A stretch of DNA of 64,000 bases from an uncultured Lachnospiraceae bacterium. Lineage in GTDB: Bacteria > Bacillota > Clostridia > Lachnospirales > Lachnospiraceae. The notes under the pieces are model-generated. The model was given only the letters and a program-made list of their open reading frames with translations. It searched no databases and was not told where the DNA came from. A program made the position numbers and the translations under genes. The DNA is taken from contig CADAKQ010000004.1 in NCBI GenBank assembly GCA_902788555.1, positions 41,776-105,775 on the forward strand, written 5' to 3'. Below, one piece after another: positions 1-64,000 of the stretch. The stretch's first letter is position 1. Each line of letters starts with the position of its first letter.

Positions 1-1
1 T

Positions 2-556
2 GTCTATGGACTTGGTACCATAGGGCTTTTGTTGGTTATGTTCTTAAAAGAATCAGGTATAGAAAATCTCTATGTAATCGGTAACAAAGAATTCCAAAAG
101 AAGAATATTATAAAGTTAGGTATAGATGAGAATAATTACTGTGACAGTAAGACAACCGATGTGACAGGCTGGATTATGGAAAAGACTGACGGAATCGGTG
201 CTGACTGTATATTTGAATGCATAGGCAAGAATGAAACTGTATCAAAATGTATAGAGTGTGCGGCGCCTGCAGGCAAGGTCATGCTGGTGGGCAATCCGTA
301 CTCCGATATGGCACTTGATAAAAATATATATTGGAAGATACTCCGAAATCAGCTTATAGTGACAGGTACTTGGAACTCATCGTTTACACATGAAGAGACG
401 GACGATTGGCACTATGTAGTTGATAAGCTTGCCAAGGCTGCGGTTAAGCCGGAAGAACTTATATCACACAGATTATCACTTGGAGAGCTCGAACAGGGCA
501 TGGAGATAATGCGAGATAAGAGTGAGGACTACGTCAAGGTGATGGGAATTATATAA
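2..556 (+). CDS. Zinc-type polyol-phosphate dehydrogenase, C-terminal part (5' end outside window)
   Basis: This is the C-terminal part of a medium-chain, zinc-dependent alcohol dehydrogenase. The open frame runs back to the window edge, so the ATG at 29 is internal. The first residues (VYGLGTIG) are the NAD(P)-binding glycine motif of the Rossmann fold. The remaining ~185 residues give the rest of the cofactor domain and the terminal helix region ending DYVKVMGII. The GTWNSSF and ELISHR stretches resemble galactitol-1-phosphate 5-dehydrogenase (GatD) and related polyol-phosphate dehydrogenases. In a glycan locus that also holds an IspD/TarI-like cytidylyltransferase and LicD (37-40 kb), a role in making an alditol phosphate precursor (ribitol-5-P, TarJ-like) is possible, but that is inference. 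The catalytic zinc ligands lie upstream of the window. Confidence 0.75.
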   Translation, partial: VYGLGTIGLLLVMFLKESGIENLYVIGNKEFQKKNIIKLGIDENNYCDSKTTDVTGWIMEKTDGIGADCIFECIGKNETVSKCIECAAPAGKVMLVGNPYSDMALDKNIYWKILRNQLIVTGTWNSSFTHEETDDWHYVVDKLAKAAVKPEELISHRLSLGELEQGMEIMRDKSEDYVKVMGII

Positions 557-615
557 ACAAGAGAAACAAATACTTAAAAAATTTGTTTTCCGGTAGTACA
601 GAGGGGGATAGAAAA

Positions 616-2154
616 ATGCTTAAAACTGTAAATGGAGAAATATACCATGCCAGTGCAACGACTGCAAATGCTGTGTATGAGGTTGCGATTAATTTTTTTA
701 AGGATGGACATGACAATGATTTGATTGCCATAGATGATTATTGTGATGAAACGCTATATGCCAGTAAAGTGGATGTTATAAACGGAAAAATCGATGAGGA
801 TTGTTTTATACATTTTTCTCAAAGGATGTTTAAGGATGCGAGACGCAACAAGCATATTATAGACGGAGGAATCGTACCGGTTTTAAATGAACTTGGAGAG
901 CCTGTATGTTTGCTTCAAAGAAAAGAGTCACATGGATATATTCATTATTATGAGAAAGTTAATGGTTTGATAGATACGAGGGTATTTGAACTCTATGATG
1001 ATATTGTATTTATAAATATTACTGAGCATGCATTTATACTTTTAAAGGATGCATTGGCTGATTTTAAGGGAAGAATATTTTGTATAGGAAGAGAATGGCT
1101 TGATTTTAAAAGGCTCTTACCGGGACGGGATAACATCATATATGTAGTTGAGGAAAGTGAGATGCCAACTGATTTGGTGCCTGAAAGAACTATGTATCTT
1201 GATGAATTTGCATCATTGATGGCCGGACATGAGGATAGATGTAAGGAGGGTTATTTTTCTTATGATGAGATAATGACCTTGGTATACTTCTTTTCAATAC
1301 ATAAATCTTATGGAGATAAAAATCCGGACAAATCATTTTATCTGTTAAATCCAATATTTCCTATGGAGGGGCTTATGTCTATATGTGACAAGCTTCAATT
1401 CCCGTATGCATATGCAGAGGCTAACGGATTTATACCGGTTATAAGACTTACCGGGTCAAACGATTCAATATATTCGGATTACAACGGAGATGATATATGG
1501 TCCAAATTTTTTGTTCAGCCATATGGTGAAGAGGCCAATGAATGGGAACAGGCTCAATATGTTTGTGAATTCCCTTTCAGTGTTGCAACATTTAGTGACA
1601 GATGGCTTATGAATAGAATTGTCGATCTTAAATTAACCCCGCTCATTACGACAAATTATATAAACAATAAGGTTAAAGAAGAGATAGAAAAACAGCGTGA
1701 GGTTCTTCCAAAGCCGGATAGAACAATAGGTGTACTTATAAGGGGAACGGACTATACGATTTCACACCTTCCCGGACATACTATAATGGCAACTCCGGAG
1801 CAGGTTATGGAAAAGATAAAAGAGTATGAAGCAACCGGAAACTTTGACGAGATATATCTTGCAACAGAGGATGAGGATATATTACAGAGGATGAAGGAAC
1901 TTTGTGGTGACAGATTAAGATATATAGATCAAAAAAGATTTAGAATCAATCCGGGAGAACTTTTGGCTGATCAAAAGAGAGAAAGAGAAAATGAAGGTTG
2001 GCTTAAGGGCAAGGAATATCTTACTACTTTGGAATTCTTGTCAGAGTGCAAGGCGTTTATTGCATCAGGTGGATGCAGTGGAACAACATGTGTTTTAAAC
2101 TCATTTAAAGATAATTCCACAGAAAGCTATGTCTTTGATTTGGGATGTTATTGA
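616..2154 (+). CDS. Putative glycosyltransferase with fucosyltransferase-like RGTDY motif
   Basis: A protein of about 512 residues with no signal peptide or membrane segment, so cytoplasmic. The start is taken at ATG 616 because AGAGGGGG lies 9 bases upstream; an in-frame ATG at 583 has no binding site. The C-terminal ~150 residues carry IGVLIRGTDY (R376 to Y380), followed by a sugar-nucleotide-type segment (IYLATEDEDIL) and a small-residue turn (ASGGCSGTT). The Arg-rich strand followed by an ATD/ATE strand is the pattern of GT-B fucosyltransferases (NodZ, FUT8, GT11 types). The N-terminal half contains GRIFCIGREWLDF, possibly a second Rossmann half. The donor and acceptor cannot be read from sequence. 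It lies just before loaP and the pse genes, so a role in surface glycan assembly is likely. A purely structural paralogue is the alternative. Confidence 0.5.
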   Translation: MLKTVNGEIYHASATTANAVYEVAINFFKDGHDNDLIAIDDYCDETLYASKVDVINGKIDEDCFIHFSQRMFKDARRNKHIIDGGIVPVLNELGEPVCLLQRKESHGYIHYYEKVNGLIDTRVFELYDDIVFINITEHAFILLKDALADFKGRIFCIGREWLDFKRLLPGRDNIIYVVEESEMPTDLVPERTMYLDEFASLMAGHEDRCKEGYFSYDEIMTLVYFFSIHKSYGDKNPDKSFYLLNPIFPMEGLMSICDKLQFPYAYAEANGFIPVIRLTGSNDSIYSDYNGDDIWSKFFVQPYGEEANEWEQAQYVCEFPFSVATFSDRWLMNRIVDLKLTPLITTNYINNKVKEEIEKQREVLPKPDRTIGVLIRGTDYTISHLPGHTIMATPEQVMEKIKEYEATGNFDEIYLATEDEDILQRMKELCGDRLRYIDQKRFRINPGELLADQKRERENEGWLKGKEYLTTLEFLSECKAFIASGGCSGTTCVLNSFKDNSTESYVFDLGCY

Positions 2155-2427
2155 GGATAGTTTTTCTTTTATTTTAGGATATATTGTGGTACAATTTATA
2201 CGGATACACTATATTACTTTAGAAAATAATAGATTTTGCCGATAAATAATAAGGTGAGTTTTGTAATTGTTATGAAATGATGTCAGATATGGAGTAGTAT
2301 ACGCTGCCTATAACTGACACATGGAAATAAGGAAGGATGAGTCGGGATTATGCGGATTTTTGACATAGTGTAATATATGTCAAAATAAGCAAAATTCCAG
2401 GCATGGCGAAGCTATGCTATAAATGCT
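2155..2427 (+). promoter_or_regulatory. Structured leader upstream of loaP (three hairpins)
   Basis: This 273-base gap has no gene but three hairpins. Arms 2282-2292 and 2307-2318 (GTCAGATATGG / CCTATAACTGAC) form an 11-bp stem with one mismatch. Arms 2358-2367 and 2376-2385 (TTTTGACATA / TATGTCAAAA) form a perfect 10-bp stem with an 8-base loop. GCATGGC-GAA-GCTATGC at 2401-2417 ends 10 bases before the loaP ATG. No run of T follows any of them, so they are not obvious intrinsic terminators. No convincing -35/-10 pair was found; TTGTGG near 2184 and TACAAT at 2190-2195 are weak. The last hairpin occupies the place of a normal ribosome binding site, which suggests translational control of loaP. 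Confidence 0.4.
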
Positions 2428-3189
2428 ATGTGGTATGTAATTCAGACAAAAAGTGGAGAAGAAAAGGACTTAAAGCTCTTCTTGGAGCATATATTGCCTG
2501 AAAGTATACAGGCAAGTTTTTTTGTGCCCCTTTATGAGAATGTATGGCGAAAGGGTGGAACAGGTCATATAAGCATACAGCTTATGTTTCCGGGGTATGT
2601 ATTTGCGGAAACAGATATGCCGGATGAGCTGTTTGGATTGCTTAAAAAGACACCTAAATTTACCCGCCTACTTAATATGGAAGAAACTGATGGAGAGCGT
2701 ACATTCCTCACTGTGTCAAAACAGGATGAAGAGTTTCTTAGAAGTATACTTGATGATAACATTATGCATGTGAGCTATATAAGGCGTTCCAAAAGCGGAA
2801 GGATTGAAAAACTGATTGGACCGCTTGCAGAGTATGAGAAGTATATAACTAAACTTGATATTCCACATAGAAGAGCTATAGTTGAGTCGCATATATTTGG
2901 CAAGAATCGTAAATTAAAATTCGGATTGTGGACAGATACCGATCCGGATACGCCGAGGATTAGACGACTTAAGCTTGCGGGTTCATCTGAGGATAAAGAA
3001 ACAATTGTCGATATAGGGATTTATATAGGAGATAAGGTCAGAGACAAAAGTGAGATTTATGATGGAATAGAACTTATTGTGACTGAAATTGATTCTGCAA
3101 GACATATAGTGTGGGTTGAGGCAGAATTGTTTGGAAGCAAGGTAAGAATTGAAATGGATGCCGATCAGGTAGAAACTATATATGAATAA
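2428..3189 (+). CDS. loaP: LoaP-type transcription antiterminator (NusG paralogue) with extra KOW-like domain
   Basis: A 253-residue specialised NusG paralogue that probably joins RNA polymerase and suppresses termination in the following polysaccharide operon. The N-terminal ~110 residues form the NGN domain, beginning MWYVIQTKSGEE and containing FVPLYE and LMFPGYVFAET, the classic NusG landmarks. A KOW domain follows (residues ~120-165, with GPLAEYEKYITKLD). Family members are normally about 170-180 residues long. This one continues with ~85 more residues, where GDKVRDKSEIYDG-x-ELIVTEID followed by VWVEAELFG (about 197-250) looks like a second KOW unit. It is the first gene of the run that continues with pseB, the typical LoaP position. 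No clear Shine-Dalgarno precedes ATG 2428; a GC-rich hairpin sits there instead. Confidence 0.85.
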   Translation: MWYVIQTKSGEEKDLKLFLEHILPESIQASFFVPLYENVWRKGGTGHISIQLMFPGYVFAETDMPDELFGLLKKTPKFTRLLNMEETDGERTFLTVSKQDEEFLRSILDDNIMHVSYIRRSKSGRIEKLIGPLAEYEKYITKLDIPHRRAIVESHIFGKNRKLKFGLWTDTDPDTPRIRRLKLAGSSEDKETIVDIGIYIGDKVRDKSEIYDGIELIVTEIDSARHIVWVEAELFGSKVRIEMDADQVETIYE

Positions 3190-3226
3190 GACACCTAACG
3201 CAAGAGATATGTGAAGGGTGTTTTTG
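3190..3226 (+). terminator. Weak intrinsic terminator between loaP and pseB
   Basis: ACACCT (3191-3196) pairs with AGGGTGT (3215-3221) across an 18-base loop, and the 3' arm runs into TTTTT (3221-3225). The stem is only 6 bp with one wobble, so efficiency is doubtful. Its position directly after an antiterminator gene and before the operon it probably controls fits a LoaP-responsive leader terminator. A second small hairpin, GGGA-TAAT-TCCC at 3235-3246, follows before the pseB start. Confidence 0.4.
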
Positions 3227-3286
3227 TACGATACGGGATAATTCCCTACTCGATTGATTAGAAGAAAAATACAAGGAGAAAAAAGA

Positions 3287-4285
3287 ATGCTTAATAATAA
3301 AACAATATTAATAACCGGAGGAACCGGATCATTTGGACATCATTTTGTTGATTATGTGTTAAATAACTATAAACCCAAGAAGATTATTATATATTCAAGA
3401 GATGAGTTTAAACAGTTTAATATGCATAATGCATACAAGGAGTATGACGATATACTCCGTTTTTTTATTGGAGATGTAAGGGATAAGGAGAGATTATATC
3501 GTGCTTTAAACGGAGTGGATTATGTAATTCATGCGGCTGCCTTAAAACAGGTTCCTGCATGTGAATACAATCCGATAGAGGCGATAAAGACAAATATTAA
3601 TGGCGCATGTAATGTAATTGAAGCATGTCTTGACAGAGGCGTAAAAAAGGTTGTGGCATTATCTACAGATAAATCCGTAAGCCCGATTAATCTGTATGGC
3701 TCTACTAAAATGGTATCTGATAAATTGTTTTGTGCTGCAAATGCATACTCCGGAAATGATGGTACAAGATTTGCTGTTGTACGTTATGGAAATGTCGCAG
3801 GCAGCAGAGGTTCGGTTATACCTTTCTTCCAGGGACTTATCGACAAGGGTGAGACAAAACTGCCGATTACCGATTATCGTATGACAAGATTTTGGATAAG
3901 CCTTGAAAATGGTGTTAAACTGGTAATTAAAGCATTGGAAGAATCAAAAGGAGGAGAAACCTTTATATCGAAAATACCATCCTTTAAGATAACTGATTTG
4001 GCTCAGGCTATGCTTCCGGGATGCGAGATGCCTGAGGTGGGAATCAGAGAAGGGGAGAAGCTTCATGAGGTTATGGTGCCTGCTGAGGATTCATCCAGAG
4101 CATACGAATATGACAAGCATTATATTATTTATCCGAACTATGATTGGTGGAACAAAGATAATGTTATCCCCGGAGGGAAACTTGTAGAACAGGGATTTAT
4201 ATATAGTTCAGAGACAAATAAAGAGTGGCTTAGCATAGAAGAGATAAAGGAAAGGTTGCTTACGGATATATCAATACATGATTGA
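3287..4285 (+). CDS. pseB: UDP-N-acetylglucosamine 4,6-dehydratase (inverting), pseudaminic acid step 1
   Basis: Converts UDP-GlcNAc to UDP-2-acetamido-2,6-dideoxy-beta-L-arabino-hexos-4-ulose, the first step to pseudaminic acid. The 332-residue protein is a full-length extended SDR. GGTGSFG (11-17) binds NADP. STDK (D128, K129) and Y137-x3-K141 in NLYGSTK match the catalytic D/K/Y set of the FlaA1/PseB inverting dehydratases, as opposed to the membrane-bound retaining type. The start is ATG 3287 with AAGGAG 8 bases upstream; an in-frame ATG at 3254 lacks a site. pseC follows after 22 bases. The enzyme is cytoplasmic. Confidence 0.93.
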   Translation: MLNNKTILITGGTGSFGHHFVDYVLNNYKPKKIIIYSRDEFKQFNMHNAYKEYDDILRFFIGDVRDKERLYRALNGVDYVIHAAALKQVPACEYNPIEAIKTNINGACNVIEACLDRGVKKVVALSTDKSVSPINLYGSTKMVSDKLFCAANAYSGNDGTRFAVVRYGNVAGSRGSVIPFFQGLIDKGETKLPITDYRMTRFWISLENGVKLVIKALEESKGGETFISKIPSFKITDLAQAMLPGCEMPEVGIREGEKLHEVMVPAEDSSRAYEYDKHYIIYPNYDWWNKDNVIPGGKLVEQGFIYSSETNKEWLSIEEIKERLLTDISIHD

Positions 4286-4307
4286 GCAAAGAGGAGAATG
4301 AACATAA

Positions 4308-5498
4308 TTGTTAGCGATTAATGGCGGAGTACCGACATTTGAAAAGAAGATAGGATATGGACACCAGCTGATTGATGATAAGGATATAGAATCAGTTGTA
4401 GAGGTTTTAAAGAGTGATTATCTAACCTGCGGACCAAAGGTTAAAGAGCTTGAAGAAAGACTATGTCAGTACACGGATGCGGCGTATGCCGTTCCTGTAA
4501 CAAGCGGAACTGCCGCGCTTCATATAGCGTGTATGGCGGCAGGTATATCAAAAGGTGACGAAGTTATAGTTTCGTCAATTACCTTTGCTGCCAGTGCAAA
4601 TTGTGTGCTTTATTGCGGAGGAACACCTGTATTCGCAGACGTGAAAACGGATACATATAACATTGATCCTGAAGATGTAAAAAGAAAAATTACTCCGAAG
4701 ACAAAAGCTGTCATAGCTGTAGATTTTACCGGGCAGGCTGCGGATTTGGATGAAATTCGAAGTATATGTGATGAAAATAAGCTGATATTTATAGAGGATG
4801 CGGCACATGCTATAGGCACAGTATATGATGGGAAAAAGGTCGGCTCTGTAGCAGATATGACGTGCTTTTCCTTTCATCCTGTAAAGACGGTTACCAGTGG
4901 CGAAGGTGGTGCAGTTACCACGAATTCGTCTGATTACTACAAAAAACTTACATTGGCGCATGCTCACGGAATCACAAGAGATGAAACGTTGATGGAAGAA
5001 GTGCATGAAGGAGAACCGTGGTATTATGAACAGGTATCTCTTGGATATAATTATCGTATGACGGATTTTCAGGCAGCACTTTTGATGTCACAGTTAGATA
5101 AGCTCGACAGGTTTAAGAAAAGACGACAGGAAATAACTAATCTTTATAATAATGCTTTTAGCAGTTTAGAGGGCATAATATTACAAAAGGAAAACGAAAA
5201 GTCTGATACATGCAGACATTTATATACTATCAGGATAGATGAGAATAAATTAAGCTGTAACAGAAGAGAATTCTTCACAGCGCTGTCAGCAGAAAATATA
5301 GGATGTCAGGTGCATTATATACCTGTTTATTGGTTCCCATATTATCAGAAGCTCGGATATAAAAAGGGCTTATGTCCAAATGCAGAGCAAATATATAACA
5401 GCATATTAAGTATACCGATACATCCCGATATGACAGATGAGGATGCGTCAAAGGTAATCGAGGCAGTTGGAAAAGTGGCGGAGTATTATCTGAGATGA
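4308..5498 (+). CDS. pseC: UDP-4-amino-4,6-dideoxy-N-acetyl-beta-L-altrosamine transaminase
   Basis: PLP aminotransferase of the DegT/DnrJ/EryC1/StrS family, 396 residues. It aminates C4 of the PseB product using glutamate. TSGTAALH (65-72) is the phosphate-binding loop, EDAAHA holds the cofactor-stacking Asp, and the Schiff-base lysine is K193 in HPVKTVTSGEGG. The start is the TTG at 4308, 11 bases after GAGGAG; the nearby ATG at 4298 is in another frame and stops after seven codons. The gene order pseB-pseC matches known pseudaminic acid loci. The stop codon overlaps the next start (ATGA), implying translational coupling. Confidence 0.93.
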   Translation: MLAINGGVPTFEKKIGYGHQLIDDKDIESVVEVLKSDYLTCGPKVKELEERLCQYTDAAYAVPVTSGTAALHIACMAAGISKGDEVIVSSITFAASANCVLYCGGTPVFADVKTDTYNIDPEDVKRKITPKTKAVIAVDFTGQAADLDEIRSICDENKLIFIEDAAHAIGTVYDGKKVGSVADMTCFSFHPVKTVTSGEGGAVTTNSSDYYKKLTLAHAHGITRDETLMEEVHEGEPWYYEQVSLGYNYRMTDFQAALLMSQLDKLDRFKKRRQEITNLYNNAFSSLEGIILQKENEKSDTCRHLYTIRIDENKLSCNRREFFTALSAENIGCQVHYIPVYWFPYYQKLGYKKGLCPNAEQIYNSILSIPIHPDMTDEDASKVIEAVGKVAEYYLR

Positions 5499-6505
5499 AT
5501 AATATATATTTCCGTGTAGATATGAATAGTCAGATTGCCACAGGGCATATGATGCGTTGCCTTTCAATTGCTGATGAAGTAAGAGAACAAGGTGGGGAAG
5601 CGATATTCATAACCGCAGATGAGAATGCATGTGAATTGTTGACAGAACGTGGATTTGATTATATCGTACTTAATACTAAGTGGGATAGGATGGAAGATGA
5701 ACTTCCTAAGCTTGAAAGTATTATAGATGAAAAAAAGATAAAAAAGCTTATAATAGATAGTTATTATGCAACCGAAAAATACTTGAATGCCGTTGATAAA
5801 TGGACGAAAATCTTATATATAGATGATTTAAACCGCAAGGATTTACAAGTTAGTACAATACTTTCATATCCGGTATATGCTGATGAAAATTTTTACAAAA
5901 AATATTATTTAGAAGATAAAGTGAAGCTTCTTATAGGGGCAGATTATACACCGCTAAGGAGAGTGTTTAGAGATGTGCCGGATAAAAAAATAAGAAAGAA
6001 TATAGAGAGAGTTTTGATATTATCCGGTGGAAGTGACCCATACGATACAATAAAACAATGTATAAATGTTTTAATAGAAAATAATATAAGAGAAATATAT
6101 GCGATATACGGAAGATATTCGGATAGAGTCGATACTATTAAAAACACATATAAGAATGAGCAAAGAGTTCATGTGTATGAATCAGTTGACAATATAGAAA
6201 AATATATGCAGGAAGCAGACCTTTGCATATCAGCATCAGGAACTACATTATATGAATTGTGTGCTTGTGGAACACCGACACTATCATACATACTGGCGGA
6301 TAATCAGATAGACAATGCTCTTGGATTTGATAAAAAAGGTATTATACCGTGCCTTGGAGATGTAAGAAAAGAAAATATTGCAAACAGAATAAGCGAAGAA
6401 TTAGAGAAGATGAAATCTGAAGTTAATAGAAAAGATTTGTCTGAGAAGATGAAAAGTGTTGTGGATGGACAAGGTTGTAGAAGGATAGTTGGAGAATTTG
6501 GTTAA
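5495..6505 (+). CDS. pseG: UDP-2,4-diacetamido-2,4,6-trideoxy-beta-L-altropyranose hydrolase
   Basis: GT-B-fold, MurG-related hydrolase that removes UDP from the di-N-acetylated altrose intermediate. It has 336 residues. RVDMNSQIATGHMMRCL near the N-terminus contains the conserved GHxxRC segment with catalytic H18. The C-terminal half has the nucleotide-binding ISASGTTLYEL loop typical of MurG relatives. The acetyltransferase PseH, which must act before this enzyme, is not encoded next to it; the GNAT gene at 13.5 kb is the only candidate in the window. The gene overlaps pseC by 4 bases. Confidence 0.9.
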   Translation: MNNIYFRVDMNSQIATGHMMRCLSIADEVREQGGEAIFITADENACELLTERGFDYIVLNTKWDRMEDELPKLESIIDEKKIKKLIIDSYYATEKYLNAVDKWTKILYIDDLNRKDLQVSTILSYPVYADENFYKKYYLEDKVKLLIGADYTPLRRVFRDVPDKKIRKNIERVLILSGGSDPYDTIKQCINVLIENNIREIYAIYGRYSDRVDTIKNTYKNEQRVHVYESVDNIEKYMQEADLCISASGTTLYELCACGTPTLSYILADNQIDNALGFDKKGIIPCLGDVRKENIANRISEELEKMKSEVNRKDLSEKMKSVVDGQGCRRIVGEFG

Positions 6506-6531
6506 GACAATAATAATTAGGAGAAGGATAA

Positions 6532-7227
6532 ATGAAGATTGCCGTAATTACCGCCAGAGGCGGAAGTAAAAGAATACCAAGAAAAAACATTAAGGAATTT
6601 TGCGGGAAACCAATCTTAGCATACTCGATTGAGGCTGCACTTAAAAGCGGTATATTTGATGAGGTTATGATATCTACAGAGGATGATGAGATAGCCAAGA
6701 TAGCACAAAGCTACGGAGCTGCATTTCCGTTCCGAAGAAGCGAAAAGACAGCCGGTGATCACGCTATGACGATTGACGTAATGTTAGAAGTAGTAGAAGA
6801 GTACAAAAAGATTGGAAAGGAACCGGATACAGTATGCTGTATATATCCTACTGCGCCTTTTGTAACAGCGGAGAAGCTTATTCAAGCTGATGAATTGATG
6901 AAAGAAACTAATGCAGATGCCGTGATACCGGTAGTAAAGTTTTCATTTCCACCACAACGTTGTTTTATAATAGATGGCGATTATATGAAATTTAAATGGC
7001 CAGAAAATGAACTTAAAAGATCTCAGGATTTGGAACCGTTCTATCATGATGCAGGACAGTTTTATTTGTTAAAAACGGATATAATGAAAGAGGAACATAC
7101 ATTGGTTCCTAATAAAACAGCACCATTTATCTTAGATGAGATGGAAGTGCAAGATATTGATAATATGGATGATTGGAATATAGCTGAAATAAAATATAAG
7201 GCTATGATGGAAAAAATAAATGCTTAG
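6532..7227 (+). CDS. pseF: CMP-pseudaminic acid synthetase (cytidylyltransferase)
   Basis: Activates pseudaminic acid with CTP to give CMP-Pse for glycosyltransfer. The 231-residue protein starts MKIAVITARGGSKRIPRKNIKEF, the CTP-binding signature (RGGSKRIPxKN) of CMP-nonulosonate synthetases. PTAPF and the C-terminal LDEMEVQDIDNMDDW, with metal-binding acidic residues, are further family marks. AGGAGAAGG precedes ATG 6532 at good spacing. The gene overlaps pseI by 8 bases, so the two are probably coupled. It could in principle be a legionaminic-type synthetase, but the inverting PseB upstream argues for pseudaminic acid. Confidence 0.9.
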   Translation: MKIAVITARGGSKRIPRKNIKEFCGKPILAYSIEAALKSGIFDEVMISTEDDEIAKIAQSYGAAFPFRRSEKTAGDHAMTIDVMLEVVEEYKKIGKEPDTVCCIYPTAPFVTAEKLIQADELMKETNADAVIPVVKFSFPPQRCFIIDGDYMKFKWPENELKRSQDLEPFYHDAGQFYLLKTDIMKEEHTLVPNKTAPFILDEMEVQDIDNMDDWNIAEIKYKAMMEKINA

Positions 7228-8239
7228 TATATATGAAAAGATAAATAATAATGATGTGTATATTATAGCTGAGATGAGTGCTAATCACGGCGGTTCTTTA
7301 GAAAATGCGCTTGAAATAGTGCGTGAAGCAGCTAATGCGGGAGCAGATTGTATAAAAATACAGACATATACGGCAGATTCACTAACTATTGATTGTGATA
7401 ATGAATATTTCAAAATTAAAGGCGGTATATGGGATGGATATAAGCTTTATGACCTGTACAAAGAGGCTTATACACCTTATGAATGGCAACCTATTATAAA
7501 AGAAGAATGTGAGAAATGTGGCATTGATTTTTTGTCAACTCCTTTTGATAATGATGCGGTTGACTTTTTGGAGAAAATGGGGGTTGAGGCATATAAAATA
7601 GCAAGTTTTGAGTTGGTAGATATACCACTTATTGAATATACTGCATTAAAGGGAAAACCAATGATTATATCTACCGGAATGGGAAGTCTTGAAGAAATAC
7701 AAGATGCCATTGACGCGTGTAAAAGAGCAGGAAATGAACAGATAGTTTTACTTAAGTGTTGCAGTGAATATCCGTCTCCTTGGGATGATATGCATTTAGG
7801 TAATATACCGGATATGAAAGAAAGATTTAATCTGCCGGTAGGATTGTCGGATCATAGCGAAGGCAGTTTGGGAGCTGTTGTCGGAGTGACACTTGGAGCA
7901 TGTGTGGTTGAGAAACACGTAAAGCTTGATGGTGTTGAAAGTGCTGATTCAGATTTTAGTATGACTATAGACGAATTTGCACAGATGGTTAATGATGTTA
8001 AAAATGCTAAATTGATTGCTGAAGGTCCGGATTATAATTTGACGGAAGGTGAAAAAAAATCAACAGTATTTAGAAGAAGCATCTTTGCAATTAAGGATAT
8101 AAAAAAGGGCGAACTCTTTACAGAAAAAAATATAGGAATTATAAGACCGGGTTATGGAGCAAAACCAAAGTATTATAATGGTTTACAAGGGAAAATATGT
8201 TCGCTGAATTATAAAAAAGGTGATCCTATTGATATATGA
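7220..8239 (+). CDS. pseI: Pseudaminic acid synthase
   Basis: Condenses 2,4-diacetamido-2,4,6-trideoxy-L-altrose with phosphoenolpyruvate to form pseudaminic acid. The 339-residue protein has a NeuB-type TIM barrel: AEMSANHGGS at the start, ADCIKIQTYT, KIASFEL, IISTGMG, LLKCCSEYP, VGLSDHSEGS and EKHVKL with metal-ligand histidines. The C-terminal ~60 residues (RSIFAIKDIKKGE, IIRPGYGAKP) form the SAF/antifreeze-like lid domain of this family. Length and order are normal. It is the last of the five recognisable pse genes. A LegI or NeuB assignment is less likely given the neighbours. Confidence 0.92.
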   Translation: MLSIYEKINNNDVYIIAEMSANHGGSLENALEIVREAANAGADCIKIQTYTADSLTIDCDNEYFKIKGGIWDGYKLYDLYKEAYTPYEWQPIIKEECEKCGIDFLSTPFDNDAVDFLEKMGVEAYKIASFELVDIPLIEYTALKGKPMIISTGMGSLEEIQDAIDACKRAGNEQIVLLKCCSEYPSPWDDMHLGNIPDMKERFNLPVGLSDHSEGSLGAVVGVTLGACVVEKHVKLDGVESADSDFSMTIDEFAQMVNDVKNAKLIAEGPDYNLTEGEKKSTVFRRSIFAIKDIKKGELFTEKNIGIIRPGYGAKPKYYNGLQGKICSLNYKKGDPIDI

Positions 8240-8258
8240 TCTGAGGAGAAGAAAAACT

Positions 8259-9326
8259 ATGGATATAAAAATTGGCGATACCGCTTCGTTTGGAAAAACA
8301 ATTACAGAAAGTGATATAGGCGCATTTGCCGGTATTACAGGAGATTTTAATGCTATACATATAAACGAAGTTGAAGCATCCAACAGCTTATTTGGAAAAA
8401 GGATTGCTCATGGAATGATATCAGCAAGTTTAATTTCAACAGTAATTGGTACAAAATTGCCGGGTGACGGAGCGGTTCTACTTGGTCAAAAAATAGACTA
8501 TATAAAACCTGTAATAATTGGTGATACAATCACTGCAATTTGTACTGTAAGAGAAATAATTAATTTGGATAAAGGTATTTACAAACTTGAAACAAAATGT
8601 TTAAACCAAAATAATGATTTGGTAATAGATGGAGAAGCAGTTATAAAATATAAGAGTAAACTAAAGAATGTTGATTCGTCTCAAAAAAAAACGGATACAT
8701 TTTACACTGAAGAAGAGTTGAAATATATAGGAATTAAAAAATACGGATATAATGTTAAAATTAGCAGAAATGCAATTTTATATAATCCGGATGAATTGGA
8801 AGTAGGAAATAATGTTAGAATAGATGATTTTACTACAATAAGTGGGAAAGTGGTTATAGGAGATTATGTACATATAGCTCAGTTTTGTGGACTATATGGG
8901 GGTACAAAGGGAATTATTATGGATGATTTCTCCGGATTATCTGCTCGCGTAGTAATATATGCTACATCTAATGATTATTCCAGTGAGTCACTTACAAATC
9001 CTACTGTACCAATGAAATACAAGAAGGGAGACACAAATGCAGTTGTTCATTTGTGTAAACATGTTATAGTAGGAACTACAAGTGTAGTACTTCCCGGAGT
9101 AGTAATAGGTGAAGGATGCTCAATAGGTGCTATGTCTATGATTTCTAAAGATTGCGATCCTTGGGGAATATATGTTGGTTGTCCGGCAAAAAGAATAAAA
9201 GAAAGAAGCAAGAATTTATTGAAACTTGAAGACAAACTCGTCAAGGAACAAATGTTTGATGGGGGGTACTGTAAAAAAGATATAAATCAGTATTTCGACC
9301 GTATTGGTCAGGTGCTAGTTGCATGA
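8259..9326 (+). CDS. MaoC-like hydratase / hexapeptide acyltransferase fusion
   Basis: A 355-residue two-domain protein. Residues 1 to ~128 are a MaoC hotdog domain: AFAGITGDFNAIHINEVEA carries the D29/H34 dyad of (R)-specific enoyl-CoA hydratases, followed by HGMI. Residues ~165-330 are a left-handed beta-helix acyltransferase with isoleucine/valine hexads (VVIGDYVHIAQFC, VVLPGVVIGEGCSIGA), similar to sugar O/N-acetyltransferases. The obvious reading is that the hotdog domain makes (R)-3-hydroxybutyryl-CoA from crotonyl-CoA and the helix domain transfers the acyl group to an amino sugar such as a pseudaminic acid precursor. That is inference; the hotdog could simply bind acyl-CoA. The start is ATG 8259 with GAGGAG 10 bases upstream. 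The stop overlaps the next gene by 4 bases. Confidence 0.75.
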   Translation: MDIKIGDTASFGKTITESDIGAFAGITGDFNAIHINEVEASNSLFGKRIAHGMISASLISTVIGTKLPGDGAVLLGQKIDYIKPVIIGDTITAICTVREIINLDKGIYKLETKCLNQNNDLVIDGEAVIKYKSKLKNVDSSQKKTDTFYTEEELKYIGIKKYGYNVKISRNAILYNPDELEVGNNVRIDDFTTISGKVVIGDYVHIAQFCGLYGGTKGIIMDDFSGLSARVVIYATSNDYSSESLTNPTVPMKYKKGDTNAVVHLCKHVIVGTTSVVLPGVVIGEGCSIGAMSMISKDCDPWGIYVGCPAKRIKERSKNLLKLEDKLVKEQMFDGGYCKKDINQYFDRIGQVLVA

Positions 9327-9919
9327 AAATATTATGTCTTTATAATAATGATTGTGCACTTGAACTTTTTAAATGGCTACAGGATGAAGGAAATGAAACG
9401 ATTCTATGGAAAGATAAATTAGATATTAAATGGTGCCGAAATCAGAAAATTGATTTAACTGTAAGTTATACATATAGATATATAATCAATAGTGAAATAT
9501 TGAATGTTTTAGGTAATAATGTTGTCAATTTACACATTTCTTATTTACCTTGGAATAGAGGCGCAGATCCTAATATATGGAGTATAATTGATAATACGCC
9601 AAGAGGAGTAACTCTTCACTATGTAGATGAAAAATTAGATCATGGAGATATTATTGCTCAGCAATTGGTTGGAAAATATTCAAATGAAGACACACTAAAA
9701 ACAACATATGATGGATTGGATCGAGCAGCTAAACAATTATTTAAGAATGCTTTTGCATATTATGATTTTTGGAATACAATGAGAAAGAAAACGCTTTCTT
9801 CAGGGACTTTTCACAAATTATCTGATACAACAAAGATAAAAGAAAAATCATTAGACTATGAAACAAAAATAGAGGATTTTATAAAAATATTTACAAGTAA
9901 AAAAGATAGAGTTAATTAG
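9323..9919 (+). CDS. Sugar N-formyltransferase (Fmt-like)
   Basis: A 198-residue protein of the formyltetrahydrofolate-dependent formyltransferase fold. NLHISYLPWNRG (N69, H71) and LDHGDII (D106) give the Asn-His-Asp catalytic triad and the HxSxLP loop shared by methionyl-tRNA formyltransferase and sugar N-formyltransferases. It is much shorter than Fmt and lacks its tRNA-binding C-terminal domain, so an amino-sugar substrate is likely. It is translationally coupled (ATGA) to the MaoC/acyltransferase fusion. Together they suggest a pseudaminic acid or other diamino sugar bearing one longer acyl and one N-formyl group. The PLP aminotransferase at 11.2 kb could instead provide its amine acceptor. 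Confidence 0.75.
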   Translation: MKILCLYNNDCALELFKWLQDEGNETILWKDKLDIKWCRNQKIDLTVSYTYRYIINSEILNVLGNNVVNLHISYLPWNRGADPNIWSIIDNTPRGVTLHYVDEKLDHGDIIAQQLVGKYSNEDTLKTTYDGLDRAAKQLFKNAFAYYDFWNTMRKKTLSSGTFHKLSDTTKIKEKSLDYETKIEDFIKIFTSKKDRVN

Positions 9920-10026
9920 TGTTCTGTATGAAAAATCTCTTATTGATACTGTTAAAAAATAGTTTGGAGCAACGCCATACCTTTATGTTACAGAACGTAC
10001 GATATTGAGAAGGCTACTATAAGCAT
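9920..10026 (+). pseudogene. Possible decayed remnant of a PLP decarboxylase-like N-terminus
   Basis: Directly after the formyltransferase stop, one frame reads VLYEKSLIDTVKK, a stop, FGATPYLYVTERTILRRLL, then further stops. The second part resembles the TPLYVYDE segment at the start of fold-type III PLP decarboxylases (diaminopimelate decarboxylase-like). No start codon or ribosome binding site is associated, and only about 35 residues are recognisable. The match is short and may be coincidental. Confidence 0.2.
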
Positions 10027-10100
10027 CTTGAAAACATCGGTTTTCGAGTGATACACCACCCACTTATGCGGTTGCTTTTGGTGGGAAAAGGTGTGTTTTT
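10027..10100 (+). terminator. Tandem hairpins with T-run upstream of Gfo/Idh gene
   Basis: The first hairpin pairs CTTGAAAAC (10027-10035) with GTTTTCGAG (10040-10048) around an ATCG loop. The second pairs ACACC-A-CCCAC (10053-10063) with GTGGG...GGTGT (10081-10094) and runs into GTTTTT (10095-10100). The second has the form of an intrinsic terminator with an internal bulge. It lies in the middle of an all-plus-strand glycan run, so full expression of the distal genes would need read-through, for example by LoaP. Confidence 0.5.
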
Positions 10101-10141
10101 AATGAATATAGATGTGGGAATAATTGAACTTGTTGAAGAAA

Positions 10142-11158
10142 ATGAGAAAATATAAAGCAGCGGTAATAGGTCTCGGAAATATAGGATTGATGTATGATTT
10201 TGATGAAAAAAGGAATCATCCATCAAGTCATTCTTTGGCATATACATATTCTGATGACTTTGATTTGGTATTTGGTATAGATTCAGAAATCGTAAAGAAA
10301 GATTATCTAAAACAAATATGTCCTACAACACGATTTTTTAATACTGTAGATGAGGCGGTGGAAAAAGGTTATACAAATGATATAGATGTTGTGAGTGTTT
10401 GCACGCCTCCGGATACACATTATAAGATTATTTCTGAGTTGTTAGGAAGAAAAATCGGAAAAATAATCTTTTGTGAAAAGCCAATTGCGTTAAATGTTGA
10501 AGAAGCAAAAAAAATAAAAGAATTGGTTAACAAAAGTAATATTAAGATAATTCCTAATATTTCAAGAAGATGGAATAGTGGTTTGAGAAAGGTTACAGAC
10601 TGTGTTCAAAATGAGATATATGGAAAACTTGAAAAAATTAACATCAGATATACCCGTGGAATATATAATACGGGGTCGCATTTGTTTGATTTGTTAGAAA
10701 TGTGGACAGGTTCAGAAATAGAAAGTGTAGAAGCATTGGATAAAACCATTACGACTGCTGAGCCGGAACCGTCATTTTCATTCTTTTTTAGAATGAGTAA
10801 CGGAGTTACAGGATATGCAGAAGCAATTGATGACGAGCATTATTATATGTTTGATATAGATATGTTTATGTCTGAAGGGAAAATTGAAATGAGAAATAGT
10901 GGTGATGACATTAGATATTATAAAAGAACAAATCATCATCTGTTTAGTGGCTTTATGGAACTTAAAGAAGTTAATCATGATGGAAATTTACTTTCAGATT
11001 CATGCATGATGAATGCGATTGATAATATTGCCGGATGGATAAAAAACGGTGAAAAAGTTTTTTGTTCTTTGGAAAATGCAATAAAACCGTTATATATAGC
11101 AGAGGCGTTGGAGAAATCATATAATTTAGGACAGGTGGTAAAAGTAAATTATGAGTAA
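10142..11158 (+). CDS. Gfo/Idh/MocA family oxidoreductase
   Basis: NAD(P)-dependent sugar dehydrogenase of 338 residues. The N-terminal Rossmann fold has AVIGLGNIG (residues 8-15), and the family motif appears as CEKPIAL (EKP at 112-114). The C-terminal alpha/beta domain has the open sheet typical of the family and contains NTGSHLFDLLEMW, where the His may be catalytic. The start is ATG 10142; a TTG at 10124 in the same frame is an alternative, and neither has a strong ribosome binding site. The last 8 bases overlap the aminotransferase gene. The likely role is oxidation of a nucleotide sugar to a keto form for transamination by that next enzyme. The substrate is unknown. Confidence 0.75.
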   Translation: MRKYKAAVIGLGNIGLMYDFDEKRNHPSSHSLAYTYSDDFDLVFGIDSEIVKKDYLKQICPTTRFFNTVDEAVEKGYTNDIDVVSVCTPPDTHYKIISELLGRKIGKIIFCEKPIALNVEEAKKIKELVNKSNIKIIPNISRRWNSGLRKVTDCVQNEIYGKLEKINIRYTRGIYNTGSHLFDLLEMWTGSEIESVEALDKTITTAEPEPSFSFFFRMSNGVTGYAEAIDDEHYYMFDIDMFMSEGKIEMRNSGDDIRYYKRTNHHLFSGFMELKEVNHDGNLLSDSCMMNAIDNIAGWIKNGEKVFCSLENAIKPLYIAEALEKSYNLGQVVKVNYE

Positions 11159-12428
11159 AAGTGCAATTTTAGGAGGAAGACCTATAAGAGAACAAGCTAT
11201 ACCTTGGGTAAGTACAATGGGTAAAGAAGAAACGGATGCTGTTGTATCTGTTATGGAGTCAGGGACACTATCTGCATTTCTTGCAAACTCCGGAGAAAAA
11301 TTCTTAGGTGGACCTAAAGTAAAAGAACTGGAAAAAGCGTTTTGTGAAAGATTTAATTCAAAAAATGCAATTTCAGTTAATTCTGCGACAACGGCGCTTC
11401 ATGTTGCCGTTGCGGCGTGTGGGATAGGCCCCGGTGATGAGGTTTTGGTATCTCCATATACAATGGTTGCTACTGCCAGTGCAGTTCTTATGAATTGTGC
11501 TGTCCCAGTTTTTGTAGATGTTGATCCTGATACATATACTATGGATCCAAGTAAAATTGAGCAGTGGATATCACCCAGAACAAAAGCGATTATAACTGTA
11601 AATATCTTTGGTTTACCAAGTAATTTACCTGAGATAATGAAAATAGCTAAAAAGCATAATTTATATGTAATTGAGGATAATGCGCAGGCTCCTGGGGCTA
11701 CTGTAGATGGAGTTGAAGCGGGAACTATTGCTGATATAGGAGTTTATAGTTTAAATTATCACAAGATTATTCATAGCGGTGAAGGAGGAGTTATACTGAC
11801 TAATAATGATAAGTTAGCCAGAAATTGTCAATTAATAAGAAATCATGGAGAAGTTGCTTTAGATGAAGAAGACGATATGGATACAGTTGCACTTGGAAGT
11901 AATCTAAGAATGAGTGAAATACATGCAGCGATAGGAATAGAGCAATTAAAAAAGTTAGATGACTTTTTAAAAAGAAGACGAAGATTGGCTGATAAGATTA
12001 CTGATGGTCTTATGAATAGACATGGATTAAAAGGTGTAACTATTCCACAAGGATACACACATTCATATTACGTCTATCCTATTAAGTATGATGCAAATGA
12101 ATGGGAGATGAGTAGACAAACATTTGCTAAAGCGATGCAAATGGAAGGCTTTCCTTTGGGGGTGGGATATGTAAAACCTATCTACCTTATGAATATATAT
12201 AAGCATAAGCATGTTTTTAACAATACAACATATCCTTTTGCATTTATTGATACTCCAACACAAGATTATAAGATGGGAATATGTCCGATTGTTGAACGAT
12301 TACATTATGAACAGTTATTGATAGCCGACATTTGCAGAATTCCTTTTGAAGAAAAGGATATAGATGACTTTTTTGAAGCTATTGATAAAATATGGGAGGA
12401 GCGAAAGAAAATCAAAAAGCTTGAGTAA
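11151..12428 (+). CDS. DegT/DnrJ/EryC1/StrS family sugar aminotransferase
   Basis: PLP enzyme of 425 residues, longer than PseC. NSATTALHVAV is the phosphate loop, EDNAQAPGA holds the ring-stacking Asp, and K205 in LNYHKIIHSGEGG is the Schiff-base lysine. It overlaps the preceding dehydrogenase by 8 bases, and the two probably act in sequence on a keto-sugar. It is a second, distinct sugar aminotransferase besides PseC, so the locus probably makes another amino sugar. The C-terminal ~120 residues (YTHSYYVYPIKYD onward) are typical of larger family members such as aminoglycoside-type enzymes. The stop overlaps the next start by one base (TAATG). Confidence 0.8.
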   Translation: MSKSAILGGRPIREQAIPWVSTMGKEETDAVVSVMESGTLSAFLANSGEKFLGGPKVKELEKAFCERFNSKNAISVNSATTALHVAVAACGIGPGDEVLVSPYTMVATASAVLMNCAVPVFVDVDPDTYTMDPSKIEQWISPRTKAIITVNIFGLPSNLPEIMKIAKKHNLYVIEDNAQAPGATVDGVEAGTIADIGVYSLNYHKIIHSGEGGVILTNNDKLARNCQLIRNHGEVALDEEDDMDTVALGSNLRMSEIHAAIGIEQLKKLDDFLKRRRRLADKITDGLMNRHGLKGVTIPQGYTHSYYVYPIKYDANEWEMSRQTFAKAMQMEGFPLGVGYVKPIYLMNIYKHKHVFNNTTYPFAFIDTPTQDYKMGICPIVERLHYEQLLIADICRIPFEEKDIDDFFEAIDKIWEERKKIKKLE

Positions 12429-13411
12429 TGAAAAAAATTATTTTTATAGCAAATGATCCGGGAGGTTACGATGTAATAATTCCGGTTTATAAATGGTTTC
12501 TCAATATGAATAATTATAAGACTATAATTATGCTTACAGGGAAAGCGGCAGAGAGAGCTAATGAAGAAAAAAAAACAATAGAGGATATACGACGAGAGAT
12601 TTTAAAGGATGATATTTGTTCGGAAGATATTTTGTTGGTAACAGGGACAAGCTGGAATTCCGATATTGAAGCCAATGCAATTAAATATTGCAAGTCAAAA
12701 AGTATTAGGACGGTTTCAATTCTTGATTATTGGAGTAATTATAAATTAAGATTTAAATTAGGAGAAAATTACGAGTTCCCGGATTATTTTTTTGTTATGG
12801 ATGAGTTGGCTGTATCAGAAGCCGAAGAGGATGGGGTTGATAGGTCAATAATGAAAATAGTTGGAACTCCTGGGTTAGATAAGTATCTTAATAAAAAGAT
12901 TAAAGTTAATCAAAAAGGAAATGTATTATTTCTTTCTCAACCATTATCAGTGCTATATGGTGATGATTTGGGTTACACGGAGTATGATGCTTTTGAAAAA
13001 GTTATCAAGGCATGTGATGAGTTAAAGCTAAATGTGCATATTAAATTTCATCCAAAAGATGATGAATCATTTAAGGAAAAATATTCAAAATATTCAATAG
13101 ATGGAGAATTAGAAAGTCTTTGTGAAACACATGAATACATTGTGGGAATGAGTACTATGGGATTGCTTCAGTGTGCTTTGATGGGGGCAAAGGTAATTAG
13201 TTTTCAGCCGGGTTTAAGACAAAATGATATGAGTATAGTTAATAAATTAGGGATTACGAAAGGTGCATTTTCGTATTCTGATTTAATTTCAAACATACAA
13301 ACAAACGAAAAAGAAAATATAGAACATAAACCTTTTTGGATGGATGGAAATTCTACGAAAAGATGTGTGTGTGAAATAAAAAAAATTTTAAAAAATAATT
13401 GTAAAGATTAG
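12428..13411 (+). CDS. Predicted GT-B-fold transferase of unknown specificity
   Basis: A 327-residue cytoplasmic protein beginning KKIIFIANDPGGYDVIIPVYKW, the first strand and glycine turn of a GT-B N-domain. The C-half has NVLFLSQPLSVLYG, HIKFHPKDDESF and YIVGMSTMGLLQCALMGAKVISFQ, a pattern like CDP-glycerol and polysialyl-type transferases (a HPKD/HP-R donor loop followed by a helix after a SxMG turn). I do not recognise a named family. Position after a sugar-dehydrogenase/aminotransferase pair suggests it transfers the resulting sugar or a nonulosonate. It starts within the stop of the previous gene. Confidence 0.45.
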   Translation: MKKIIFIANDPGGYDVIIPVYKWFLNMNNYKTIIMLTGKAAERANEEKKTIEDIRREILKDDICSEDILLVTGTSWNSDIEANAIKYCKSKSIRTVSILDYWSNYKLRFKLGENYEFPDYFFVMDELAVSEAEEDGVDRSIMKIVGTPGLDKYLNKKIKVNQKGNVLFLSQPLSVLYGDDLGYTEYDAFEKVIKACDELKLNVHIKFHPKDDESFKEKYSKYSIDGELESLCETHEYIVGMSTMGLLQCALMGAKVISFQPGLRQNDMSIVNKLGITKGAFSYSDLISNIQTNEKENIEHKPFWMDGNSTKRCVCEIKKILKNNCKD

Positions 13412-13495
13412 TGCTTTGATTATGATATAACAACAGATATTAAAAAAATAAGAAGAATCTATGAAAAAAATTAATATATAAAAGAAGGTGAAAAA

Positions 13496-14041
13496 ATGTT
13501 TTTTTTAGAAAATGATAAAATTGGATTACGTTCATTAAGTATGTTTGATGTTGAAAATAGTTATTATGAATGGTTGAATGATACGGAGATATGCAGATAC
13601 AACTCACACCATGTTATACCTATGACAAGGGAAAAGGCAGAAAAATATGTTGAATCAATTAATCAATCGAGTTCAGATATAGTTTTAGCGGTTATTACAA
13701 AAAATGAAAAAGAACATATAGGTAATATTTCGTTGCAAAAAATAGATATGTTTAGTAGACAAGCAGAAATAGCGTTTTTGTTCGGTAATAAAGAATATTC
13801 AAATAAAGGATATGCCACGATGGCTGCATTTTTATTAATAGATCATGCTTTTACAGCTATGGGATTAAATAGATTATATTTTGGAACAATGGTTGAAAAT
13901 GTTAGAATGCAAAGGGTTGGAGAAAAATGTTTTTTTAAAAAAGTTGGATGTAGGAGACAAGCTATATATAAAAATGGTGCTTATCATGATATTTTTGATT
14001 ATGATTTATTAGTCGAAGATTGGATTAAATGTAGAGGATGA
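13496..14041 (+). CDS. GNAT-family N-acetyltransferase (candidate PseH function)
   Basis: A 181-residue acetyltransferase of the RimJ/RimL-like GNAT group. EWLNDTEICRYNSH is the N-terminal substrate region, and EHIGNISLQKID with AEIAFLFGNKEYSNKGYATMAAFLL gives the acetyl-CoA pyrophosphate loop and following helix. NRLYFGTMVENVRMQRVGEK and a Gly-Ala-Tyr-His-Asp turn complete the fold. Pseudaminic acid synthesis needs PseH to acetylate the 4-amino group between PseC and PseG, and no other GNAT is in the cluster. It is the best candidate, though it lies 5 kb beyond pseI and could act on another amino sugar. AGAAGGTG precedes the ATG. Confidence 0.65.
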   Translation: MFFLENDKIGLRSLSMFDVENSYYEWLNDTEICRYNSHHVIPMTREKAEKYVESINQSSSDIVLAVITKNEKEHIGNISLQKIDMFSRQAEIAFLFGNKEYSNKGYATMAAFLLIDHAFTAMGLNRLYFGTMVENVRMQRVGEKCFFKKVGCRRQAIYKNGAYHDIFDYDLLVEDWIKCRG

Positions 14042-14083
14042 AGAAATATATTTTGTATAAAGATTATAGTAGGGGGAATATAG

Positions 14084-15202
14084 ATGAATATAGTGAATTT
14101 AGGTTCTTGGGCAGCAGAATTTGATAATAATGGATTATTGTGGTTCTCTGATTTTAATTATGGAGGATTATATAAGTATGATTTAAATAAAAGAAAAATA
14201 ATTTTAGAACATTTTTTCGAAGATATTGAGATTGATACAGAGGCTTTACATAGAAGATTAATTGTTCGAAATAATGAAATATTGTTGTTCCCATTAAATG
14301 ATTCTTATGTGAGAATTTATAATATAGATGAAAAAAAAGAAAGAAAAATAAATATGCCAGACCAATTTTTAGATGGAAAAATCATAGAAAATGATAAAAA
14401 AGTTTGGGCTATTTCATTTGATGGATGTTACAAATTTGATTTTGAAATAGAAAAATTTATTAAAGATGATTTTTTATCTAATATTTTTTCGTTAATTGAT
14501 AAAGAGGAAAGGTGTAATATTAGAATAAATGCTACTGATAATTATATAATTGCTTGTAATAATTCAAGTAAAAGTGTTATTTCAATAGACCTTATAAACA
14601 TGAATTATAAGCAATTCAATTTAAATTTTATTAATGAAAAAATACAAGATATTTTTTTAATTAATCAAAGATATTGGATACTTCTTGAGGATTCTTATGA
14701 CGTTTATTCAAGAGATATAGATGATGAATCTTATATAAAGTATGAAGCAGAAACTAGAGATTTAGAAAATCATAATATTTTTGCACCTTATTCTAGAATT
14801 ATTCAATGGGAGAATCATTTGATATTACCTAATTATTATGGAAAATCGATAATGAAGATAAACCTTAATAATAAAACAATAGAACCTTTATATAAAAATG
14901 AGTTAGATAATCAAGAATCACAATGGATAGATTATGGAGCTTATTATTATAGAACTATTGTATATGAAGATTATTTGTTTTTTATCCCACAAAGGTCAAA
15001 ATATATTTTAAAATTTGATAAGAATTTAAATCTTGTGGATAAATACTTAATGCAAAATGAAGTTAATGCAAAATTTATTGAAGATGTTATGGTTTCAAGA
15101 AAAAGAAAATCAGTGATAATGCATGAAGATGACAAGATTTTTTCAGTTGATAATTATTTGAAATGCATAAGACGATTAGAGGAGAGTAAAAATGTATCCT
15201 GA
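14084..15202 (+). CDS. Predicted beta-propeller-like protein of unknown function
   Basis: A 372-residue protein that I cannot assign to a named family. It has no signal peptide or membrane helix. The sequence alternates short beta strands with turns rich in N, D, G and Y, and repeats an aromatic-Lys-Phe/Tyr-Asp ending (LYKYDLNKRK, CYKFDFEIEK, ILKFDKNLN) about every 40-60 residues. That is the look of a 6- or 7-bladed propeller. AGGGGG lies before the ATG. The gene is very AT-rich and overlaps the next one by 11 bases, so both are probably made together. A role in recognising glycan or the adjacent GT is only a guess. Confidence 0.45.
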   Translation: MNIVNLGSWAAEFDNNGLLWFSDFNYGGLYKYDLNKRKIILEHFFEDIEIDTEALHRRLIVRNNEILLFPLNDSYVRIYNIDEKKERKINMPDQFLDGKIIENDKKVWAISFDGCYKFDFEIEKFIKDDFLSNIFSLIDKEERCNIRINATDNYIIACNNSSKSVISIDLINMNYKQFNLNFINEKIQDIFLINQRYWILLEDSYDVYSRDIDDESYIKYEAETRDLENHNIFAPYSRIIQWENHLILPNYYGKSIMKINLNNKTIEPLYKNELDNQESQWIDYGAYYYRTIVYEDYLFFIPQRSKYILKFDKNLNLVDKYLMQNEVNAKFIEDVMVSRKRKSVIMHEDDKIFSVDNYLKCIRRLEESKNVS

Positions 15203-16679
15203 TATTACATCTAAAAAAAGATTCTATTTATCAAATAAAAAAATATGGAGAAATGATAATTATATTTATAAAAATGAGAAAGAATGTATTTATGTTGTTC
15301 ACACACTATCATACCACTTTCAATATAATGTTTTATTGGATTTGGTTTCGAAAGGATTACAAAAAAAACATGGTCTCCCAATTTATGCACTTTCGGTAGG
15401 AGAGCGATATTATTCATTTGTTGAAGGCGATAAGTCCTTTGGAATAGATGCTTTTTATATTGATGATAATAAACTAATTAATGAATATGCATTAATTTAT
15501 AAAGAAGAAATTAATAAAATAGTAAATAAACTATATAAAAATAAAGATGAATTGCTGAAATTTAAATATAAAGGTATTTCTTGTGGAGATTGCATATGGG
15601 ATTATATTTTGGGTATTACATTAGAATACGATAGTATTTCTAGGGAACATTTTAAAAGTATAATAGAAAAGACAGTAGGAATAGTTGAGATCGCTTTTTC
15701 TGCTTTTAAAATACATAAACCGGCATATGTTGTAGTTGATGAGGCTGTTAGGTTGGAGGGATTGTATGCAAATGTCGCAATGAAGTATGGAGCGAAAGTT
15801 GTTATGCCTAATTTATCTTCGGCATATCATTTTGTAATGGATTCTAAAGATAAGAAAATATGTAAAATTGCACAAAGAAGAGGTGAGGCTATTTTAAATT
15901 ATGCTAAAAGCGAAGGATTTAAATCAAAAAATAAATTTTTATATGATGCACCAGAAAAAAAATTAGAAAATAGCTTATTAAAAAATGGAAAAAAGAATGC
16001 TTTTATTTTTTTACATGTTTTTTCAGATGCTCCAAGAGTGTCATATAATAACAAAATATATACAGATTATGTTGAATGGTTTAAAGAAACACTAAAAATT
16101 GTGAATCAAATTGAAGGTGTAAATTGGATAGTTCGAGATCATCCAGGGGCAAAAGGGTCAAAACAGCCATTGTTTATAAAAAAAATTTGTGAACAATATG
16201 GAAATAAGAATATTATTATGTCTGAAGATGGTATGTCTAGGGAAGATATAATAAAAGAGGCAGATGTTGTTATAACGTGTGCTGGTGATGTAGGTTTGGA
16301 ATATTGGGCTTGTGGGATTCCAACAATTATGCTCGCAGAATCATTTTATAATAAATATGGAATATCATATTTAATGCATGATAAAGAGGAATATAAAAGT
16401 ACATTACAAAATTTGGATGCTTTAAAAAAACCTTCAAAAGAATCTGTACAATTGGCACAGGAAATAATTAGCAAATTTCAAAGTAGTATGGAAATAACAG
16501 ATTCATTGATGGGTTTGTTTAAAGATATTAGAAATAAAGAAATAAAAGGAATCAGATTAGAATATAGAGACTATGATTTATATAATTATGAATTTATTAA
16601 ACGATATATTGAATTGATTGATAGTGATAAAATAAAATCAAGTTCTTGTTATACGTTGGATTATTTAATGGAGGAATAA
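15192..16679 (+). CDS. Capsule-type GT-B glycosyltransferase-like protein
   Basis: A 495-residue cytoplasmic protein with two Rossmann-like halves. The N-half contains CIYVVHTLSYHFQYNVLLDL and KPAYVVVDEAVRLEG. The C-half contains AFIFLHVFSDAPR, NWIVRDHPGAKGS, DVVITCAGDVGLEYWACGIPTIML and a final helix region. The RDHP loop and the TCAGDVGLEYW turn match the donor site of capsule polysaccharide and CDP-glycerol-type GT-B enzymes. The sugar is not predictable. GAGGAGAG lies in the end of the preceding gene just before the ATG. Base composition is strongly AT-rich, like the genes on either side. Confidence 0.55.
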   Translation: MYPDITSKKRFYLSNKKIWRNDNYIYKNEKECIYVVHTLSYHFQYNVLLDLVSKGLQKKHGLPIYALSVGERYYSFVEGDKSFGIDAFYIDDNKLINEYALIYKEEINKIVNKLYKNKDELLKFKYKGISCGDCIWDYILGITLEYDSISREHFKSIIEKTVGIVEIAFSAFKIHKPAYVVVDEAVRLEGLYANVAMKYGAKVVMPNLSSAYHFVMDSKDKKICKIAQRRGEAILNYAKSEGFKSKNKFLYDAPEKKLENSLLKNGKKNAFIFLHVFSDAPRVSYNNKIYTDYVEWFKETLKIVNQIEGVNWIVRDHPGAKGSKQPLFIKKICEQYGNKNIIMSEDGMSREDIIKEADVVITCAGDVGLEYWACGIPTIMLAESFYNKYGISYLMHDKEEYKSTLQNLDALKKPSKESVQLAQEIISKFQSSMEITDSLMGLFKDIRNKEIKGIRLEYRDYDLYNYEFIKRYIELIDSDKIKSSSCYTLDYLMEE

Positions 16680-16683
16680 TATC

Positions 16684-17094
16684 ATGCGTGCGTTATTTGA
16701 TAAATGTAATGTTTGGAAACGCTGGGTACAGGTCTACCAAAGTGGCAAACATATTAGTGATTATTTTATAATAAATAATTATAAAAAAATTGCTATATAT
16801 GGAATGGCGGATGTTGGAGATTTTTTATGTCGCGAATTAGTAAATTCAAATATTAACGTCAAATATGGAATCGACTTATCCAGAAAGTTTTGTAGTATTG
16901 ACATTCCAATAAGAACACCTGATGAAATAGATGATGATTTAGATGTGATAATTGTTACGGCTTTAAGTTCATTTTCGGATATATTTGATATGTTATTAAT
17001 AAAGATAAATGATCCAAATAAAATAATAGGATTAGATGAAGTTTTAGCTAGTTTAATCGTGGAGGATAAAAATGAAATGGAAAAACAAGGGTAA
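16684..17094 (+). CDS. Stand-alone Rossmann-like nucleotide/sugar-binding module
   Basis: A 136-residue protein that is almost entirely one small Rossmann-like unit: KKIAIYGMADVGDFLCREL (glycine turn), a second strand VKYGIDLS, and a third VIIVTALSSFSD. Its N-terminal ~35 residues (KRWVQVYQSGKHISDYF) also match the region preceding the same module at the end of the WbsX-like protein at 18.3 kb. It is therefore the free form of a domain that is fused to seven other proteins in this locus. No catalytic residues are evident. GGAGG in the preceding stop region provides the ribosome binding site. It overlaps the next gene by 23 bases. Confidence 0.6.
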   Translation: MRALFDKCNVWKRWVQVYQSGKHISDYFIINNYKKIAIYGMADVGDFLCRELVNSNINVKYGIDLSRKFCSIDIPIRTPDEIDDDLDVIIVTALSSFSDIFDMLLIKINDPNKIIGLDEVLASLIVEDKNEMEKQG

Positions 17095-18250
17095 AGAATT
17101 TGATGAAATATGGAAGGAAATGAAAATATCCTCAGATGAGGAAATATGTTTCTATTTATTTGGAGCAGGTAAACGTGGGACAGAATTGTGCTCACTCTTT
17201 AGGTTAATGGGACTTCTTCAAAACGTGAAAGCGTTTCTTGATAATGATAAAGCATTAATTAATACTGTGAAAGATGGTTTAAGTGTTCAGGAATTGTCTG
17301 GTTATATTCCGCGTAAAAATAGTATTGTTATAATATCGGTTGGTGAAAAATATGAAAAGGAAATTAGTGAGCAACTTGATGAATTTGGCTTAAAAAAAAA
17401 TGTTGATTATTTTTTATGGAATGACTTTTATAATTATTATTTTCCTTTAATTCTTTTGTATAAATATAATATATTATTTGATGATATGGTTCAGATATCA
17501 CTTACAGAAAGATGTACATTAAGATGTAAAAATTGTGCGCATACATGTCCTTATACAGATAAAAATAATAAGTTAGATTTAACTATAGACGAAGCAATGA
17601 ATAGTATAGATTCTTTTTTCGGAACATTTGATTATGTAAATAGATTTACATTATTAGGTGGTGAACCACTATTATACAAAAATATTTGTGAAGTTACACA
17701 GTATTTAGGAGAAAAATATAGAAGCAGAATCAATGATTGTTTTATTACAACAAATGCAACTATTATACCTAATGAACAGTTGTTAAATATTTGTAAGAAT
17801 TATAATATTGGATTTGAGATATCCGATTATCGCGTAGCTGTTCCTGCAATAAGAAATAGAGTTAATGAATTCATTGAATGTTTAGAGAAAGAGACAATAA
17901 AATATAGAGTATTGAATGACGATTGGATAGATTTGGGTTTTTTATATATCAATAATACGAATAAAGAAGCAGAAAGGATATTTGATTTATGTAAAGCTCC
18001 ATGCCATGAAGTACGATTGAATAGGTATTATACTTGTATTTTAGCAAGGTGTGCATCAGAAAATATTTACGCTAACGAAGGAAATGAGTATTACATTGAA
18101 ATAGGTAGTAAGGATGAAGTGACACGAAAGATTGCATTTGAGTTTATTCAGGGATATTGTCAGGAAGGATACTTAAAAATGTGTAAACATTGTAATGGAC
18201 TTTTTAGTAAAAATAATAAGGTAACTCCAGGAGAGCAGCTATTATTATAA
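17072..18250 (+). CDS. Rossmann module-radical SAM enzyme
   Basis: A 392-residue fusion. Residues ~25-115 are the Rossmann-like module (LFGAGKRGTEL, G31-G36). The radical SAM core starts near residue 140: C148-x3-C152-x2-C155 in CTLRCKNC binds the [4Fe-4S] cluster, and LLGGEPLL (GGEP 196-199) contacts SAM. The C-terminal region has more cysteines (LCKAPCHEVRL, TCILARC, GYC, MCKHC), which could bind an auxiliary cluster as in SPASM proteins. This is not a known pse-pathway enzyme. In context it may modify a sugar or polyol group or act on a nucleotide-sugar. GGAGGA sits 5 bases before the ATG. Confidence 0.75.
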   Translation: MKWKNKGKEFDEIWKEMKISSDEEICFYLFGAGKRGTELCSLFRLMGLLQNVKAFLDNDKALINTVKDGLSVQELSGYIPRKNSIVIISVGEKYEKEISEQLDEFGLKKNVDYFLWNDFYNYYFPLILLYKYNILFDDMVQISLTERCTLRCKNCAHTCPYTDKNNKLDLTIDEAMNSIDSFFGTFDYVNRFTLLGGEPLLYKNICEVTQYLGEKYRSRINDCFITTNATIIPNEQLLNICKNYNIGFEISDYRVAVPAIRNRVNEFIECLEKETIKYRVLNDDWIDLGFLYINNTNKEAERIFDLCKAPCHEVRLNRYYTCILARCASENIYANEGNEYYIEIGSKDEVTRKIAFEFIQGYCQEGYLKMCKHCNGLFSKNNKVTPGEQLLL

Positions 18251-18268
18251 ATATGAGGATAAAATAAT

Positions 18269-19822
18269 ATGAAAGTACTTGCATACTATTTACCACAATA
18301 TCATAGAGTGCCAATAAATGATAAATGGTGGGGAGAAGGTTTTACAGAGTGGACATCTGTAAAAAAATCACAGCCACTTTATGAAAAACATTATCAGCCA
18401 CATGTTCCATTAGGCGGTAATTATTATAATCTCCTAGAAAAAGAAACTATGATATGGCAAGCAGAATTAATGCATAATTATTGTATCGATGGAATGTGTT
18501 TTTATCATTATTGGTTTTCAGATAAAGAACGTGTATTAGAAAAACCAGCTGAAAATTTATTAATGTGGACAGATGTAAATATGCCATTTTGCTTCTCTTG
18601 GGCAAATGAATCATGGTTAAATAAATGGAGTCATAGAGAAGGATTATTATGGGCTGAAAATAAAGAAGAAAAGAATAAAGAGTTAGAATTTATTTTTTTA
18701 CAAACATATGGAAGAGAAAAAGAATGGGAAAATCATTTTAACTATTTATATCCATTTTTTAACGATGAAAGATATATCAAAATTGATAATAAACCTTTAT
18801 TTGTTATACATGATTTATATAATATTCCGTGTTGTCATGAAATGATAGTGTATTGGAACGAATTAGCAAAAAATAAAGGCTTAAAAGGTATATATATTTT
18901 AGGAGGAGGTTTCCCTGATGTAAAGTGTAATGTGGATGGGTATATGACACATGAACCTGGAATGATAAGAAATTCTTTGAAATCCATTAATTTTGGGGAA
19001 CCTACATTAATATCTTATAAAGATGCCGTTGATGAAATTCTTGCTCAGAAAAATGTTAAAGAAAAACAAATAGTATTTACAACATTTTGTAGTTATGATA
19101 CAACACCTCGATATGGACTGGATGGCGATGTTTATGAAGGTGCGACACCGGATTTGTTTATGAGTCATCTTATGAAACTTATGGCAAAAAATCAAGCTGC
19201 TGGTATGGATATGGTCTTTATTGATGCATGGAATGAATGGGGTGAGGGCATGCATCTAGAACCTGATGAAAAATATGGATATGCATGGTTGGAAGCTGTA
19301 AAAAATGCAAAAGAAAGATATATAGATTATGTTGAGAAATATAAAAAAGAAATATCCTATTACAGTGAAAAAGAATTTAAAATAATATGTAATAGTAAAA
19401 AATGGGAGTTATATACATCTATATTTGATAGATGGATGAATTTGAGAGAAAAGAATATTAATATATCAGATTATTTAAAGAAAAATCATTTTAATAGAAT
19501 TATGTTATATGGAGTAGGCATTTTTTCAGAGCATATGATTTTGGAGTGTAAAAAAAATGATGTTAGTGTAATTGGAATAATAGATCGTTCTAAACATTTT
19601 TCTGTAAATGACATAGAAGTATATCAGATGAGTAATGATTTACCTAATGTAGATGTTATTGTTGTTACGGCTATTTATTCTATGGATGATATATGTAATG
19701 AAATTAGAAAATATAATAAAGAGATTAAAATTTTGTCGTTATTAGAATTAATTCTTTTTGCTGAAGAAACATTTTTGATAGATAATAAAAAAGTTTATAA
19801 ATTGGAAGGACAAGTTGTCTAA
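18269..19822 (+). CDS. WbsX-like (GH99-related) protein with C-terminal Rossmann module
   Basis: A 517-residue protein. Residues 1 to ~345 form the Glyco_tran_WbsX domain: MKVLAYYLPQYHRVPIND, WWGEGFTEWTSV, YHYWFSDKERVLE, FSWANESW and DAWNEWGEGMHLEPD are its conserved blocks. This domain is a GH99-like TIM barrel common in O-antigen and capsule loci. Residues 408-500 are the Rossmann-like module (RIMLYGVGIFSEH, VIGIIDRS, VIVVTAIYSMDD), preceded by an ISDYL segment shared with the free-standing copy at 16.7 kb. It is cytoplasmic by absence of a signal peptide, which fits biosynthesis better than glycan breakdown. The fusion suggests that the module serves a common cofactor or partner. Confidence 0.75.
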   Translation: MKVLAYYLPQYHRVPINDKWWGEGFTEWTSVKKSQPLYEKHYQPHVPLGGNYYNLLEKETMIWQAELMHNYCIDGMCFYHYWFSDKERVLEKPAENLLMWTDVNMPFCFSWANESWLNKWSHREGLLWAENKEEKNKELEFIFLQTYGREKEWENHFNYLYPFFNDERYIKIDNKPLFVIHDLYNIPCCHEMIVYWNELAKNKGLKGIYILGGGFPDVKCNVDGYMTHEPGMIRNSLKSINFGEPTLISYKDAVDEILAQKNVKEKQIVFTTFCSYDTTPRYGLDGDVYEGATPDLFMSHLMKLMAKNQAAGMDMVFIDAWNEWGEGMHLEPDEKYGYAWLEAVKNAKERYIDYVEKYKKEISYYSEKEFKIICNSKKWELYTSIFDRWMNLREKNINISDYLKKNHFNRIMLYGVGIFSEHMILECKKNDVSVIGIIDRSKHFSVNDIEVYQMSNDLPNVDVIVVTAIYSMDDICNEIRKYNKEIKILSLLELILFAEETFLIDNKKVYKLEGQVV

Positions 19823-19828
19823 AAATCA

Positions 19829-21106
19829 ATGAATAATATATCGGATATTATTAAGTTCTGTAAAAGTATAAATAGAATAGTAATATATGGCGATGGTAAT
19901 ATAGGTAGAACAGTTCGAGTTTTTTTAGAAGAACAAGGATTTAAAGTAAGTAGTTTTGTAGTAACGAATATAGATATTCCTCATATTTTGATGGGAGTAG
20001 AAGTTGTAAGTATAAATGATTACATTTCAAGAATATCTTCTAATGCATATAACTCTATAGGAGTAATAATATGCATGAATGAAAAAAATATTGAGGGAGC
20101 AAAAAAAAAGTTAGCAGAGGTAGGATTAAATAGTTATTTTATTGTAAATGATATGCTGTTTCAGCAGATCTTTATAAAGTCAAATTTTCTTTATAAATAT
20201 GATAAACCGGATAAAAAAATTAATACCTTGATGTATCACAGAGTTGGTTCGTTTGAAAAAGATCCTTTTGAACTTGCAGTTGATGATTCTACATTTGAGG
20301 AACAGATTAAACATTTAAAAGAAAACTATACAATTCTAAAAAGTGATGATAAATGGTCAGATATAGATGAAAAATCTGTGGTTTTAACATTTGACGATGG
20401 TTATGTCGATTTCTATAGCAAAGTATACCCTGTTCTTAAAAAATATAATGTCCCGGCGACAGTTTTTATTTCTACCGGAAATATAGATACTTACAATGAG
20501 TTTTGGTGGGATGAGTTGGAAAAATTATTTTTAGAAACATCTATGATTCCTGAAGAAATAACAATTATTGATGATAAGTTTCTAAAAGACGATTATTCAG
20601 ATAATGAAAGTCTGCTGTTTGCGGTACATAAGGTATTGTTATCACTACCTCATTTAGAAAGAAAAAAGATAATTGAATCATTAAAAAAACAATTCAATTT
20701 TTCTTCTTATAAAAGAGATAAGTACAGAGTATTAACAAGAGCTGAAATAGTAAAATTAGCAGATGATCCCCTTATAACAATTGGAGCACATACTGTATCA
20801 CACATTGTATGTGATAAAGAAAATGAAGATGTGCAGCGTAGAGAGATAATTGAGTCAAAAGAAAAGCTTGAAGAAATAATTAAAAAACCTGTAAGTGTAT
20901 TTGCATATCCAAATGGAGGTTACAATGCACGTATTCAGAAAATACTTTCTGAATTTGGTTTTATCAGAGCTTTTACAGTCGAACTTGGATGCGCAGATGA
21001 GAATTCTCCACAATATCAAATTCCAAGAAATGTAGTTAAAGCATGGAAAGGAAAGAAATTTGAATCAGCAATGCGTGGAATGTTTACAGCATTTAAAACT
21101 ATTTAA
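19829..21106 (+). CDS. Rossmann module-polysaccharide deacetylase (NodB) fusion
   Basis: A 425-residue protein with the Rossmann-like module first (RIVIYGDGNIGRTVR, glycine turn 21-26; strands to ~115). A NodB domain follows from ~131: NTLMYHRVG, TFDDGY (187-192, with the metal and catalytic Asp), GAHTVSH (H321, H325 metal ligands) and VFAYPNGG. It lacks a signal peptide, unlike secreted peptidoglycan or PNAG deacetylases, so it probably deacetylates a cytoplasmic lipid-linked or nucleotide-linked amino sugar. No clear Shine-Dalgarno precedes ATG 19829, which starts 7 bases after the previous stop, so re-initiation is likely. Confidence 0.75.
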   Translation: MNNISDIIKFCKSINRIVIYGDGNIGRTVRVFLEEQGFKVSSFVVTNIDIPHILMGVEVVSINDYISRISSNAYNSIGVIICMNEKNIEGAKKKLAEVGLNSYFIVNDMLFQQIFIKSNFLYKYDKPDKKINTLMYHRVGSFEKDPFELAVDDSTFEEQIKHLKENYTILKSDDKWSDIDEKSVVLTFDDGYVDFYSKVYPVLKKYNVPATVFISTGNIDTYNEFWWDELEKLFLETSMIPEEITIIDDKFLKDDYSDNESLLFAVHKVLLSLPHLERKKIIESLKKQFNFSSYKRDKYRVLTRAEIVKLADDPLITIGAHTVSHIVCDKENEDVQRREIIESKEKLEEIIKKPVSVFAYPNGGYNARIQKILSEFGFIRAFTVELGCADENSPQYQIPRNVVKAWKGKKFESAMRGMFTAFKTI

Positions 21107-21122
21107 AGATTAGGAATCTAAA

Positions 21123-22508
21123 ATGAAAATAATCTTATTTGGTGCAGGAGGTTTTCTCCGTGATAATGAAAATAACATAAAAAAACTTCCTAATACAGAA
21201 ATAGTAGGTATAGTTGATAATAATAAGTCTGTTATAGGTACTAAATGTCTGGGTCATATAGTTACAGACTTAGAGAATGTTAAGATTAAGTTTGACTATG
21301 TTGTGATAACAAGTATTTATGCTGTTGAAATAGAAAAACAACTAATAAATAGTGGATATGATAAACATATAATAAAAAGATTTAGAGAATATGAGGCACT
21401 TGCCAATAAGTATAATCAAATAAAATTTGTAAAAAACGAAGATTTTTGTGATAAAAAGGCTATATTGGCTATTACACCTATAATTGAATATAATGGTGCA
21501 TGTATGGCTTTGTTATATGTTTTGGAACAATTAAAAAAGGTATATAACTACAGGGTAAGTCTGATTTCACCAAAATATAAGGATGGAATCATAGAATACG
21601 TCACAAATAAAGAAATTGAAGTTATTGTTTATCCAAATGTTGAGTTTGATAGCAAAAATGCATGGTTGGATAATTTCGATTATTATATTGTAAACACGTT
21701 GTTAATGAGAAAATGTTTGGAATTTATTAATCCGAAAAGAACCATCTGGTGGTTACATGAATCAGAAAGCTCTTATGTAATTGAACAAAGACTATGGGGT
21801 AACTTGGATAATAAATTAGAAAAGTGTGTCCATACATTCTGCGTAAGTAAAACAGAAAAAAAAGTATTTCAAAAGTACGTTTCTTCTGTTGAAGCAGAAG
21901 TGTTAGAGTATGGTTTGCCTGATGCGTTTGACAGCTGCTTGTATAATAATAAAACTCAAGATAAAAAGACAGTTTTTGCAGTTATTGGCTTTATTGCAAA
22001 AATAAAGGGACAGGATATCTTGCTTAAGGCCATACATAAGCTGCCCCCAAATTATCTTTCAAATTGTGAGTTTTGGATTATAGGTGACAATGATGATAAA
22101 GCTTTTTATGATGACATTAAAAGTAATATATATTATGAAAATATAAAGCTTTTGGGAGGAAAATCTCATAGTGAATTAGAGGTTCTTTATAAAAAGATAG
22201 ATGTAGTTGTATCTACATCGAGACAGGATTCTCTTCCAATTGTTGTTACAGAAGGCTTTATGCATCGAAAAATATGTATTATTTCTGATGTGATAGGAAC
22301 CACAGAGTATGTTGAAGATGGTGTACATGCGTTGTTTTTTAAAAGTGAAGACGATAGCGAGTTGGCAGAAAAAATTTGTTATGCGTTAGATCATAAAGAT
22401 GAAATGAAAAAAGTTGCAGAAAACGGAAGAAAAATATATGAAAAATATTTTTCAATAGAGCAGGTAGGGAAAAAATTTAATTCAATTTTTATGGAGATGA
22501 ATATATAA
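21123..22508 (+). CDS. Rossmann module-GT4 glycosyltransferase fusion
   Basis: A 461-residue protein. Residues 1 to ~95 are the Rossmann-like module (MKIILFGAGGF, VGIVDNNKSVIG, DYVVITSIYAVE). From ~113 comes a GT-B enzyme of the GT4 type: FAVIGFIAKIKGQDILLKAI, WIIGDNDDKAF, IKLLGGKSHSEL and TSRQDSLPIVVTEGFMHRK, where the E of the DxxPxxxxE-like loop binds the donor nucleotide. It ends with GRKIYEKYFSIEQVGKKF, typical of GT4 C-terminal helices. The sugar is unknown. AGGA lies before the ATG. Confidence 0.75.
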   Translation: MKIILFGAGGFLRDNENNIKKLPNTEIVGIVDNNKSVIGTKCLGHIVTDLENVKIKFDYVVITSIYAVEIEKQLINSGYDKHIIKRFREYEALANKYNQIKFVKNEDFCDKKAILAITPIIEYNGACMALLYVLEQLKKVYNYRVSLISPKYKDGIIEYVTNKEIEVIVYPNVEFDSKNAWLDNFDYYIVNTLLMRKCLEFINPKRTIWWLHESESSYVIEQRLWGNLDNKLEKCVHTFCVSKTEKKVFQKYVSSVEAEVLEYGLPDAFDSCLYNNKTQDKKTVFAVIGFIAKIKGQDILLKAIHKLPPNYLSNCEFWIIGDNDDKAFYDDIKSNIYYENIKLLGGKSHSELEVLYKKIDVVVSTSRQDSLPIVVTEGFMHRKICIISDVIGTTEYVEDGVHALFFKSEDDSELAEKICYALDHKDEMKKVAENGRKIYEKYFSIEQVGKKFNSIFMEMNI

Positions 22509-22512
22509 AATT

Positions 22513-24471
22513 ATGATTTACAGTTTTGATGTATTTGACACACTAATAACGAGAAAGACTTTAACACCGAAAGGTGTTTTTCTTTTTATGCAGGAATGGC
22601 TTAAAAAAGTTCCAAACTATAATTTTATGGCGGATAGTTTCGCTCTCTTGCGTGTGGATGCCGAGTTAAATGCTGTTAGATTTAACAAGGAAAGGGAAAT
22701 TGGACTTGACGACATATATGATGTGTTGGCTAAAAGATGTCATTTGAATGACTCTCAAAAACAGGAACTTATCAATATGGAGATAGAATCCGAAAAAAGA
22801 AATGTTGTTCCAATACAAAAGAATATAGATATATTAAAATCAATAATTGCCGAAGGGCATAAAGTAGTTCTAATATCAGATATGTATCTCACACACAATG
22901 TCATTAGAGAATTACTATGTCTTGTTGATGATGTATTTAAAGACATTAATATATATGTTTCCTGTGATTGTAATGCCAGAAAGCTGGATGGATCGCTGTT
23001 TAGATATGTTCAAATGAAGGAACAGGCAGGTTTTGATAATTGGATACATTATGGAGATAATGTAGTAGCAGATAATAATGTTCCGGAGGTTTATGGAATA
23101 AAAACCGTGTTGGTAGATGGATATAAACCTTTGCAGATTGAGAAAAAAATAAATGCCCATTTTTGTAATGAGCTTGATTATGCTACACAGTTTTTTTTAG
23201 GACTTATAAGAGGAGTATATAAAGAAGGAAGTAGCAATGCATACAGGATAGGATCTGTATGTGGAGGTGCTGTGTTATTTCCATATGTTGAGTGGGTTTT
23301 AAATGAATCTGTATATAGAAATATAAATACATTGTTATTTATGTCAAGAGATGGATATATACTTAAAAAGATAGCAGATATTATAATTAAAAAAAAACAA
23401 TATAATATAAATACACATTATGTATATGTTTCACGTAATCTTCTTAGAGCTAAGGGCGAAAAAGGTAAGCGGACAGCACAGTATATCTCTCAGTTTGTAG
23501 ATAAAGATGATAAATATGCACTTGTTGATTTTGATGGTACCGGACAATCACTGGTATCTCTGTCAGAAAATCTTAAGTCAAAGATATATGGTTTTTACTA
23601 TTATCTTGAAGGAAAACCAAGTGGGGAGACATTTGAATTTTACAGTTATTCATTTGTTCCTGCTAAAAGTGCAGTGTGTGAGGTGTTATGCAGGGCACCA
23701 CATGGAACTGTTCTTGATTATAAAGTGGATGATAAAAAACTGGTTCCGGTTATTGATTCTTCATGTGGTGATTTATGGGAAAAATCAGGTCTATATGAGT
23801 ATATAGATGGAGTAATGAATTTCACAGATACATATCTTAAATGGCTGGATGAGGATTTTGTTTTTGCTGATTTATTAAAAATCGGAAAGTATGTACTTCA
23901 TTATTGTGAAAATGAATATGATGAAGAGATAATGAAGTATATTGGTGATTTCCCTCATAGTGATAATAATGAAGAAGAGTCAGGCTGTTATGCTCCGATT
24001 TTAAGTAAAAATGAACTTGATGATATATATGGAAAAAGAGGAGATGAACCATTAGAAAATTATTATCATGGAGCAAATATTGAGTATTCTGTTAAAAGGA
24101 CATTGTATGGAAAGAGTTCATTTTTTGATTTTGTAATAAAATCAGTAAAGGACATGGAACAAGATGATAAGCTTTTAAGAGAGAAGGTTGTGATTTATGC
24201 AGCCGGAAAATATGGCTGTGAAGCATATTACAGACTGAGTAAAAACAAAGATGTCCGGGTTGTGGCATGGGTGGACAGCAATTATCAAAGATATAATGAT
24301 GAAAGAATAGAATCTCCTGTTGTTTTGAAAGAAAAGGATTTTGATTTTGTATTGGTTGCTCTTTCTGACAGTAATACTTTTTGTTCAGTAAAAAGAATGC
24401 TTGAGGATATGGGAATTGAAAGTAAAAAGATAATATGGATAATTGATTACTGGAAGGGATTTGTTGTATGA
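22513..24471 (+). CDS. HAD-superfamily hydrolase-like protein (COG5610 type) with C-terminal Rossmann module
   Basis: A 652-residue protein. The N-terminal ~210 residues are a HAD phosphatase-like domain: YSFDVFDTLIT holds the nucleophile motif DxD/DxF, VVLISDMYLTH is motif II, and HYGDNVVADN is motif IV. The middle part has a second strand-rich region (LLFMSRDGYILKKI, YALVDFDGTGQSL) typical of the large COG5610 proteins of glycan clusters. The last 95 residues (558-652) are the Rossmann-like module (KVVIYAAGKYGCEAY, VVAWVDSNYQ, FVLVALSDSN). It may dephosphorylate a sugar phosphate, but no substrate can be named. It overlaps the next gene by 4 bases. Confidence 0.65.
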   Translation: MIYSFDVFDTLITRKTLTPKGVFLFMQEWLKKVPNYNFMADSFALLRVDAELNAVRFNKEREIGLDDIYDVLAKRCHLNDSQKQELINMEIESEKRNVVPIQKNIDILKSIIAEGHKVVLISDMYLTHNVIRELLCLVDDVFKDINIYVSCDCNARKLDGSLFRYVQMKEQAGFDNWIHYGDNVVADNNVPEVYGIKTVLVDGYKPLQIEKKINAHFCNELDYATQFFLGLIRGVYKEGSSNAYRIGSVCGGAVLFPYVEWVLNESVYRNINTLLFMSRDGYILKKIADIIIKKKQYNINTHYVYVSRNLLRAKGEKGKRTAQYISQFVDKDDKYALVDFDGTGQSLVSLSENLKSKIYGFYYYLEGKPSGETFEFYSYSFVPAKSAVCEVLCRAPHGTVLDYKVDDKKLVPVIDSSCGDLWEKSGLYEYIDGVMNFTDTYLKWLDEDFVFADLLKIGKYVLHYCENEYDEEIMKYIGDFPHSDNNEEESGCYAPILSKNELDDIYGKRGDEPLENYYHGANIEYSVKRTLYGKSSFFDFVIKSVKDMEQDDKLLREKVVIYAAGKYGCEAYYRLSKNKDVRVVAWVDSNYQRYNDERIESPVVLKEKDFDFVLVALSDSNTFCSVKRMLEDMGIESKKIIWIIDYWKGFVV

Positions 24472-25586
24472 CAATGTTTAATAATGAAATTAATATTTTA
24501 CAAAACACAGAATCTGTCTATATATATGGTGCCGGTGATGTGGCGAGGGAAGTTGCATGGTGCCTTATGAATAAACCATACGAAAAGAAGATTGACGCAT
24601 TTATTGTAAGTGGGGATGCAAAAGATGAGAAACTTTTTGATGCTCCTATCGTTTCATGCAATTCAGAAATGATAGATTATACTAAATTGGTTATTATTGC
24701 AGTTTTGGAAAAGTATGTGAATGAAATAATGGATATACTTAAGGTAAAGGGCGCTGAAAATATAATGGTTCTTTCTTTTGAGAGTGATCTGTGGTGTGAA
24801 GTAAGGAAAAAAGTTTATTTTGAATATGTAAACAATAATTATGGATTTAAAGCAAAGTTATTAGATAATGAAAACTTGTTTTTAAAAGAAGAAAAAAAAG
24901 AGTTAAATACAAATGTCTATGTTGTTAAGAGCTATTTTGATAAGAAACTTAATGAAAAATGGACTGATAAAAGCTGGGAAACAGATATTCAGGTTGGTGC
25001 AGCTTTAACAGATAATATAATATGTGATATCAGGGATAATTTAGGAGAAAATATTTCAGAAAAAAATAAGAAGTATTGTGAACTCACGGCACTTTATTGG
25101 ATTTGGAAAAACACAAGTGAAAACTTTGTGGGCATATGCCACTATAGGAGGCATTTTTTAATAGATGAAATGATAATAGAAAAACTTCCTTATTCTGATG
25201 TGGATGCTGTAGTTACAATTCCTATGGTTAATATTCCTAGTGTTGAAGCAATGTACGAAAAGAACCATGACATAAAAGATTGGGATATAGTTAGAGAAGC
25301 TTTAAACGAAATTAGTCCGGAATATGTAACTGATTTTGATAATGTTTCAAAAGGTGTTTTTTATGTTGCTTATAATATGTTTATAATGCGCAGAGAATGG
25401 CTTGATAGGTACTGCGAGTGGTTATTCCCGATTCTTGAATACTGTGAGCAAAGAATTGGGGAAAAGGAAGATGTTTATCAAAACAGGTATGCAGGATTTC
25501 TTGCAGAGCGTCTTTTTACGATTTTCTTACTGCATCATAAGGATGATATGAATATAGTGTTTGCAGAAAAACATTTTTTGCAATGA
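24468..25586 (+). CDS. Rossmann module-DUF4422 glycosyltransferase-like protein (copy 1)
   Basis: A 372-residue protein. Residues ~15-105 are the Rossmann-like module (VYIYGAGDVAREV, glycine turn 21-26). From ~148 comes a DUF4422 domain, a GT-A-like family found in capsule and EPS loci: IQVGAALT, NISEKNKKYCELTALYWIWKN, VGICHYRRHF, YNMFIMRREW and GFLAERLFTIFL. The end of this gene is followed by two strong terminators, so it is the last gene of the glycan transcription unit. A paralogue with the same two-domain layout lies at 28.0 kb, beyond an inserted ATPase/TOPRIM gene pair. Confidence 0.75.
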   Translation: MTMFNNEINILQNTESVYIYGAGDVAREVAWCLMNKPYEKKIDAFIVSGDAKDEKLFDAPIVSCNSEMIDYTKLVIIAVLEKYVNEIMDILKVKGAENIMVLSFESDLWCEVRKKVYFEYVNNNYGFKAKLLDNENLFLKEEKKELNTNVYVVKSYFDKKLNEKWTDKSWETDIQVGAALTDNIICDIRDNLGENISEKNKKYCELTALYWIWKNTSENFVGICHYRRHFLIDEMIIEKLPYSDVDAVVTIPMVNIPSVEAMYEKNHDIKDWDIVREALNEISPEYVTDFDNVSKGVFYVAYNMFIMRREWLDRYCEWLFPILEYCEQRIGEKEDVYQNRYAGFLAERLFTIFLLHHKDDMNIVFAEKHFLQ

Positions 25587-25635
25587 AGCCCTAAATTACG
25601 AAAAAATACTAAAATATAGATTGAATTTTAATGTA

Positions 25636-25739
25636 ACGAACGATAAAAAATACGTTTGATTTATCGTTCGTTTTGTTTGTCTATATTGTTAAAGACAACA
25701 TACATCCGTAATTTTTTTACGGATATGTGTTGCTTTTTT
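25636..25739 (+). terminator. Two strong tandem intrinsic terminators
   Basis: The first pairs 25636-25647 (ACGAACGATAAA) with 25660-25671 perfectly over 12 bp and continues into TTTTGTTTGT. The second pairs 25696-25711 with 25717-25732 over 16 positions (one mismatch, one wobble) around a TTTTT loop and continues into CTTTTTT. Two such elements in a row make a firm end for the glycan operon that starts near loaP. They may stop even antiterminated polymerase. Confidence 0.85.
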
Positions 25740-25763
25740 GATATATTTTGGATATACTATAAT
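25738..25763 (+). promoter_or_regulatory. Possible promoter of the ATPase/TOPRIM pair
   Basis: TATAAT (25758-25763) stands 48 bases before the ATPase start. The only -35-like hexamer, TTGATA (25738-25743), gives a short 14-base spacer and overlaps the T-run of the second terminator. The -10 element is good and the -35 assignment is doubtful. Confidence 0.35.
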
Positions 25764-25811
25764 ATATTATTTTAATAATTTTTAACAGATTATAATTAAT
25801 GGAGGATTTCT

Positions 25812-26957
25812 ATGCTAAAAAGATTTGAATTGAGAAATTTTAAAAATTTTAAAGATGATATAGTTGTAGATTTCTCTAAAACAGGTGGCTATAAGTATAA
25901 TACTGACTGTATTACTAACGATATGATAGGGAAAATGTTGATTTATGGTAGAAATGCAACCGGAAAAACTAATTTAGGGAAAGCGATAATGGATATAAAT
26001 CATGAAATTATAAGTAGTTTTTCTTTATATGACGATTATATTGTCAATGCTGACATTTCTGATGGCAAAATTTATTATTCCTATTGTTTTGTTTTTGATA
26101 CAGATGAGGTTATTTATAATTATTTCAAAAATGGATCCGGTAAGCTAATATCGGAAAAATTTTTAATTAACAACAAAAAGATATTTGAATGTAATTTTGA
26201 GAATATGAAGTTTGATTTTAAAAATTTAAAACAAATAGCTGCTCAAACTGTGAATTCGGATATATATACAAATGCTTATTTATTTGATAATGATGAACAG
26301 ACATCTTCTGAACTCCCATTTTTAAAATGGCTTTTAGGAAATGCTGTTTTTCCAAAAGAGTCAGTTATGATAAAATTACGCTCTTATATAGAGAGTATGT
26401 CATATTTGACAGTAGGAGGTTTGGAAGGAATTGTATTAAGGCGACGTTACAAAAGGTATTATGATATTTTGGAAGATAGAAATGAATTGGTCAACTTTGA
26501 GAAGTTTCTAAATGAAATGGGGGTTGAATGCAGTTTAACACTTGAAAAGCTTCCTGATGGTCAAAATGAACTGTATTTTAAACACAAGAAACCAATACCA
26601 TTTCTGGAAAATGCTTCGAGTGGTACAATCGCTTTGATGAATTTATATTTTAGATTTGTCCAAAAATTTAGATTAATGTCTTTTATATACCTTGATGAAT
26701 TTGATGCATTTTATCATTATGAGATGGCAGATAATCTTGTAAAGTATTTCAAAAAAAATTTTGAAAATACTCAAATTATTATGACCACACATAATACTAA
26801 TTTAATGACAAATCGTCTTATGAGACCGGATTGCATTTTTATATTATCAAGGTGGGGGTCTCTAACTGCATTGTGTGATGCTACAGAAAGAGAATTGCGA
26901 GAAGGGCACAATTTGGAAAAGATGTATATAAGTGGGGAATTTGAAAAGTATGAATGA
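25812..26957 (+). CDS. AAA/ABC-type ATPase of a putative two-gene defence pair
   Basis: A 381-residue ATPase of the AAA_15/AAA_21 (OLD/SMC-like head) group. It begins MLKRFELRNFKNFKDD and has Walker A GRNATGKTN (46-54). Its short insertion lacks a long coiled coil, and it has a signature-like ASSGTIALMNLY, Walker B FIYLDEFDAF (~292) and an IIMTTHNTNLM switch. This architecture is shared by the ATPase subunits of abortive-infection and anti-phage pairs (AbiL, PARIS, PtuA) and by OLD. It overlaps the next gene by 8 bases and has its own TGGAGG site. It stands between two glycan terminators and a DUF4422 paralogue, so it is probably an insertion unrelated to glycan synthesis. Exact system membership is unknown. 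Confidence 0.7.
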   Translation: MLKRFELRNFKNFKDDIVVDFSKTGGYKYNTDCITNDMIGKMLIYGRNATGKTNLGKAIMDINHEIISSFSLYDDYIVNADISDGKIYYSYCFVFDTDEVIYNYFKNGSGKLISEKFLINNKKIFECNFENMKFDFKNLKQIAAQTVNSDIYTNAYLFDNDEQTSSELPFLKWLLGNAVFPKESVMIKLRSYIESMSYLTVGGLEGIVLRRRYKRYYDILEDRNELVNFEKFLNEMGVECSLTLEKLPDGQNELYFKHKKPIPFLENASSGTIALMNLYFRFVQKFRLMSFIYLDEFDAFYHYEMADNLVKYFKKNFENTQIIMTTHNTNLMTNRLMRPDCIFILSRWGSLTALCDATERELREGHNLEKMYISGEFEKYE

Positions 26958-27975
26958 GATTGGAGATTTTATTCCAAGAAAACGAAGTCAAAACTTATTG
27001 ATAGTAGAAGGTAATCATGAAAAGAACATTATATTCAGACAGCTCTTTAAGTGTTTTCCTGAATTAAACATTGATATGGATGATATTTGGATATATGGTA
27101 CTAATATTTATGTTCTTTACAATGATATTGTAAAAGAGTATGGTGAAGACTGGAATGTTGAGGATGTTGATTTGCCTTTTGTAATAAGCAAAAAACAATA
27201 TCTAAATCAACGAAGATATAAAGATGATTTTGTGAATATTATATTGGTGTTTGATTATGAGAGGCATGATCCGAATTTTTCTGAAGAAAAAATAATGATT
27301 TTACAGGAATATTTTAATGATATGGCCAATGTAGGACAGTTATACATTAATTATCCTATGATAGAATCTTATCAGGATATTGAATGTATACCGGATGATA
27401 ATTATATTGATAAAAAAGTATCTGTTACAATTAATCCGGGAAGGAAATATAAAGCATTGGTAAATAATTCTCCGATTAAAAAGATTATTGAACTGCCGGA
27501 AAAAATGATAGAAATATTAATTGAAAAGCTGTTTGTTAGTGAAGAAGACGGAGAAGTATGTGTTAAAGAATTATTAAATTTGTCAAGTGATGAATCATTG
27601 AAACAGGAAATTGGAAAAGAGTTAGAAGTAATATCAAAAAAGAATATAATAACTGTTCAGTTTCAATTTGAAGATTTAATCAGGAAATTAAATTATATAA
27701 ATCGTAATATCTCATACTGGGCATACTTACGAGAAGTTTTTCAAGATTTAATAAAGATGAATTTAAAGAAGGCAGTTAGAATACAAAATAGTCCACTTAA
27801 GAATTTTAACAATTATAGAGATTTGTATAATGCTTTGGATTTGACTGATGTTTTAAAACAGCAAAACAGCATGAGTAGTGATTTTAAAAATGGGTATATA
27901 TGGATTTTAAATACATGTTTATTTATTGTAGTAGATTATAATATGAATTTATTAATAAATGATTCTAAGTTATAA
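26950..27975 (+). CDS. TOPRIM-like partner protein of the ATPase
   Basis: A 341-residue protein. LLIVEGNHEKNIIF (E20) near the N-terminus and ILVFDYERHDPNF (D102, E104) form the Glu...Asp-x-Glu-like metal site of TOPRIM domains, as in OLD nucleases, RloB/AbiLii and AriB. YPMIESYQDIEC follows, similar to the region after the acidic motif in RloB-like proteins. The C-terminal ~150 residues are helical and unassigned. The start is set at ATG 26950; a GTG at 26932 is in frame but has no better site. Tight overlap with the ATPase gene argues for a complex. Nuclease or toxin activity is inference from the motifs. Confidence 0.55.
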   Translation: MNEIGDFIPRKRSQNLLIVEGNHEKNIIFRQLFKCFPELNIDMDDIWIYGTNIYVLYNDIVKEYGEDWNVEDVDLPFVISKKQYLNQRRYKDDFVNIILVFDYERHDPNFSEEKIMILQEYFNDMANVGQLYINYPMIESYQDIECIPDDNYIDKKVSVTINPGRKYKALVNNSPIKKIIELPEKMIEILIEKLFVSEEDGEVCVKELLNLSSDESLKQEIGKELEVISKKNIITVQFQFEDLIRKLNYINRNISYWAYLREVFQDLIKMNLKKAVRIQNSPLKNFNNYRDLYNALDLTDVLKQQNSMSSDFKNGYIWILNTCLFIVVDYNMNLLINDSKL

Positions 27976-28000
27976 AACAGTAAATGAGGATTGAGGTATT

Positions 28001-29092
28001 ATGTCATATATTGATAATAAAAATATTTATATCGCCGGAGCACATTCCCGCTCCCGTACTCTGAGGGTTTATCTGGAGTACCTGAAAGATGATTTGAAAG
28101 TATCAGCTTTTTTGGTATCCCCGGAAATGACTGATAATCCGGAAACTGTGGATGGTATTCCGGTTTTTTCAATCGCGAAAGATGGACTTGACACTTCTTG
28201 TCCGGTATATCTTGGTACTAGAGGAGTAAATCATGCCAAGCTTACGAAAGAATTATCAGAAGTTGGATTTACGGATATTCGTCCGGCTACGGTTGAGCTT
28301 GATAGTGAACTTCGAAATGAGTACATAAAAAAAAGATATGCAGAGGCAGGACGTAAGTTTGTTAGATTGGACATGCTGAGCGAAGAATGTGACGCTTTAG
28401 ATACTACTTTTGCAATATATGTTGCAACATCGGTATTTGACGGAAAACTCAGTACTCCGTACGAACCGGTTTCTGAAGAAAAAGTTATTCAGGTCGGAAC
28501 AGCGCTTGCAGATAAAAAGGTACCGGGGTGTGTATGTACAGATGATATAGGAGAAAATATTTCTGATAGAAACAGACAGTTTTGTGAGCTTACAGGCCTT
28601 TATTGGATATGGAAACATGCTAAGGAGGATTTTGTAGGACTTGTACATTATCGCAGACATTTTATTTTACCGGATAATTGGAAGGAGATAATGATACAAA
28701 ATAATATAGATGTTGTACTTCCTGTACCATTATATGTTCCGCCTAGCGTAAAAGAGAATTATCGTGAAAGACATGATGCTTCAGATTGGGATTATATGGA
28801 ACAGTATTTTGATGAATATTTGCCTGATGAAAAGGAAGACTTGCTTAGGATTATGAATGGTAATCTTTATAGTCCTTGCAATATGATTATTGCCAAGAAG
28901 GAAGTTTTTTCTGAGCTTTGTGAGTGGTTATTCCCTATCCTTTTTGCTGTAGTAGAGCACGGCGGTGAAAAGGAGGACCGGTATCAGAGAAGGTATCCGG
29001 GATTTTTGTCGGAAAGGCTTATTACGTATTTTTTTGAAAGCCGTAGGGATAAATATAATGTAGTTTTTTGTAATAAAAATTTTTTGGAGTGA
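28001..29092 (+). CDS. Rossmann module-DUF4422 glycosyltransferase-like protein (copy 2)
   Basis: A 363-residue paralogue of the protein at 24.5 kb. Residues ~8-95 are a more divergent form of the Rossmann-like module (NIYIAGAHSRSRTL, VSAFLVSPE). The DUF4422 domain follows with the same blocks: VIQVGTAL, NISDRNRQFCELTGLYWIWKH, VGLVHYRRHF, PCNMIIAKKEVF and GFLSERLITYFF. The gene is less AT-rich than copy 1, so the two are not a recent duplication. It follows the ATPase/TOPRIM pair and converges on a minus-strand gene at 29130 with only 37 bases between them. Confidence 0.75.
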   Translation: MSYIDNKNIYIAGAHSRSRTLRVYLEYLKDDLKVSAFLVSPEMTDNPETVDGIPVFSIAKDGLDTSCPVYLGTRGVNHAKLTKELSEVGFTDIRPATVELDSELRNEYIKKRYAEAGRKFVRLDMLSEECDALDTTFAIYVATSVFDGKLSTPYEPVSEEKVIQVGTALADKKVPGCVCTDDIGENISDRNRQFCELTGLYWIWKHAKEDFVGLVHYRRHFILPDNWKEIMIQNNIDVVLPVPLYVPPSVKENYRERHDASDWDYMEQYFDEYLPDEKEDLLRIMNGNLYSPCNMIIAKKEVFSELCEWLFPILFAVVEHGGEKEDRYQRRYPGFLSERLITYFFESRRDKYNVVFCNKNFLE

Positions 29093-29129
29093 AAGAGTTT
29101 TTATGTATTAGTAATGAATGAATTTCATT

Positions 29130-30494
29130 TTAAATCAGTGAGCTTATTATGTCTTTAACCGCATCCTCGTCCTCTGTACCTTTACTGTACTCTAATGCTT
29201 TGCCAACTAACTCATCTATATCATCCGTCTTACCAAGTCCAAGGCAGGCTTGTATAAGACAAAGGTATAGTTCGTAGTTTTCAGGATATTTTTTCAGTGC
29301 CTCGCTTGTACAGTAATGAGCCTCTGCATATTCGCCGATTTCGATTCTTACAGTTGCTTCGAGTATGCTAAATATTTCATTTTCTTCGTATCCGAGTGTT
29401 TTATACAATAATATATTTCTAAATGCTTCTGTAATATTTCCGGTCGATATTTGCTCGGTTATATATGCGATAAGTGAATCTTGATTGGAAGAATCGCAAT
29501 TAAGCAAACTCTGATTATTATCAGAGTCCTTATCAGTTTTATCATCAGTATTAATCTTTGACATTAGTTTATACAGATCAGTTTCAAAATCTATGTATTC
29601 TCTTATGGTTTTTTCTATATATTCCCTATATTGTTTCAGAGAATCATCGTAGTTTTCAACCAATGCATATATTTTCTCGATTATTTCTTCTGCAGTAGCA
29701 TCATCTTCAAATTTTAAATCATCATTTATATATACGTCTTCTTTGTATGCTGCAGCACCTTGTCTGTTGGTTATTATAAGACAACCGTTTAATGCAGCCT
29801 CTCGTGGGATTCTGTCCTTTCCCGGATGATTTCCGAAGTCGATATATACTTTTGAGGTATTCATCGTATGGCGCATTTCTTCCGGCGTCATACCATGGAG
29901 GGCTTTCCATGTTATTCTATTGCTTGATGCGGCGATTATTTTGCTTGTATATTCATATCCCTTAACAGGATTGTATAATACTATATCTTCTCTTTTGGTT
30001 TCTGCATCGTAAGGGACAAGGAAAATACTGTTGATGTAGTCTGAAAGGTAGAATAATCTGTTTGATGTATCTTCATCTGAAAGATTATTATTTGAATCAC
30101 AAAAAAAGGTCTTCTTACAAAAATCCATGGCATAGTAAGACTGGCAGCAGTGGATAAGCTGCTTGTCATTTTTTATAATGTTGATTGCATTGTCAGAAAG
30201 TGGGGCATTGTCCACGCTAAGCCACCATAATATGCGCTTGGCATTTTTTATTGCTAATATATATCCGAGAGCAACTTCAGGGATTACAACTATATTGTCA
30301 GGTGTGTCTTCTACTTCATAGGTGTATGGGACGTTATATTTTTCAAATTGGTTGCATACAGGATATGTATTTGGATCAGCAGGATAGTAGACCATGGCTG
30401 CTTCGTAGCCCATCAATCTAAGCTTATATCCCATCTGATGGAGTAATTCAGTTCCTCCTGTGGCGCGATTTGCCTGACAATATATGTATACCAT
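29130..30494 (-). CDS. Putative GT-B glycosyltransferase with C-terminal helical repeats
   Basis: A 454-residue protein. It begins MVYIYCQANRATGGTELLHQMGYKL, a GT-B acceptor-domain start with a GGTELL turn like those of GT4-type enzymes. The C-domain has DIVLYNPVKGYEYTSKII, VYIDFGNHPGKDRIPREAALNGCLIITN and a donor-site-like PREAAL. Residues ~350-454 are short paired helices (AYITEQISTGNITEAFRN, AEAHYCTSEALKKYPENYELYLCLIQACLG), TPR-like, probably for protein contact. No signal peptide. It is the second gene of a minus-strand pair, 8 bases after the ATPase gene. Confidence 0.55.
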   Translation of the reverse strand: MVYIYCQANRATGGTELLHQMGYKLRLMGYEAAMVYYPADPNTYPVCNQFEKYNVPYTYEVEDTPDNIVVIPEVALGYILAIKNAKRILWWLSVDNAPLSDNAINIIKNDKQLIHCCQSYYAMDFCKKTFFCDSNNNLSDEDTSNRLFYLSDYINSIFLVPYDAETKREDIVLYNPVKGYEYTSKIIAASSNRITWKALHGMTPEEMRHTMNTSKVYIDFGNHPGKDRIPREAALNGCLIITNRQGAAAYKEDVYINDDLKFEDDATAEEIIEKIYALVENYDDSLKQYREYIEKTIREYIDFETDLYKLMSKINTDDKTDKDSDNNQSLLNCDSSNQDSLIAYITEQISTGNITEAFRNILLYKTLGYEENEIFSILEATVRIEIGEYAEAHYCTSEALKKYPENYELYLCLIQACLGLGKTDDIDELVGKALEYSKGTEDEDAVKDIISSLI

Positions 30495-30502
30495 ATTTTT
30501 TC

Positions 30503-32203
30503 TTACCCTTTCTTAATCAAAACCTTCTTTCCCTCAAAAGCAAAACCGTATATAAGTATATTTGCCTCATTTATTCCTTTTGCGATAAGACTTTCTTTAT
30601 ATTTTTTATCATTTATCTGTTTTATGGCATTATCTGCAGTGTCTGATAAATCTTTCTCACCGGTATTTTTGTTAATAACCTTAAACTCTATGATAACAGC
30701 AGGATTTGCCTCGTTTTTTGGCTCCAGCATTATATCGTATCTTCCAAATCCACTTTCGCGGTTGGAGGTTATTGTATAATCATTGACATTATCTACAAGA
30801 AGTCCGAGGACGAAGCCGTGGTAAAATCTTTCAGGTGCATCATCTGAAGGAGTATTACCGGTGTCAAAATAACTGAAAGTGCTTAATGCGATTCTGTTCA
30901 TATAGCCGTTCATGTCATCCACATCGCCATTGAACATTGCTTTGACAAAGCTGTTAAAGCTTGAGGTGTTTTTGAACCATCCGTTTATCATTTCCCTAAA
31001 CATAATTGTTGTTTCAAGGTTTGTGAGCTTTAATGTATAAGTAAGCTGTGATTCGTCATCTAGAGCAGCGTATTCGGTATAATCTGCAACTTTTAGATAT
31101 CCGCTTGCAAGTAACAGACTCCAGACAGCATCGATATTATTGTCAAGCTGATTAAATACTATCTGTTCGTCTATTGAGGCAATAATGCTTTCTCCTTGTA
31201 AAAGGGATTCGAAGTTTATTTTTAATGCATTATCTCCTTTTTGGAGAAGCTTGCTAATGAGTCCATTTCCACTTGTATTTGCCCAATATTTATCTATTTT
31301 TCCTTTATCAAGATAATTTATTATAGACCAAGGATTATATATATCTTTAACATTTCCAAATACAAAACCGTCATACCATTGCTTTATCTTCTGCTTATCA
31401 ATTTCCGTCATACCCTGCGCATCAGTTGCCTCAAAGACTTCTTTTTCGGTGAAGCCAAATGCTGTTGCGTATTCATCGGATGTTGTGGTGACTACGTTAA
31501 GGTTGTTTAAATCAGAGAAAACTGATTCCTTACTTACTCTGGTAATGCCTGTCATGATACCTCGTTCCATATATGGATTTGTTTTAAAGGTGTTGTTAAA
31601 TAAAGCTCTGGTATATGCAACGAGCTCGTTCCAAAAATTATTTACATAAGCTTCTTGTAAAGGTGTGTCATATTCATCCAAAATAATGATGCATTTTTTT
31701 CCATAGTGATTGTATAGGTGTTTGCATAGATTATTAAGTGAAGTGGCAGCAGTGGAATCGTCCATTTCAGTATTGATTTTTTTTCGATATTTTTTATCAT
31801 TTTCAGATAAAGTATCCGAATCTATAAGCCATGAGTATTGATCATAACAATTTGCTATGATTTCGTTAATGCTTTTTCGGGTATTTTCGTAGTTGGTATA
31901 TTTCACACCTGCAAAGGACAAAAATATCACAGGATATGTGCCCTGTAGTTTGCGATATTCTTCGTGTTTCCATATATCAAGACCTTCAAATAAATCGCTT
32001 CTTCCTTCATATTTGTTGGAAAAGAAGCATTCAAGCATATTCATATTTAAGGTTTTGCCAAAGCGGCGAGGACGCGTAATGAGTGTAACATCGTCTTTCT
32101 TGTCCCACCATTCTTTTATGAAATTTGTTTTATCAATATAAAAAATCTGATTATTTCTTATTTTTTCAAAATCCTGAATTCCGATAGCAATTGTTTTTTT
32201 CAT
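30503..32203 (-). CDS. AAA-ATPase-like / PD-(D/E)XK nuclease-domain protein (DUF1703)
   Basis: A 566-residue protein of the AAA-ATPase_like (PF09820) plus PD-(D/E)XK (PF08011) type, very common in Lachnospiraceae and Bacteroidetes genomes. Walker A is RPRRFGKTLN (44-53), preceded by FYIDKTNFI, and Walker B-like IIILDEYDTPL follows. The C-terminal domain has GFGRYDIML (Asp) and VIIEFKV (Glu-x-Lys), the nuclease-fold core residues. GGAGG precedes the start on the minus strand. The biological role of the family is not established; both defence and mobile-element links have been proposed. The gene forms a pair with the GT downstream. Confidence 0.8.
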   Translation of the reverse strand: MKKTIAIGIQDFEKIRNNQIFYIDKTNFIKEWWDKKDDVTLITRPRRFGKTLNMNMLECFFSNKYEGRSDLFEGLDIWKHEEYRKLQGTYPVIFLSFAGVKYTNYENTRKSINEIIANCYDQYSWLIDSDTLSENDKKYRKKINTEMDDSTAATSLNNLCKHLYNHYGKKCIIILDEYDTPLQEAYVNNFWNELVAYTRALFNNTFKTNPYMERGIMTGITRVSKESVFSDLNNLNVVTTTSDEYATAFGFTEKEVFEATDAQGMTEIDKQKIKQWYDGFVFGNVKDIYNPWSIINYLDKGKIDKYWANTSGNGLISKLLQKGDNALKINFESLLQGESIIASIDEQIVFNQLDNNIDAVWSLLLASGYLKVADYTEYAALDDESQLTYTLKLTNLETTIMFREMINGWFKNTSSFNSFVKAMFNGDVDDMNGYMNRIALSTFSYFDTGNTPSDDAPERFYHGFVLGLLVDNVNDYTITSNRESGFGRYDIMLEPKNEANPAVIIEFKVINKNTGEKDLSDTADNAIKQINDKKYKESLIAKGINEANILIYGFAFEGKKVLIKKG

Positions 32204-32408
32204 AGGACGCCTCCTTATATGATGCTTAATATTTATTTTACACTAAATCTTTGTAGGTTTCACTATTTTTTTTAGGAAATGTAATTAGAATTAATGATAG
32301 TTGGAGTGTTTTATATGCTTTTAGGTGTGTGAAAAGTGAAAAATCTATGGTGAAGTTTTGAATGAAGTTGTTTTGAAGTGATATTGAAGTGACTTTAAGT
32401 TAATAATC

Positions 32409-32486
32409 AGCTGATTATAACACAAATAATGCGGGATAATCAGCTGCGAACGGTAAAAAATGTGGTTGACAGCTGAAAATAATTCA
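32409..32486 (+). repeat. 78-bp promoter/operator repeat, copy 1
   Basis: This 78-bp segment recurs in direct orientation at 34125-34202 with 70 of 78 identical positions by my count. It contains a perfect 10-bp inverted repeat, AGCTGATTAT (32409-32418) and ATAATCAGCT (32436-32445), 17 bases apart. The invariant GCTGCGAACGGTAAAA follows. The left arm is also part of a 14-bp perfect palindrome, TAATCAGCTGATTA (32404-32417). The -35 hexamer of the downstream gene lies inside the repeat. Confidence 0.85.
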
Positions 32487-32495
32487 TTATATAAT
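32466..32495 (+). promoter_or_regulatory. Promoter of the DUF234-type ATPase gene
   Basis: TTGACA (32466-32471) and TATAAT (32490-32495) are both consensus, with an 18-base spacer. The start codon is 48 bases further on. The inverted repeat of the 78-bp element ends 20 bases upstream of the -35, an activator- or repressor-like position. Confidence 0.7.
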
Positions 32496-32543
32496 TAATT
32501 CAATAAAATCTATATAAAACATCCGGAAGGAGTGACTGATTTT

Positions 32544-33983
32544 ATGGTAGGACGAAAAAAAGAAATAGCTGAACTTGTTGAATTATATGAAAGTAATAAA
32601 TCAGAGCTTGTTGCTGTGTATGGGAGAAGGCGTGTCGGTAAAACATATCTTATTGACGAAGTATTTAAAGATAAGATAACCTTTCGACATGCCGGCTTAT
32701 CGCCCATTGAGGAGGATGAAGCCGTAAAAGGAAGCCCTTTAAAAAAACAGCTGCAGGCTTTTTATTATTCTTTGCTTACTCAAGGGATGAAGAAGAGCTC
32801 TTGTCCAAAAGATTGGCTGGAAGCTTTTTATATGCTTGAAATGCATCTGCAGTCATTTGATGATGGTTCAAGACAGATAGTATTTTTGGATGAGCTTCCG
32901 TGGATGGATACTCCTAAATCAGGATTTATAACTGCGTTTGAAGCTTTTTGGAATGGATGGGCGTGTCATAGAAATGTAATGGTTATTATTTCCGGAAGTG
33001 CTACTTCATGGATAAAAGACAAGCTTATTAATAATCATGGAGGATTGTATGGACGCGTTACATATGAGATAAAACTGTCGCCTTTTTCGTTAAAGGAATG
33101 TGAGTTGTTATTTAAGGAAAGGGGAATAAATCTTTCAAGGTATGATATTGTTCAAAGCTATATGATTTTTGGCGGTATACCGTTTTATCTTAATTATTTT
33201 GGAAGAGGCAAGAGCCTGGCTCAAAATGTGGACGAATTATTTTTTCTAAAAGGGGCAAGGTTAAATCAGGAATTTGACAGATTATTTTCATCGATATTTA
33301 ATAATCCCGAGATGATGAAGTCAATTGTAAAAGTCTTAAGCACCAGAAGCAGGGGATTTACAAGAAAAGAAATATCTGAACAAACCGGTTATTCAGATGG
33401 TGGTACATTGACGGAAGCATTAAAGTCGTTGGTAGCAAGTGATTTCATACTTAAATATATACCGTTTGGGTATTCAAAAAGAGAAATTCATTATAAGCTT
33501 ATTGATCCGTTTTGCATATTCTATATAAAATTTGTTGAAGCTTTTAAGTCGCTGCCCGATAGTTTTTGGCAACAGAATTGTTCATCACAAAAAGTTGTTT
33601 CCTGGCGTGGGTATGCATTTGAAAATGTTTGCTTTAATCATATAGAACAAATAAAAAATAAACTTGGTATAAGTGCTGTGAGTTCTGAACAGTCAGCATG
33701 GATAAAAAAAGATGACGATGAGCGGGGAACACAGATAGATTTACTTATTTCCAGGAAAGATAATGTTATTAATCTATGTGAATTAAAATTTTACAGCGAT
33801 GTATTTACTGTTGATAAAGAATATGATTTGCTGCTTCGCCATAGACAGAAATTATTATTTGAACTCGTGTCGAAGAAAAAAACAATTCATAATACGCTTA
33901 TAACAACATATGGTATCAAAGACAATTCATATAGATGGTCCTTTGATAATGTTATTGTAATGGATGATTTATTTGAAGCATAA
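32544..33983 (+). CDS. Archaeal-type AAA ATPase with C-terminal DUF234/nuclease-like domain
   Basis: A 479-residue protein. VGRKKEIAELVELY and Walker A YGRRRVGKTYL (26-36) with IVFLDELPWM (Walker B) and IISGSATSWI mark the ATP_bind_2/archaeal ATPase family. A winged-helix region (FTRKEISEQTGYSDGGTLTEALKSL) follows. The C-terminal domain has TQIDLLISRKDNVINLCELKFY, a PD-(D/E)XK-like Asp and Glu-x-Lys. The start is ATG 32544, 11 bases after AAGGAG; an in-frame GTG at 32532 overlaps that site and is unlikely. The gene and a tiny ORF after it are enclosed by the 78-bp repeats. Function of the family is unknown. Confidence 0.75.
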   Translation: MVGRKKEIAELVELYESNKSELVAVYGRRRVGKTYLIDEVFKDKITFRHAGLSPIEEDEAVKGSPLKKQLQAFYYSLLTQGMKKSSCPKDWLEAFYMLEMHLQSFDDGSRQIVFLDELPWMDTPKSGFITAFEAFWNGWACHRNVMVIISGSATSWIKDKLINNHGGLYGRVTYEIKLSPFSLKECELLFKERGINLSRYDIVQSYMIFGGIPFYLNYFGRGKSLAQNVDELFFLKGARLNQEFDRLFSSIFNNPEMMKSIVKVLSTRSRGFTRKEISEQTGYSDGGTLTEALKSLVASDFILKYIPFGYSKREIHYKLIDPFCIFYIKFVEAFKSLPDSFWQQNCSSQKVVSWRGYAFENVCFNHIEQIKNKLGISAVSSEQSAWIKKDDDERGTQIDLLISRKDNVINLCELKFYSDVFTVDKEYDLLLRHRQKLLFELVSKKKTIHNTLITTYGIKDNSYRWSFDNVIVMDDLFEA

Positions 33984-34007
33984 TTAAATTCATGAGGAGG
34001 TACTCTA

Positions 34008-34130
34008 TTGATAATAAATGAAGCATTGTATAAAAAATTGGAGGAGATAATGGGTCCTGAAGCTGCAAATGAATATATAATTGAAATATATAAAACAATA
34101 AACAAAGCGATAGACGAAGAAGATAGCTGA
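34008..34130 (+). CDS. 40-residue acidic small protein
   Basis: A short ORF starting at TTG 34008, 7 bases after an excellent GAGGAGG (33994-34000), 24 bases beyond the ATPase stop. It encodes about 40 residues: INEALYKKLEEIMGPEAANE, then a helix ending AIDEEDS. It is amphipathic, highly helical and acidic at the end. Its last two codons and stop lie inside copy 2 of the 78-bp repeat. I do not recognise a family. The strong ribosome binding site and position suggest a real partner of the ATPase (antitoxin-like size), but this is untested. Confidence 0.5.
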   Translation: MIINEALYKKLEEIMGPEAANEYIIEIYKTINKAIDEEDS

Positions 34131-34202
34131 TTATAACATAAAAAATGTGGGATAATCAGCTGCGAACGGTAAAATATATGATTTACAGCTAAAAATAATT
34201 CA
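34125..34202 (+). repeat. 78-bp promoter/operator repeat, copy 2
   Basis: Direct repeat of 32409-32486 with the 10-bp inverted repeat fully kept (34125-34134 and 34152-34161). The embedded promoter is weaker: TTTACA (34182-34187), 18 bases, TAAGAT (34206-34211). It sits about 175 bases before glf, so it may be a degenerate second copy of the same control region acting on glf. Confidence 0.8.
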
Positions 34203-34237
34203 ATGTAAGATGTTGATGAGGTGTCTGTTGAGATGTA

Positions 34238-34275
34238 TGAAGTACAGTGAAGTTTTCAGTGAAGTACAGTGAACT
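34238..34275. promoter_or_regulatory. Phased TGAAGT repeats upstream of glf
   Basis: TGAAGT at 34238, 34248 and 34260 and TGAACT at 34270 follow at steps of 10, 12 and 10 bases, again one helical turn apart. They resemble the set at 32351-32390, which precedes copy 1 of the 78-bp element; here they follow copy 2. A shared DNA-binding regulator is plausible. Confidence 0.4.
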
Positions 34276-34377
34276 TCTTCTTTACAACTCCGTATTTTTT
34301 AATTAGTATATAATTAGATGTTTATTTAACAGATATAGTATGTTGAAATATAATTATATTTGATGGAGGAACCAATC

Positions 34378-35496
34378 ATGAAATACGATTATCTTATAGT
34401 CGGCTCCGGCTTATACGGAGCAGTTTTTGCAAGAAAGGCAACAGATGCGGGTAAGTCAGTGCTGGTTATTGACAAAAGACCTAATATCGGAGGAAATGTG
34501 TACACGGAGGATATCGAGGGAATTCATGTACACAAGTATGGCGCACATATATTTCATACCAATATTAAAGAGGTTTGGGATTATGTAAACCAATTTGCAG
34601 AGTTCAACAGATTCACCAATTCTCCTGTTGCTAACTATAAGGGAGAGCTTTTCTCACTTCCGTTTAATATGTATACTTTTAATAAGATGTGGGGAGTGGT
34701 TACGCCGGAGGAGGCTGCGGCAAAGATTGAGGAGCAAAGAAAGGAAGCAGGCATAACCGAGCCGAAGAATCTTGAGGAGCAGGCTATTTCTCTTGTCGGA
34801 ACAGACATTTATGAAAAGCTTATAAAGGGCTATACCCAGAAGCAGTGGGGCAGACCTTGTGACGAGCTTCCGGCATTTATCATAAAGAGGCTGCCGGTTC
34901 GTCTTACCTTTGACAATAATTATTTTAATGCTTTGTATCAGGGTATTCCAAAGGGCGGATATACGAAGATGGTTGCCAATATGCTTGATGGTATAGAGGT
35001 TAAGCTTGGTGTGAATTATCTGGATAATAAAGAAGAGTATGATGCTATGGCGGATAAGGTTATTTTCACCGGCCCGATAGATGAGTATTTCGGATTTAAG
35101 CTGGGTTATCTTGAGTATCGTTCCGTAAGGTTTGAGAATGAGGTTTTGGACAAGCCTAATTTCCAGGGTAATGCCGCTGTTAATTATACCGATGCCGAAA
35201 CTCCATGGACAAGAATTATAGAGCACAAATGGTTTGAGTTTGGCAAGGACGATGCTGGCAACGACCTTCCTAAAACAGTTATAAGCAGGGAGTTCAGTTC
35301 CGAATGGAAGCCGGGCGATGAGCCTTACTATCCGGTAAATGATGATAAAAACGGCAAGCTTTATCAGGAGTACAAGGAGCTTGGCGATAAGGAAGATAAG
35401 GTTATCTTCGGTGGTCGACTGGGAGAGTACAAATATTATGATATGGATGCCGTAATCGCCAGTGCACTTGATATGGCTAAAAAAGAATTGGGATAA
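34378..35496 (+). CDS. glf: UDP-galactopyranose mutase
   Basis: FAD enzyme that interconverts UDP-galactopyranose and UDP-galactofuranose, supplying Galf for surface polysaccharide. The 372-residue protein opens DYLIVGSGLYGAVFA (GxGxxG FAD motif). It has VIDKRPNIGGNVY, HKYGAHIFHT, the YTQKQWG segment, RLPVRLTFDNNYFN and ENEVLDKPNFQGNAAVNYTD, all conserved in bacterial UGM, including active-site Arg, Tyr and Trp residues. Length is normal. The start is ATG 34378 with TGGAGGA just upstream. It is cytosolic. It implies galactofuranose in the cell's glycan. Confidence 0.95.
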   Translation: MKYDYLIVGSGLYGAVFARKATDAGKSVLVIDKRPNIGGNVYTEDIEGIHVHKYGAHIFHTNIKEVWDYVNQFAEFNRFTNSPVANYKGELFSLPFNMYTFNKMWGVVTPEEAAAKIEEQRKEAGITEPKNLEEQAISLVGTDIYEKLIKGYTQKQWGRPCDELPAFIIKRLPVRLTFDNNYFNALYQGIPKGGYTKMVANMLDGIEVKLGVNYLDNKEEYDAMADKVIFTGPIDEYFGFKLGYLEYRSVRFENEVLDKPNFQGNAAVNYTDAETPWTRIIEHKWFEFGKDDAGNDLPKTVISREFSSEWKPGDEPYYPVNDDKNGKLYQEYKELGDKEDKVIFGGRLGEYKYYDMDAVIASALDMAKKELG

Positions 35497-35507
35497 TAAT
35501 ATATTTC

Positions 35508-35580
35508 AATATTTTTCTATAGAAAAATATGCGCTACATAATATTTTTCTATAGAAAAATATTGATTTATTTTTTTTTAT
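35508..35580. repeat. Twin perfect 22-bp palindromes followed by T-tract
   Basis: The same perfect palindrome (half-site ATATTTTTCTA) occurs at 35509-35530 and 35541-35562, with centres exactly 32 bases apart, about three helical turns. The second extends to 24 bp (35540-35563) and is followed by a T-rich stretch ending in nine T. This could act as a weak bidirectional terminator after glf. The exact duplication and spacing also suit a paired operator for the ATPase gene that starts at 35627. Confidence 0.7.
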
Positions 35581-35626
35581 ATGTTATAAAAATCATAGAT
35601 GAGCTAAAATGGGAGGTGACAATTTA

Positions 35627-36952
35627 ATGTTATCCAGAAAAATAATAAATAAGCTTATTCTGTGGAGAAAGAAAGATAAACATAAAAGTCTTATTATATA
35701 TGGTGCCAGACAGGTTGGAAAAACCTTTGCAGTCAGAGAATTTGCCAAAGATTATGATCATTTTGTCGAGTTGAATTTTATTGAAAATCCCGAGTTTAAG
35801 AAGATATTTGATGAAAGTTTGGATGTTGAAAATTTAAAAATTAATATCTCAACATACCTTCCTAAATCAAATTTTGAAAAAGGAAAAACACTTATTTTAC
35901 TTGACGAGATTCAAGAATGTGGAGAAGCTCTTCAATCCTTGAAGTTTTGGTCCGAGGATGGAAGATATGATGTTATTGCAACCGGATCGGCACTTGGAAT
36001 GAATTATAAACAGGATATTTCTTATCCGGTAGGAAATGTAGAATACCTGGATATGCATGCACTTGATTTTGAGGAATTTTTATGGGCTAATGATATAAAT
36101 GAAGAAGTTATATCGCTATTATATAAATGCTACAAAAATGTATCGAAGGTTCCTGCAGCTATCCATGATAAAATTATTAATTTACTTAAACAGTATATGA
36201 TAATTGGCGGAATGCCGGAGGTTGTACAGGCTTATGTCAATTCAAAAAATATACAAGAGGCGGATGAAATTCAAAGAAGAATATACAGAGATTATTTGAA
36301 TGATATAGCACATTATGCTCCTGCAAATATAAGAATTAAAGCTCAAAATTGTTATAAATCAATACCGATTCAGCTTACTAAGGATAATCATAAATTTCAG
36401 TATGGAGTTGTTGAAAAAAAAGCCACGGCAACAAAGTTTGAAACAAGTATAGAATGGTTGAATGCATCATTTATAACTAAACCCGTATATGTTACAAAAA
36501 GAATAGAATATCCTATGAAAGCATTTGTAGACGAGACAAATTTTAGATTATATATGACGGATATCGGAATGCTGTTTGCAGGCTTTGATTTTTCTTTAAA
36601 AAAGATGGTTCTTGGTGATGATTCTTTGGAAGAGAAAGCTTTAAATATAATGCTTGGGACTGCAAAGGGCGGTCTTTATGAAGCGCTTGCGGCAGATATG
36701 CTTATAAAGAAAGGTTATCAGGATATTTATTTTTATAAAGATGTAAAAAGTACAGCAGAAATTGAATTCCTGATTGAATATGAAGACGGAGTATTGCCGA
36801 TAGAAATTAAAGCCGGACGTAAAAAAGCCAATACATTGGGTAATATTTTAAAGCAGGAAAATATCAAAAAAGGATATAAGCTTTCTCTGCAAAATGTAGG
36901 TTGTACGGATAAAAAAATAACAATGCCTATATATATGCTTATGTTTATATAG
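35627..36952 (+). CDS. AAA_14/DUF4143 family ATPase
   Basis: A 441-residue ATPase with Walker A YGARQVGKTF (25-34), Walker B LILLDEIQEC, sensor-like IATGSALGM and then the DUF4143 region. The C-terminal part has AEIEFLIEYEDGVLPIEIKAG, a degenerate PD-(D/E)XK core (Glu-x-Lys). Proteins of this type are abundant, highly paralogous and of unknown function in gut anaerobes. The start is ATG 35627 with GGGAGGTGA upstream; an in-frame ATG at 35609 precedes that site. It separates glf from the LicD genes. Confidence 0.8.
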   Translation: MLSRKIINKLILWRKKDKHKSLIIYGARQVGKTFAVREFAKDYDHFVELNFIENPEFKKIFDESLDVENLKINISTYLPKSNFEKGKTLILLDEIQECGEALQSLKFWSEDGRYDVIATGSALGMNYKQDISYPVGNVEYLDMHALDFEEFLWANDINEEVISLLYKCYKNVSKVPAAIHDKIINLLKQYMIIGGMPEVVQAYVNSKNIQEADEIQRRIYRDYLNDIAHYAPANIRIKAQNCYKSIPIQLTKDNHKFQYGVVEKKATATKFETSIEWLNASFITKPVYVTKRIEYPMKAFVDETNFRLYMTDIGMLFAGFDFSLKKMVLGDDSLEEKALNIMLGTAKGGLYEALAADMLIKKGYQDIYFYKDVKSTAEIEFLIEYEDGVLPIEIKAGRKKANTLGNILKQENIKKGYKLSLQNVGCTDKKITMPIYMLMFI

Positions 36953-36995
36953 ATGAAGTAGTAATTTTATAATATTAATGGAGGAATTATAAAAT

Positions 36996-37718
36996 ATGAA
37001 CATAGCACTTGTTCTTTCCGGCGGAACAGGAACCCGTCTGGGAAGCGATATACCAAAACAGTATATAAAAGTTGGCGGTAGGATGATAATAAGCTACTGC
37101 CTTGAGACTCTGCTTAAGAATGACAATATCGATTATATCCAGATAGTTGCTGATAAGGCGTGGCAAAGCGAGATTGAAAAAGAATTGGCAAATTCTAAAT
37201 TCAAGGGCTTTTCAAATCCCGGAGCGAACAGACAGCTTTCAATCTACAATGGTCTGACTGATATAAGCAAATACGCTGATGATGATTCGTATGTGCTGAT
37301 ACATGATGCGGCAAGGCCGCTTTTAAGTGGTGAACTTATTAATTCCTGTTTTGAGGCGGTGAAAAGAATCGAGGATGATCATACATCAGATGAAGATAAT
37401 TCTCATGATGGCGTTTTGCCTGTTCTTCCTATGAAGGATACGGTTTATATGAGCCATAACGGTAAGACTGTTGCGAACCTGATTGACAGGTCGAAGATAT
37501 ATGCCGGACAGGCTCCGGAGCTTTTTGTACTGGGTAAATACTATGAGGCAAATACAAAGCTTCTTTCAGGTAAGATTATGAGTATCAACGGCTCGACAGA
37601 GCCTGCGATTATGGCAGGAATGGATATCGTTATGATACCCGGAGATGAAGATAATTTTAAGATAACTACCAAGGCAGATTTGGAAAAGTTTAAAATGATG
37701 ATTGAGGATAATATGTAA
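36996..37718 (+). CDS. IspD/TarI-family cytidylyltransferase
   Basis: A 240-residue CTP-dependent nucleotidyltransferase. ALVLSGGTGTRLGSDIPKQYI is the CTP-binding loop, NRQLSIYNGL and IHDAARPLL are family blocks, and a DRSKIYAGQAPELF segment follows. Both IspD (MEP pathway) and TarI/Bcs1 (CDP-ribitol) share this fold. Being 27 bases upstream of a LicD gene and inside a glycan region, it more likely makes a CDP-alditol (such as CDP-ribitol) for phosphodiester transfer than the isoprenoid precursor. It cannot be settled from sequence alone. Confidence 0.7.
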   Translation: MNIALVLSGGTGTRLGSDIPKQYIKVGGRMIISYCLETLLKNDNIDYIQIVADKAWQSEIEKELANSKFKGFSNPGANRQLSIYNGLTDISKYADDDSYVLIHDAARPLLSGELINSCFEAVKRIEDDHTSDEDNSHDGVLPVLPMKDTVYMSHNGKTVANLIDRSKIYAGQAPELFVLGKYYEANTKLLSGKIMSINGSTEPAIMAGMDIVMIPGDEDNFKITTKADLEKFKMMIEDNM

Positions 37719-37745
37719 AGTTCTTTACATAAAGGAAGGCGGATT

Positions 37746-40208
37746 ATGGATTTTTCGGTTGATTTTTTCAGAGACGAAGTCAGAAATGGGTTTTATATTC
37801 CGACAGCCATTAAACAGGGATGGGCTGCCAGTCTTGTTGTGCTTGATGAAATCGACCGTATCTGCAGAAAGCATGATATAAATTATTTTGCAGACTGGGG
37901 AAGCTTCCTCGGAGCGGTAAGGCATGGTGGTTTTGTGCCTTGGGATGATGACCTTGATATTTGCATGAAACGTGAGGATTATGATAAGTTTCGCTCGGTT
38001 GCAGATATAGAACTTCCAAAGGAGTTTGTTATACATGACTATGAGAGGAAAGAGGATCACCGGCTTTTTCTGGCGAGAGTCGTAAGCAATAACCGGATTT
38101 GCTTTGACGAGGAGCATCTTAAGAAATATCACAATTTCCCGTATATGGCATCTGTCGACATATTTATCCTTGATTATCTTTATAATGACGAGGAAAAAGA
38201 GCGTGAGCGATGCAAGGAGATTAAGAGGATTATCGCGGTTGCGGATGGCATCCTTGAGGGGACCCTTCACAAGGATACGATTGATAGAGAGCTATATCTG
38301 TTAGAGCAAAAATATAATATAAGGATTGACAGAAGGCTTGACAGCAGGCACATGATGATAGAACTTTACAAGCTTGCGGAAAAACAGATGTCACGGGCAC
38401 CGAAGGATGGAGCCGAAAGGATAGGTCAGATTTTTCCTTGGGTGCTTAAAGGCAGTAAGGGACATCCAAGGAAATATTATGATAATTCCATAAGGATTCC
38501 GTTTGAAAATACAACTATTCCGATTCCGGCAGAGTATAATGCTGCGCTTCGCAATCATTACGGCAATTATCTTGTATGCCGCAAGGTCTGGGGTGGACAT
38601 GATTATCCGTATTTTGAAAAGCAGCGCGAAAACCTTCAGGCAGTTGCAGATTTTAAACTGCCGGAGTTTACATTTACGAAGGATATGCTGGTTAGACCGG
38701 ATGCAGGACTTAACTTCGGTGATTCGCTTAAGGGCATGGCTGGAGAATGCATAAAGCAGCTTGAGGTTATGAACGGACAACTTAAGGAGTTTGCAACTAT
38801 TCTTGATGAAGCAGAAGGACAAAGCGATGTGAAAGAATCCATACTTGCCCTTCTTCCCGAGTGTCAGCAGCTATCGGTCGACCTGGGTACACTTATAGAA
38901 AATGTCAAGGGTGAGGATAGTGAAAGTGCAAGGCTTGTGACCGGTGAGATTCAAAGGTATTGTGATGCGCTTTTTGAGGTGTACAATTTGTTGACAAATC
39001 AATCCGAAGCTGATGATAGTACGCAGGCATTAACTAAGAATTCCAAAGAAAATTTTAATAATATAAAACATGAAGAGTTGGTCTTGGAAAAGATAAAAGA
39101 GGTCGAGACACATTTTAATTCGATATCAGAAGTAGTAACTGCGCGAATTATCAATCACGAGGAGATTCTCATTTTAACTATAGGTCCGAAGGAGTGGCAG
39201 GGCTTTGAGAGACTTTATGATGAATTGGTAAAAGAGGATAAAGCGGATGTTTATGTGGTACCGCTTCCGGTTTTATTTAAGGATTATTTCGGACAGATTG
39301 TTGCGACTGATGATGAACTCATCGCCAATACTCATCTGGAGGACTATCCGGAAAATGTTAAGATTAGCCTTTGGACAGACTTTAATCTCGAACTTCATCA
39401 TCCGGACAGAATATATATTCAGAGTCCATATGATGGTGAAAATCCATGCCTTACAATTCCTCCACAGTATTATGCAAAGGAACTTAGAAATTACACAGAC
39501 AGGCTTATATACATACCTTCGTTTAAGACGGATGAATTCGGTGAAAATGATTATACGGATCTTTGTAATTTAAAGCATTATGTGACTGCGCCGGGGGTAA
39601 TCTATGCGGATGAGGTTTTGGTTCAGTCGGAGAATATCAAATCACAGTACGTTAAAAAGCTTAAGGAATTTGCCGGTGAGGAAACCGGAGATATCTGGGA
39701 GGCTAAGATTAAGGTACCATTTGATGAGGAGGATAATGAGGCTGAAATAAAGAATGTTGGTAAAATAAAGAAAAAGCTTTTTTATTTAATCGGTTTGAAT
39801 GAATTGTCTGAACATCAGATAATTAATTTAAACACAGATAAACAAACATCTGAAAAAGATTCTGTGGAAAAAACGGATTCCGATAAAAAGGACATTATAG
39901 AAAGCATCAAAAACCGACTCGAAATATTTAAGGATAATGAAGGTGCAATTGATTTAACTGTGGGATTTTATCCTCCGGATATAAACACTTGGAATAAAGT
40001 TGATTCAAGGCTCACAAAGAGGCTTATCGACCTGCTTTCTTCTTATGGATATGAGTACATACCGATTGAACCGGATTATTTAAAGCTTGAAGCTATAGTG
40101 GCAGAGCATGATGCATATTATGGAAGTGCATCGCCGCTTGTTACGATTTTTACCTACAACAAAAAACCGGTTATGATATCGAATTATGACATAATGAGCT
40201 TTGCGTAG
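37746..40208 (+). CDS. LicD phosphotransferase fused to CDP-glycerol-type GT-B domain
   Basis: An 820-residue fusion. Residues 1 to ~290 are LicD: ADWGSFLGAVRHGGFVPWDD (49-68), with Asp residues that bind metal, then VDIFILDYL. Residues ~310-460 are helical linker. From ~470 (EILILTIGPKEWQGFERLYD, YVVPLP, RIYIQSPYDGEN, LIYIPSFKTDEF) comes an acceptor-side GT-B half. The C-terminus (YEYIPIEPDY, EHDAYYGSASPLVTIFTYNKKPVMISN) is the matching donor-side half seen in CDP-glycerol glycerophosphotransferase-like proteins. One polypeptide may therefore both transfer a phospho-group and build a polyol-phosphate chain. GGAAGGCGG precedes the ATG. Confidence 0.7.
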   Translation: MDFSVDFFRDEVRNGFYIPTAIKQGWAASLVVLDEIDRICRKHDINYFADWGSFLGAVRHGGFVPWDDDLDICMKREDYDKFRSVADIELPKEFVIHDYERKEDHRLFLARVVSNNRICFDEEHLKKYHNFPYMASVDIFILDYLYNDEEKERERCKEIKRIIAVADGILEGTLHKDTIDRELYLLEQKYNIRIDRRLDSRHMMIELYKLAEKQMSRAPKDGAERIGQIFPWVLKGSKGHPRKYYDNSIRIPFENTTIPIPAEYNAALRNHYGNYLVCRKVWGGHDYPYFEKQRENLQAVADFKLPEFTFTKDMLVRPDAGLNFGDSLKGMAGECIKQLEVMNGQLKEFATILDEAEGQSDVKESILALLPECQQLSVDLGTLIENVKGEDSESARLVTGEIQRYCDALFEVYNLLTNQSEADDSTQALTKNSKENFNNIKHEELVLEKIKEVETHFNSISEVVTARIINHEEILILTIGPKEWQGFERLYDELVKEDKADVYVVPLPVLFKDYFGQIVATDDELIANTHLEDYPENVKISLWTDFNLELHHPDRIYIQSPYDGENPCLTIPPQYYAKELRNYTDRLIYIPSFKTDEFGENDYTDLCNLKHYVTAPGVIYADEVLVQSENIKSQYVKKLKEFAGEETGDIWEAKIKVPFDEEDNEAEIKNVGKIKKKLFYLIGLNELSEHQIINLNTDKQTSEKDSVEKTDSDKKDIIESIKNRLEIFKDNEGAIDLTVGFYPPDINTWNKVDSRLTKRLIDLLSSYGYEYIPIEPDYLKLEAIVAEHDAYYGSASPLVTIFTYNKKPVMISNYDIMSFA

Positions 40209-40267
40209 ATGTGCGCTTGCGGACATCTACATAAAGCGAAAACCACATCGAGCCGTTAGGCGAGATG
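40205..40267 (+). promoter_or_regulatory. Two hairpins between licD fusion and ppaC
   Basis: GTAGATGT (40205-40212) pairs perfectly with ACATCTAC (40223-40230); the arm overlaps the licD stop codon. A second hairpin pairs CATC (40246-40249) with GATG (40264-40267) and GCC with GGC, separated by a symmetric GA/GA internal loop and closed by GTTA. Neither is followed by a run of T. They may be RNA stability or processing elements. Confidence 0.4.
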
Positions 40268-40298
40268 ACATATAGGAGCGAGGAAAGGATAACTGCTT

Positions 40299-41951
40299 AT
40301 GGAACAAAAACAAATTCACATAGTCGGACACAAGAATCCCGATACGGATTCCATTTGCTCCGCACTTGCCTATGCATACCTGAAAAATATTAAGGAGTCG
40401 GGACGTTACATTGCAAACCGTGCCGGAGCAATTAACAACGAGACAAAGTATGTTCTGGATTATTTTAATGTAAATGAGCCGGAGCTCCTTTCGGATGTAA
40501 ATGTCCAGATAAGAGATATCGAAATCAGGCATACTACTGCGGTTAGAGATAAGATTTCCCTCAAGGCTGCATGGGAGCTTATGCGTGATGAGGACGTGGT
40601 TACGCTTCCGATTATCCATAAGGACAACAAATTAAAGGGACTTATAACTATCAATGATATCGCAAAATCTTATATGGATGCCTATGACAATACTGTTCTT
40701 GGAATTGCCAAAACGCCTATCTCAAATCTTCTCGAGGTACTTGATGGCAGGCTCGTGTGCGGCAATCCGGATTTTGTTATAGAGGGTGGTAAGGTATTTA
40801 TCGGTGCGGCAAATCTTATCATAGATGAGGCGTGCATAGAGGAAGATGACATCGTGCTTGTTGTGGACCGTAAGGAAACTCAAAGAGAGGCGATTAAGCT
40901 CGGCGCATCGTGCCTTATAGTCAGCTTAAATGCAAAGGTTGAAAAAGAGATAATTGATCTGGCAAATGAGCATAACTGCAACATAATCACGACATTTCTT
41001 GATACATATTCTACTGCCAGGGTTATTAACCAGAGTCTTCCAATCAGGTTTTTTATGCGAAGCTCCAACCTTATAACCTTTGATCTGGATGATACTCTTG
41101 AAAATGTAAAGGATGTCATGTCAAAGCTCCGTCACAGAGATTTTCCTATCGTCGATGAGGTGGGTAATTACTGTGGTATGGTTTCCCGAAGAAACCTCCT
41201 TGCCATGAAGAAAAAGCAGGTCATCCTCGTCGACCACAACGAACGTACTCAGGCGGTAAACGGTATAGAAAATGCTGAAATACTTGAAATTATTGACCAC
41301 CACCGCATAGGTACTATAGAGACGATTAATCCGGTATATTTCCGTAATCAGCCGGTAGGCTGTACCGGTACAATCCTGTATCAGATGTATCAGGAGCAGA
41401 AGGTTATACCACCTAAGGATATGGCTGGCCTTATGTGCTCAGCTATACTGTCTGATACACTTATGTTCCGTTCGCCTACCTGTACGCCACTTGATAAAGA
41501 GGCTGCCGAGGCACTTGCAGAAATTGCGGACATTGATATAGAAAGCTATGCAGTCAATATGTTTGAAGCAGGCAGCTCATTTAAGGGAAAGACACCTGAA
41601 GAACTCTTGTATCAGGATTTCAAGACCTTTGATGTTGAGGAGATAACCTTTGGTGTAGGACAGATAAGCTCCATGAATAAGAGAGAGCTTAAAAGACTTG
41701 TCAAAGAAATGGATGAATATTTGAAGGATAAATACACTGCGGCAAAGTGCGATATGATTTTCTTCGTTATGACCAATATACTGGATGAGGGCTCCACTGT
41801 TTTGTGTTACGGAGAGGATTCCGTCAGGCTGTTGCAGGATGCCTTTGAGCTTGAAATGAACGGTAACTCCTGCTATCTGGAAGGCGTAGTATCAAGAAAG
41901 AAACAGATTGTGCCGAGACTTGTCGAGATGCTCCAGCAGTGGGAGGAGTAG
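40299..41951 (+). CDS. ppaC: Manganese-dependent inorganic pyrophosphatase with CBS/DRTGG regulatory insert
   Basis: Family II pyrophosphatase (DHH superfamily), 550 residues. HIVGHKNPDTDSICSALAYA gives the metal ligands (HxxxDxD), EIIDHHRIG is the DHH motif, and VVSRKKQIVPRL binds phosphate. Between the first metal motif and the DHH motif lies the regulatory insert: a CBS domain (~70-125), a DRTGG domain (~130-240) and a second CBS domain (~245-305). In characterised members this insert senses adenine nucleotides. It hydrolyses PPi made in biosynthesis, including the CTP-dependent sugar activations nearby. The cytosolic protein is complete. Confidence 0.93.
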   Translation: MEQKQIHIVGHKNPDTDSICSALAYAYLKNIKESGRYIANRAGAINNETKYVLDYFNVNEPELLSDVNVQIRDIEIRHTTAVRDKISLKAAWELMRDEDVVTLPIIHKDNKLKGLITINDIAKSYMDAYDNTVLGIAKTPISNLLEVLDGRLVCGNPDFVIEGGKVFIGAANLIIDEACIEEDDIVLVVDRKETQREAIKLGASCLIVSLNAKVEKEIIDLANEHNCNIITTFLDTYSTARVINQSLPIRFFMRSSNLITFDLDDTLENVKDVMSKLRHRDFPIVDEVGNYCGMVSRRNLLAMKKKQVILVDHNERTQAVNGIENAEILEIIDHHRIGTIETINPVYFRNQPVGCTGTILYQMYQEQKVIPPKDMAGLMCSAILSDTLMFRSPTCTPLDKEAAEALAEIADIDIESYAVNMFEAGSSFKGKTPEELLYQDFKTFDVEEITFGVGQISSMNKRELKRLVKEMDEYLKDKYTAAKCDMIFFVMTNILDEGSTVLCYGEDSVRLLQDAFELEMNGNSCYLEGVVSRKKQIVPRLVEMLQQWEE

Positions 41952-41953
41952 TG

Positions 41954-41997
41954 AAAAGAGTTATTTGCAGGTTTTTGCGAATAACTCTTTTTATTTT
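41954..41997 (+). terminator. Intrinsic terminator after ppaC
   Basis: AAAGAGTTATT-T-GC (41955-41968) pairs with GC-G-AATAACTCTTT (41977-41990) with one internal mismatch and an 8-base loop, followed by TTATTTT. This is a strong terminator 3 bases beyond the ppaC stop. Confidence 0.85.
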
Positions 41998-42030
41998 ACG
42001 AATAATTGTTTTAAAAATAAGAATAATATA

Positions 42031-42056
42031 TTGACAAAAATAATGAAAGGTATAAT
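42031..42056 (+). promoter_or_regulatory. Likely promoter for the HTH-GHKL-STAS gene
   Basis: A consensus TTGACA (42031-42036) is followed by TATAAT (42051-42056) with a 14-base spacer. A shifted -10, AATATT, gives the normal 17. The pair lies about 45 bases before ATG 42101 and just after the ppaC terminator. Confidence 0.5.
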
Positions 42057-42100
42057 ATTATGATTAGTTGAAGATTAACATAAGTAAGGATGTGATATAT

Positions 42101-43129
42101 ATGAAGATTACTGATAAAAAAAGAGATATTATATTATATATTTTAAATAAAATAGAACAAAACGATAAAAGTATATCCAAATCTGTATCTGAAAATTTTA
42201 GTATAAATCAAAATACAGTTCACACTTATATTAATGAATTGGTTAATGAAAATATTATCCGTAGGATAAAAAGAGGCACGTATGAACTCGTAACGACAAA
42301 AAATGAATATTCTTTTAATATAAAAGAAGAAAATATTAAATCGGATGTTTATATTTATTCGCATTATATAGAAGGTTTTATTAAGGAAACCGGTGAAAAT
42401 GTAAAAAAAATTTGGATATATGTATTAAGTGAAATGCTAAACAATGTATTGGAGCACTCTGAAGCTGAAAATCTAAGAGTAACCATAGAAAAAAATTATT
42501 TAAATACTAAGGTGATATTTTGGGATGACGGCATAGGTATTTTTAATAAGATTAAAAATTATTTTGATTATGATGAGATAGATGAAGTCGTATATGAATT
42601 ATTTAAGGGGAAATTAACAACGGATAAAAAAAATCATTCGGGTGAAGGGATTTTTTTCAGCTCCAGAATTATGGATAAATTTGTCATTGTTTCAAGCAAT
42701 AAAGTTTTTTCAAGCAATAAATATGATGATAATATGTTTCTTAATTTACTTGATGATGAATTTGATGGGACATGTGTATTAATGGAGCTTTCTAATTTTT
42801 CAAATAAAAAAATGAATGATGTATTTGGCACATATACTGATGAAGTTGGCGATTTTACAAAAACCAGCATACCAATGAAAAATATTTTTGATGCATCTCC
42901 GATATCCAGGTCACAAGCTAAAAGGGTTTGCGACAGATTGGAAAATTTTAAGGAGGTTGTTTTTGATTTTTCAGACGTAGAATGGATGGGACAAGGCTTT
43001 GCACATCAGGTTTTTGTTGTTTTTTCAAATCAGAATCCAAAGATAAAGCTTATACCGATAAATATGAATGAAGATGTAAAAAAAATGTATAATCATGTTA
43101 TGATTAGCAAGGAAAAAGCAGATGAATAG
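42101..43129 (+). CDS. HTH-GHKL ATPase-STAS-like (DUF4325) regulatory protein
   Basis: A 342-residue protein with three parts. Residues 1 to ~62 are a winged-helix unit (FSINQNTVHTYINELVNENIIRRIKRGTYEL). Residues ~95-205 look like a histidine-kinase/anti-sigma-type ATPase: SEMLNNVLEHS is the N-box, WDDGIGIFNK the G1 box, and HSGEGIFFSSRIMDKF the G2 box. The C-terminus (~250-342: KRVCDRLENFKEVVFDFSDVEWMGQGFAHQVFVVF) is the STAS-like DUF4325 domain. This joins DNA binding, an anti-sigma-like kinase and an anti-anti-sigma-like domain in one chain. The start is ATG 42101 (AAGGA upstream) rather than the TTG at 42068. It overlaps tsaC by 8 bases. Confidence 0.7.
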   Translation: MKITDKKRDIILYILNKIEQNDKSISKSVSENFSINQNTVHTYINELVNENIIRRIKRGTYELVTTKNEYSFNIKEENIKSDVYIYSHYIEGFIKETGENVKKIWIYVLSEMLNNVLEHSEAENLRVTIEKNYLNTKVIFWDDGIGIFNKIKNYFDYDEIDEVVYELFKGKLTTDKKNHSGEGIFFSSRIMDKFVIVSSNKVFSSNKYDDNMFLNLLDDEFDGTCVLMELSNFSNKKMNDVFGTYTDEVGDFTKTSIPMKNIFDASPISRSQAKRVCDRLENFKEVVFDFSDVEWMGQGFAHQVFVVFSNQNPKIKLIPINMNEDVKKMYNHVMISKEKADE

Positions 43130-44267
43130 CAGATACAATAATATTAATACAATAATTTCTTCCGGAAATGATGAGAAGGCCATAGAGAAGGCTTCGGAAA
43201 TCCTTAAAAAAGGCGGACTCGTTGCATTTCCAACGGAAACGGTTTACGGACTCGGGGCAGATGCCTTAAATGAAGCTGCCGCAGCAAAGATATATGCAGC
43301 CAAGGGCAGACCGAGTGATAACCCACTTATAGTTCATATAGCGGATACCAAAGCAGTTTACGAACTCGCCGAAAGTGTGCCTGAAAAAGCGGTTATGCTG
43401 ATGGAAGCCTTCTGGCCGGGACCGCTTACCATTATCCTTAACAAAAAGAAAATCGTTCCTGACGGCACCACCGGCGGACTGGATACGGTCGCCATACGTA
43501 TGCCGTCACATCCGGTTGCCATGAAGCTTATAAAAGAAAGCGGCGTGTACATAGCTGCACCGAGCGCCAATACCTCCGGCAGACCTTCGCCCACACTTGC
43601 GGAGCATGTTATCGAGGATATGAATGGCCGTATAGATATGATACTTGACGGTGGGGCGGTAGGTATAGGTATCGAGTCAACGATAGTTGACCTGACAGGT
43701 GAGAATCCGACCATACTTCGACCGGGATATATAACTAAGAAAATGCTTGAGGAGATAATCGGTGAGGTTACTATAGACAGAGCGATTATCGAGCCGGATC
43801 CGAATTTACGACCAAAGGCTCCCGGTATGAAATACACCCACTATGCGCCAAAGGGTGAGGTTACGATAGTTGAGTGTGAGATGTCCGATGTAAAAGAAGA
43901 TCATAATCTTTCGGTAATTGATATAAAACCGGAAAGTATCAAAGATGATGAGATTAGACCAATCGACAAAAAAATTATAGATAAGATAAATGCTCTTGTC
44001 ACCGAAAAAACTGCCCAAGGCTTTAAAACAGCCGTTATAGCCACAAAGGATAACGCGCCTTATTATAACTGTGATAATGTTTTGATAGTGGGCGAGGCGG
44101 ATAAGGGTGTGACAATTTCCGCAAATCTTTATGCAATTTTAAGAAAATGTGATACAATAGGGGCTGAATATATATACAGTGAGGCACTTAATCAAAATGA
44201 ACTCGGTGGCGCGATCATGAACCGCCTGCTCAAAGCGGCCGGCCACAGAGTCATAAAGGTACATTGA
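43122..44267 (+). CDS. tsaC: L-threonylcarbamoyladenylate synthase (Sua5 type)
   Basis: Makes threonylcarbamoyl-AMP from Thr, bicarbonate and ATP for the t6A37 modification of ANN-decoding tRNAs. The protein has 381 residues. GGLVAFPTETVYGLGADA, KIYAAKGRPSDNPLIVHI, FWPGPLTIIL, VAIRMPSHPVA and APSANTSGRPSPT are the YrdC-domain signatures, including K and R residues that bind ATP and the carbamoyl group. A linker with KAPGMKYTHYAPK leads to the C-terminal Sua5 domain (~240-381), so this is the long Sua5/YwlC form. Confidence 0.93.
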   Translation: MNSRYNNINTIISSGNDEKAIEKASEILKKGGLVAFPTETVYGLGADALNEAAAAKIYAAKGRPSDNPLIVHIADTKAVYELAESVPEKAVMLMEAFWPGPLTIILNKKKIVPDGTTGGLDTVAIRMPSHPVAMKLIKESGVYIAAPSANTSGRPSPTLAEHVIEDMNGRIDMILDGGAVGIGIESTIVDLTGENPTILRPGYITKKMLEEIIGEVTIDRAIIEPDPNLRPKAPGMKYTHYAPKGEVTIVECEMSDVKEDHNLSVIDIKPESIKDDEIRPIDKKIIDKINALVTEKTAQGFKTAVIATKDNAPYYNCDNVLIVGEADKGVTISANLYAILRKCDTIGAEYIYSEALNQNELGGAIMNRLLKAAGHRVIKVH

Positions 44268-44292
44268 TTTAACCCGAATTGAAATTAAAGTA

Positions 44293-44379
44293 TTCTGACT
44301 GACTATGTATAAAATGTACTAAGCATAGCGTGAGCGATAGCGAGCTATGCGTGTACATTTTATACATAGTCAGTCAGAA
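44293..44379. repeat. Giant hairpin A (27-bp perfect outer stem)
   Basis: Bases 44293-44319 pair perfectly with 44353-44379. Inside, GCATAGC (44323-44329) pairs with GCTATGC (44344-44350) around the 14-base loop GTGAGCGATAGCGA. It fills most of the gap between tsaC and rpiB and ends 21 bases before the rpiB start. No T-run follows. Its layout matches hairpin B at 44.8 kb, though the outer arms are unrelated in sequence. Confidence 0.9.
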
Positions 44380-44400
44380 AATGAAATTAGGAGGAAAGAT

Positions 44401-44826
44401 ATGATAGCGATTGGCAGTGACCATGGCGGATATGGTTTGAAGTTAGAGGTTATTAAGCATCTTAAGGAAAGAGGCTTTGATGTAAAGGATTTTGGATGTG
44501 ATAGTGAAGCATCCTGTGATTATCCTATATATGGAAAGGCTGTTGCAGAGGCGGTTGCAAAAGGTGAGTGCGAGCTTGGAATACTTATCTGCGGAACAGG
44601 TATAGGAATGTCCATGACTGCAAATAAGGTTAAGGGCATAAGAGCGGCTCTTTGCAGCGATTGCTTCTCTGCCAGAGCTACCAAGGAGCACAATAATGCC
44701 AACGTTCTTTGCATGGGTGCAAGAACCATTGGCCCGGGACTTGCTCTTATGATAGTGGATGAGTTTGTAGATACACCATTTTCAAATGATGAGAGACATG
44801 TAAGAAGAATATCTATGCTTGAGTAA
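44401..44826 (+). CDS. rpiB: Ribose-5-phosphate isomerase B
   Basis: Interconverts ribose-5-phosphate and ribulose-5-phosphate. The 141-residue RpiB/LacAB fold starts MIAIGSDHGGYGLK. CGTGIGMSMTANKVKGIRAAL contains the catalytic Cys and anion-binding turn, and EHNNANVLCMGARTIG is the second conserved block. The start is ATG 44401 with AGGAGGAAAG; an upstream in-frame ATG at 44347 only extends the frame into hairpin A. Giant hairpins flank the gene on both sides. Confidence 0.93.
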   Translation: MIAIGSDHGGYGLKLEVIKHLKERGFDVKDFGCDSEASCDYPIYGKAVAEAVAKGECELGILICGTGIGMSMTANKVKGIRAALCSDCFSARATKEHNNANVLCMGARTIGPGLALMIVDEFVDTPFSNDERHVRRISMLE

Positions 44827-44831
44827 GAGGC

Positions 44832-44936
44832 GTGACATAGGACAAGTACCTTGACACCTTTGGGTGCAAAGCAAATCGTGAGCGCAAGTGAGATTTGCGT
44901 GTACCTAAAGGTGTCAAGGTACTTGTCCTATATCAC
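44832..44936. repeat. Giant hairpin B (37-bp outer stem)
   Basis: Bases 44832-44868 pair with 44900-44936 with one C-A mismatch and two G-T wobbles. Inside, GCAAATC (44871-44877) pairs with GATTTGC (44892-44898) around the 14-base loop GTGAGCGCAAGTGA. The loop and the GTGTAC after the inner stem are nearly the same as in hairpin A, while the outer arms differ. It fills the space between rpiB and the atp promoter and lacks a following T-run. Confidence 0.9.
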
Positions 44937-44946
44937 ACTTTAATAG

Positions 44947-44975
44947 TTGAAAAAAAAAGAAAAATAAGGTATAAT
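44947..44975 (+). promoter_or_regulatory. Promoter of the ATP synthase operon
   Basis: TTGAAA (44947-44952), a 17-base spacer and TATAAT (44970-44975), 33 bases before the first start codon and directly after giant hairpin B. It is a textbook housekeeping-type promoter. Confidence 0.75.
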
Positions 44976-45007
44976 AATTAATTATTTGTGCAGTTGGACG
45001 GAGGACT

Positions 45008-45235
45008 ATGAACAACAAGGAACATCAGGTCTTAAAAATGCTTTTTCTTATAACCCAGATAGGTATAACTATGCTTGCAACGATTTTTTTAAGCATGGGT
45101 ATCGGATACCTCATAGATAAGTATTTTGGGACAAGGCTTATGGTATGGTTTATCGTGCTGGGAGTAGGTGCGGGATTTCGTTCGGTTGCGATAGTTATCA
45201 AAAGATTTATAGGTAATGACAATGGAAAGTCGTAA
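45008..45235 (+). CDS. atpZ: AtpZ-like ATP synthase accessory membrane protein
   Basis: A 75-residue protein with two membrane helices (about 15-35 and 45-65). MGIGYLIDKYFG between them matches the AtpZ/F0F1-ATPase gene 1 family (DUF2765-like), which precedes atpI in many Firmicutes and is thought to help ion homeostasis or assembly. CGGAGG lies just before the ATG, downstream of a good promoter. It overlaps the next gene by up to 20 bases. Confidence 0.8.
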   Translation: MNNKEHQVLKMLFLITQIGITMLATIFLSMGIGYLIDKYFGTRLMVWFIVLGVGAGFRSVAIVIKRFIGNDNGKS

Positions 45236-45791
45236 GGTTTTAATTGAACTGTATGCAGGTATATTTCTTTGCACGATTGCCGGACTTATACTTGGAGTGG
45301 TTCTTGGAATAATATGTGGAGGATATGCGTGGTGGTTTATACCGGGACTTATAGCCGGAGCGTTTACCGCCTGCTATCAGGCATATCATATATACCGGAG
45401 TCTGGACAGGGCTCTCGGAAGTGATGACGGTAAGAAAGCCAACAATTATATGACTCTTCAAAGTATGCTGAGATACGCTATAAGTGCAGCAGTTTTGATA
45501 GTAGCAGTGTTAATCTGTTGGCAGGCCTTTGCAGGTGCGGCTGTCGGACTTGCGTTTCTTAAATTTTCGGGGTATATGAATCCTTTTGTAAGAAGGCTTA
45601 TGGGACATACAGAGGAAAGAAAAGATTTTAATCAGCTTATGATGGAAAACTCGGAAAAAAGTCTTTCAAAGGAAAAAAATAAAAAAGGTGCTTCATCAGA
45701 CGAAGAGGTTAATTCTGATGCGGAAGACGAGGATGACGAGTTTGAATATACCTTTAAGCCTATTGGCATGAAGGACTATAAAGATGAGTAG
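45216..45791 (+). CDS. AtpI-like membrane protein with acidic tail
   Basis: About 190 residues (start ATG 45216, or ATG 45222, which is better spaced from AGG). Four membrane helices are visible: GIFLCTIAGLILGVVLGII, the WWFIPGLIAGAFTACYQA region, a helix around 85-105, and GAAVGLAFLKFSGY. A strongly charged C-terminal tail follows (EEVNSDAEDEDDEFEY). Position and topology fit the AtpI/F0 assembly-factor group, which aids c-ring assembly, but the sequence is divergent and the acidic tail is not usual. Confidence 0.6.
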   Translation: MTMESRKVLIELYAGIFLCTIAGLILGVVLGIICGGYAWWFIPGLIAGAFTACYQAYHIYRSLDRALGSDDGKKANNYMTLQSMLRYAISAAVLIVAVLICWQAFAGAAVGLAFLKFSGYMNPFVRRLMGHTEERKDFNQLMMENSEKSLSKEKNKKGASSDEEVNSDAEDEDDEFEYTFKPIGMKDYKDE

Positions 45792-45882
45792 ATACGATTG
45801 TCAGAGCCTACAGGCTCTTTCGATAAACAGGCGGTTATCTGACAAAGATACTGCTTTAAAATAAAAGAAGGAGGGTGAACAT
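45792..45882 (+). promoter_or_regulatory. Structured leader before atpB
   Basis: TTGTCAGA (45798-45805) pairs with TCTGACAA (45838-45845). Inside, AGAGCC-TACA-GGCTCT and GATAA...TTATC could form two alternative smaller hairpins that compete with the outer stem. AGGAGGGTG then precedes the atpB ATG. It may modulate the relative expression of the membrane sector genes. Confidence 0.35.
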
Positions 45883-46617
45883 ATGCACAATGGTTTAGCC
45901 ATTGGAGTTGGCAGGATACCTATACGAAATGAAGCAGATTTCTTCATTCATGAACTGGTTCCGGTTAAGTTCTTTGGCTCGACGGTTTACATCACCACTA
46001 CCCATGTTTGCGCGGCGATTATAATTGTGACGATTATGATTCTTGCAATATGTGCGAGAAACAGCGTGCTTAAGCATCAGGATAATCCGACCAAGTTTTC
46101 CGCCGGAGTAGAGATTGCCATAGAGACTTTGCTTAAGTTTGTACATGGCAGTATGGGTGAAGCAGGTAAACACTACATTAACTACATTGGTGCCATATTT
46201 ATCTATATATTCCTTTCGAATATATCCGGTTTGTTTGGTTTAAGACCGCCGACAGCCGACTATGGTACTACATTGTGCCTTGCACTTATTACCTTTGTAA
46301 TGATTCAGTACGCTGCAATCAGATACAAAAAGTGGGGTGCATTTACGGATTTGTTCCAGCCGGTGTTCTTTTTCTTCCCTATGAACGTTATCAGTGAGTT
46401 TGCTACACCGCTTTCACTCTCGCTTCGTTTGTTTGGAAACATCTTAGCCGGTACAGTAATGATGTCTTTATACTATGGTCTTATACCTGTATTGTTCAGG
46501 TTCGGAATACCGGCCTTTTTGCACATTTACTTAGACTTGTTCTCAGGTGCGATTCAGGCTTACGTATTTACAATGCTTACGATGACATTTGTTTTCGATA
46601 AGAGAAATGTAGAATAA
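45883..46617 (+). CDS. atpB: ATP synthase F0 subunit a
   Basis: Membrane stator subunit forming the ion half-channels, 244 residues with 5-6 membrane helices. The essential Arg lies in LSLRLFGNILAG, flanked by the ISEFATPLS and IQAYVFTMLTMTF blocks. A strong AGGAGGGTG precedes the start. Gene order atpB-E-F-H-A-G-D-C is the canonical bacterial operon. Confidence 0.93.
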   Translation: MHNGLAIGVGRIPIRNEADFFIHELVPVKFFGSTVYITTTHVCAAIIIVTIMILAICARNSVLKHQDNPTKFSAGVEIAIETLLKFVHGSMGEAGKHYINYIGAIFIYIFLSNISGLFGLRPPTADYGTTLCLALITFVMIQYAAIRYKKWGAFTDLFQPVFFFFPMNVISEFATPLSLSLRLFGNILAGTVMMSLYYGLIPVLFRFGIPAFLHIYLDLFSGAIQAYVFTMLTMTFVFDKRNVE

Positions 46618-46632
46618 AAAATGGAGGATTAA

Positions 46633-46893
<261 letters not shown>

Positions 46894-46904
46894 GAGGATA
46901 AAAA

Positions 46905-47443
46905 GTGACATTTATGGTAAATGAAAATGTTGCTCTTCTCTCAGGTCGTATCTTTGGACTGGACAGTCAGTTGTTATTTGATGTGTTGATACAGGGATGT
47001 GCAGTATTCCTTCTCTTTATCTTCCTTTCATATATACTTATAAATCCTGTCCGCAAGGTACTTGAAAATCGTCAGGAAAAGGTTAAAAATGATTTGGAAA
47101 GCGCAGCTAAAGACAGGGAAGACGCAGCTAAACTTAAAACAGAATATGATGCGAAGCTTCAAAATGCAGATGCTGAGGCTGATGAAATCTTGAGTGCAGC
47201 CAGAAAGAAAGCTGTTAAAAACGAAGAGAACATCGTGGCTGAAGCAAAGGAAGAAGCTGCCAGAATTATTTCCAGAGCTAGCCAGGAGGCTGAACTTGAA
47301 AGAGTGAAGGTCGCTGACGAGGTCAAGCAGGAAATTATAAGCGTTGCAACTGTTATGGCAGGTAAGTTTGTTGATGGTGAGCTTGATGATAAAAAGCAGG
47401 CTGAGCTTATCGATGAAACACTTAAGGAAATGGGTGATGATAC

Positions 47444-47459
<16 letters not shown>
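46905..47459 (+). CDS. atpF: ATP synthase F0 subunit b
   Basis: A 184-residue stator stalk protein with an N-terminal membrane helix (LLFDVLIQGCAVFLLFIFLS) and a long, charged Ala-rich coiled coil. The start is taken at GTG 46905, 7 bases after AGGAGG; ATG 46914 is a less well spaced alternative. The end overlaps atpH by 16 bases. Confidence 0.9.
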
Positions 47460-49515
<2,056 letters not shown>

Positions 49516-49531
49516 TTAAGGAATTATTAAA

Positions 49532-49594
49532 AAATCAGATATGCCGGTTTGATAAATCAAACTTTTATCAGAAAATTGAGGCATAAACTGATTT
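49532..49594 (+). promoter_or_regulatory. Nested hairpin between atpA and atpG
   Basis: AAATCAG-A-TATGCC (49532-49545) pairs with GGCATA-AA-CTGATTT (49580-49594). Within it, GTTTGA (49547-49552) pairs with TCAAAC (49557-49562) around TAAA. No T-run follows. It is the only large structured gap within the F1 gene series and may be a processing or stability element that sets subunit ratios. Confidence 0.5.
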
Positions 49595-49617
49595 GGACGA
49601 AATGGAGGCGATAAGTC

Positions 49618-50544
49618 TTGGCATCAATGCGCGACATAAAAAGACGTAAGGAAAGCGTTACAAGTACACAGCAGATTACCAAGGCTATGAAGCTTGTTGC
49701 AACAGTTAAGCTTCAAAAAGCAAGAGGTAGAGCTGAAAGCAATAAACCGTATTTTGCTACGCTTTATGATACCATCTGTTCCGTACTTGCCTTGACTAAA
49801 AATGTTGACCACAAGTATATAAAAGAGAGTGAGAGTAAGAAAAAAGCCCTTATAGTCATAACCTCTAACAGAGGACTTGCCGGCGGTTATAACAGTAATA
49901 TCGTCAAGATGATTACCAATGAAAACAAAGACAAGTTTTCCAAAGAGGATACTTATATATATGCTATAGGTAAAAAGGGTATCGAAGGTCTTACTCGTAA
50001 AGGCTACAACATACATAAGGATTATTCAGAGGTTATAAACGCACCGTTATATGGAGATGCAATGGAGATAAGCAAGGAGCTTCTTACCCAGTTTGAAATG
50101 GGCGAGATAGGTGAGATTTACCTTGCGTATACGAACTTCAAGAATACAGTTTCACAGGAAGCGAAGCTTATTAAACTTCTTCCTATCGATCCGGGAGATT
50201 TCAAGTTTGACGAATCACATGATGACAGAATTCAGATGAACTTTGAAGGTTCGGCAGCAGGATCGGGCGATTTTACCCCGTTTGTATGCGGTCTTGACGA
50301 TTCCGAAAATGAAGAAGCTGTACTTGACCAGGTTATACCGAACTATATGAGAAGTATAATCTACGGAGCATTTCTTGAAGCGGTTGCCAGTGAGAACGGT
50401 GCCCGTATGCAGGCCATGGATTCGGCTACCAGCAATGCCGAGGAAATGATTGCAGATTTGTCACTTATGTATAACAGAGCAAGACAGGGTGCTATAACTC
50501 AGGAACTTACGGAGATTATAGCAGGAGCGGAAGCAATCAGCTAA
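49618..50544 (+). CDS. atpG: ATP synthase F1 subunit gamma
   Basis: A 308-residue central rotor shaft. It begins with the canonical MASMRDIKRRKESVTSTQQI, translated from TTG 49618 downstream of GGAGG; the ATG at 49627 would lose the first three conserved residues. The C-terminal helix (AMDSATSNAEEMIADLSLMYNRARQ) is the family hallmark. Confidence 0.93.
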   Translation: MASMRDIKRRKESVTSTQQITKAMKLVATVKLQKARGRAESNKPYFATLYDTICSVLALTKNVDHKYIKESESKKKALIVITSNRGLAGGYNSNIVKMITNENKDKFSKEDTYIYAIGKKGIEGLTRKGYNIHKDYSEVINAPLYGDAMEISKELLTQFEMGEIGEIYLAYTNFKNTVSQEAKLIKLLPIDPGDFKFDESHDDRIQMNFEGSAAGSGDFTPFVCGLDDSENEEAVLDQVIPNYMRSIIYGAFLEAVASENGARMQAMDSATSNAEEMIADLSLMYNRARQGAITQELTEIIAGAEAIS

Positions 50545-50592
50545 GCGATATTCGGTAGGATGTCGTTAGCAAAGAATAAATTAAGGAGATAG

Positions 50593-51987
<1,395 letters not shown>

Positions 51988-52026
51988 GATAGGATTTCTT
52001 TGTCAATAATAAGAAATGAGGACAGT

Positions 52027-52425
52027 ATGGCAGACAATACAATGAAAGTAAAAATAATGTCACCTGAGAGAGTTTTCTATGAGGGTGAAGCCACTTTCAT
52101 AGAATTTAATACTACGGCAGGTATGCGAGGCATATATCCGAAGCATGTTCCGACTACCATGGTTATTCAACCCGGTGTATTGAAGATTGTAGAGCCGGAA
52201 GGAGAAAGGAAAGCTGCACTTCATACCGGATTTGTTGAGGTTCTTCAGGACTCAATAATTATGCTTGCAGAGAGTGTTGAGTGGCCGGAGGAGATAGATG
52301 AAAAACGTGCCGAGGAGGCAAAAATACGTGCTGAGCGTCGTATAAATGACAATACTCAGGATCATAACAGGGCTGAGCTTGCACTTAAGAGAGCAGTCCT
52401 TAGACTCCAGATGTGTAAGAAATAA
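52027..52425 (+). CDS. atpC: ATP synthase F1 subunit epsilon
   Basis: A 132-residue subunit with an N-terminal beta sandwich (MKVKIMSPERVFYEGEATFIEF, GIYPKHVPT) and a C-terminal two-helix regulatory domain (RAEEAKIRAERRI onward). The start is ATG 52027 after GAGGA; a TTG at 52000 would add nine residues with no support. Last gene of the atp operon. Confidence 0.92.
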   Translation: MADNTMKVKIMSPERVFYEGEATFIEFNTTAGMRGIYPKHVPTTMVIQPGVLKIVEPEGERKAALHTGFVEVLQDSIIMLAESVEWPEEIDEKRAEEAKIRAERRINDNTQDHNRAELALKRAVLRLQMCKK

Positions 52426-52430
52426 TATAC

Positions 52431-52539
52431 TTCATGGGGACGTTTCTCATTAATACAGTTTTAGATACTTGCGTAGCGCATTGCAGCATGGTGCTATGCT
52501 TGCCACCTAAATTGTATCAATGAGAAACGTCCCCATGAA
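52431..52539. repeat. Giant hairpin C after atpC (21-bp perfect outer stem)
   Basis: Bases 52431-52451 pair perfectly with 52519-52539. The stem continues inward with ATACA/TGTAT and TTAG/CTAA pairing, with small bulges. An inner 7-bp stem, GCGTAGC (52471-52477) and GCTATGC (52493-52499), closes a 15-base loop. The inner stem is nearly that of hairpin A, and the outer arms are again unique. It separates atpC from the next gene and has no T-run. Confidence 0.85.
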
Positions 52540-52567
52540 ACACTTGTTTATTGGAAGGGGGAAAGCT

Positions 52568-54853
52568 ATGAGTGGAAAAAAACTGGCAGTAATCATCAGT
52601 TCCTTTTTTGCAGTTGTCATAATATCTGTGGCGACAGTATTTATAGTAAAGGGCAACAAAAAGGACAAAAAGCTTGCGCCGGGAACGGATATGAGTACCG
52701 GGGAAATCAACATTTCCACAGAACAGGGAGAAACAACAGAGGATACGGGAGATAAGCCTGAGCCGCAAAATATTGATAAAATGAATGTTGCTTATTTTGT
52801 AAGACCTCAGATTTTGGACGAAACCGAGGAAGGAGAAAGTATAACACCTTCTGTTCCGGCTTATACAATTGAGGCGGATTTGAGTAATGTTTACAACAAT
52901 GAAAGTATTGCATATTTTTCGGATGAACAAAAAAATATGCTTGTAAATAATGGATTCGTAGTCGTACCGGGAGGTGGACTTGAATTCTTTGAGAAGTATG
53001 AAAATAATAGGTATAATTATGATGCCAATTTTATAACTGTGGATTCGATGATGCATACCTATCATCTTTATTTCGCATATCTTTTAAGAACTACGGAAAA
53101 AGAGCATTTGTCAAATGACCTTTCGGTTCTTTCGGGACAGATGATGGAGGAGACAAAATCACAGTATGAGAAGCTTAAGGGAACCGAATGGGAAGAGGCA
53201 GCAAGGATTAATCTTGCGTTCTTTGCTGTAGGAGGTAAGCTTCTTGATGATAATGCAGAGGTTCCGTCGGAGGTGGCAGATGTGGTTTCGGCAGAGCTTG
53301 AACTTATAAATGCTGCAGATTCAATCGCTGATTCTCCGCTTTTTTCAACATCGGAGCTTCCCGTTTTGGAAGACTACTCCCAGTATAAGCCGAGAGGATA
53401 TTATGAAGGCGATGAGCAGTTGGAAAGATATTTTAGAGCAATGATGTGGTACGGAAGACGTAATTTTGCACAGGCAGACGATACACAGAACCGCTCAGCA
53501 CTTCTCATGACACTGGCACTTTCAGAGGATGCTATAGCTAACTGGGAGAAAATATATACCGTTACGTCATTTTTCGCAGGAGCATCTGATGACAGTGGTT
53601 ATTATGAGTATCGCCCAATAATTGAAGCAGCATACGGCAGCGATGTAACAGTTGATGACCTTGCCGGAAATGATGTGGCATGGGATAACTTTAAAACTCT
53701 TACAGATGAACTCCCGGCACCAAAGATTAATTCGGTACCGGTATATGCATCGGATACGGATGAAGAGGTAGAAAATAAGATTGTAGGATATAGATTTATG
53801 GGACAGAGATTTTCCATAGATGAGGCTATATTTACACAGCTTGTATATAGAAACGTTTTGGAAAACTCCAATGGTGAAGTCAGAATGCTTCCTAACGGAC
53901 TTGATGTACCGGCGGCTCTCGGCTCTGATACGGCTCTTTCGATCCTTGAAGCAAATGGGGATACGGGCTATGAAAAGTACAGTGAACATATGGATATGCT
54001 CAGAACAGATATAGCCAATGCTCCTGAAAACACATGGAATTCATGCCTGTATTCAGGTTGGATTAACACCCTGAGACCTTTGCTTGACAAAAAGGGCGAG
54101 GGATATCCGATGTTTATGCAAAATGAGGAATGGAATAAGAAAAATCTTGTAACCTTCCTCGGAAGCTACGCAGAGTTAAAGCATGACACGGTGCTTTATT
54201 CAAAACAGATGATAGCAGAAATGGGTGGAGCAGAGATACCAATACTTGATGACCGCGGATATGTAGAGCCGGAGGTAGAGGTGTACAGAAGATTAAGCTC
54301 ACTGGTTAAGTCCACATCACAAGGTCTTGAAAGATACGGATATCTGACTCAGGAAAGCAAGGAAGATTTAAGCATTCTTGCAGACCTTTCCAATCAGCTT
54401 GCCACAATATCCGAGAAGGAGTTAAGAAATGAACTTCCGACGGATGAGGAATTTGAATTAATAAAAACCTTTGGTGGACAGCTTGAACATTTCTGGCAGG
54501 AGACAACAAAGGATCAGGCGGGAACTGATTATTTTACTACCGATGAATTTCCTGCTTCCATAATTGTTGATATAGCCACCGATCCTAACGGTTCCTGTCT
54601 TGAAGTAGGAACAGGAAGAGTAAATACTATATATGTTGTTGTTCCTGTAGACGGACAGCTTAAGATTGCAAGCGGGCCTGTTTATTCCTACTATGAATTT
54701 TCTCAGCCGTTAAGTGACAGACTTACCGATACCGAGTGGAGAATAATGCTCGGAATAGAATTGGATGAAAACGGAAGCTATAACTGGGATAATGATATCA
54801 GTATGCCATCGTGGACGGATTCATTTGTAAAGAAGAATAGTTGGGATTATTAG
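52568..54853 (+). CDS. Membrane-anchored DUF3160 protein
   Basis: A 761-residue protein. Residues ~4-26 (LAVIISSFFAVVIISVATVFIV) form an N-terminal membrane anchor or uncleaved signal. A Thr/Glu-rich linker (~40-75) follows, then a large extracellular DUF3160 domain with NNGFVVVPGGGLEFFEKYE, FITVDSMMHTYHLYFAYLLR and MWYGRRNFAQAD as recognisable blocks. The function of DUF3160 is unknown. The start is ATG 52568 with GGAAGGGGGAAAG; the longer frame from 52520 begins in hairpin C. The next gene follows 3 bases after the stop, so they form a pair. Confidence 0.75.
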   Translation: MSGKKLAVIISSFFAVVIISVATVFIVKGNKKDKKLAPGTDMSTGEINISTEQGETTEDTGDKPEPQNIDKMNVAYFVRPQILDETEEGESITPSVPAYTIEADLSNVYNNESIAYFSDEQKNMLVNNGFVVVPGGGLEFFEKYENNRYNYDANFITVDSMMHTYHLYFAYLLRTTEKEHLSNDLSVLSGQMMEETKSQYEKLKGTEWEEAARINLAFFAVGGKLLDDNAEVPSEVADVVSAELELINAADSIADSPLFSTSELPVLEDYSQYKPRGYYEGDEQLERYFRAMMWYGRRNFAQADDTQNRSALLMTLALSEDAIANWEKIYTVTSFFAGASDDSGYYEYRPIIEAAYGSDVTVDDLAGNDVAWDNFKTLTDELPAPKINSVPVYASDTDEEVENKIVGYRFMGQRFSIDEAIFTQLVYRNVLENSNGEVRMLPNGLDVPAALGSDTALSILEANGDTGYEKYSEHMDMLRTDIANAPENTWNSCLYSGWINTLRPLLDKKGEGYPMFMQNEEWNKKNLVTFLGSYAELKHDTVLYSKQMIAEMGGAEIPILDDRGYVEPEVEVYRRLSSLVKSTSQGLERYGYLTQESKEDLSILADLSNQLATISEKELRNELPTDEEFELIKTFGGQLEHFWQETTKDQAGTDYFTTDEFPASIIVDIATDPNGSCLEVGTGRVNTIYVVVPVDGQLKIASGPVYSYYEFSQPLSDRLTDTEWRIMLGIELDENGSYNWDNDISMPSWTDSFVKKNSWDY

Positions 54854-54856
54854 TTT

Positions 54857-55483
54857 ATGTCGGAATCAGTCGAAAAAAATAATGGAACAGCTAAAAAAAG
54901 ACCGGGTATTAAGATTGCGGTTATAAGTGCATTTTATGCACTTATAATCGCATTACTTTGTGCTGTAACCATATTTTTTATGTGGAAAAACGGTGTTTTT
55001 TTGCCCCGATATATAACCTGGAACAATCAAGAGGATACATACAATATTTCAGAGGAAAATGTCCTTTTTTCTCTCAAAAGGAAGAGGCTGAAAATAACAA
55101 ATGCAGAATCCAAGGAGCTTATATATAAAACGCCTAAGGAGTGGTTGGTATCGGATTTTTTTGTCACAGATATAGATTCTGACGGAACAGATGATGTTAT
55201 CATGATGGTATGGAAGCAGGGGAGCTTTGGAAAGTATAAGCCCTTCTGGCATGACGAAAAGGACAACAAATGGACACAGCATATATTTATATTTGAATGG
55301 AATAAAGAACGGGAGGACAGATTAAAACCGATGTGGATGTCCTCGGGGTTGGGAATAAAGGTACATAAGGTTTATGTGGATGAAAAAAGCAGGGTACATT
55401 TTACAGATGATGCAGGAGAAGAAACTGTATGGCAGTGGATTAACTGGGGCCTTACGCTGGTAGAGGTTATACCGGCAAAATAA
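54857..55483 (+). CDS. Membrane-anchored protein with FG-GAP-like repeat
   Basis: A 208-residue protein with a single N-terminal membrane helix (IAVISAFYALIIALLCAVTIFFMW, ~19-42) and an extracytoplasmic domain. VTDIDSDGTDDVIMMVW is an Asp-rich FG-GAP/VCBS-like calcium-binding turn, and more Trp-rich beta strands follow. It starts 3 bases after the DUF3160 gene, suggesting the two proteins work together at the cell surface. No named family is assigned. Confidence 0.6.
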   Translation: MSESVEKNNGTAKKRPGIKIAVISAFYALIIALLCAVTIFFMWKNGVFLPRYITWNNQEDTYNISEENVLFSLKRKRLKITNAESKELIYKTPKEWLVSDFFVTDIDSDGTDDVIMMVWKQGSFGKYKPFWHDEKDNKWTQHIFIFEWNKEREDRLKPMWMSSGLGIKVHKVYVDEKSRVHFTDDAGEETVWQWINWGLTLVEVIPAK

Positions 55484-55629
55484 AATATACGAAACCTGTT
55501 ACCAACATATGCAAGCTTAAAAAGTAAATAATTTAGTGGTAAAATCCTCTTTAAAATGTTATAGTATATTTGGTGAAATTATGATTAATTATAAAGGTTT
55601 CTATGACGATATAGTATTTGGAGTATATT

Positions 55630-56250
55630 ATGCACGGGATTTTTATATCTATGGAGGGACCGGATGGTTCCGGAAAAAGCACTCAGCTTGAGCTTTTAAA
55701 AGAATATTTATCAAAAAAGGGCTATGAGATTATCGTAACGAGAGAGCCGGGTGGAACAAAAATCAGCGAGGCTGTCCGTGAGATAATATTAAATAAAGAA
55801 TATACCGAGATGGGATATATGACGGAGGCGCTTCTTTATGCCTCTGCAAGGGCGCAGCTTGTAAGTGAGGTAATAAAACCGGCACTTGATGCAGGAAAGG
55901 CAGTGATAAGCGACAGATTTATTGATTCATCTGCTGTATATCAGGGGATGGCGAGAGGTCTCGGTGTAGAAAATGTATATAAGATAAACGAATTTGCTAC
56001 ACAGGGAGTTATGCCGAAGCTTACCATACATCTGGATTTGCCTGCAAAGGTAGGTATAAGTAGAAAAAATGACCAAAAAGAGCTTGACCGTATGGAGCTT
56101 GAGTCGATGGAATTTCATGAAAGGGTTGCAGAGGGATATCGCAAGCTTGCCTTGCTTGCCCCTGAGCGAATCTACACCATAGATGCCACGCAAACCATAG
56201 AAGCTATACATAAGCAGATAGTGGATAAGATAGATAATATACTAAGCTAA
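55630..56250 (+). CDS. tmk: Thymidylate kinase
   Basis: Phosphorylates dTMP to dTDP. The 206-residue P-loop kinase has FISMEGPDGSGKSTQ (Walker A), TREPGGTKISE, the DRFIDSSAVYQG motif and the LID-region arginines. The start is ATG 55630 with TTGGAG 6 bases upstream. It is the first gene of a block equivalent to B. subtilis tmk-yaaR-holB-yaaT-yabB-yabC. Confidence 0.95.
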   Translation: MHGIFISMEGPDGSGKSTQLELLKEYLSKKGYEIIVTREPGGTKISEAVREIILNKEYTEMGYMTEALLYASARAQLVSEVIKPALDAGKAVISDRFIDSSAVYQGMARGLGVENVYKINEFATQGVMPKLTIHLDLPAKVGISRKNDQKELDRMELESMEFHERVAEGYRKLALLAPERIYTIDATQTIEAIHKQIVDKIDNILS

Positions 56251-56303
56251 CATTAATCCCGGCTATCCGGACGGATTACAAAAGGAAGAAAGGAGAGTAA
56301 AAA

Positions 56304-56747
56304 ATGGATATAAATCGTATAAATCAGCTTCAACAGCTTACTCAGGCTGAAGCACCTAAAAATAATGAGAAAACAAATGACGAATTCCGCTTTACTCTCG
56401 TTAAAAATATTGAAGATAATGAGCTTCAGGAAAAACTCAGTTCACTTATGAAGGAGATTGAGGAGCAGGGTGCGAGAATTGCAAAGCATATGGATATAAA
56501 GGATATGAAAAAGTATCGTACCACCATTAAGGAATTCATGAACGAGATTGTTTCACGTTCACATGAATTTTCAAGAGAAAATTTTCTTGACAGGAGAGGC
56601 CGACACAGGGTTTACGGAATAGTAAGGCAGGTTGATAAAAACCTGGATGAGCTTGCAGAGGAGCTTTTAAAGGATGAAAAGGACAACCTTGCCATACTTG
56701 GAAAGATTGATGATATAAGAGGACTTTTGCTTGATATTTCGACATAA
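56304..56747 (+). CDS. yaaR: YaaR family protein (DUF327)
   Basis: A 147-residue cytoplasmic helical protein of the YaaR family, with [35 protein letters not shown] and the [22 protein letters not shown] block. Function is unknown; the gene is conserved between tmk and holB in Firmicutes. AAGGAGAG precedes the ATG. Confidence 0.88.
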
Positions 56748-56804
56748 TAAATTACAAATTCATATATAAATTGTTTATGGGGAAAATTGGATTTATATAT
56801 GCGC

Positions 56805-56833
56805 TTGCTATGAAAGGCAAATTTGAGTATAAT
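56805..56833 (+). promoter_or_regulatory. Promoter upstream of holB
   Basis: TTGCTA (56805-56810), 17 bases, TATAAT (56828-56833), about 52 bases before the holB start. It may give the distal part of the block its own transcription. Confidence 0.55.
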
Positions 56834-56885
56834 CAAATTATAAATTACTATATAGGACGGGGTTTACGGTCAGGAGGTGTGGCTT

Positions 56886-57869
56886 ATGAATTTTAAGGAT
56901 ATTGTAGGACATGAGGATATAATTAAGCATTTTAAAAGCAGTATAGAGATGGACAAGGTTGCACACGCATATATTATAAATGGTGAGGTTGGAAGCGGAA
57001 AGAAGACACTTGCACAGGCATTTGCAAAGACCTTACAGTGTGAAAACGGAAAAATGGATCCTTGTGAAAACTGCCAATCCTGTAAGCAGGTAGAGTCCGG
57101 AAATCATCCTGACATTATATATGTTACGCATGATAAATCCACCATATCCGTAGATGATGTGAGAGAGCAGATTATTTCCACCATAGATATTAAGCCATAC
57201 AAGAGTAGATATAAGATATATATAGTGGATGAAGCTGAGCTTATGACAAGAGAGGCACAGAATGCTCTCTTGAAAACCATAGAAGAACCGCCTGAATATG
57301 GTATATTGATTTTACTTACCTCCAATATTGATAAGCTTCTTCCTACAGTTATATCACGTTCGATTATTTTAAATACAAAACCGGTAAGAGAAAGAGATAT
57401 TCTTGATTTTCTTACCAAGGAAATCGGTCTTTCTGATGATAAGGCTTATTTCTGTCTGGATTTTGCACAGGGCAATCTCGGTAAGGCGATAAAGCTTGCC
57501 ACAAATGATGAGTATGTACATATTGTAGAATCGGTTGTAAATGTACTTACACATATTCCGGATATGGATGTGGATGATTTGGCAAAATCCGTATCTGATA
57601 TAGAACAGTTTAAATTGTCTATGGACGACTATATGGATCTTATGATGATGTGGTACAGAGATGTACTTATGCTAAAGGTAACCGGCAATATTGACAAGCT
57701 TCTTTTCAAGGAGCAATATTCGACATTGAAAAAACAGGCCGGAGTTTTGTCTTATAGCATAATAGATGAAAAGATTAATGCTATAGAAAGAGCAAAGACT
57801 CGTCTTGATGTAAATGCTAACTTTGATGTGACTATGGAATTATTATTACTTACTTTGAAAGAAAAGTAA
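56886..57869 (+). CDS. holB: DNA polymerase III subunit delta'
   Basis: A 327-residue clamp-loader subunit. It begins MNFKDIVGHEDIIKHF. The P-loop is GEVGSGKKT, and CENCQSCKQVESGNHPD is the zinc-binding cysteine cluster. DEAELMTREAQNALLKTIEEPP contains the SRC-type sensor region found in delta'/tau. AGGAGGTG lies 8 bases before ATG 56886; an in-frame GTG at 56877 overlaps it. Confidence 0.92.
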   Translation: MNFKDIVGHEDIIKHFKSSIEMDKVAHAYIINGEVGSGKKTLAQAFAKTLQCENGKMDPCENCQSCKQVESGNHPDIIYVTHDKSTISVDDVREQIISTIDIKPYKSRYKIYIVDEAELMTREAQNALLKTIEEPPEYGILILLTSNIDKLLPTVISRSIILNTKPVRERDILDFLTKEIGLSDDKAYFCLDFAQGNLGKAIKLATNDEYVHIVESVVNVLTHIPDMDVDDLAKSVSDIEQFKLSMDDYMDLMMMWYRDVLMLKVTGNIDKLLFKEQYSTLKKQAGVLSYSIIDEKINAIERAKTRLDVNANFDVTMELLLLTLKEK

Positions 57870-57886
57870 ATTTGAGGAGTGCTAAA

Positions 57887-58795
57887 ATGAGAGATGTAAT
57901 AGGCGTTCGCTTTAGAGCAAACGGCAAGATATATTTTTTTGACCCACTAAAATTTGAAGTTGAGCCGGGCAGGTATGTGATTGTCGAGACTGCAAGAGGT
58001 GTTGAATACGGTAAGGTGGTTCTTGGCAGAAGACAGATAGATGAAGGTAAGATGGCTTCCCAGCTTAAGCCGATAATAAGGCTTGCAAATGAAAAGGATG
58101 CCAGACAAAATGAGGAAAATAAGGAAAAAAGCAAAAAGGCTTATGATATATGTCTTGAAAAGATAAATAAACACGGACTTGAGATGAAGCTTATAGATGC
58201 AGAATATACCTTTGATAACAATAAGGTCTTATTTTATTTTACGGCGGATGGAAGAGTGGATTTCAGAGAGCTGGTTAAGGATTTGGCGGCTGTATTTAAG
58301 ACAAGAATTGAGCTTAGACAGATAGGCGTAAGAGATGAAACTAAGATTGTGGGCGGTATAGGCATATGCGGAAGAGAACTGTGTTGTCATAAGCATCTTT
58401 CGGAATTTGTTCCGGTATCCATCAAGATGGCAAAGGAACAGAATCTTTCTCTTAATCCAACTAAGATATCAGGGGTATGCGGCAGACTTATGTGTTGTCT
58501 TAAGCACGAGCAGGATACCTATGAATACTTAAATGACAGGATGCCGAATGTTGGTGATATTGTAAAGACAAAGGATGGAAAAAAAGGAGAAGTACATTCT
58601 GTAAGTGTGCTTAGGCAGAAGGTTAAGCTTATAGTTACTCTTGAAGATGACACTAAGGAAATTGAAGAGTATAATGTAGATGAGCTTAGGTTTAAACCGA
58701 GAAAGAGAAGAAATGATAGTCAGGTAAATGATGCTGAGCTTAAGGCTTTGGAGGCACTTGAAGCCAAGGAGGGTGGCTCGAAGCTTAATGATTAA
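57887..58795 (+). CDS. ricT: RicT (YaaT), PSP1-domain protein
   Basis: A 302-residue PSP1 protein. The conserved cysteines lie in CGRELCCHKHL and SGVCGRLMCCLKHE. In B. subtilis, RicT forms the Fe-S RicAFT complex, which stimulates RNase Y-dependent mRNA maturation. The start is ATG 57887 after GAGGAG. The gene is adjacent to holB as in other Firmicutes. Confidence 0.92.
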   Translation: MRDVIGVRFRANGKIYFFDPLKFEVEPGRYVIVETARGVEYGKVVLGRRQIDEGKMASQLKPIIRLANEKDARQNEENKEKSKKAYDICLEKINKHGLEMKLIDAEYTFDNNKVLFYFTADGRVDFRELVKDLAAVFKTRIELRQIGVRDETKIVGGIGICGRELCCHKHLSEFVPVSIKMAKEQNLSLNPTKISGVCGRLMCCLKHEQDTYEYLNDRMPNVGDIVKTKDGKKGEVHSVSVLRQKVKLIVTLEDDTKEIEEYNVDELRFKPRKRRNDSQVNDAELKALEALEAKEGGSKLND

Positions 58796-58834
58796 TGGCT
58801 TAATGATTATAAGTTTATTTAAACAGGGTATTTT

Positions 58835-59572
58835 ATGGATGTTATAATTAAGGATAATGAAAGATTAGACGACCTTCAATGCAAGGGATATTATATAATT
58901 CAAAATCCTGATATGTTCTGCTTTGGTATGGATGCGGTTTTGCTTGCAGATTTTACAAGCGGGAAAAAAATGGCAAAGGCCATTGACCTTGGAACAGGAA
59001 CCGGTGTTATACCAATTCTTATGGAAGCAAGGGATAAAGCGGCACATTTTACGGGACTTGAAATTCAAAACGAAAGCGCCGATATGGCGCTTCGTTCAGT
59101 TATGTACAATAATCTTAAAGATAAGGTAGATATTGTATGTGGCGACATAAAGGAAATAGAAAAGCATTTTGAAAGAGAAGCCTTTGATATAGTGACTTCA
59201 AATCCGCCATATATAAGTGAAAAAAAGGGACTTTTAAATGCAATGGAGCCGAAGAATATAGCAAGACATGAGATTTTGCTTTCTCTGGAGGATGTTATAA
59301 GGGCTGCTGCATATCTGTTAAAAGTGGGAGGAAGCTTTGCTATGGTTCATAAGCCTTTTAGGCTGGCGGAAATTATAAGACTCCTGTCAAAATACCATCT
59401 TGAACCTAAGCGTATAAGGATGGTTCAGCCGTACATAGATAAGGAACCAAATATGGTTCTGATAGAGTCGGTAAAGGGTGGAAAGCCAATGGTTAAGGTA
59501 GAGCCGACGCTTGTGGTTTATAATAAAGACGGCAACTATACGGGGGAGCTTTTGAAATGCTACAATAACTAA
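58835..59572 (+). CDS. yabB: tRNA1(Val) (adenine37-N6)-methyltransferase family protein
   Basis: A 245-residue SAM-dependent methyltransferase. AIDLGTGTGVIPILM is motif I, and VTSNPPYIS is the NPPY catalytic motif of N6-adenine methyltransferases. The opening DDLQCKGYYIIQNPDMFCFGMDAVLLADF is typical of YabB/TrmN6. It probably methylates a tRNA adenine. It lies between ricT and rsmI as in B. subtilis. Confidence 0.88.
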   Translation: MDVIIKDNERLDDLQCKGYYIIQNPDMFCFGMDAVLLADFTSGKKMAKAIDLGTGTGVIPILMEARDKAAHFTGLEIQNESADMALRSVMYNNLKDKVDIVCGDIKEIEKHFEREAFDIVTSNPPYISEKKGLLNAMEPKNIARHEILLSLEDVIRAAAYLLKVGGSFAMVHKPFRLAEIIRLLSKYHLEPKRIRMVQPYIDKEPNMVLIESVKGGKPMVKVEPTLVVYNKDGNYTGELLKCYNN

Positions 59573-59592
59573 GATCAGAAAAGGAAGATATT

Positions 59593-60435
59593 ATGGCAGG
59601 TAAATTATATCTTGTAGCCACACCGATAGGAAATCTTGAAGATATGACCTATCGTGCAGTAAGAATTTTAAAAGAGGTTGATTTAATAGCTGCCGAGGAT
59701 ACGCGTAACAGTATCAGGCTGTTAAATCATTTTGACATAAAAACTCCCATGACAAGCTATCATGAGCACAATAAGTATGAGAAGGCGGATGAGCTTTTGT
59801 CACTTTTGATTGAGGGTAAGGATATCGCTGAGATAACGGATGCCGGAACCCCCGGGATATCGGACCCGGGAGAAGAGCTTGTAAAAAAATGCTACGAAGC
59901 CGGAATAGAGGTTGTACCCGTACCGGGAGCCTGTGCCGCGATAAATGCGCTTGTGGCTTCGGGACAGCCGACGAGAAGATTTGCATTTGAAGCATTTTTG
60001 CCTGCGGATAAAAAAGAAAAAAGCAGGACGCTTGATGAATTAAAAAATGAAACCAGAACAATTATAATATATGAGGCACCTCACAGGCTTGTCAGAACCT
60101 TAAGAGAGCTTACAGAAGCTTTAGGCGACAGAGAGGCAACCATATGCAGAGAGCTTACCAAAACGCATGAAACCTTCTTTAAAACCACTCTAAATGAGGC
60201 ATTGTCATATTATGCGGACAATGAACCGAAGGGGGAATGCATTATAGTTATAAGGGGACTTTCAAAAGATGAGGTGGATGAAAAAAACAGGGCTAAGTGG
60301 AATGAGCTTTCCGTACCTGAGCATATAAAGTATTATATGGAACAAGGCCTTGATAAAAAGGAAGCGACAAAGCTTGTGGCTAAAGACAGGGGAGTATCGA
60401 AAAGGGATATTTACGAATACACCATAGATATTTAG
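59593..60435 (+). CDS. rsmI: 16S rRNA (cytidine(1402)-2'-O)-methyltransferase
   Basis: A 280-residue tetrapyrrole-methylase-fold enzyme that 2'-O-methylates C1402 of 16S rRNA. It begins GKLYLVATPIGNLEDMTYRA. EDTRNSIRLLNHF, ITDAGTPGISDPGEELV and YEAPHRLVRTLREL are hallmark blocks. AAGGAAG precedes the ATG. Last gene of the conserved block. Confidence 0.94.
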   Translation: MAGKLYLVATPIGNLEDMTYRAVRILKEVDLIAAEDTRNSIRLLNHFDIKTPMTSYHEHNKYEKADELLSLLIEGKDIAEITDAGTPGISDPGEELVKKCYEAGIEVVPVPGACAAINALVASGQPTRRFAFEAFLPADKKEKSRTLDELKNETRTIIIYEAPHRLVRTLRELTEALGDREATICRELTKTHETFFKTTLNEALSYYADNEPKGECIIVIRGLSKDEVDEKNRAKWNELSVPEHIKYYMEQGLDKKEATKLVAKDRGVSKRDIYEYTIDI

Positions 60436-60519
60436 AAAAGCTTAAAATCGGTGGTCGTAAAAAGGCAGATGTATATATAGATTACCCGGCGGTAGATAAT
60501 GAAGTAAGAGGTTGATGAG

Positions 60520-61902
60520 ATGAAATTTGGTGAAGAGCTGAAAAGATATATGGAGCTTATAGATTGTTCGGCAAGTGAATTAAGTAAAGAAGCCGGTATG
60601 TCTCCTGCTGCAATAAGCCGGTATATTAATGGGAAAAGAGAGCCGGAGCTTGGAAGCGGGTATATTGACAGGATAGTGGATGCCTTAAAAAAGCTTGCAT
60701 CGGATAAGGGTGTTTTCTTAAAAAGAGAGGAAATTCTTGAGGATTTTGAAGCCGGAATTAAGGAAAAGAATAATAAATATGATTTTATAGATTTTATAGA
60801 TAATTTTAATGTTCTTCAATCCGGACTTAATATGTCCAATGTCAGCATGGGAAAGGCATTAGGTTATGATGCTTCTTATATATCAAGAATAAAGAAGGCG
60901 GAAAGAAAACCGCTTGACATAGATGATTTTACAGAAAGAATAACAGCTTATCTGATGACTAACTACAGCTCGGAAAATAAAAGAAGCTTTATAGCAGGTA
61001 TCTTTGAGTGTAAGGTTGATGAGCTTAAGACGGACGAACGTTATAGGTCCAAGATTAAAAGCTGGCTTTTGGAAAAACATACGGATTATAATGAAATCAT
61101 ACAGAACTTTCTTGTTAAGCTCGATGATTTTTCCATAGATGACTATCTGAATGAGGACGTAAGAAAAATTAAAATTCCTACAAGTCCGATAATTATAAGA
61201 AATGGAAAACAATACTTTGGTATTGAGGGAAGGAAGGCGGCTGAGAAGGATTTTATCAAGCTTACGCTATTATCAAAGTCGGCAGAACCGATATTTTTCT
61301 TTAATGATCTACCTATAGCAAAAGCGGCAGAGGATGAGGATTTTAAGAACGGATATATACTTGCCATGTCCATGATTTTAAAAAAAGGTCTGCACCTTAA
61401 TATGGTTCATAATATAGACAGACCGATGGAGGAAATGATTCTTGGTATGGAAAGCTGGATTCCCATGTATATGAGCGGTGCCATATCGCCGTATTATTTT
61501 CCCAAAAAACCTTCAGATATGTTTTGTACCTCTCATATGACCTCGGGTTCGGTGGCACTTTCAGGTGAGTGCCTTAGTAAAAGTCAGGAACGTGCGAGGT
61601 TTTACCTTACGACAAAAAAGGAAGAGCTTGCTTACTATAAAGCAAAATCGAAATATATGCTGAAAAAGGCAAAGCCTCTTATGGAGATATACACTTCGGA
61701 TAAGGAAGAGGAGTTTAACGGGTTTATAGAAAAAGAGGATGATGGCACCCTCCAAGAGGTGTCGGGTGAGCACTTCAAAAATATGAACTTTATAATCAGC
61801 AGAAGCTGGATTGCCATAAATAAGCTTTTATCACCGAAGATACATTTTGTAATCTACAATGAAAAGCTTAGAAATGCCATAAAGACTTATTTGCTTGGAT
61901 AA
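60520..61902 (+). CDS. XRE-type regulator with two helix-turn-helix segments
   Basis: A 460-residue protein. Residues ~8-62 are an XRE-like HTH (ASELSKEAGMSPAAISRYIN). A second HTH-like segment (VSMGKALGYDASYISRIKKAER) lies around residues 108-130. The remaining ~300 residues are a mixed alpha/beta region without a recognised domain. No signal peptide. It stands alone after rsmI and ends in a strong terminator. I infer a transcription regulator whose large C-terminal part senses a ligand. Confidence 0.6.
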   Translation: MKFGEELKRYMELIDCSASELSKEAGMSPAAISRYINGKREPELGSGYIDRIVDALKKLASDKGVFLKREEILEDFEAGIKEKNNKYDFIDFIDNFNVLQSGLNMSNVSMGKALGYDASYISRIKKAERKPLDIDDFTERITAYLMTNYSSENKRSFIAGIFECKVDELKTDERYRSKIKSWLLEKHTDYNEIIQNFLVKLDDFSIDDYLNEDVRKIKIPTSPIIIRNGKQYFGIEGRKAAEKDFIKLTLLSKSAEPIFFFNDLPIAKAAEDEDFKNGYILAMSMILKKGLHLNMVHNIDRPMEEMILGMESWIPMYMSGAISPYYFPKKPSDMFCTSHMTSGSVALSGECLSKSQERARFYLTTKKEELAYYKAKSKYMLKKAKPLMEIYTSDKEEEFNGFIEKEDDGTLQEVSGEHFKNMNFIISRSWIAINKLLSPKIHFVIYNEKLRNAIKTYLLG

Positions 61903-61908
61903 AATTGG

Positions 61909-61955
61909 TAAAATTACCACATCTGTCAATGACGGATGTGGTAATTTTATTTACA
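61909..61955 (+). terminator. Intrinsic terminator after the XRE gene
   Basis: Bases 61909-61923 (TAAAATTACCACATC) pair perfectly with 61935-61949, and the short loop can add GTC/GAC pairing. The 3' arm supplies TTTTA then TTTAC. The AT-rich symmetric ends suggest that it could work in both directions. Confidence 0.8.
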
Positions 61956-61978
61956 AAAAAATATTAATATGAGATAAT
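61950..61978 (+). promoter_or_regulatory. Promoter of the surface-protein gene
   Basis: TTTACA (61950-61955), 17 bases, GATAAT (61973-61978), 39 bases before the start codon, directly after the terminator. Confidence 0.5.
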
Positions 61979-62017
61979 AATAACACTTTATTATAAAAAA
62001 ATTAAGGAGGAAAACGG

Positions 62018-64000
62018 ATGAAAATAACAAAAAAGTTAACGGCATTGCTTCTTACGCTTGCTATGGTACTGTCATTTATTCCGGCTAATACAGCGAGAGC
62101 AGATGACATGGTGTATTTTATCAACTTTGATAATGCTACGGTTGATACATCAGGTGCCAATGCAGTCATTACATTTAATGATACGAATGTTACAGCGACT
62201 GTTTCGGGTGTTGCAGAGGGATTTTCACAATGGAATGATGGCAAAGAGTTAAGGATTGCAAAAAACCATGAGACGGATATAACATTTACTCTTGATTCTA
62301 ATTTCGATGCTGAAACTATGGAGGTAAGTGTAAATGGACCAAACCAATATCATGGTAATTTGCAGGTCGAAGGAAATATAGCCATGTTCACAGGCTTGAT
62401 ATTACCTGATGGAGGTTTGAATCTTAATGTAACCAACAAGCAAAACAATGGGGGCGGCGGTGGAGAAAATCCTCAGCCGGTTGGAAATAAAAAGGCAAAG
62501 ATTAACCTTTCAGGTCCTGAAGGAAGCTGGCAGGTAGCCCCTATGGTTCGTGAGGAATATGATATTGTAACCGATGAATACTCAAGCATGGAGTACAGCA
62601 AATATGCATATGTAGTCGATGTATCCATAAATGGCGGACAAAGAACGGAAGCAGTCAGCCAGTATTCAAAGGGCATGGATTTATCAAGATATGCATCGCA
62701 GGAGATAACCTACAATAGAGAAGATAGTGAAGATAAAGTAGATATTAAGTTCTTCTCTAACTGGGGCAACAGAATAGAAAGCGTCACAATTAATGGTACA
62801 CCTTATGATATTCCGCTTAACTATGATGATAGAAATGCATGGTTAAATGCATTTGGCGAACAGGGAATAGGCTTTGTTATTGAAGATGTTCCTGTATCGA
62901 CTAATACAGATACTGACGGCAATGAAATATATAACATCGAGGTTAAGGTTCGTCCTATAACTGAGGAAGAGTGCTATATCGGTAACTTCCTTTGGTCAAA
63001 TGATGACAGAATGGATCCGGAAATAGCAGGTAATTATAATGATATGTATATCGGACATTCAAACCTTGAGCTTTTATCAATTACCTATGATGACGGAACA
63101 GGCGAGCATACTGTAGATTATGAAGATTTACTTGATGAAAATGGTAATGAAACCTTGCCGTTTATACATCAGAGTACCAATGTGGGCTTTGAAACCGGTA
63201 TAGAGATGAGCGAGATGGTTGTACCGGAGGGTTCATGGGTAACTATGAAGATTGAAACCAAGTACGGTTATCAGGTAAAATCCTTTGAGTGTAATGGAAG
63301 CGACATAAGACTTGGAGATACATCAGTATTCAGTTTCCGTATCGGTAAGGGTAACTTCCATATAGGAGCTCATGTTGAAAAGCAGGAGGACGAGGCTAAG
63401 GTTAAGGCTGACGTTATTTCGGATGCGACTGTTGAGCTTGCCGAAGGAACTCTTGATACAGGCTCTGCCCGCCTTGAGGTTTCGGATGCTGATATAAATG
63501 AAGCTAAGGCAACAGCATTTTCAGACGAAGCTTCCGAAGCAGGATATGATATAGAGTCCTATCTTGATATAAATCTTAATCAGGTTTTTTATAAAGGAAC
63601 GGGAAACAGTGATGATGTATGGGCTAATCCTATGGAGGATTTAGATAAAGCTGCTACCATTACGCTCACACTTGAGGATGGCGTTGGTTCAGAGGATGTG
63701 GTATTAATCCATAATATTCACGATGGAGAAGAGTTTGAGGTTATTGAGGTTGATTCCTATAATCCTGAGACAAATGAAATAACATTTAAAGCTGATTCCT
63801 TTTCAAATTTTGCCATAGCTAAAAAGGAAGAGAAGAAAGAAGATAAGAAGGAAGAAAAGAAGGAAGAAACAAAAGTTGAAGGAACAAAGTTTTCCACATA
63901 CGAGGGCAATACCTTCTATAAGGATGACAAGGGCGATGTAAGAGCCTATGATAAGGACGGCAAGCTTATAAGAGATGAGTTTAAGTGTGACGGAACCTAC
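62018..64000 (+). CDS. Secreted cell-surface protein, N-terminal part (runs off window)
   Basis: An open frame of 661 codons without a stop. The start is ATG 62018 after AAGGAGG. The signal peptide is MKITKKLTALLLTLAMVLSF with a cleavage site near ANTARA-DD. An extracellular region rich in beta strands follows, with a Gly/Asn/Pro linker (NNGGGGGENPQP, ~145). A Lys/Glu-rich linker (KKEEKKEDKKEEKKEE, ~605-622) comes before the last residues. Those residues (FYKDDKGDVRAYDKDGKLIRDEF, then CDGTY) look like the beginning of cell-wall or glucan-binding-type repeats. It is probably attached non-covalently to the wall. Enzyme activity is not evident. Confidence 0.75.
   Translation, partial: MKITKKLTALLLTLAMVLSFIPANTARADDMVYFINFDNATVDTSGANAVITFNDTNVTATVSGVAEGFSQWNDGKELRIAKNHETDITFTLDSNFDAETMEVSVNGPNQYHGNLQVEGNIAMFTGLILPDGGLNLNVTNKQNNGGGGGENPQPVGNKKAKINLSGPEGSWQVAPMVREEYDIVTDEYSSMEYSKYAYVVDVSINGGQRTEAVSQYSKGMDLSRYASQEITYNREDSEDKVDIKFFSNWGNRIESVTINGTPYDIPLNYDDRNAWLNAFGEQGIGFVIEDVPVSTNTDTDGNEIYNIEVKVRPITEEECYIGNFLWSNDDRMDPEIAGNYNDMYIGHSNLELLSITYDDGTGEHTVDYEDLLDENGNETLPFIHQSTNVGFETGIEMSEMVVPEGSWVTMKIETKYGYQVKSFECNGSDIRLGDTSVFSFRIGKGNFHIGAHVEKQEDEAKVKADVISDATVELAEGTLDTGSARLEVSDADINEAKATAFSDEASEAGYDIESYLDINLNQVFYKGTGNSDDVWANPMEDLDKAATITLTLEDGVGSEDVVLIHNIHDGEEFEVIEVDSYNPETNEITFKADSFSNFAIAKKEEKKEDKKEEKKEETKVEGTKFSTYEGNTFYKDDKGDVRAYDKDGKLIRDEFKCDGTY

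Follow-up and report, generated by a model that had tools for sequence, protein, structure and literature searches.

Why should one small domain be attached to enzymes as different as a radical SAM protein, a polysaccharide deacetylase and a glycosyltransferase? The question is raised by the window, the 64,000-nucleotide stretch of DNA from an uncultured Lachnospiraceae bacterium that was analyzed here, in which eight proteins encoded between 16684 and 29092, all on the forward strand, share a Rossmann-like module of ~90 residues (leave-one-out and iterated profile searches). The copies are numbered M1 to M8 in gene order. M1 is a free-standing protein of 136 aa (16684..17094; module at residues 31-111). 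The module is N-terminal in a radical SAM protein (M2, 17072..18250, residues 22-110; PF04055, E=1.8e-8), a NodB-type polysaccharide deacetylase (M4, 19829..21106, residues 12-103; PF01522, E=1.4e-28), a GT4 glycosyltransferase (M5, 21123..22508, residues 1-82; PF00534, E=1.3e-26) and two DUF4422 proteins (M7, 24468..25586, residues 12-99, and M8, 28001..29092, residues 5-93; PF14393, E=1.4e-54 and 5.8e-49), and C-terminal in a WbsX-family protein (M3, 18269..19822, residues 406-504; PF14307, E=1e-103) and a tentative HAD-like protein of 652 aa (M6, 22513..24471, residues 556-638; weak HAD matches). The answer that we prefer, and to which we give about an even chance, is that the module marks enzymes that act on glycans in clostridial flagellin-glycosylation islands, which it may recruit or hold together.

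The eight copies are homologous. Chance GxGxxG look-alikes were ruled out by leave-one-out profiles, with which seven of the eight held-out copies were the top non-seed protein of the window (E=0.019 for M1, 1.2e-5 for M4, 0.054 for M5, 0.0044 for M6, 9e-7 for M7 and 0.0014 for M8; M3 was recovered by both leave-one-out and iterated searches). The exception is M2, which ranked second among non-seed proteins (E=2.6) and reached E=4.9e-18 after iteration. With the best 14 matches of each of the eight leave-one-out searches taken together, the NAD-binding epimerase of the window appeared a single time, at 3.9 bits. M3 matches M1 with 31% identity across 99 aa, and a profile search of the genome gave, apart from the eight copies at this locus, a single weak match. 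AF2 models of M1 (pLDDT 95.6, pTM 0.88) and M8 (pLDDT 88.9) have the same core fold, preceded in M1 by two N-terminal helices. Both the searches and the two models thus uphold the sequence-only reading in its central claim, that one module occurs in eight proteins and is joined to unrelated enzymes.

That reading had also proposed a nucleotide-linked intermediate, cofactor or scaffold as the common ligand of the module; for a nucleotide-linked intermediate the analysis gave no support. NAD(P)-binding Rossmann domains follow a rule of GxGxxG plus an acidic residue ending strand 2, and only one of the eight window copies keeps this whole signature (the glycine loop of M8 is the most eroded), so a single nucleotide ligand common to all copies looks unlikely; the enzymes that make sugar nucleotides, moreover, seem to be mostly untagged (see below). 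Among 265 non-redundant modules, reduced from 281 matches, the first glycine is conserved in 96%, the second in 87% and the aspartate ending strand 2 in 76%. The best conserved positions are glycine, aromatic or aliphatic, with the exception of one acidic site, and no catalytic set is therefore evident. In the 188 modules of the tagged loci and the window, the acid is present in 148 and the glycine triplet complete in 105, and this triplet figure counts against our preferred reading as well. Overall, the module is a small Rossmann-like domain without apparent catalytic role, of the same type as PglD_N, C2185-like_N and Rex.

Each of these three families resembles the module in part. PglD_N is the N-domain of the NeuD, PglD and VioB sugar acetyltransferases, where it binds nucleotide sugar and is followed by an acetyltransferase with a left-handed beta-helix. 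The PglD_N (PF17836) gathering score of 23.4 bits is not reached by any of the eight window proteins; M5 comes closest with a below-cutoff match (19.8 bits, E=0.0012), followed by M6 (11.5 bits), and the other six are unmatched at E<=10, although in the wider family 9 of 80 modules match at E<=0.01. A hexapeptide acetyltransferase partner is absent from all eight (Pfam), and the module is instead joined to many other enzymes. The C2185-like_N model (PF22674), which we take to be named after the protein of structure 2g6t, has matches at E<=0.01 in 8 of these 80 (the best reaching 7e-11) but none at E<=10 in the eight window proteins; 2g6t, from Clostridium acetobutylicum, is the best Foldseek hit of the M1 model (E=0.0024), and DUF1919 provides a further link, since it is also among the module partners found here. 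We know of no function for C2185-like_N. Rex is a redox repressor that binds NAD(H) and has an N-terminal winged-helix DNA-binding domain. The Rex NAD-binding domain is matched by module profiles in PDB searches (1e-6 and 8e-9) and gives the best Foldseek hits of the M8 model (E=0.0015), ahead of PglB (E=0.0075) and the weaker matches to VioB and WeeI (E=0.11). The module differs from Rex in its incomplete glycine and acid signature (seven of eight window copies) and in the absence of a DNA-binding domain (Pfam, eight proteins; in M1 the core is preceded by no more than two helices).

These likenesses could mean that the module is a ligand-sensing domain, binding nucleotide sugar or NAD(H) and turning its enzyme on when the donor or redox supply is right. 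Profile matches to 3nkl, Rex, 2g6t and VioB fit such a role, as do the ranking of Rex-NAD+ and then the PglB N-domain for M8 and the conservation of the first two glycines and the strand-2 aspartate. The loss of the glycine triplet from many modules, and of the full signature from all but one window copy, speaks against it, as does the top match of the M1 model, 2g6t, an entry without assigned function. Nor would sensing alone explain why the module is confined to loci poor in polytopic membrane proteins, and we consider this possibility rather unlikely.

That confinement emerged when loci of other genomes were compared. The module recurs among loci of Clostridia, which disposes of a single peculiar locus as an explanation and makes the one-locus scope of the sequence-only reading too narrow. 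Eighty public WbsX loci, extending no more than 10 kb to either side, fall into 24 tagged loci, in which 195 of 406 ORFs carry the module, and 56 plain loci that are nearly devoid of it (5 of 897 ORFs), where tagged denotes at least three module proteins, a cut chosen after the counts were seen. From the first to the last module of the tagged loci, 195 of 275 ORFs bear it. Lengths and match positions suggest that the five hits in plain loci are four WbpM-like proteins (598-641 aa) and one NeuD-like protein (218 aa). With DUF4422 as the anchor (50 loci hand-picked from the matches, 28 with a long and 22 with a short frame; L196 was left out because its DUF4422 frame was lost to the ORF filter), at least two other modules are present in seven of eight tagged loci and any further module in none of 41 untagged ones (Fisher, 9e-8). 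The remaining tagged locus, L166, lacks a second module and counts against the preferred reading. Tagging is thus all-or-none per locus with two anchors, and this grouping of tagged enzymes with tagged enzymes fits the assembly line that had been envisaged, if not the nucleotide-linked intermediate that it was thought to share.

Tagged and plain loci also differ in their membrane proteins. By a simple Kyte-Doolittle scan, an ORF with at least six hydrophobic segments is present in 4 of 24 tagged versus 48 of 56 plain WbsX loci (p=5e-9), and in none of 8 tagged versus 28 of 41 untagged DUF4422 loci (p=5e-4). Lineage alone does not account for the pattern: the genome of the window also contains an untagged DUF4422 protein in locus L176, which has five polytopic ORFs and no modules, and similar pairs are seen in G067 (L194 versus L018), G294 (L188 versus L211) and G336 (L203 versus L163). 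A docking code specific to each locus was looked for but is not apparent, which counts against the preferred reading: modules are no more alike within than between loci (0.204 versus 0.202); the nearest neighbor lies in the same locus for 14 of 180 modules (8.2 expected, and up to 21 in shuffles).

The partners of the module include glycosyltransferases, WbsX, deacetylase, radical SAM, methyltransferase and DUF4422 proteins. It occurs at either end of proteins in 43 BLAST partner clusters, mostly on one side within a given cluster, and also as small separate proteins. The one-sidedness, together with the fact that for 89 of 180 modules (17 expected) the nearest neighbor has a partner of the same family, could reflect an old cassette pool of tagged families circulating among the flagellin islands of Clostridia, the module having little present function. 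To produce 43 clusters, attachment at both ends and separate copies, such a pool would need repeated gain; core positions are also conserved in spite of a mean module identity of ~20%, and the M1 and M8 models are confident, all of which makes this account improbable. A still smaller chance attaches to a role like that of a carbohydrate-binding domain, in which each module binds its own catalytic domain or the acceptor sugar and the enzymes do not communicate. The module does adjoin many glycan-acting catalytic folds, but the same families lack it elsewhere, small separate copies occur, and the logo has only one conserved aromatic position, directly before the glycine loop.

What stays untagged is also informative. 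Sugar-nucleotide families account for at least 4 of 157 tagged versus at least about 15 of the 75 interspersed proteins that are untagged (p=2e-5), an indicative comparison of lower bounds on both sides, taken from the best 25 of 38, 42 and 72 Pfam families with one protein assumed per family hit; 75 of the 76 untagged ORFs between modules were scanned, leaving out one minus-strand ORF of L077. This indicates that sugar-nucleotide enzymes are mostly untagged. The same 75 proteins include 10 GT4-type and 9 GT2 glycosyltransferase matches, which count against the preferred reading. MptE-like domains, a Pfam family that presumably covers the Maf flagellin transferases, are present in 4 of 157 tagged proteins (among the families listed).

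The link to flagellin begins with the position of the window: a flagellin gene lies 5.4 kb upstream of its start. The order upstream is FlgK, FlgL, FliW, FliD, FliS, FlgN-like, flagellin, LicD, a DUF3880 GT and ribulose-phosphate epimerase. Within the window, an island part on the forward strand (2428..14041; Pfam), in which iterated searches found no module, encodes in order a NusG-like protein, a nonulosonate-type set (3254-8239; Polysacc_synt_2, DegT, Glyco_tran_28_C, CTP_transf_3 and NeuB), MaoC/hexapeptide, formyltransferase, MocA, a second DegT, a below-cutoff polyST-like match and GNAT. An untagged Capsule_synth-like gene on the same strand (15192..16679; PF05159, E=5.7e-5) ends 4 bp before M1. 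The glycan genes are therefore contiguous with flagellar genes, and the block includes genes of the nonulosonate and sugar-nucleotide kind. By the crude hydropathy test, not one of the 56 ORFs scanned in the window shows six or more hydrophobic segments, which fits an island without lipid-linked export or polymerization.

Roughly two thirds of the genomes that were examined have the module in a flagellar neighborhood. In 14 of 23 genomes (among the matches listed; 16 of the 24 tagged loci plus 7 relatives), a module and a flagellin-domain gene share a contig and are no more than 60 kb apart. For 18 further genomes the distance is at most 45 kb in 11, where a rough estimate, with flagellin-site and module-cluster numbers entered by hand, would give ~1.7. 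These 18 were hand-picked from 44 with a match, mainly those with at least two listed matches, and at most 10 candidates were scored per genome. In the control (34 of the 56 plain loci, mostly from possibly motile taxa), WbsX is within 60 kb of such a gene in 0 of 34 genomes, although 18 of the 34 have one. Because PF00669 also matches FlgL and FlgK, proximity here means proximity to flagellin-type genes. Among the places listed, no module cluster near a flagellin-domain gene was found in nine of the 23 genomes (G014, G146, G147, G149, G152, G153, G155, G157 and G158) and seven of the 18 (G201, G294, G394, G496, G611, G678 and G713), and these count against the preferred reading. Contigs are short in some of these genomes, and G149 contains no flagellin-domain gene.

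The window locus resembles the flagellin-glycosylation islands of Clostridium and Geobacillus (PMC13317340, PMC5109656) in having glycan genes that adjoin flagellin, along with a variable region and nonulosonate genes. The word Rossmann is absent from both main texts, and a literature search found no paper describing this tagging of glycan enzymes. In one of these papers, TPR repeats are reported as the part of one Maf transferase that recognizes flagellin (PMC13317340).

Under the preferred reading, the module has become in Clostridia a tag on many enzymes acting on a growing glycan, typically in flagellin-glycosylation islands, and the same families lack it in loci resembling export-type polysaccharide loci. 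The tag would bring the enzymes to, or keep them together on, a soluble cytoplasmic acceptor, most simply flagellin that is still to be exported, and its binding partners would be other modules, a shared hub or the acceptor itself; the tagging is observed, this acceptor and this function are inferred. More tentatively, and we think with the balance somewhat against it, the system could be a biosynthetic counterpart of the cellulosome, in which one Rossmann-derived tag, borne by dozens of unrelated glycan enzymes, lets these interchangeable enzymes form a soluble factory on flagellin that has not yet been exported, with the small separate module protein as a possible hub. Islands could then swap enzymes freely, provided that the enzymes bear the tag.

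In gut Lachnospiraceae, flagellin is a prominent antigen for the host, and its glycosylation is accordingly of interest. The tag pattern suggests a physical rule by which variable flagellin-glycan islands may stay functional during enzyme exchange. The module would also be a sequence handle that separates soluble, protein-linked glycan enzymes from the same enzymes in export pathways, and the tag may serve as a natural test case for enzyme scaffolds.

The WbsX protein was used to scan public genomes, and the ORFs of the best 80 named loci were searched with a profile of the module, the Rossmann-like unit common to eight window proteins at 16684-29092 (copies M1 to M8). This search of other genomes, which the sequence-only reading had suggested as a check, found 3 to 13 module proteins in each of 24 loci (195 of 406 ORFs in sum), termed tagged, and the module in 5 of 897 ORFs of the remaining 56, termed plain; the loci divide sharply into module-rich and nearly module-free. 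L075, the closest of these loci and from a Lachnospiraceae MAG, has eight consecutive tagged ORFs, and L084 has a run of eleven. The WbsX ORF itself is tagged in 21 of the 24. Small module ORFs directly adjoin plain WbsX genes at L117:9989-11595 and L119:8803-11986, as if the module could act as a separate protein beside an untagged WbsX. In L095 the match to M3, the WbsX copy, continues through a frame change into a small module ORF, and the two may therefore be a single broken gene.

As a second anchor, a search of 200 genomes of the family supplied 50 DUF4422 loci, classed by whether the DUF4422 protein itself bears the module; one could not be judged and is outside the counts. Two or more additional modules are present in seven of the eight tagged loci and none in the eighth; of the 41 untagged loci, 0 have any module. 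The window's own genome has a third, untagged DUF4422 gene, whose locus (L176) contains five polytopic ORFs and zero modules. Tagging is thus a general pattern extending beyond the window locus. Some species carry many tagged loci, since the 7 Mb genome of L085 (G152) has 54 module matches on at least four contigs.

Of the modules, 93 lie at the C-terminus, 76 at the N-terminus and 11 internally; 16 more are in proteins shorter than 200 aa, one truncated by the locus end, which are spread over 14 loci. Tandem double modules are present in two proteins, L018:12798-14123 and L087:11509-13194. With WbsX and the small proteins excluded, 157 tagged proteins were compared with Pfam (E≤1e-5). Among the families listed, the leading partners are GT2 (45), GT4-type (24), RgpF (11) and FkbM methyltransferase (7), with four each for DUF4422, DUF1919 and MptE-like, and lower counts for TupA, LicD, GT-D, TylF, NodB-type and others; the first batch gave six radical SAM and four GT11 partners. 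The partners form 43 groups, within which the side of the module is mostly constant (C-terminal in 44 of 49 members of the largest). Sugar-nucleotide enzymes seem scarce among tagged proteins, on counts that are indicative only (among families listed, at least 4 of 157 versus at least about 15 of 75 untagged interspersed ORFs, p=2e-5), which favours a tag that prefers enzymes touching the glycan. Untagged GT2 and GT4 proteins are also present among the interspersed ORFs.

ORFs with at least six hydrophobic segments are found in 4 of 24 tagged versus 48 of 56 plain WbsX loci (Fisher 5e-9), and in 0 of 8 tagged versus 28 of 41 untagged DUF4422 loci (Fisher 5e-4). On this basis plain loci look like lipid-linked, exported polysaccharide systems, whereas most tagged loci do not.

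The region immediately upstream of the window encodes FlgK, FlgL, FliW, FliD, FliS, FlgN-like, flagellin, LicD, a DUF3880 glycosyltransferase and ribulose-phosphate epimerase, followed at the window start by a nonulosonate-type set and a NusG-family protein (2428-3189; PF02357, E=2e-13) that heads this part of the island; processive antiterminators of the LoaP type can stand first in long glycan operons. Genes with a flagellin domain (PF00669, a family that includes FlgL and FlgK as well) are present in 22 of 23 tagged versus 18 of 34 plain genomes (p=4e-4). Among the matches listed, a module lies within 60 kb of one on the same contig in 14 of the 23; no plain-locus WbsX does so in the 34 (nearest ~68 kb). 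When the same scan is confined to the WbsX of tagged loci and to genomes with flagellin-domain genes, 5 of 15 are near versus 0 of 18 plain (p=0.013). Of 18 further genomes, selected from 44 with matches in a class-wide search of 391, 11 have a module within 45 kb of such a gene, where a rough estimate with hand-set parameters predicts about 1.7. Some tagged loci sit away from flagellin genes, and acceptors other than flagellin may therefore exist. Flagellin-glycosylation islands and the module's superfamily are already known; full-text searches of open-licence papers, a set without most subscription papers, found no mention of the shared tag.

Other window genes match candidate defence families. 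An ATPase/partner pair at 25812-27975, between the DUF4422 genes bearing M7 and M8, matches PDC-M12A (E=3e-89) and PDC-M12B (E=1e-27), and two ATPase genes downstream of the tagged genes, 32532-33983 and 35609-36952, match PDC-S27 (E=3e-193) and PDC-S01 (E=2.5e-139). A 454-aa protein after M8 (29130-30494, minus strand) has a weak, below-cutoff TPR match and no module in the module search.

Structures were predicted for two of the eight window copies. The free-standing M1, aligned with 79 other modules (pLDDT 95.6, pTM 0.88), is predicted to have two N-terminal helices followed by a minimal Rossmann-like core. The same core order is predicted for M8 (pLDDT 88.9), the copy with the most eroded motif, together with an extra strand that is a mere two-residue bridge in the M1 model. 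Neither model has a Foldseek match at E≤0.001, so the structural comparison is at most suggestive. The top match of M1 is 2g6t, an uncharacterised C. acetobutylicum protein (E=0.0024), then assorted methyltransferases and NAD(P) enzymes; those of M8 are Rex-NAD+ (0.0015), the PglB N-domain (0.0075) and 2g6t (0.0086). The module profile retrieves the PDB sequences 3nkl (a UDP-QuiN 4-dehydrogenase entry), Rex, 2g6t and VioB, and Pfam relatives of 80 modules (E≤0.01) are 2-Hacid_dh_C (13), PglD_N (9), C2185-like_N (8) and CoA_binding (6), with zero Pfam matches for M1. The module is therefore a distant branch of a known superfamily, largely without existing models.

The main rival to a recruiting role is that the module is a ligand sensor, and the sequence-only reading had proposed that the copies bind a shared nucleotide-linked intermediate, cofactor or scaffold. 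The full set of three glycines survives in 105 of 188 modules (2 of the 8 window copies), which makes a single dinucleotide or nucleotide-sugar ligand for all of them doubtful. Apart from one acidic site, the most strongly conserved residues are glycine, aromatic or aliphatic, which argues against the module itself being an enzyme. Catalysis probably does not depend on it, as the same catalytic families exist elsewhere without it. Module similarity tracks enzyme family, not locus, which means that a partner common to the copies would have to be a generic one: other modules, a hub (the free-standing protein, for example) or the acceptor. A Clostridium paper (PMC13317340) cites TPR repeats as the flagellin-recognising part of one Maf transferase. 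By analogy, we infer that the module would have a comparable recruiting role here.
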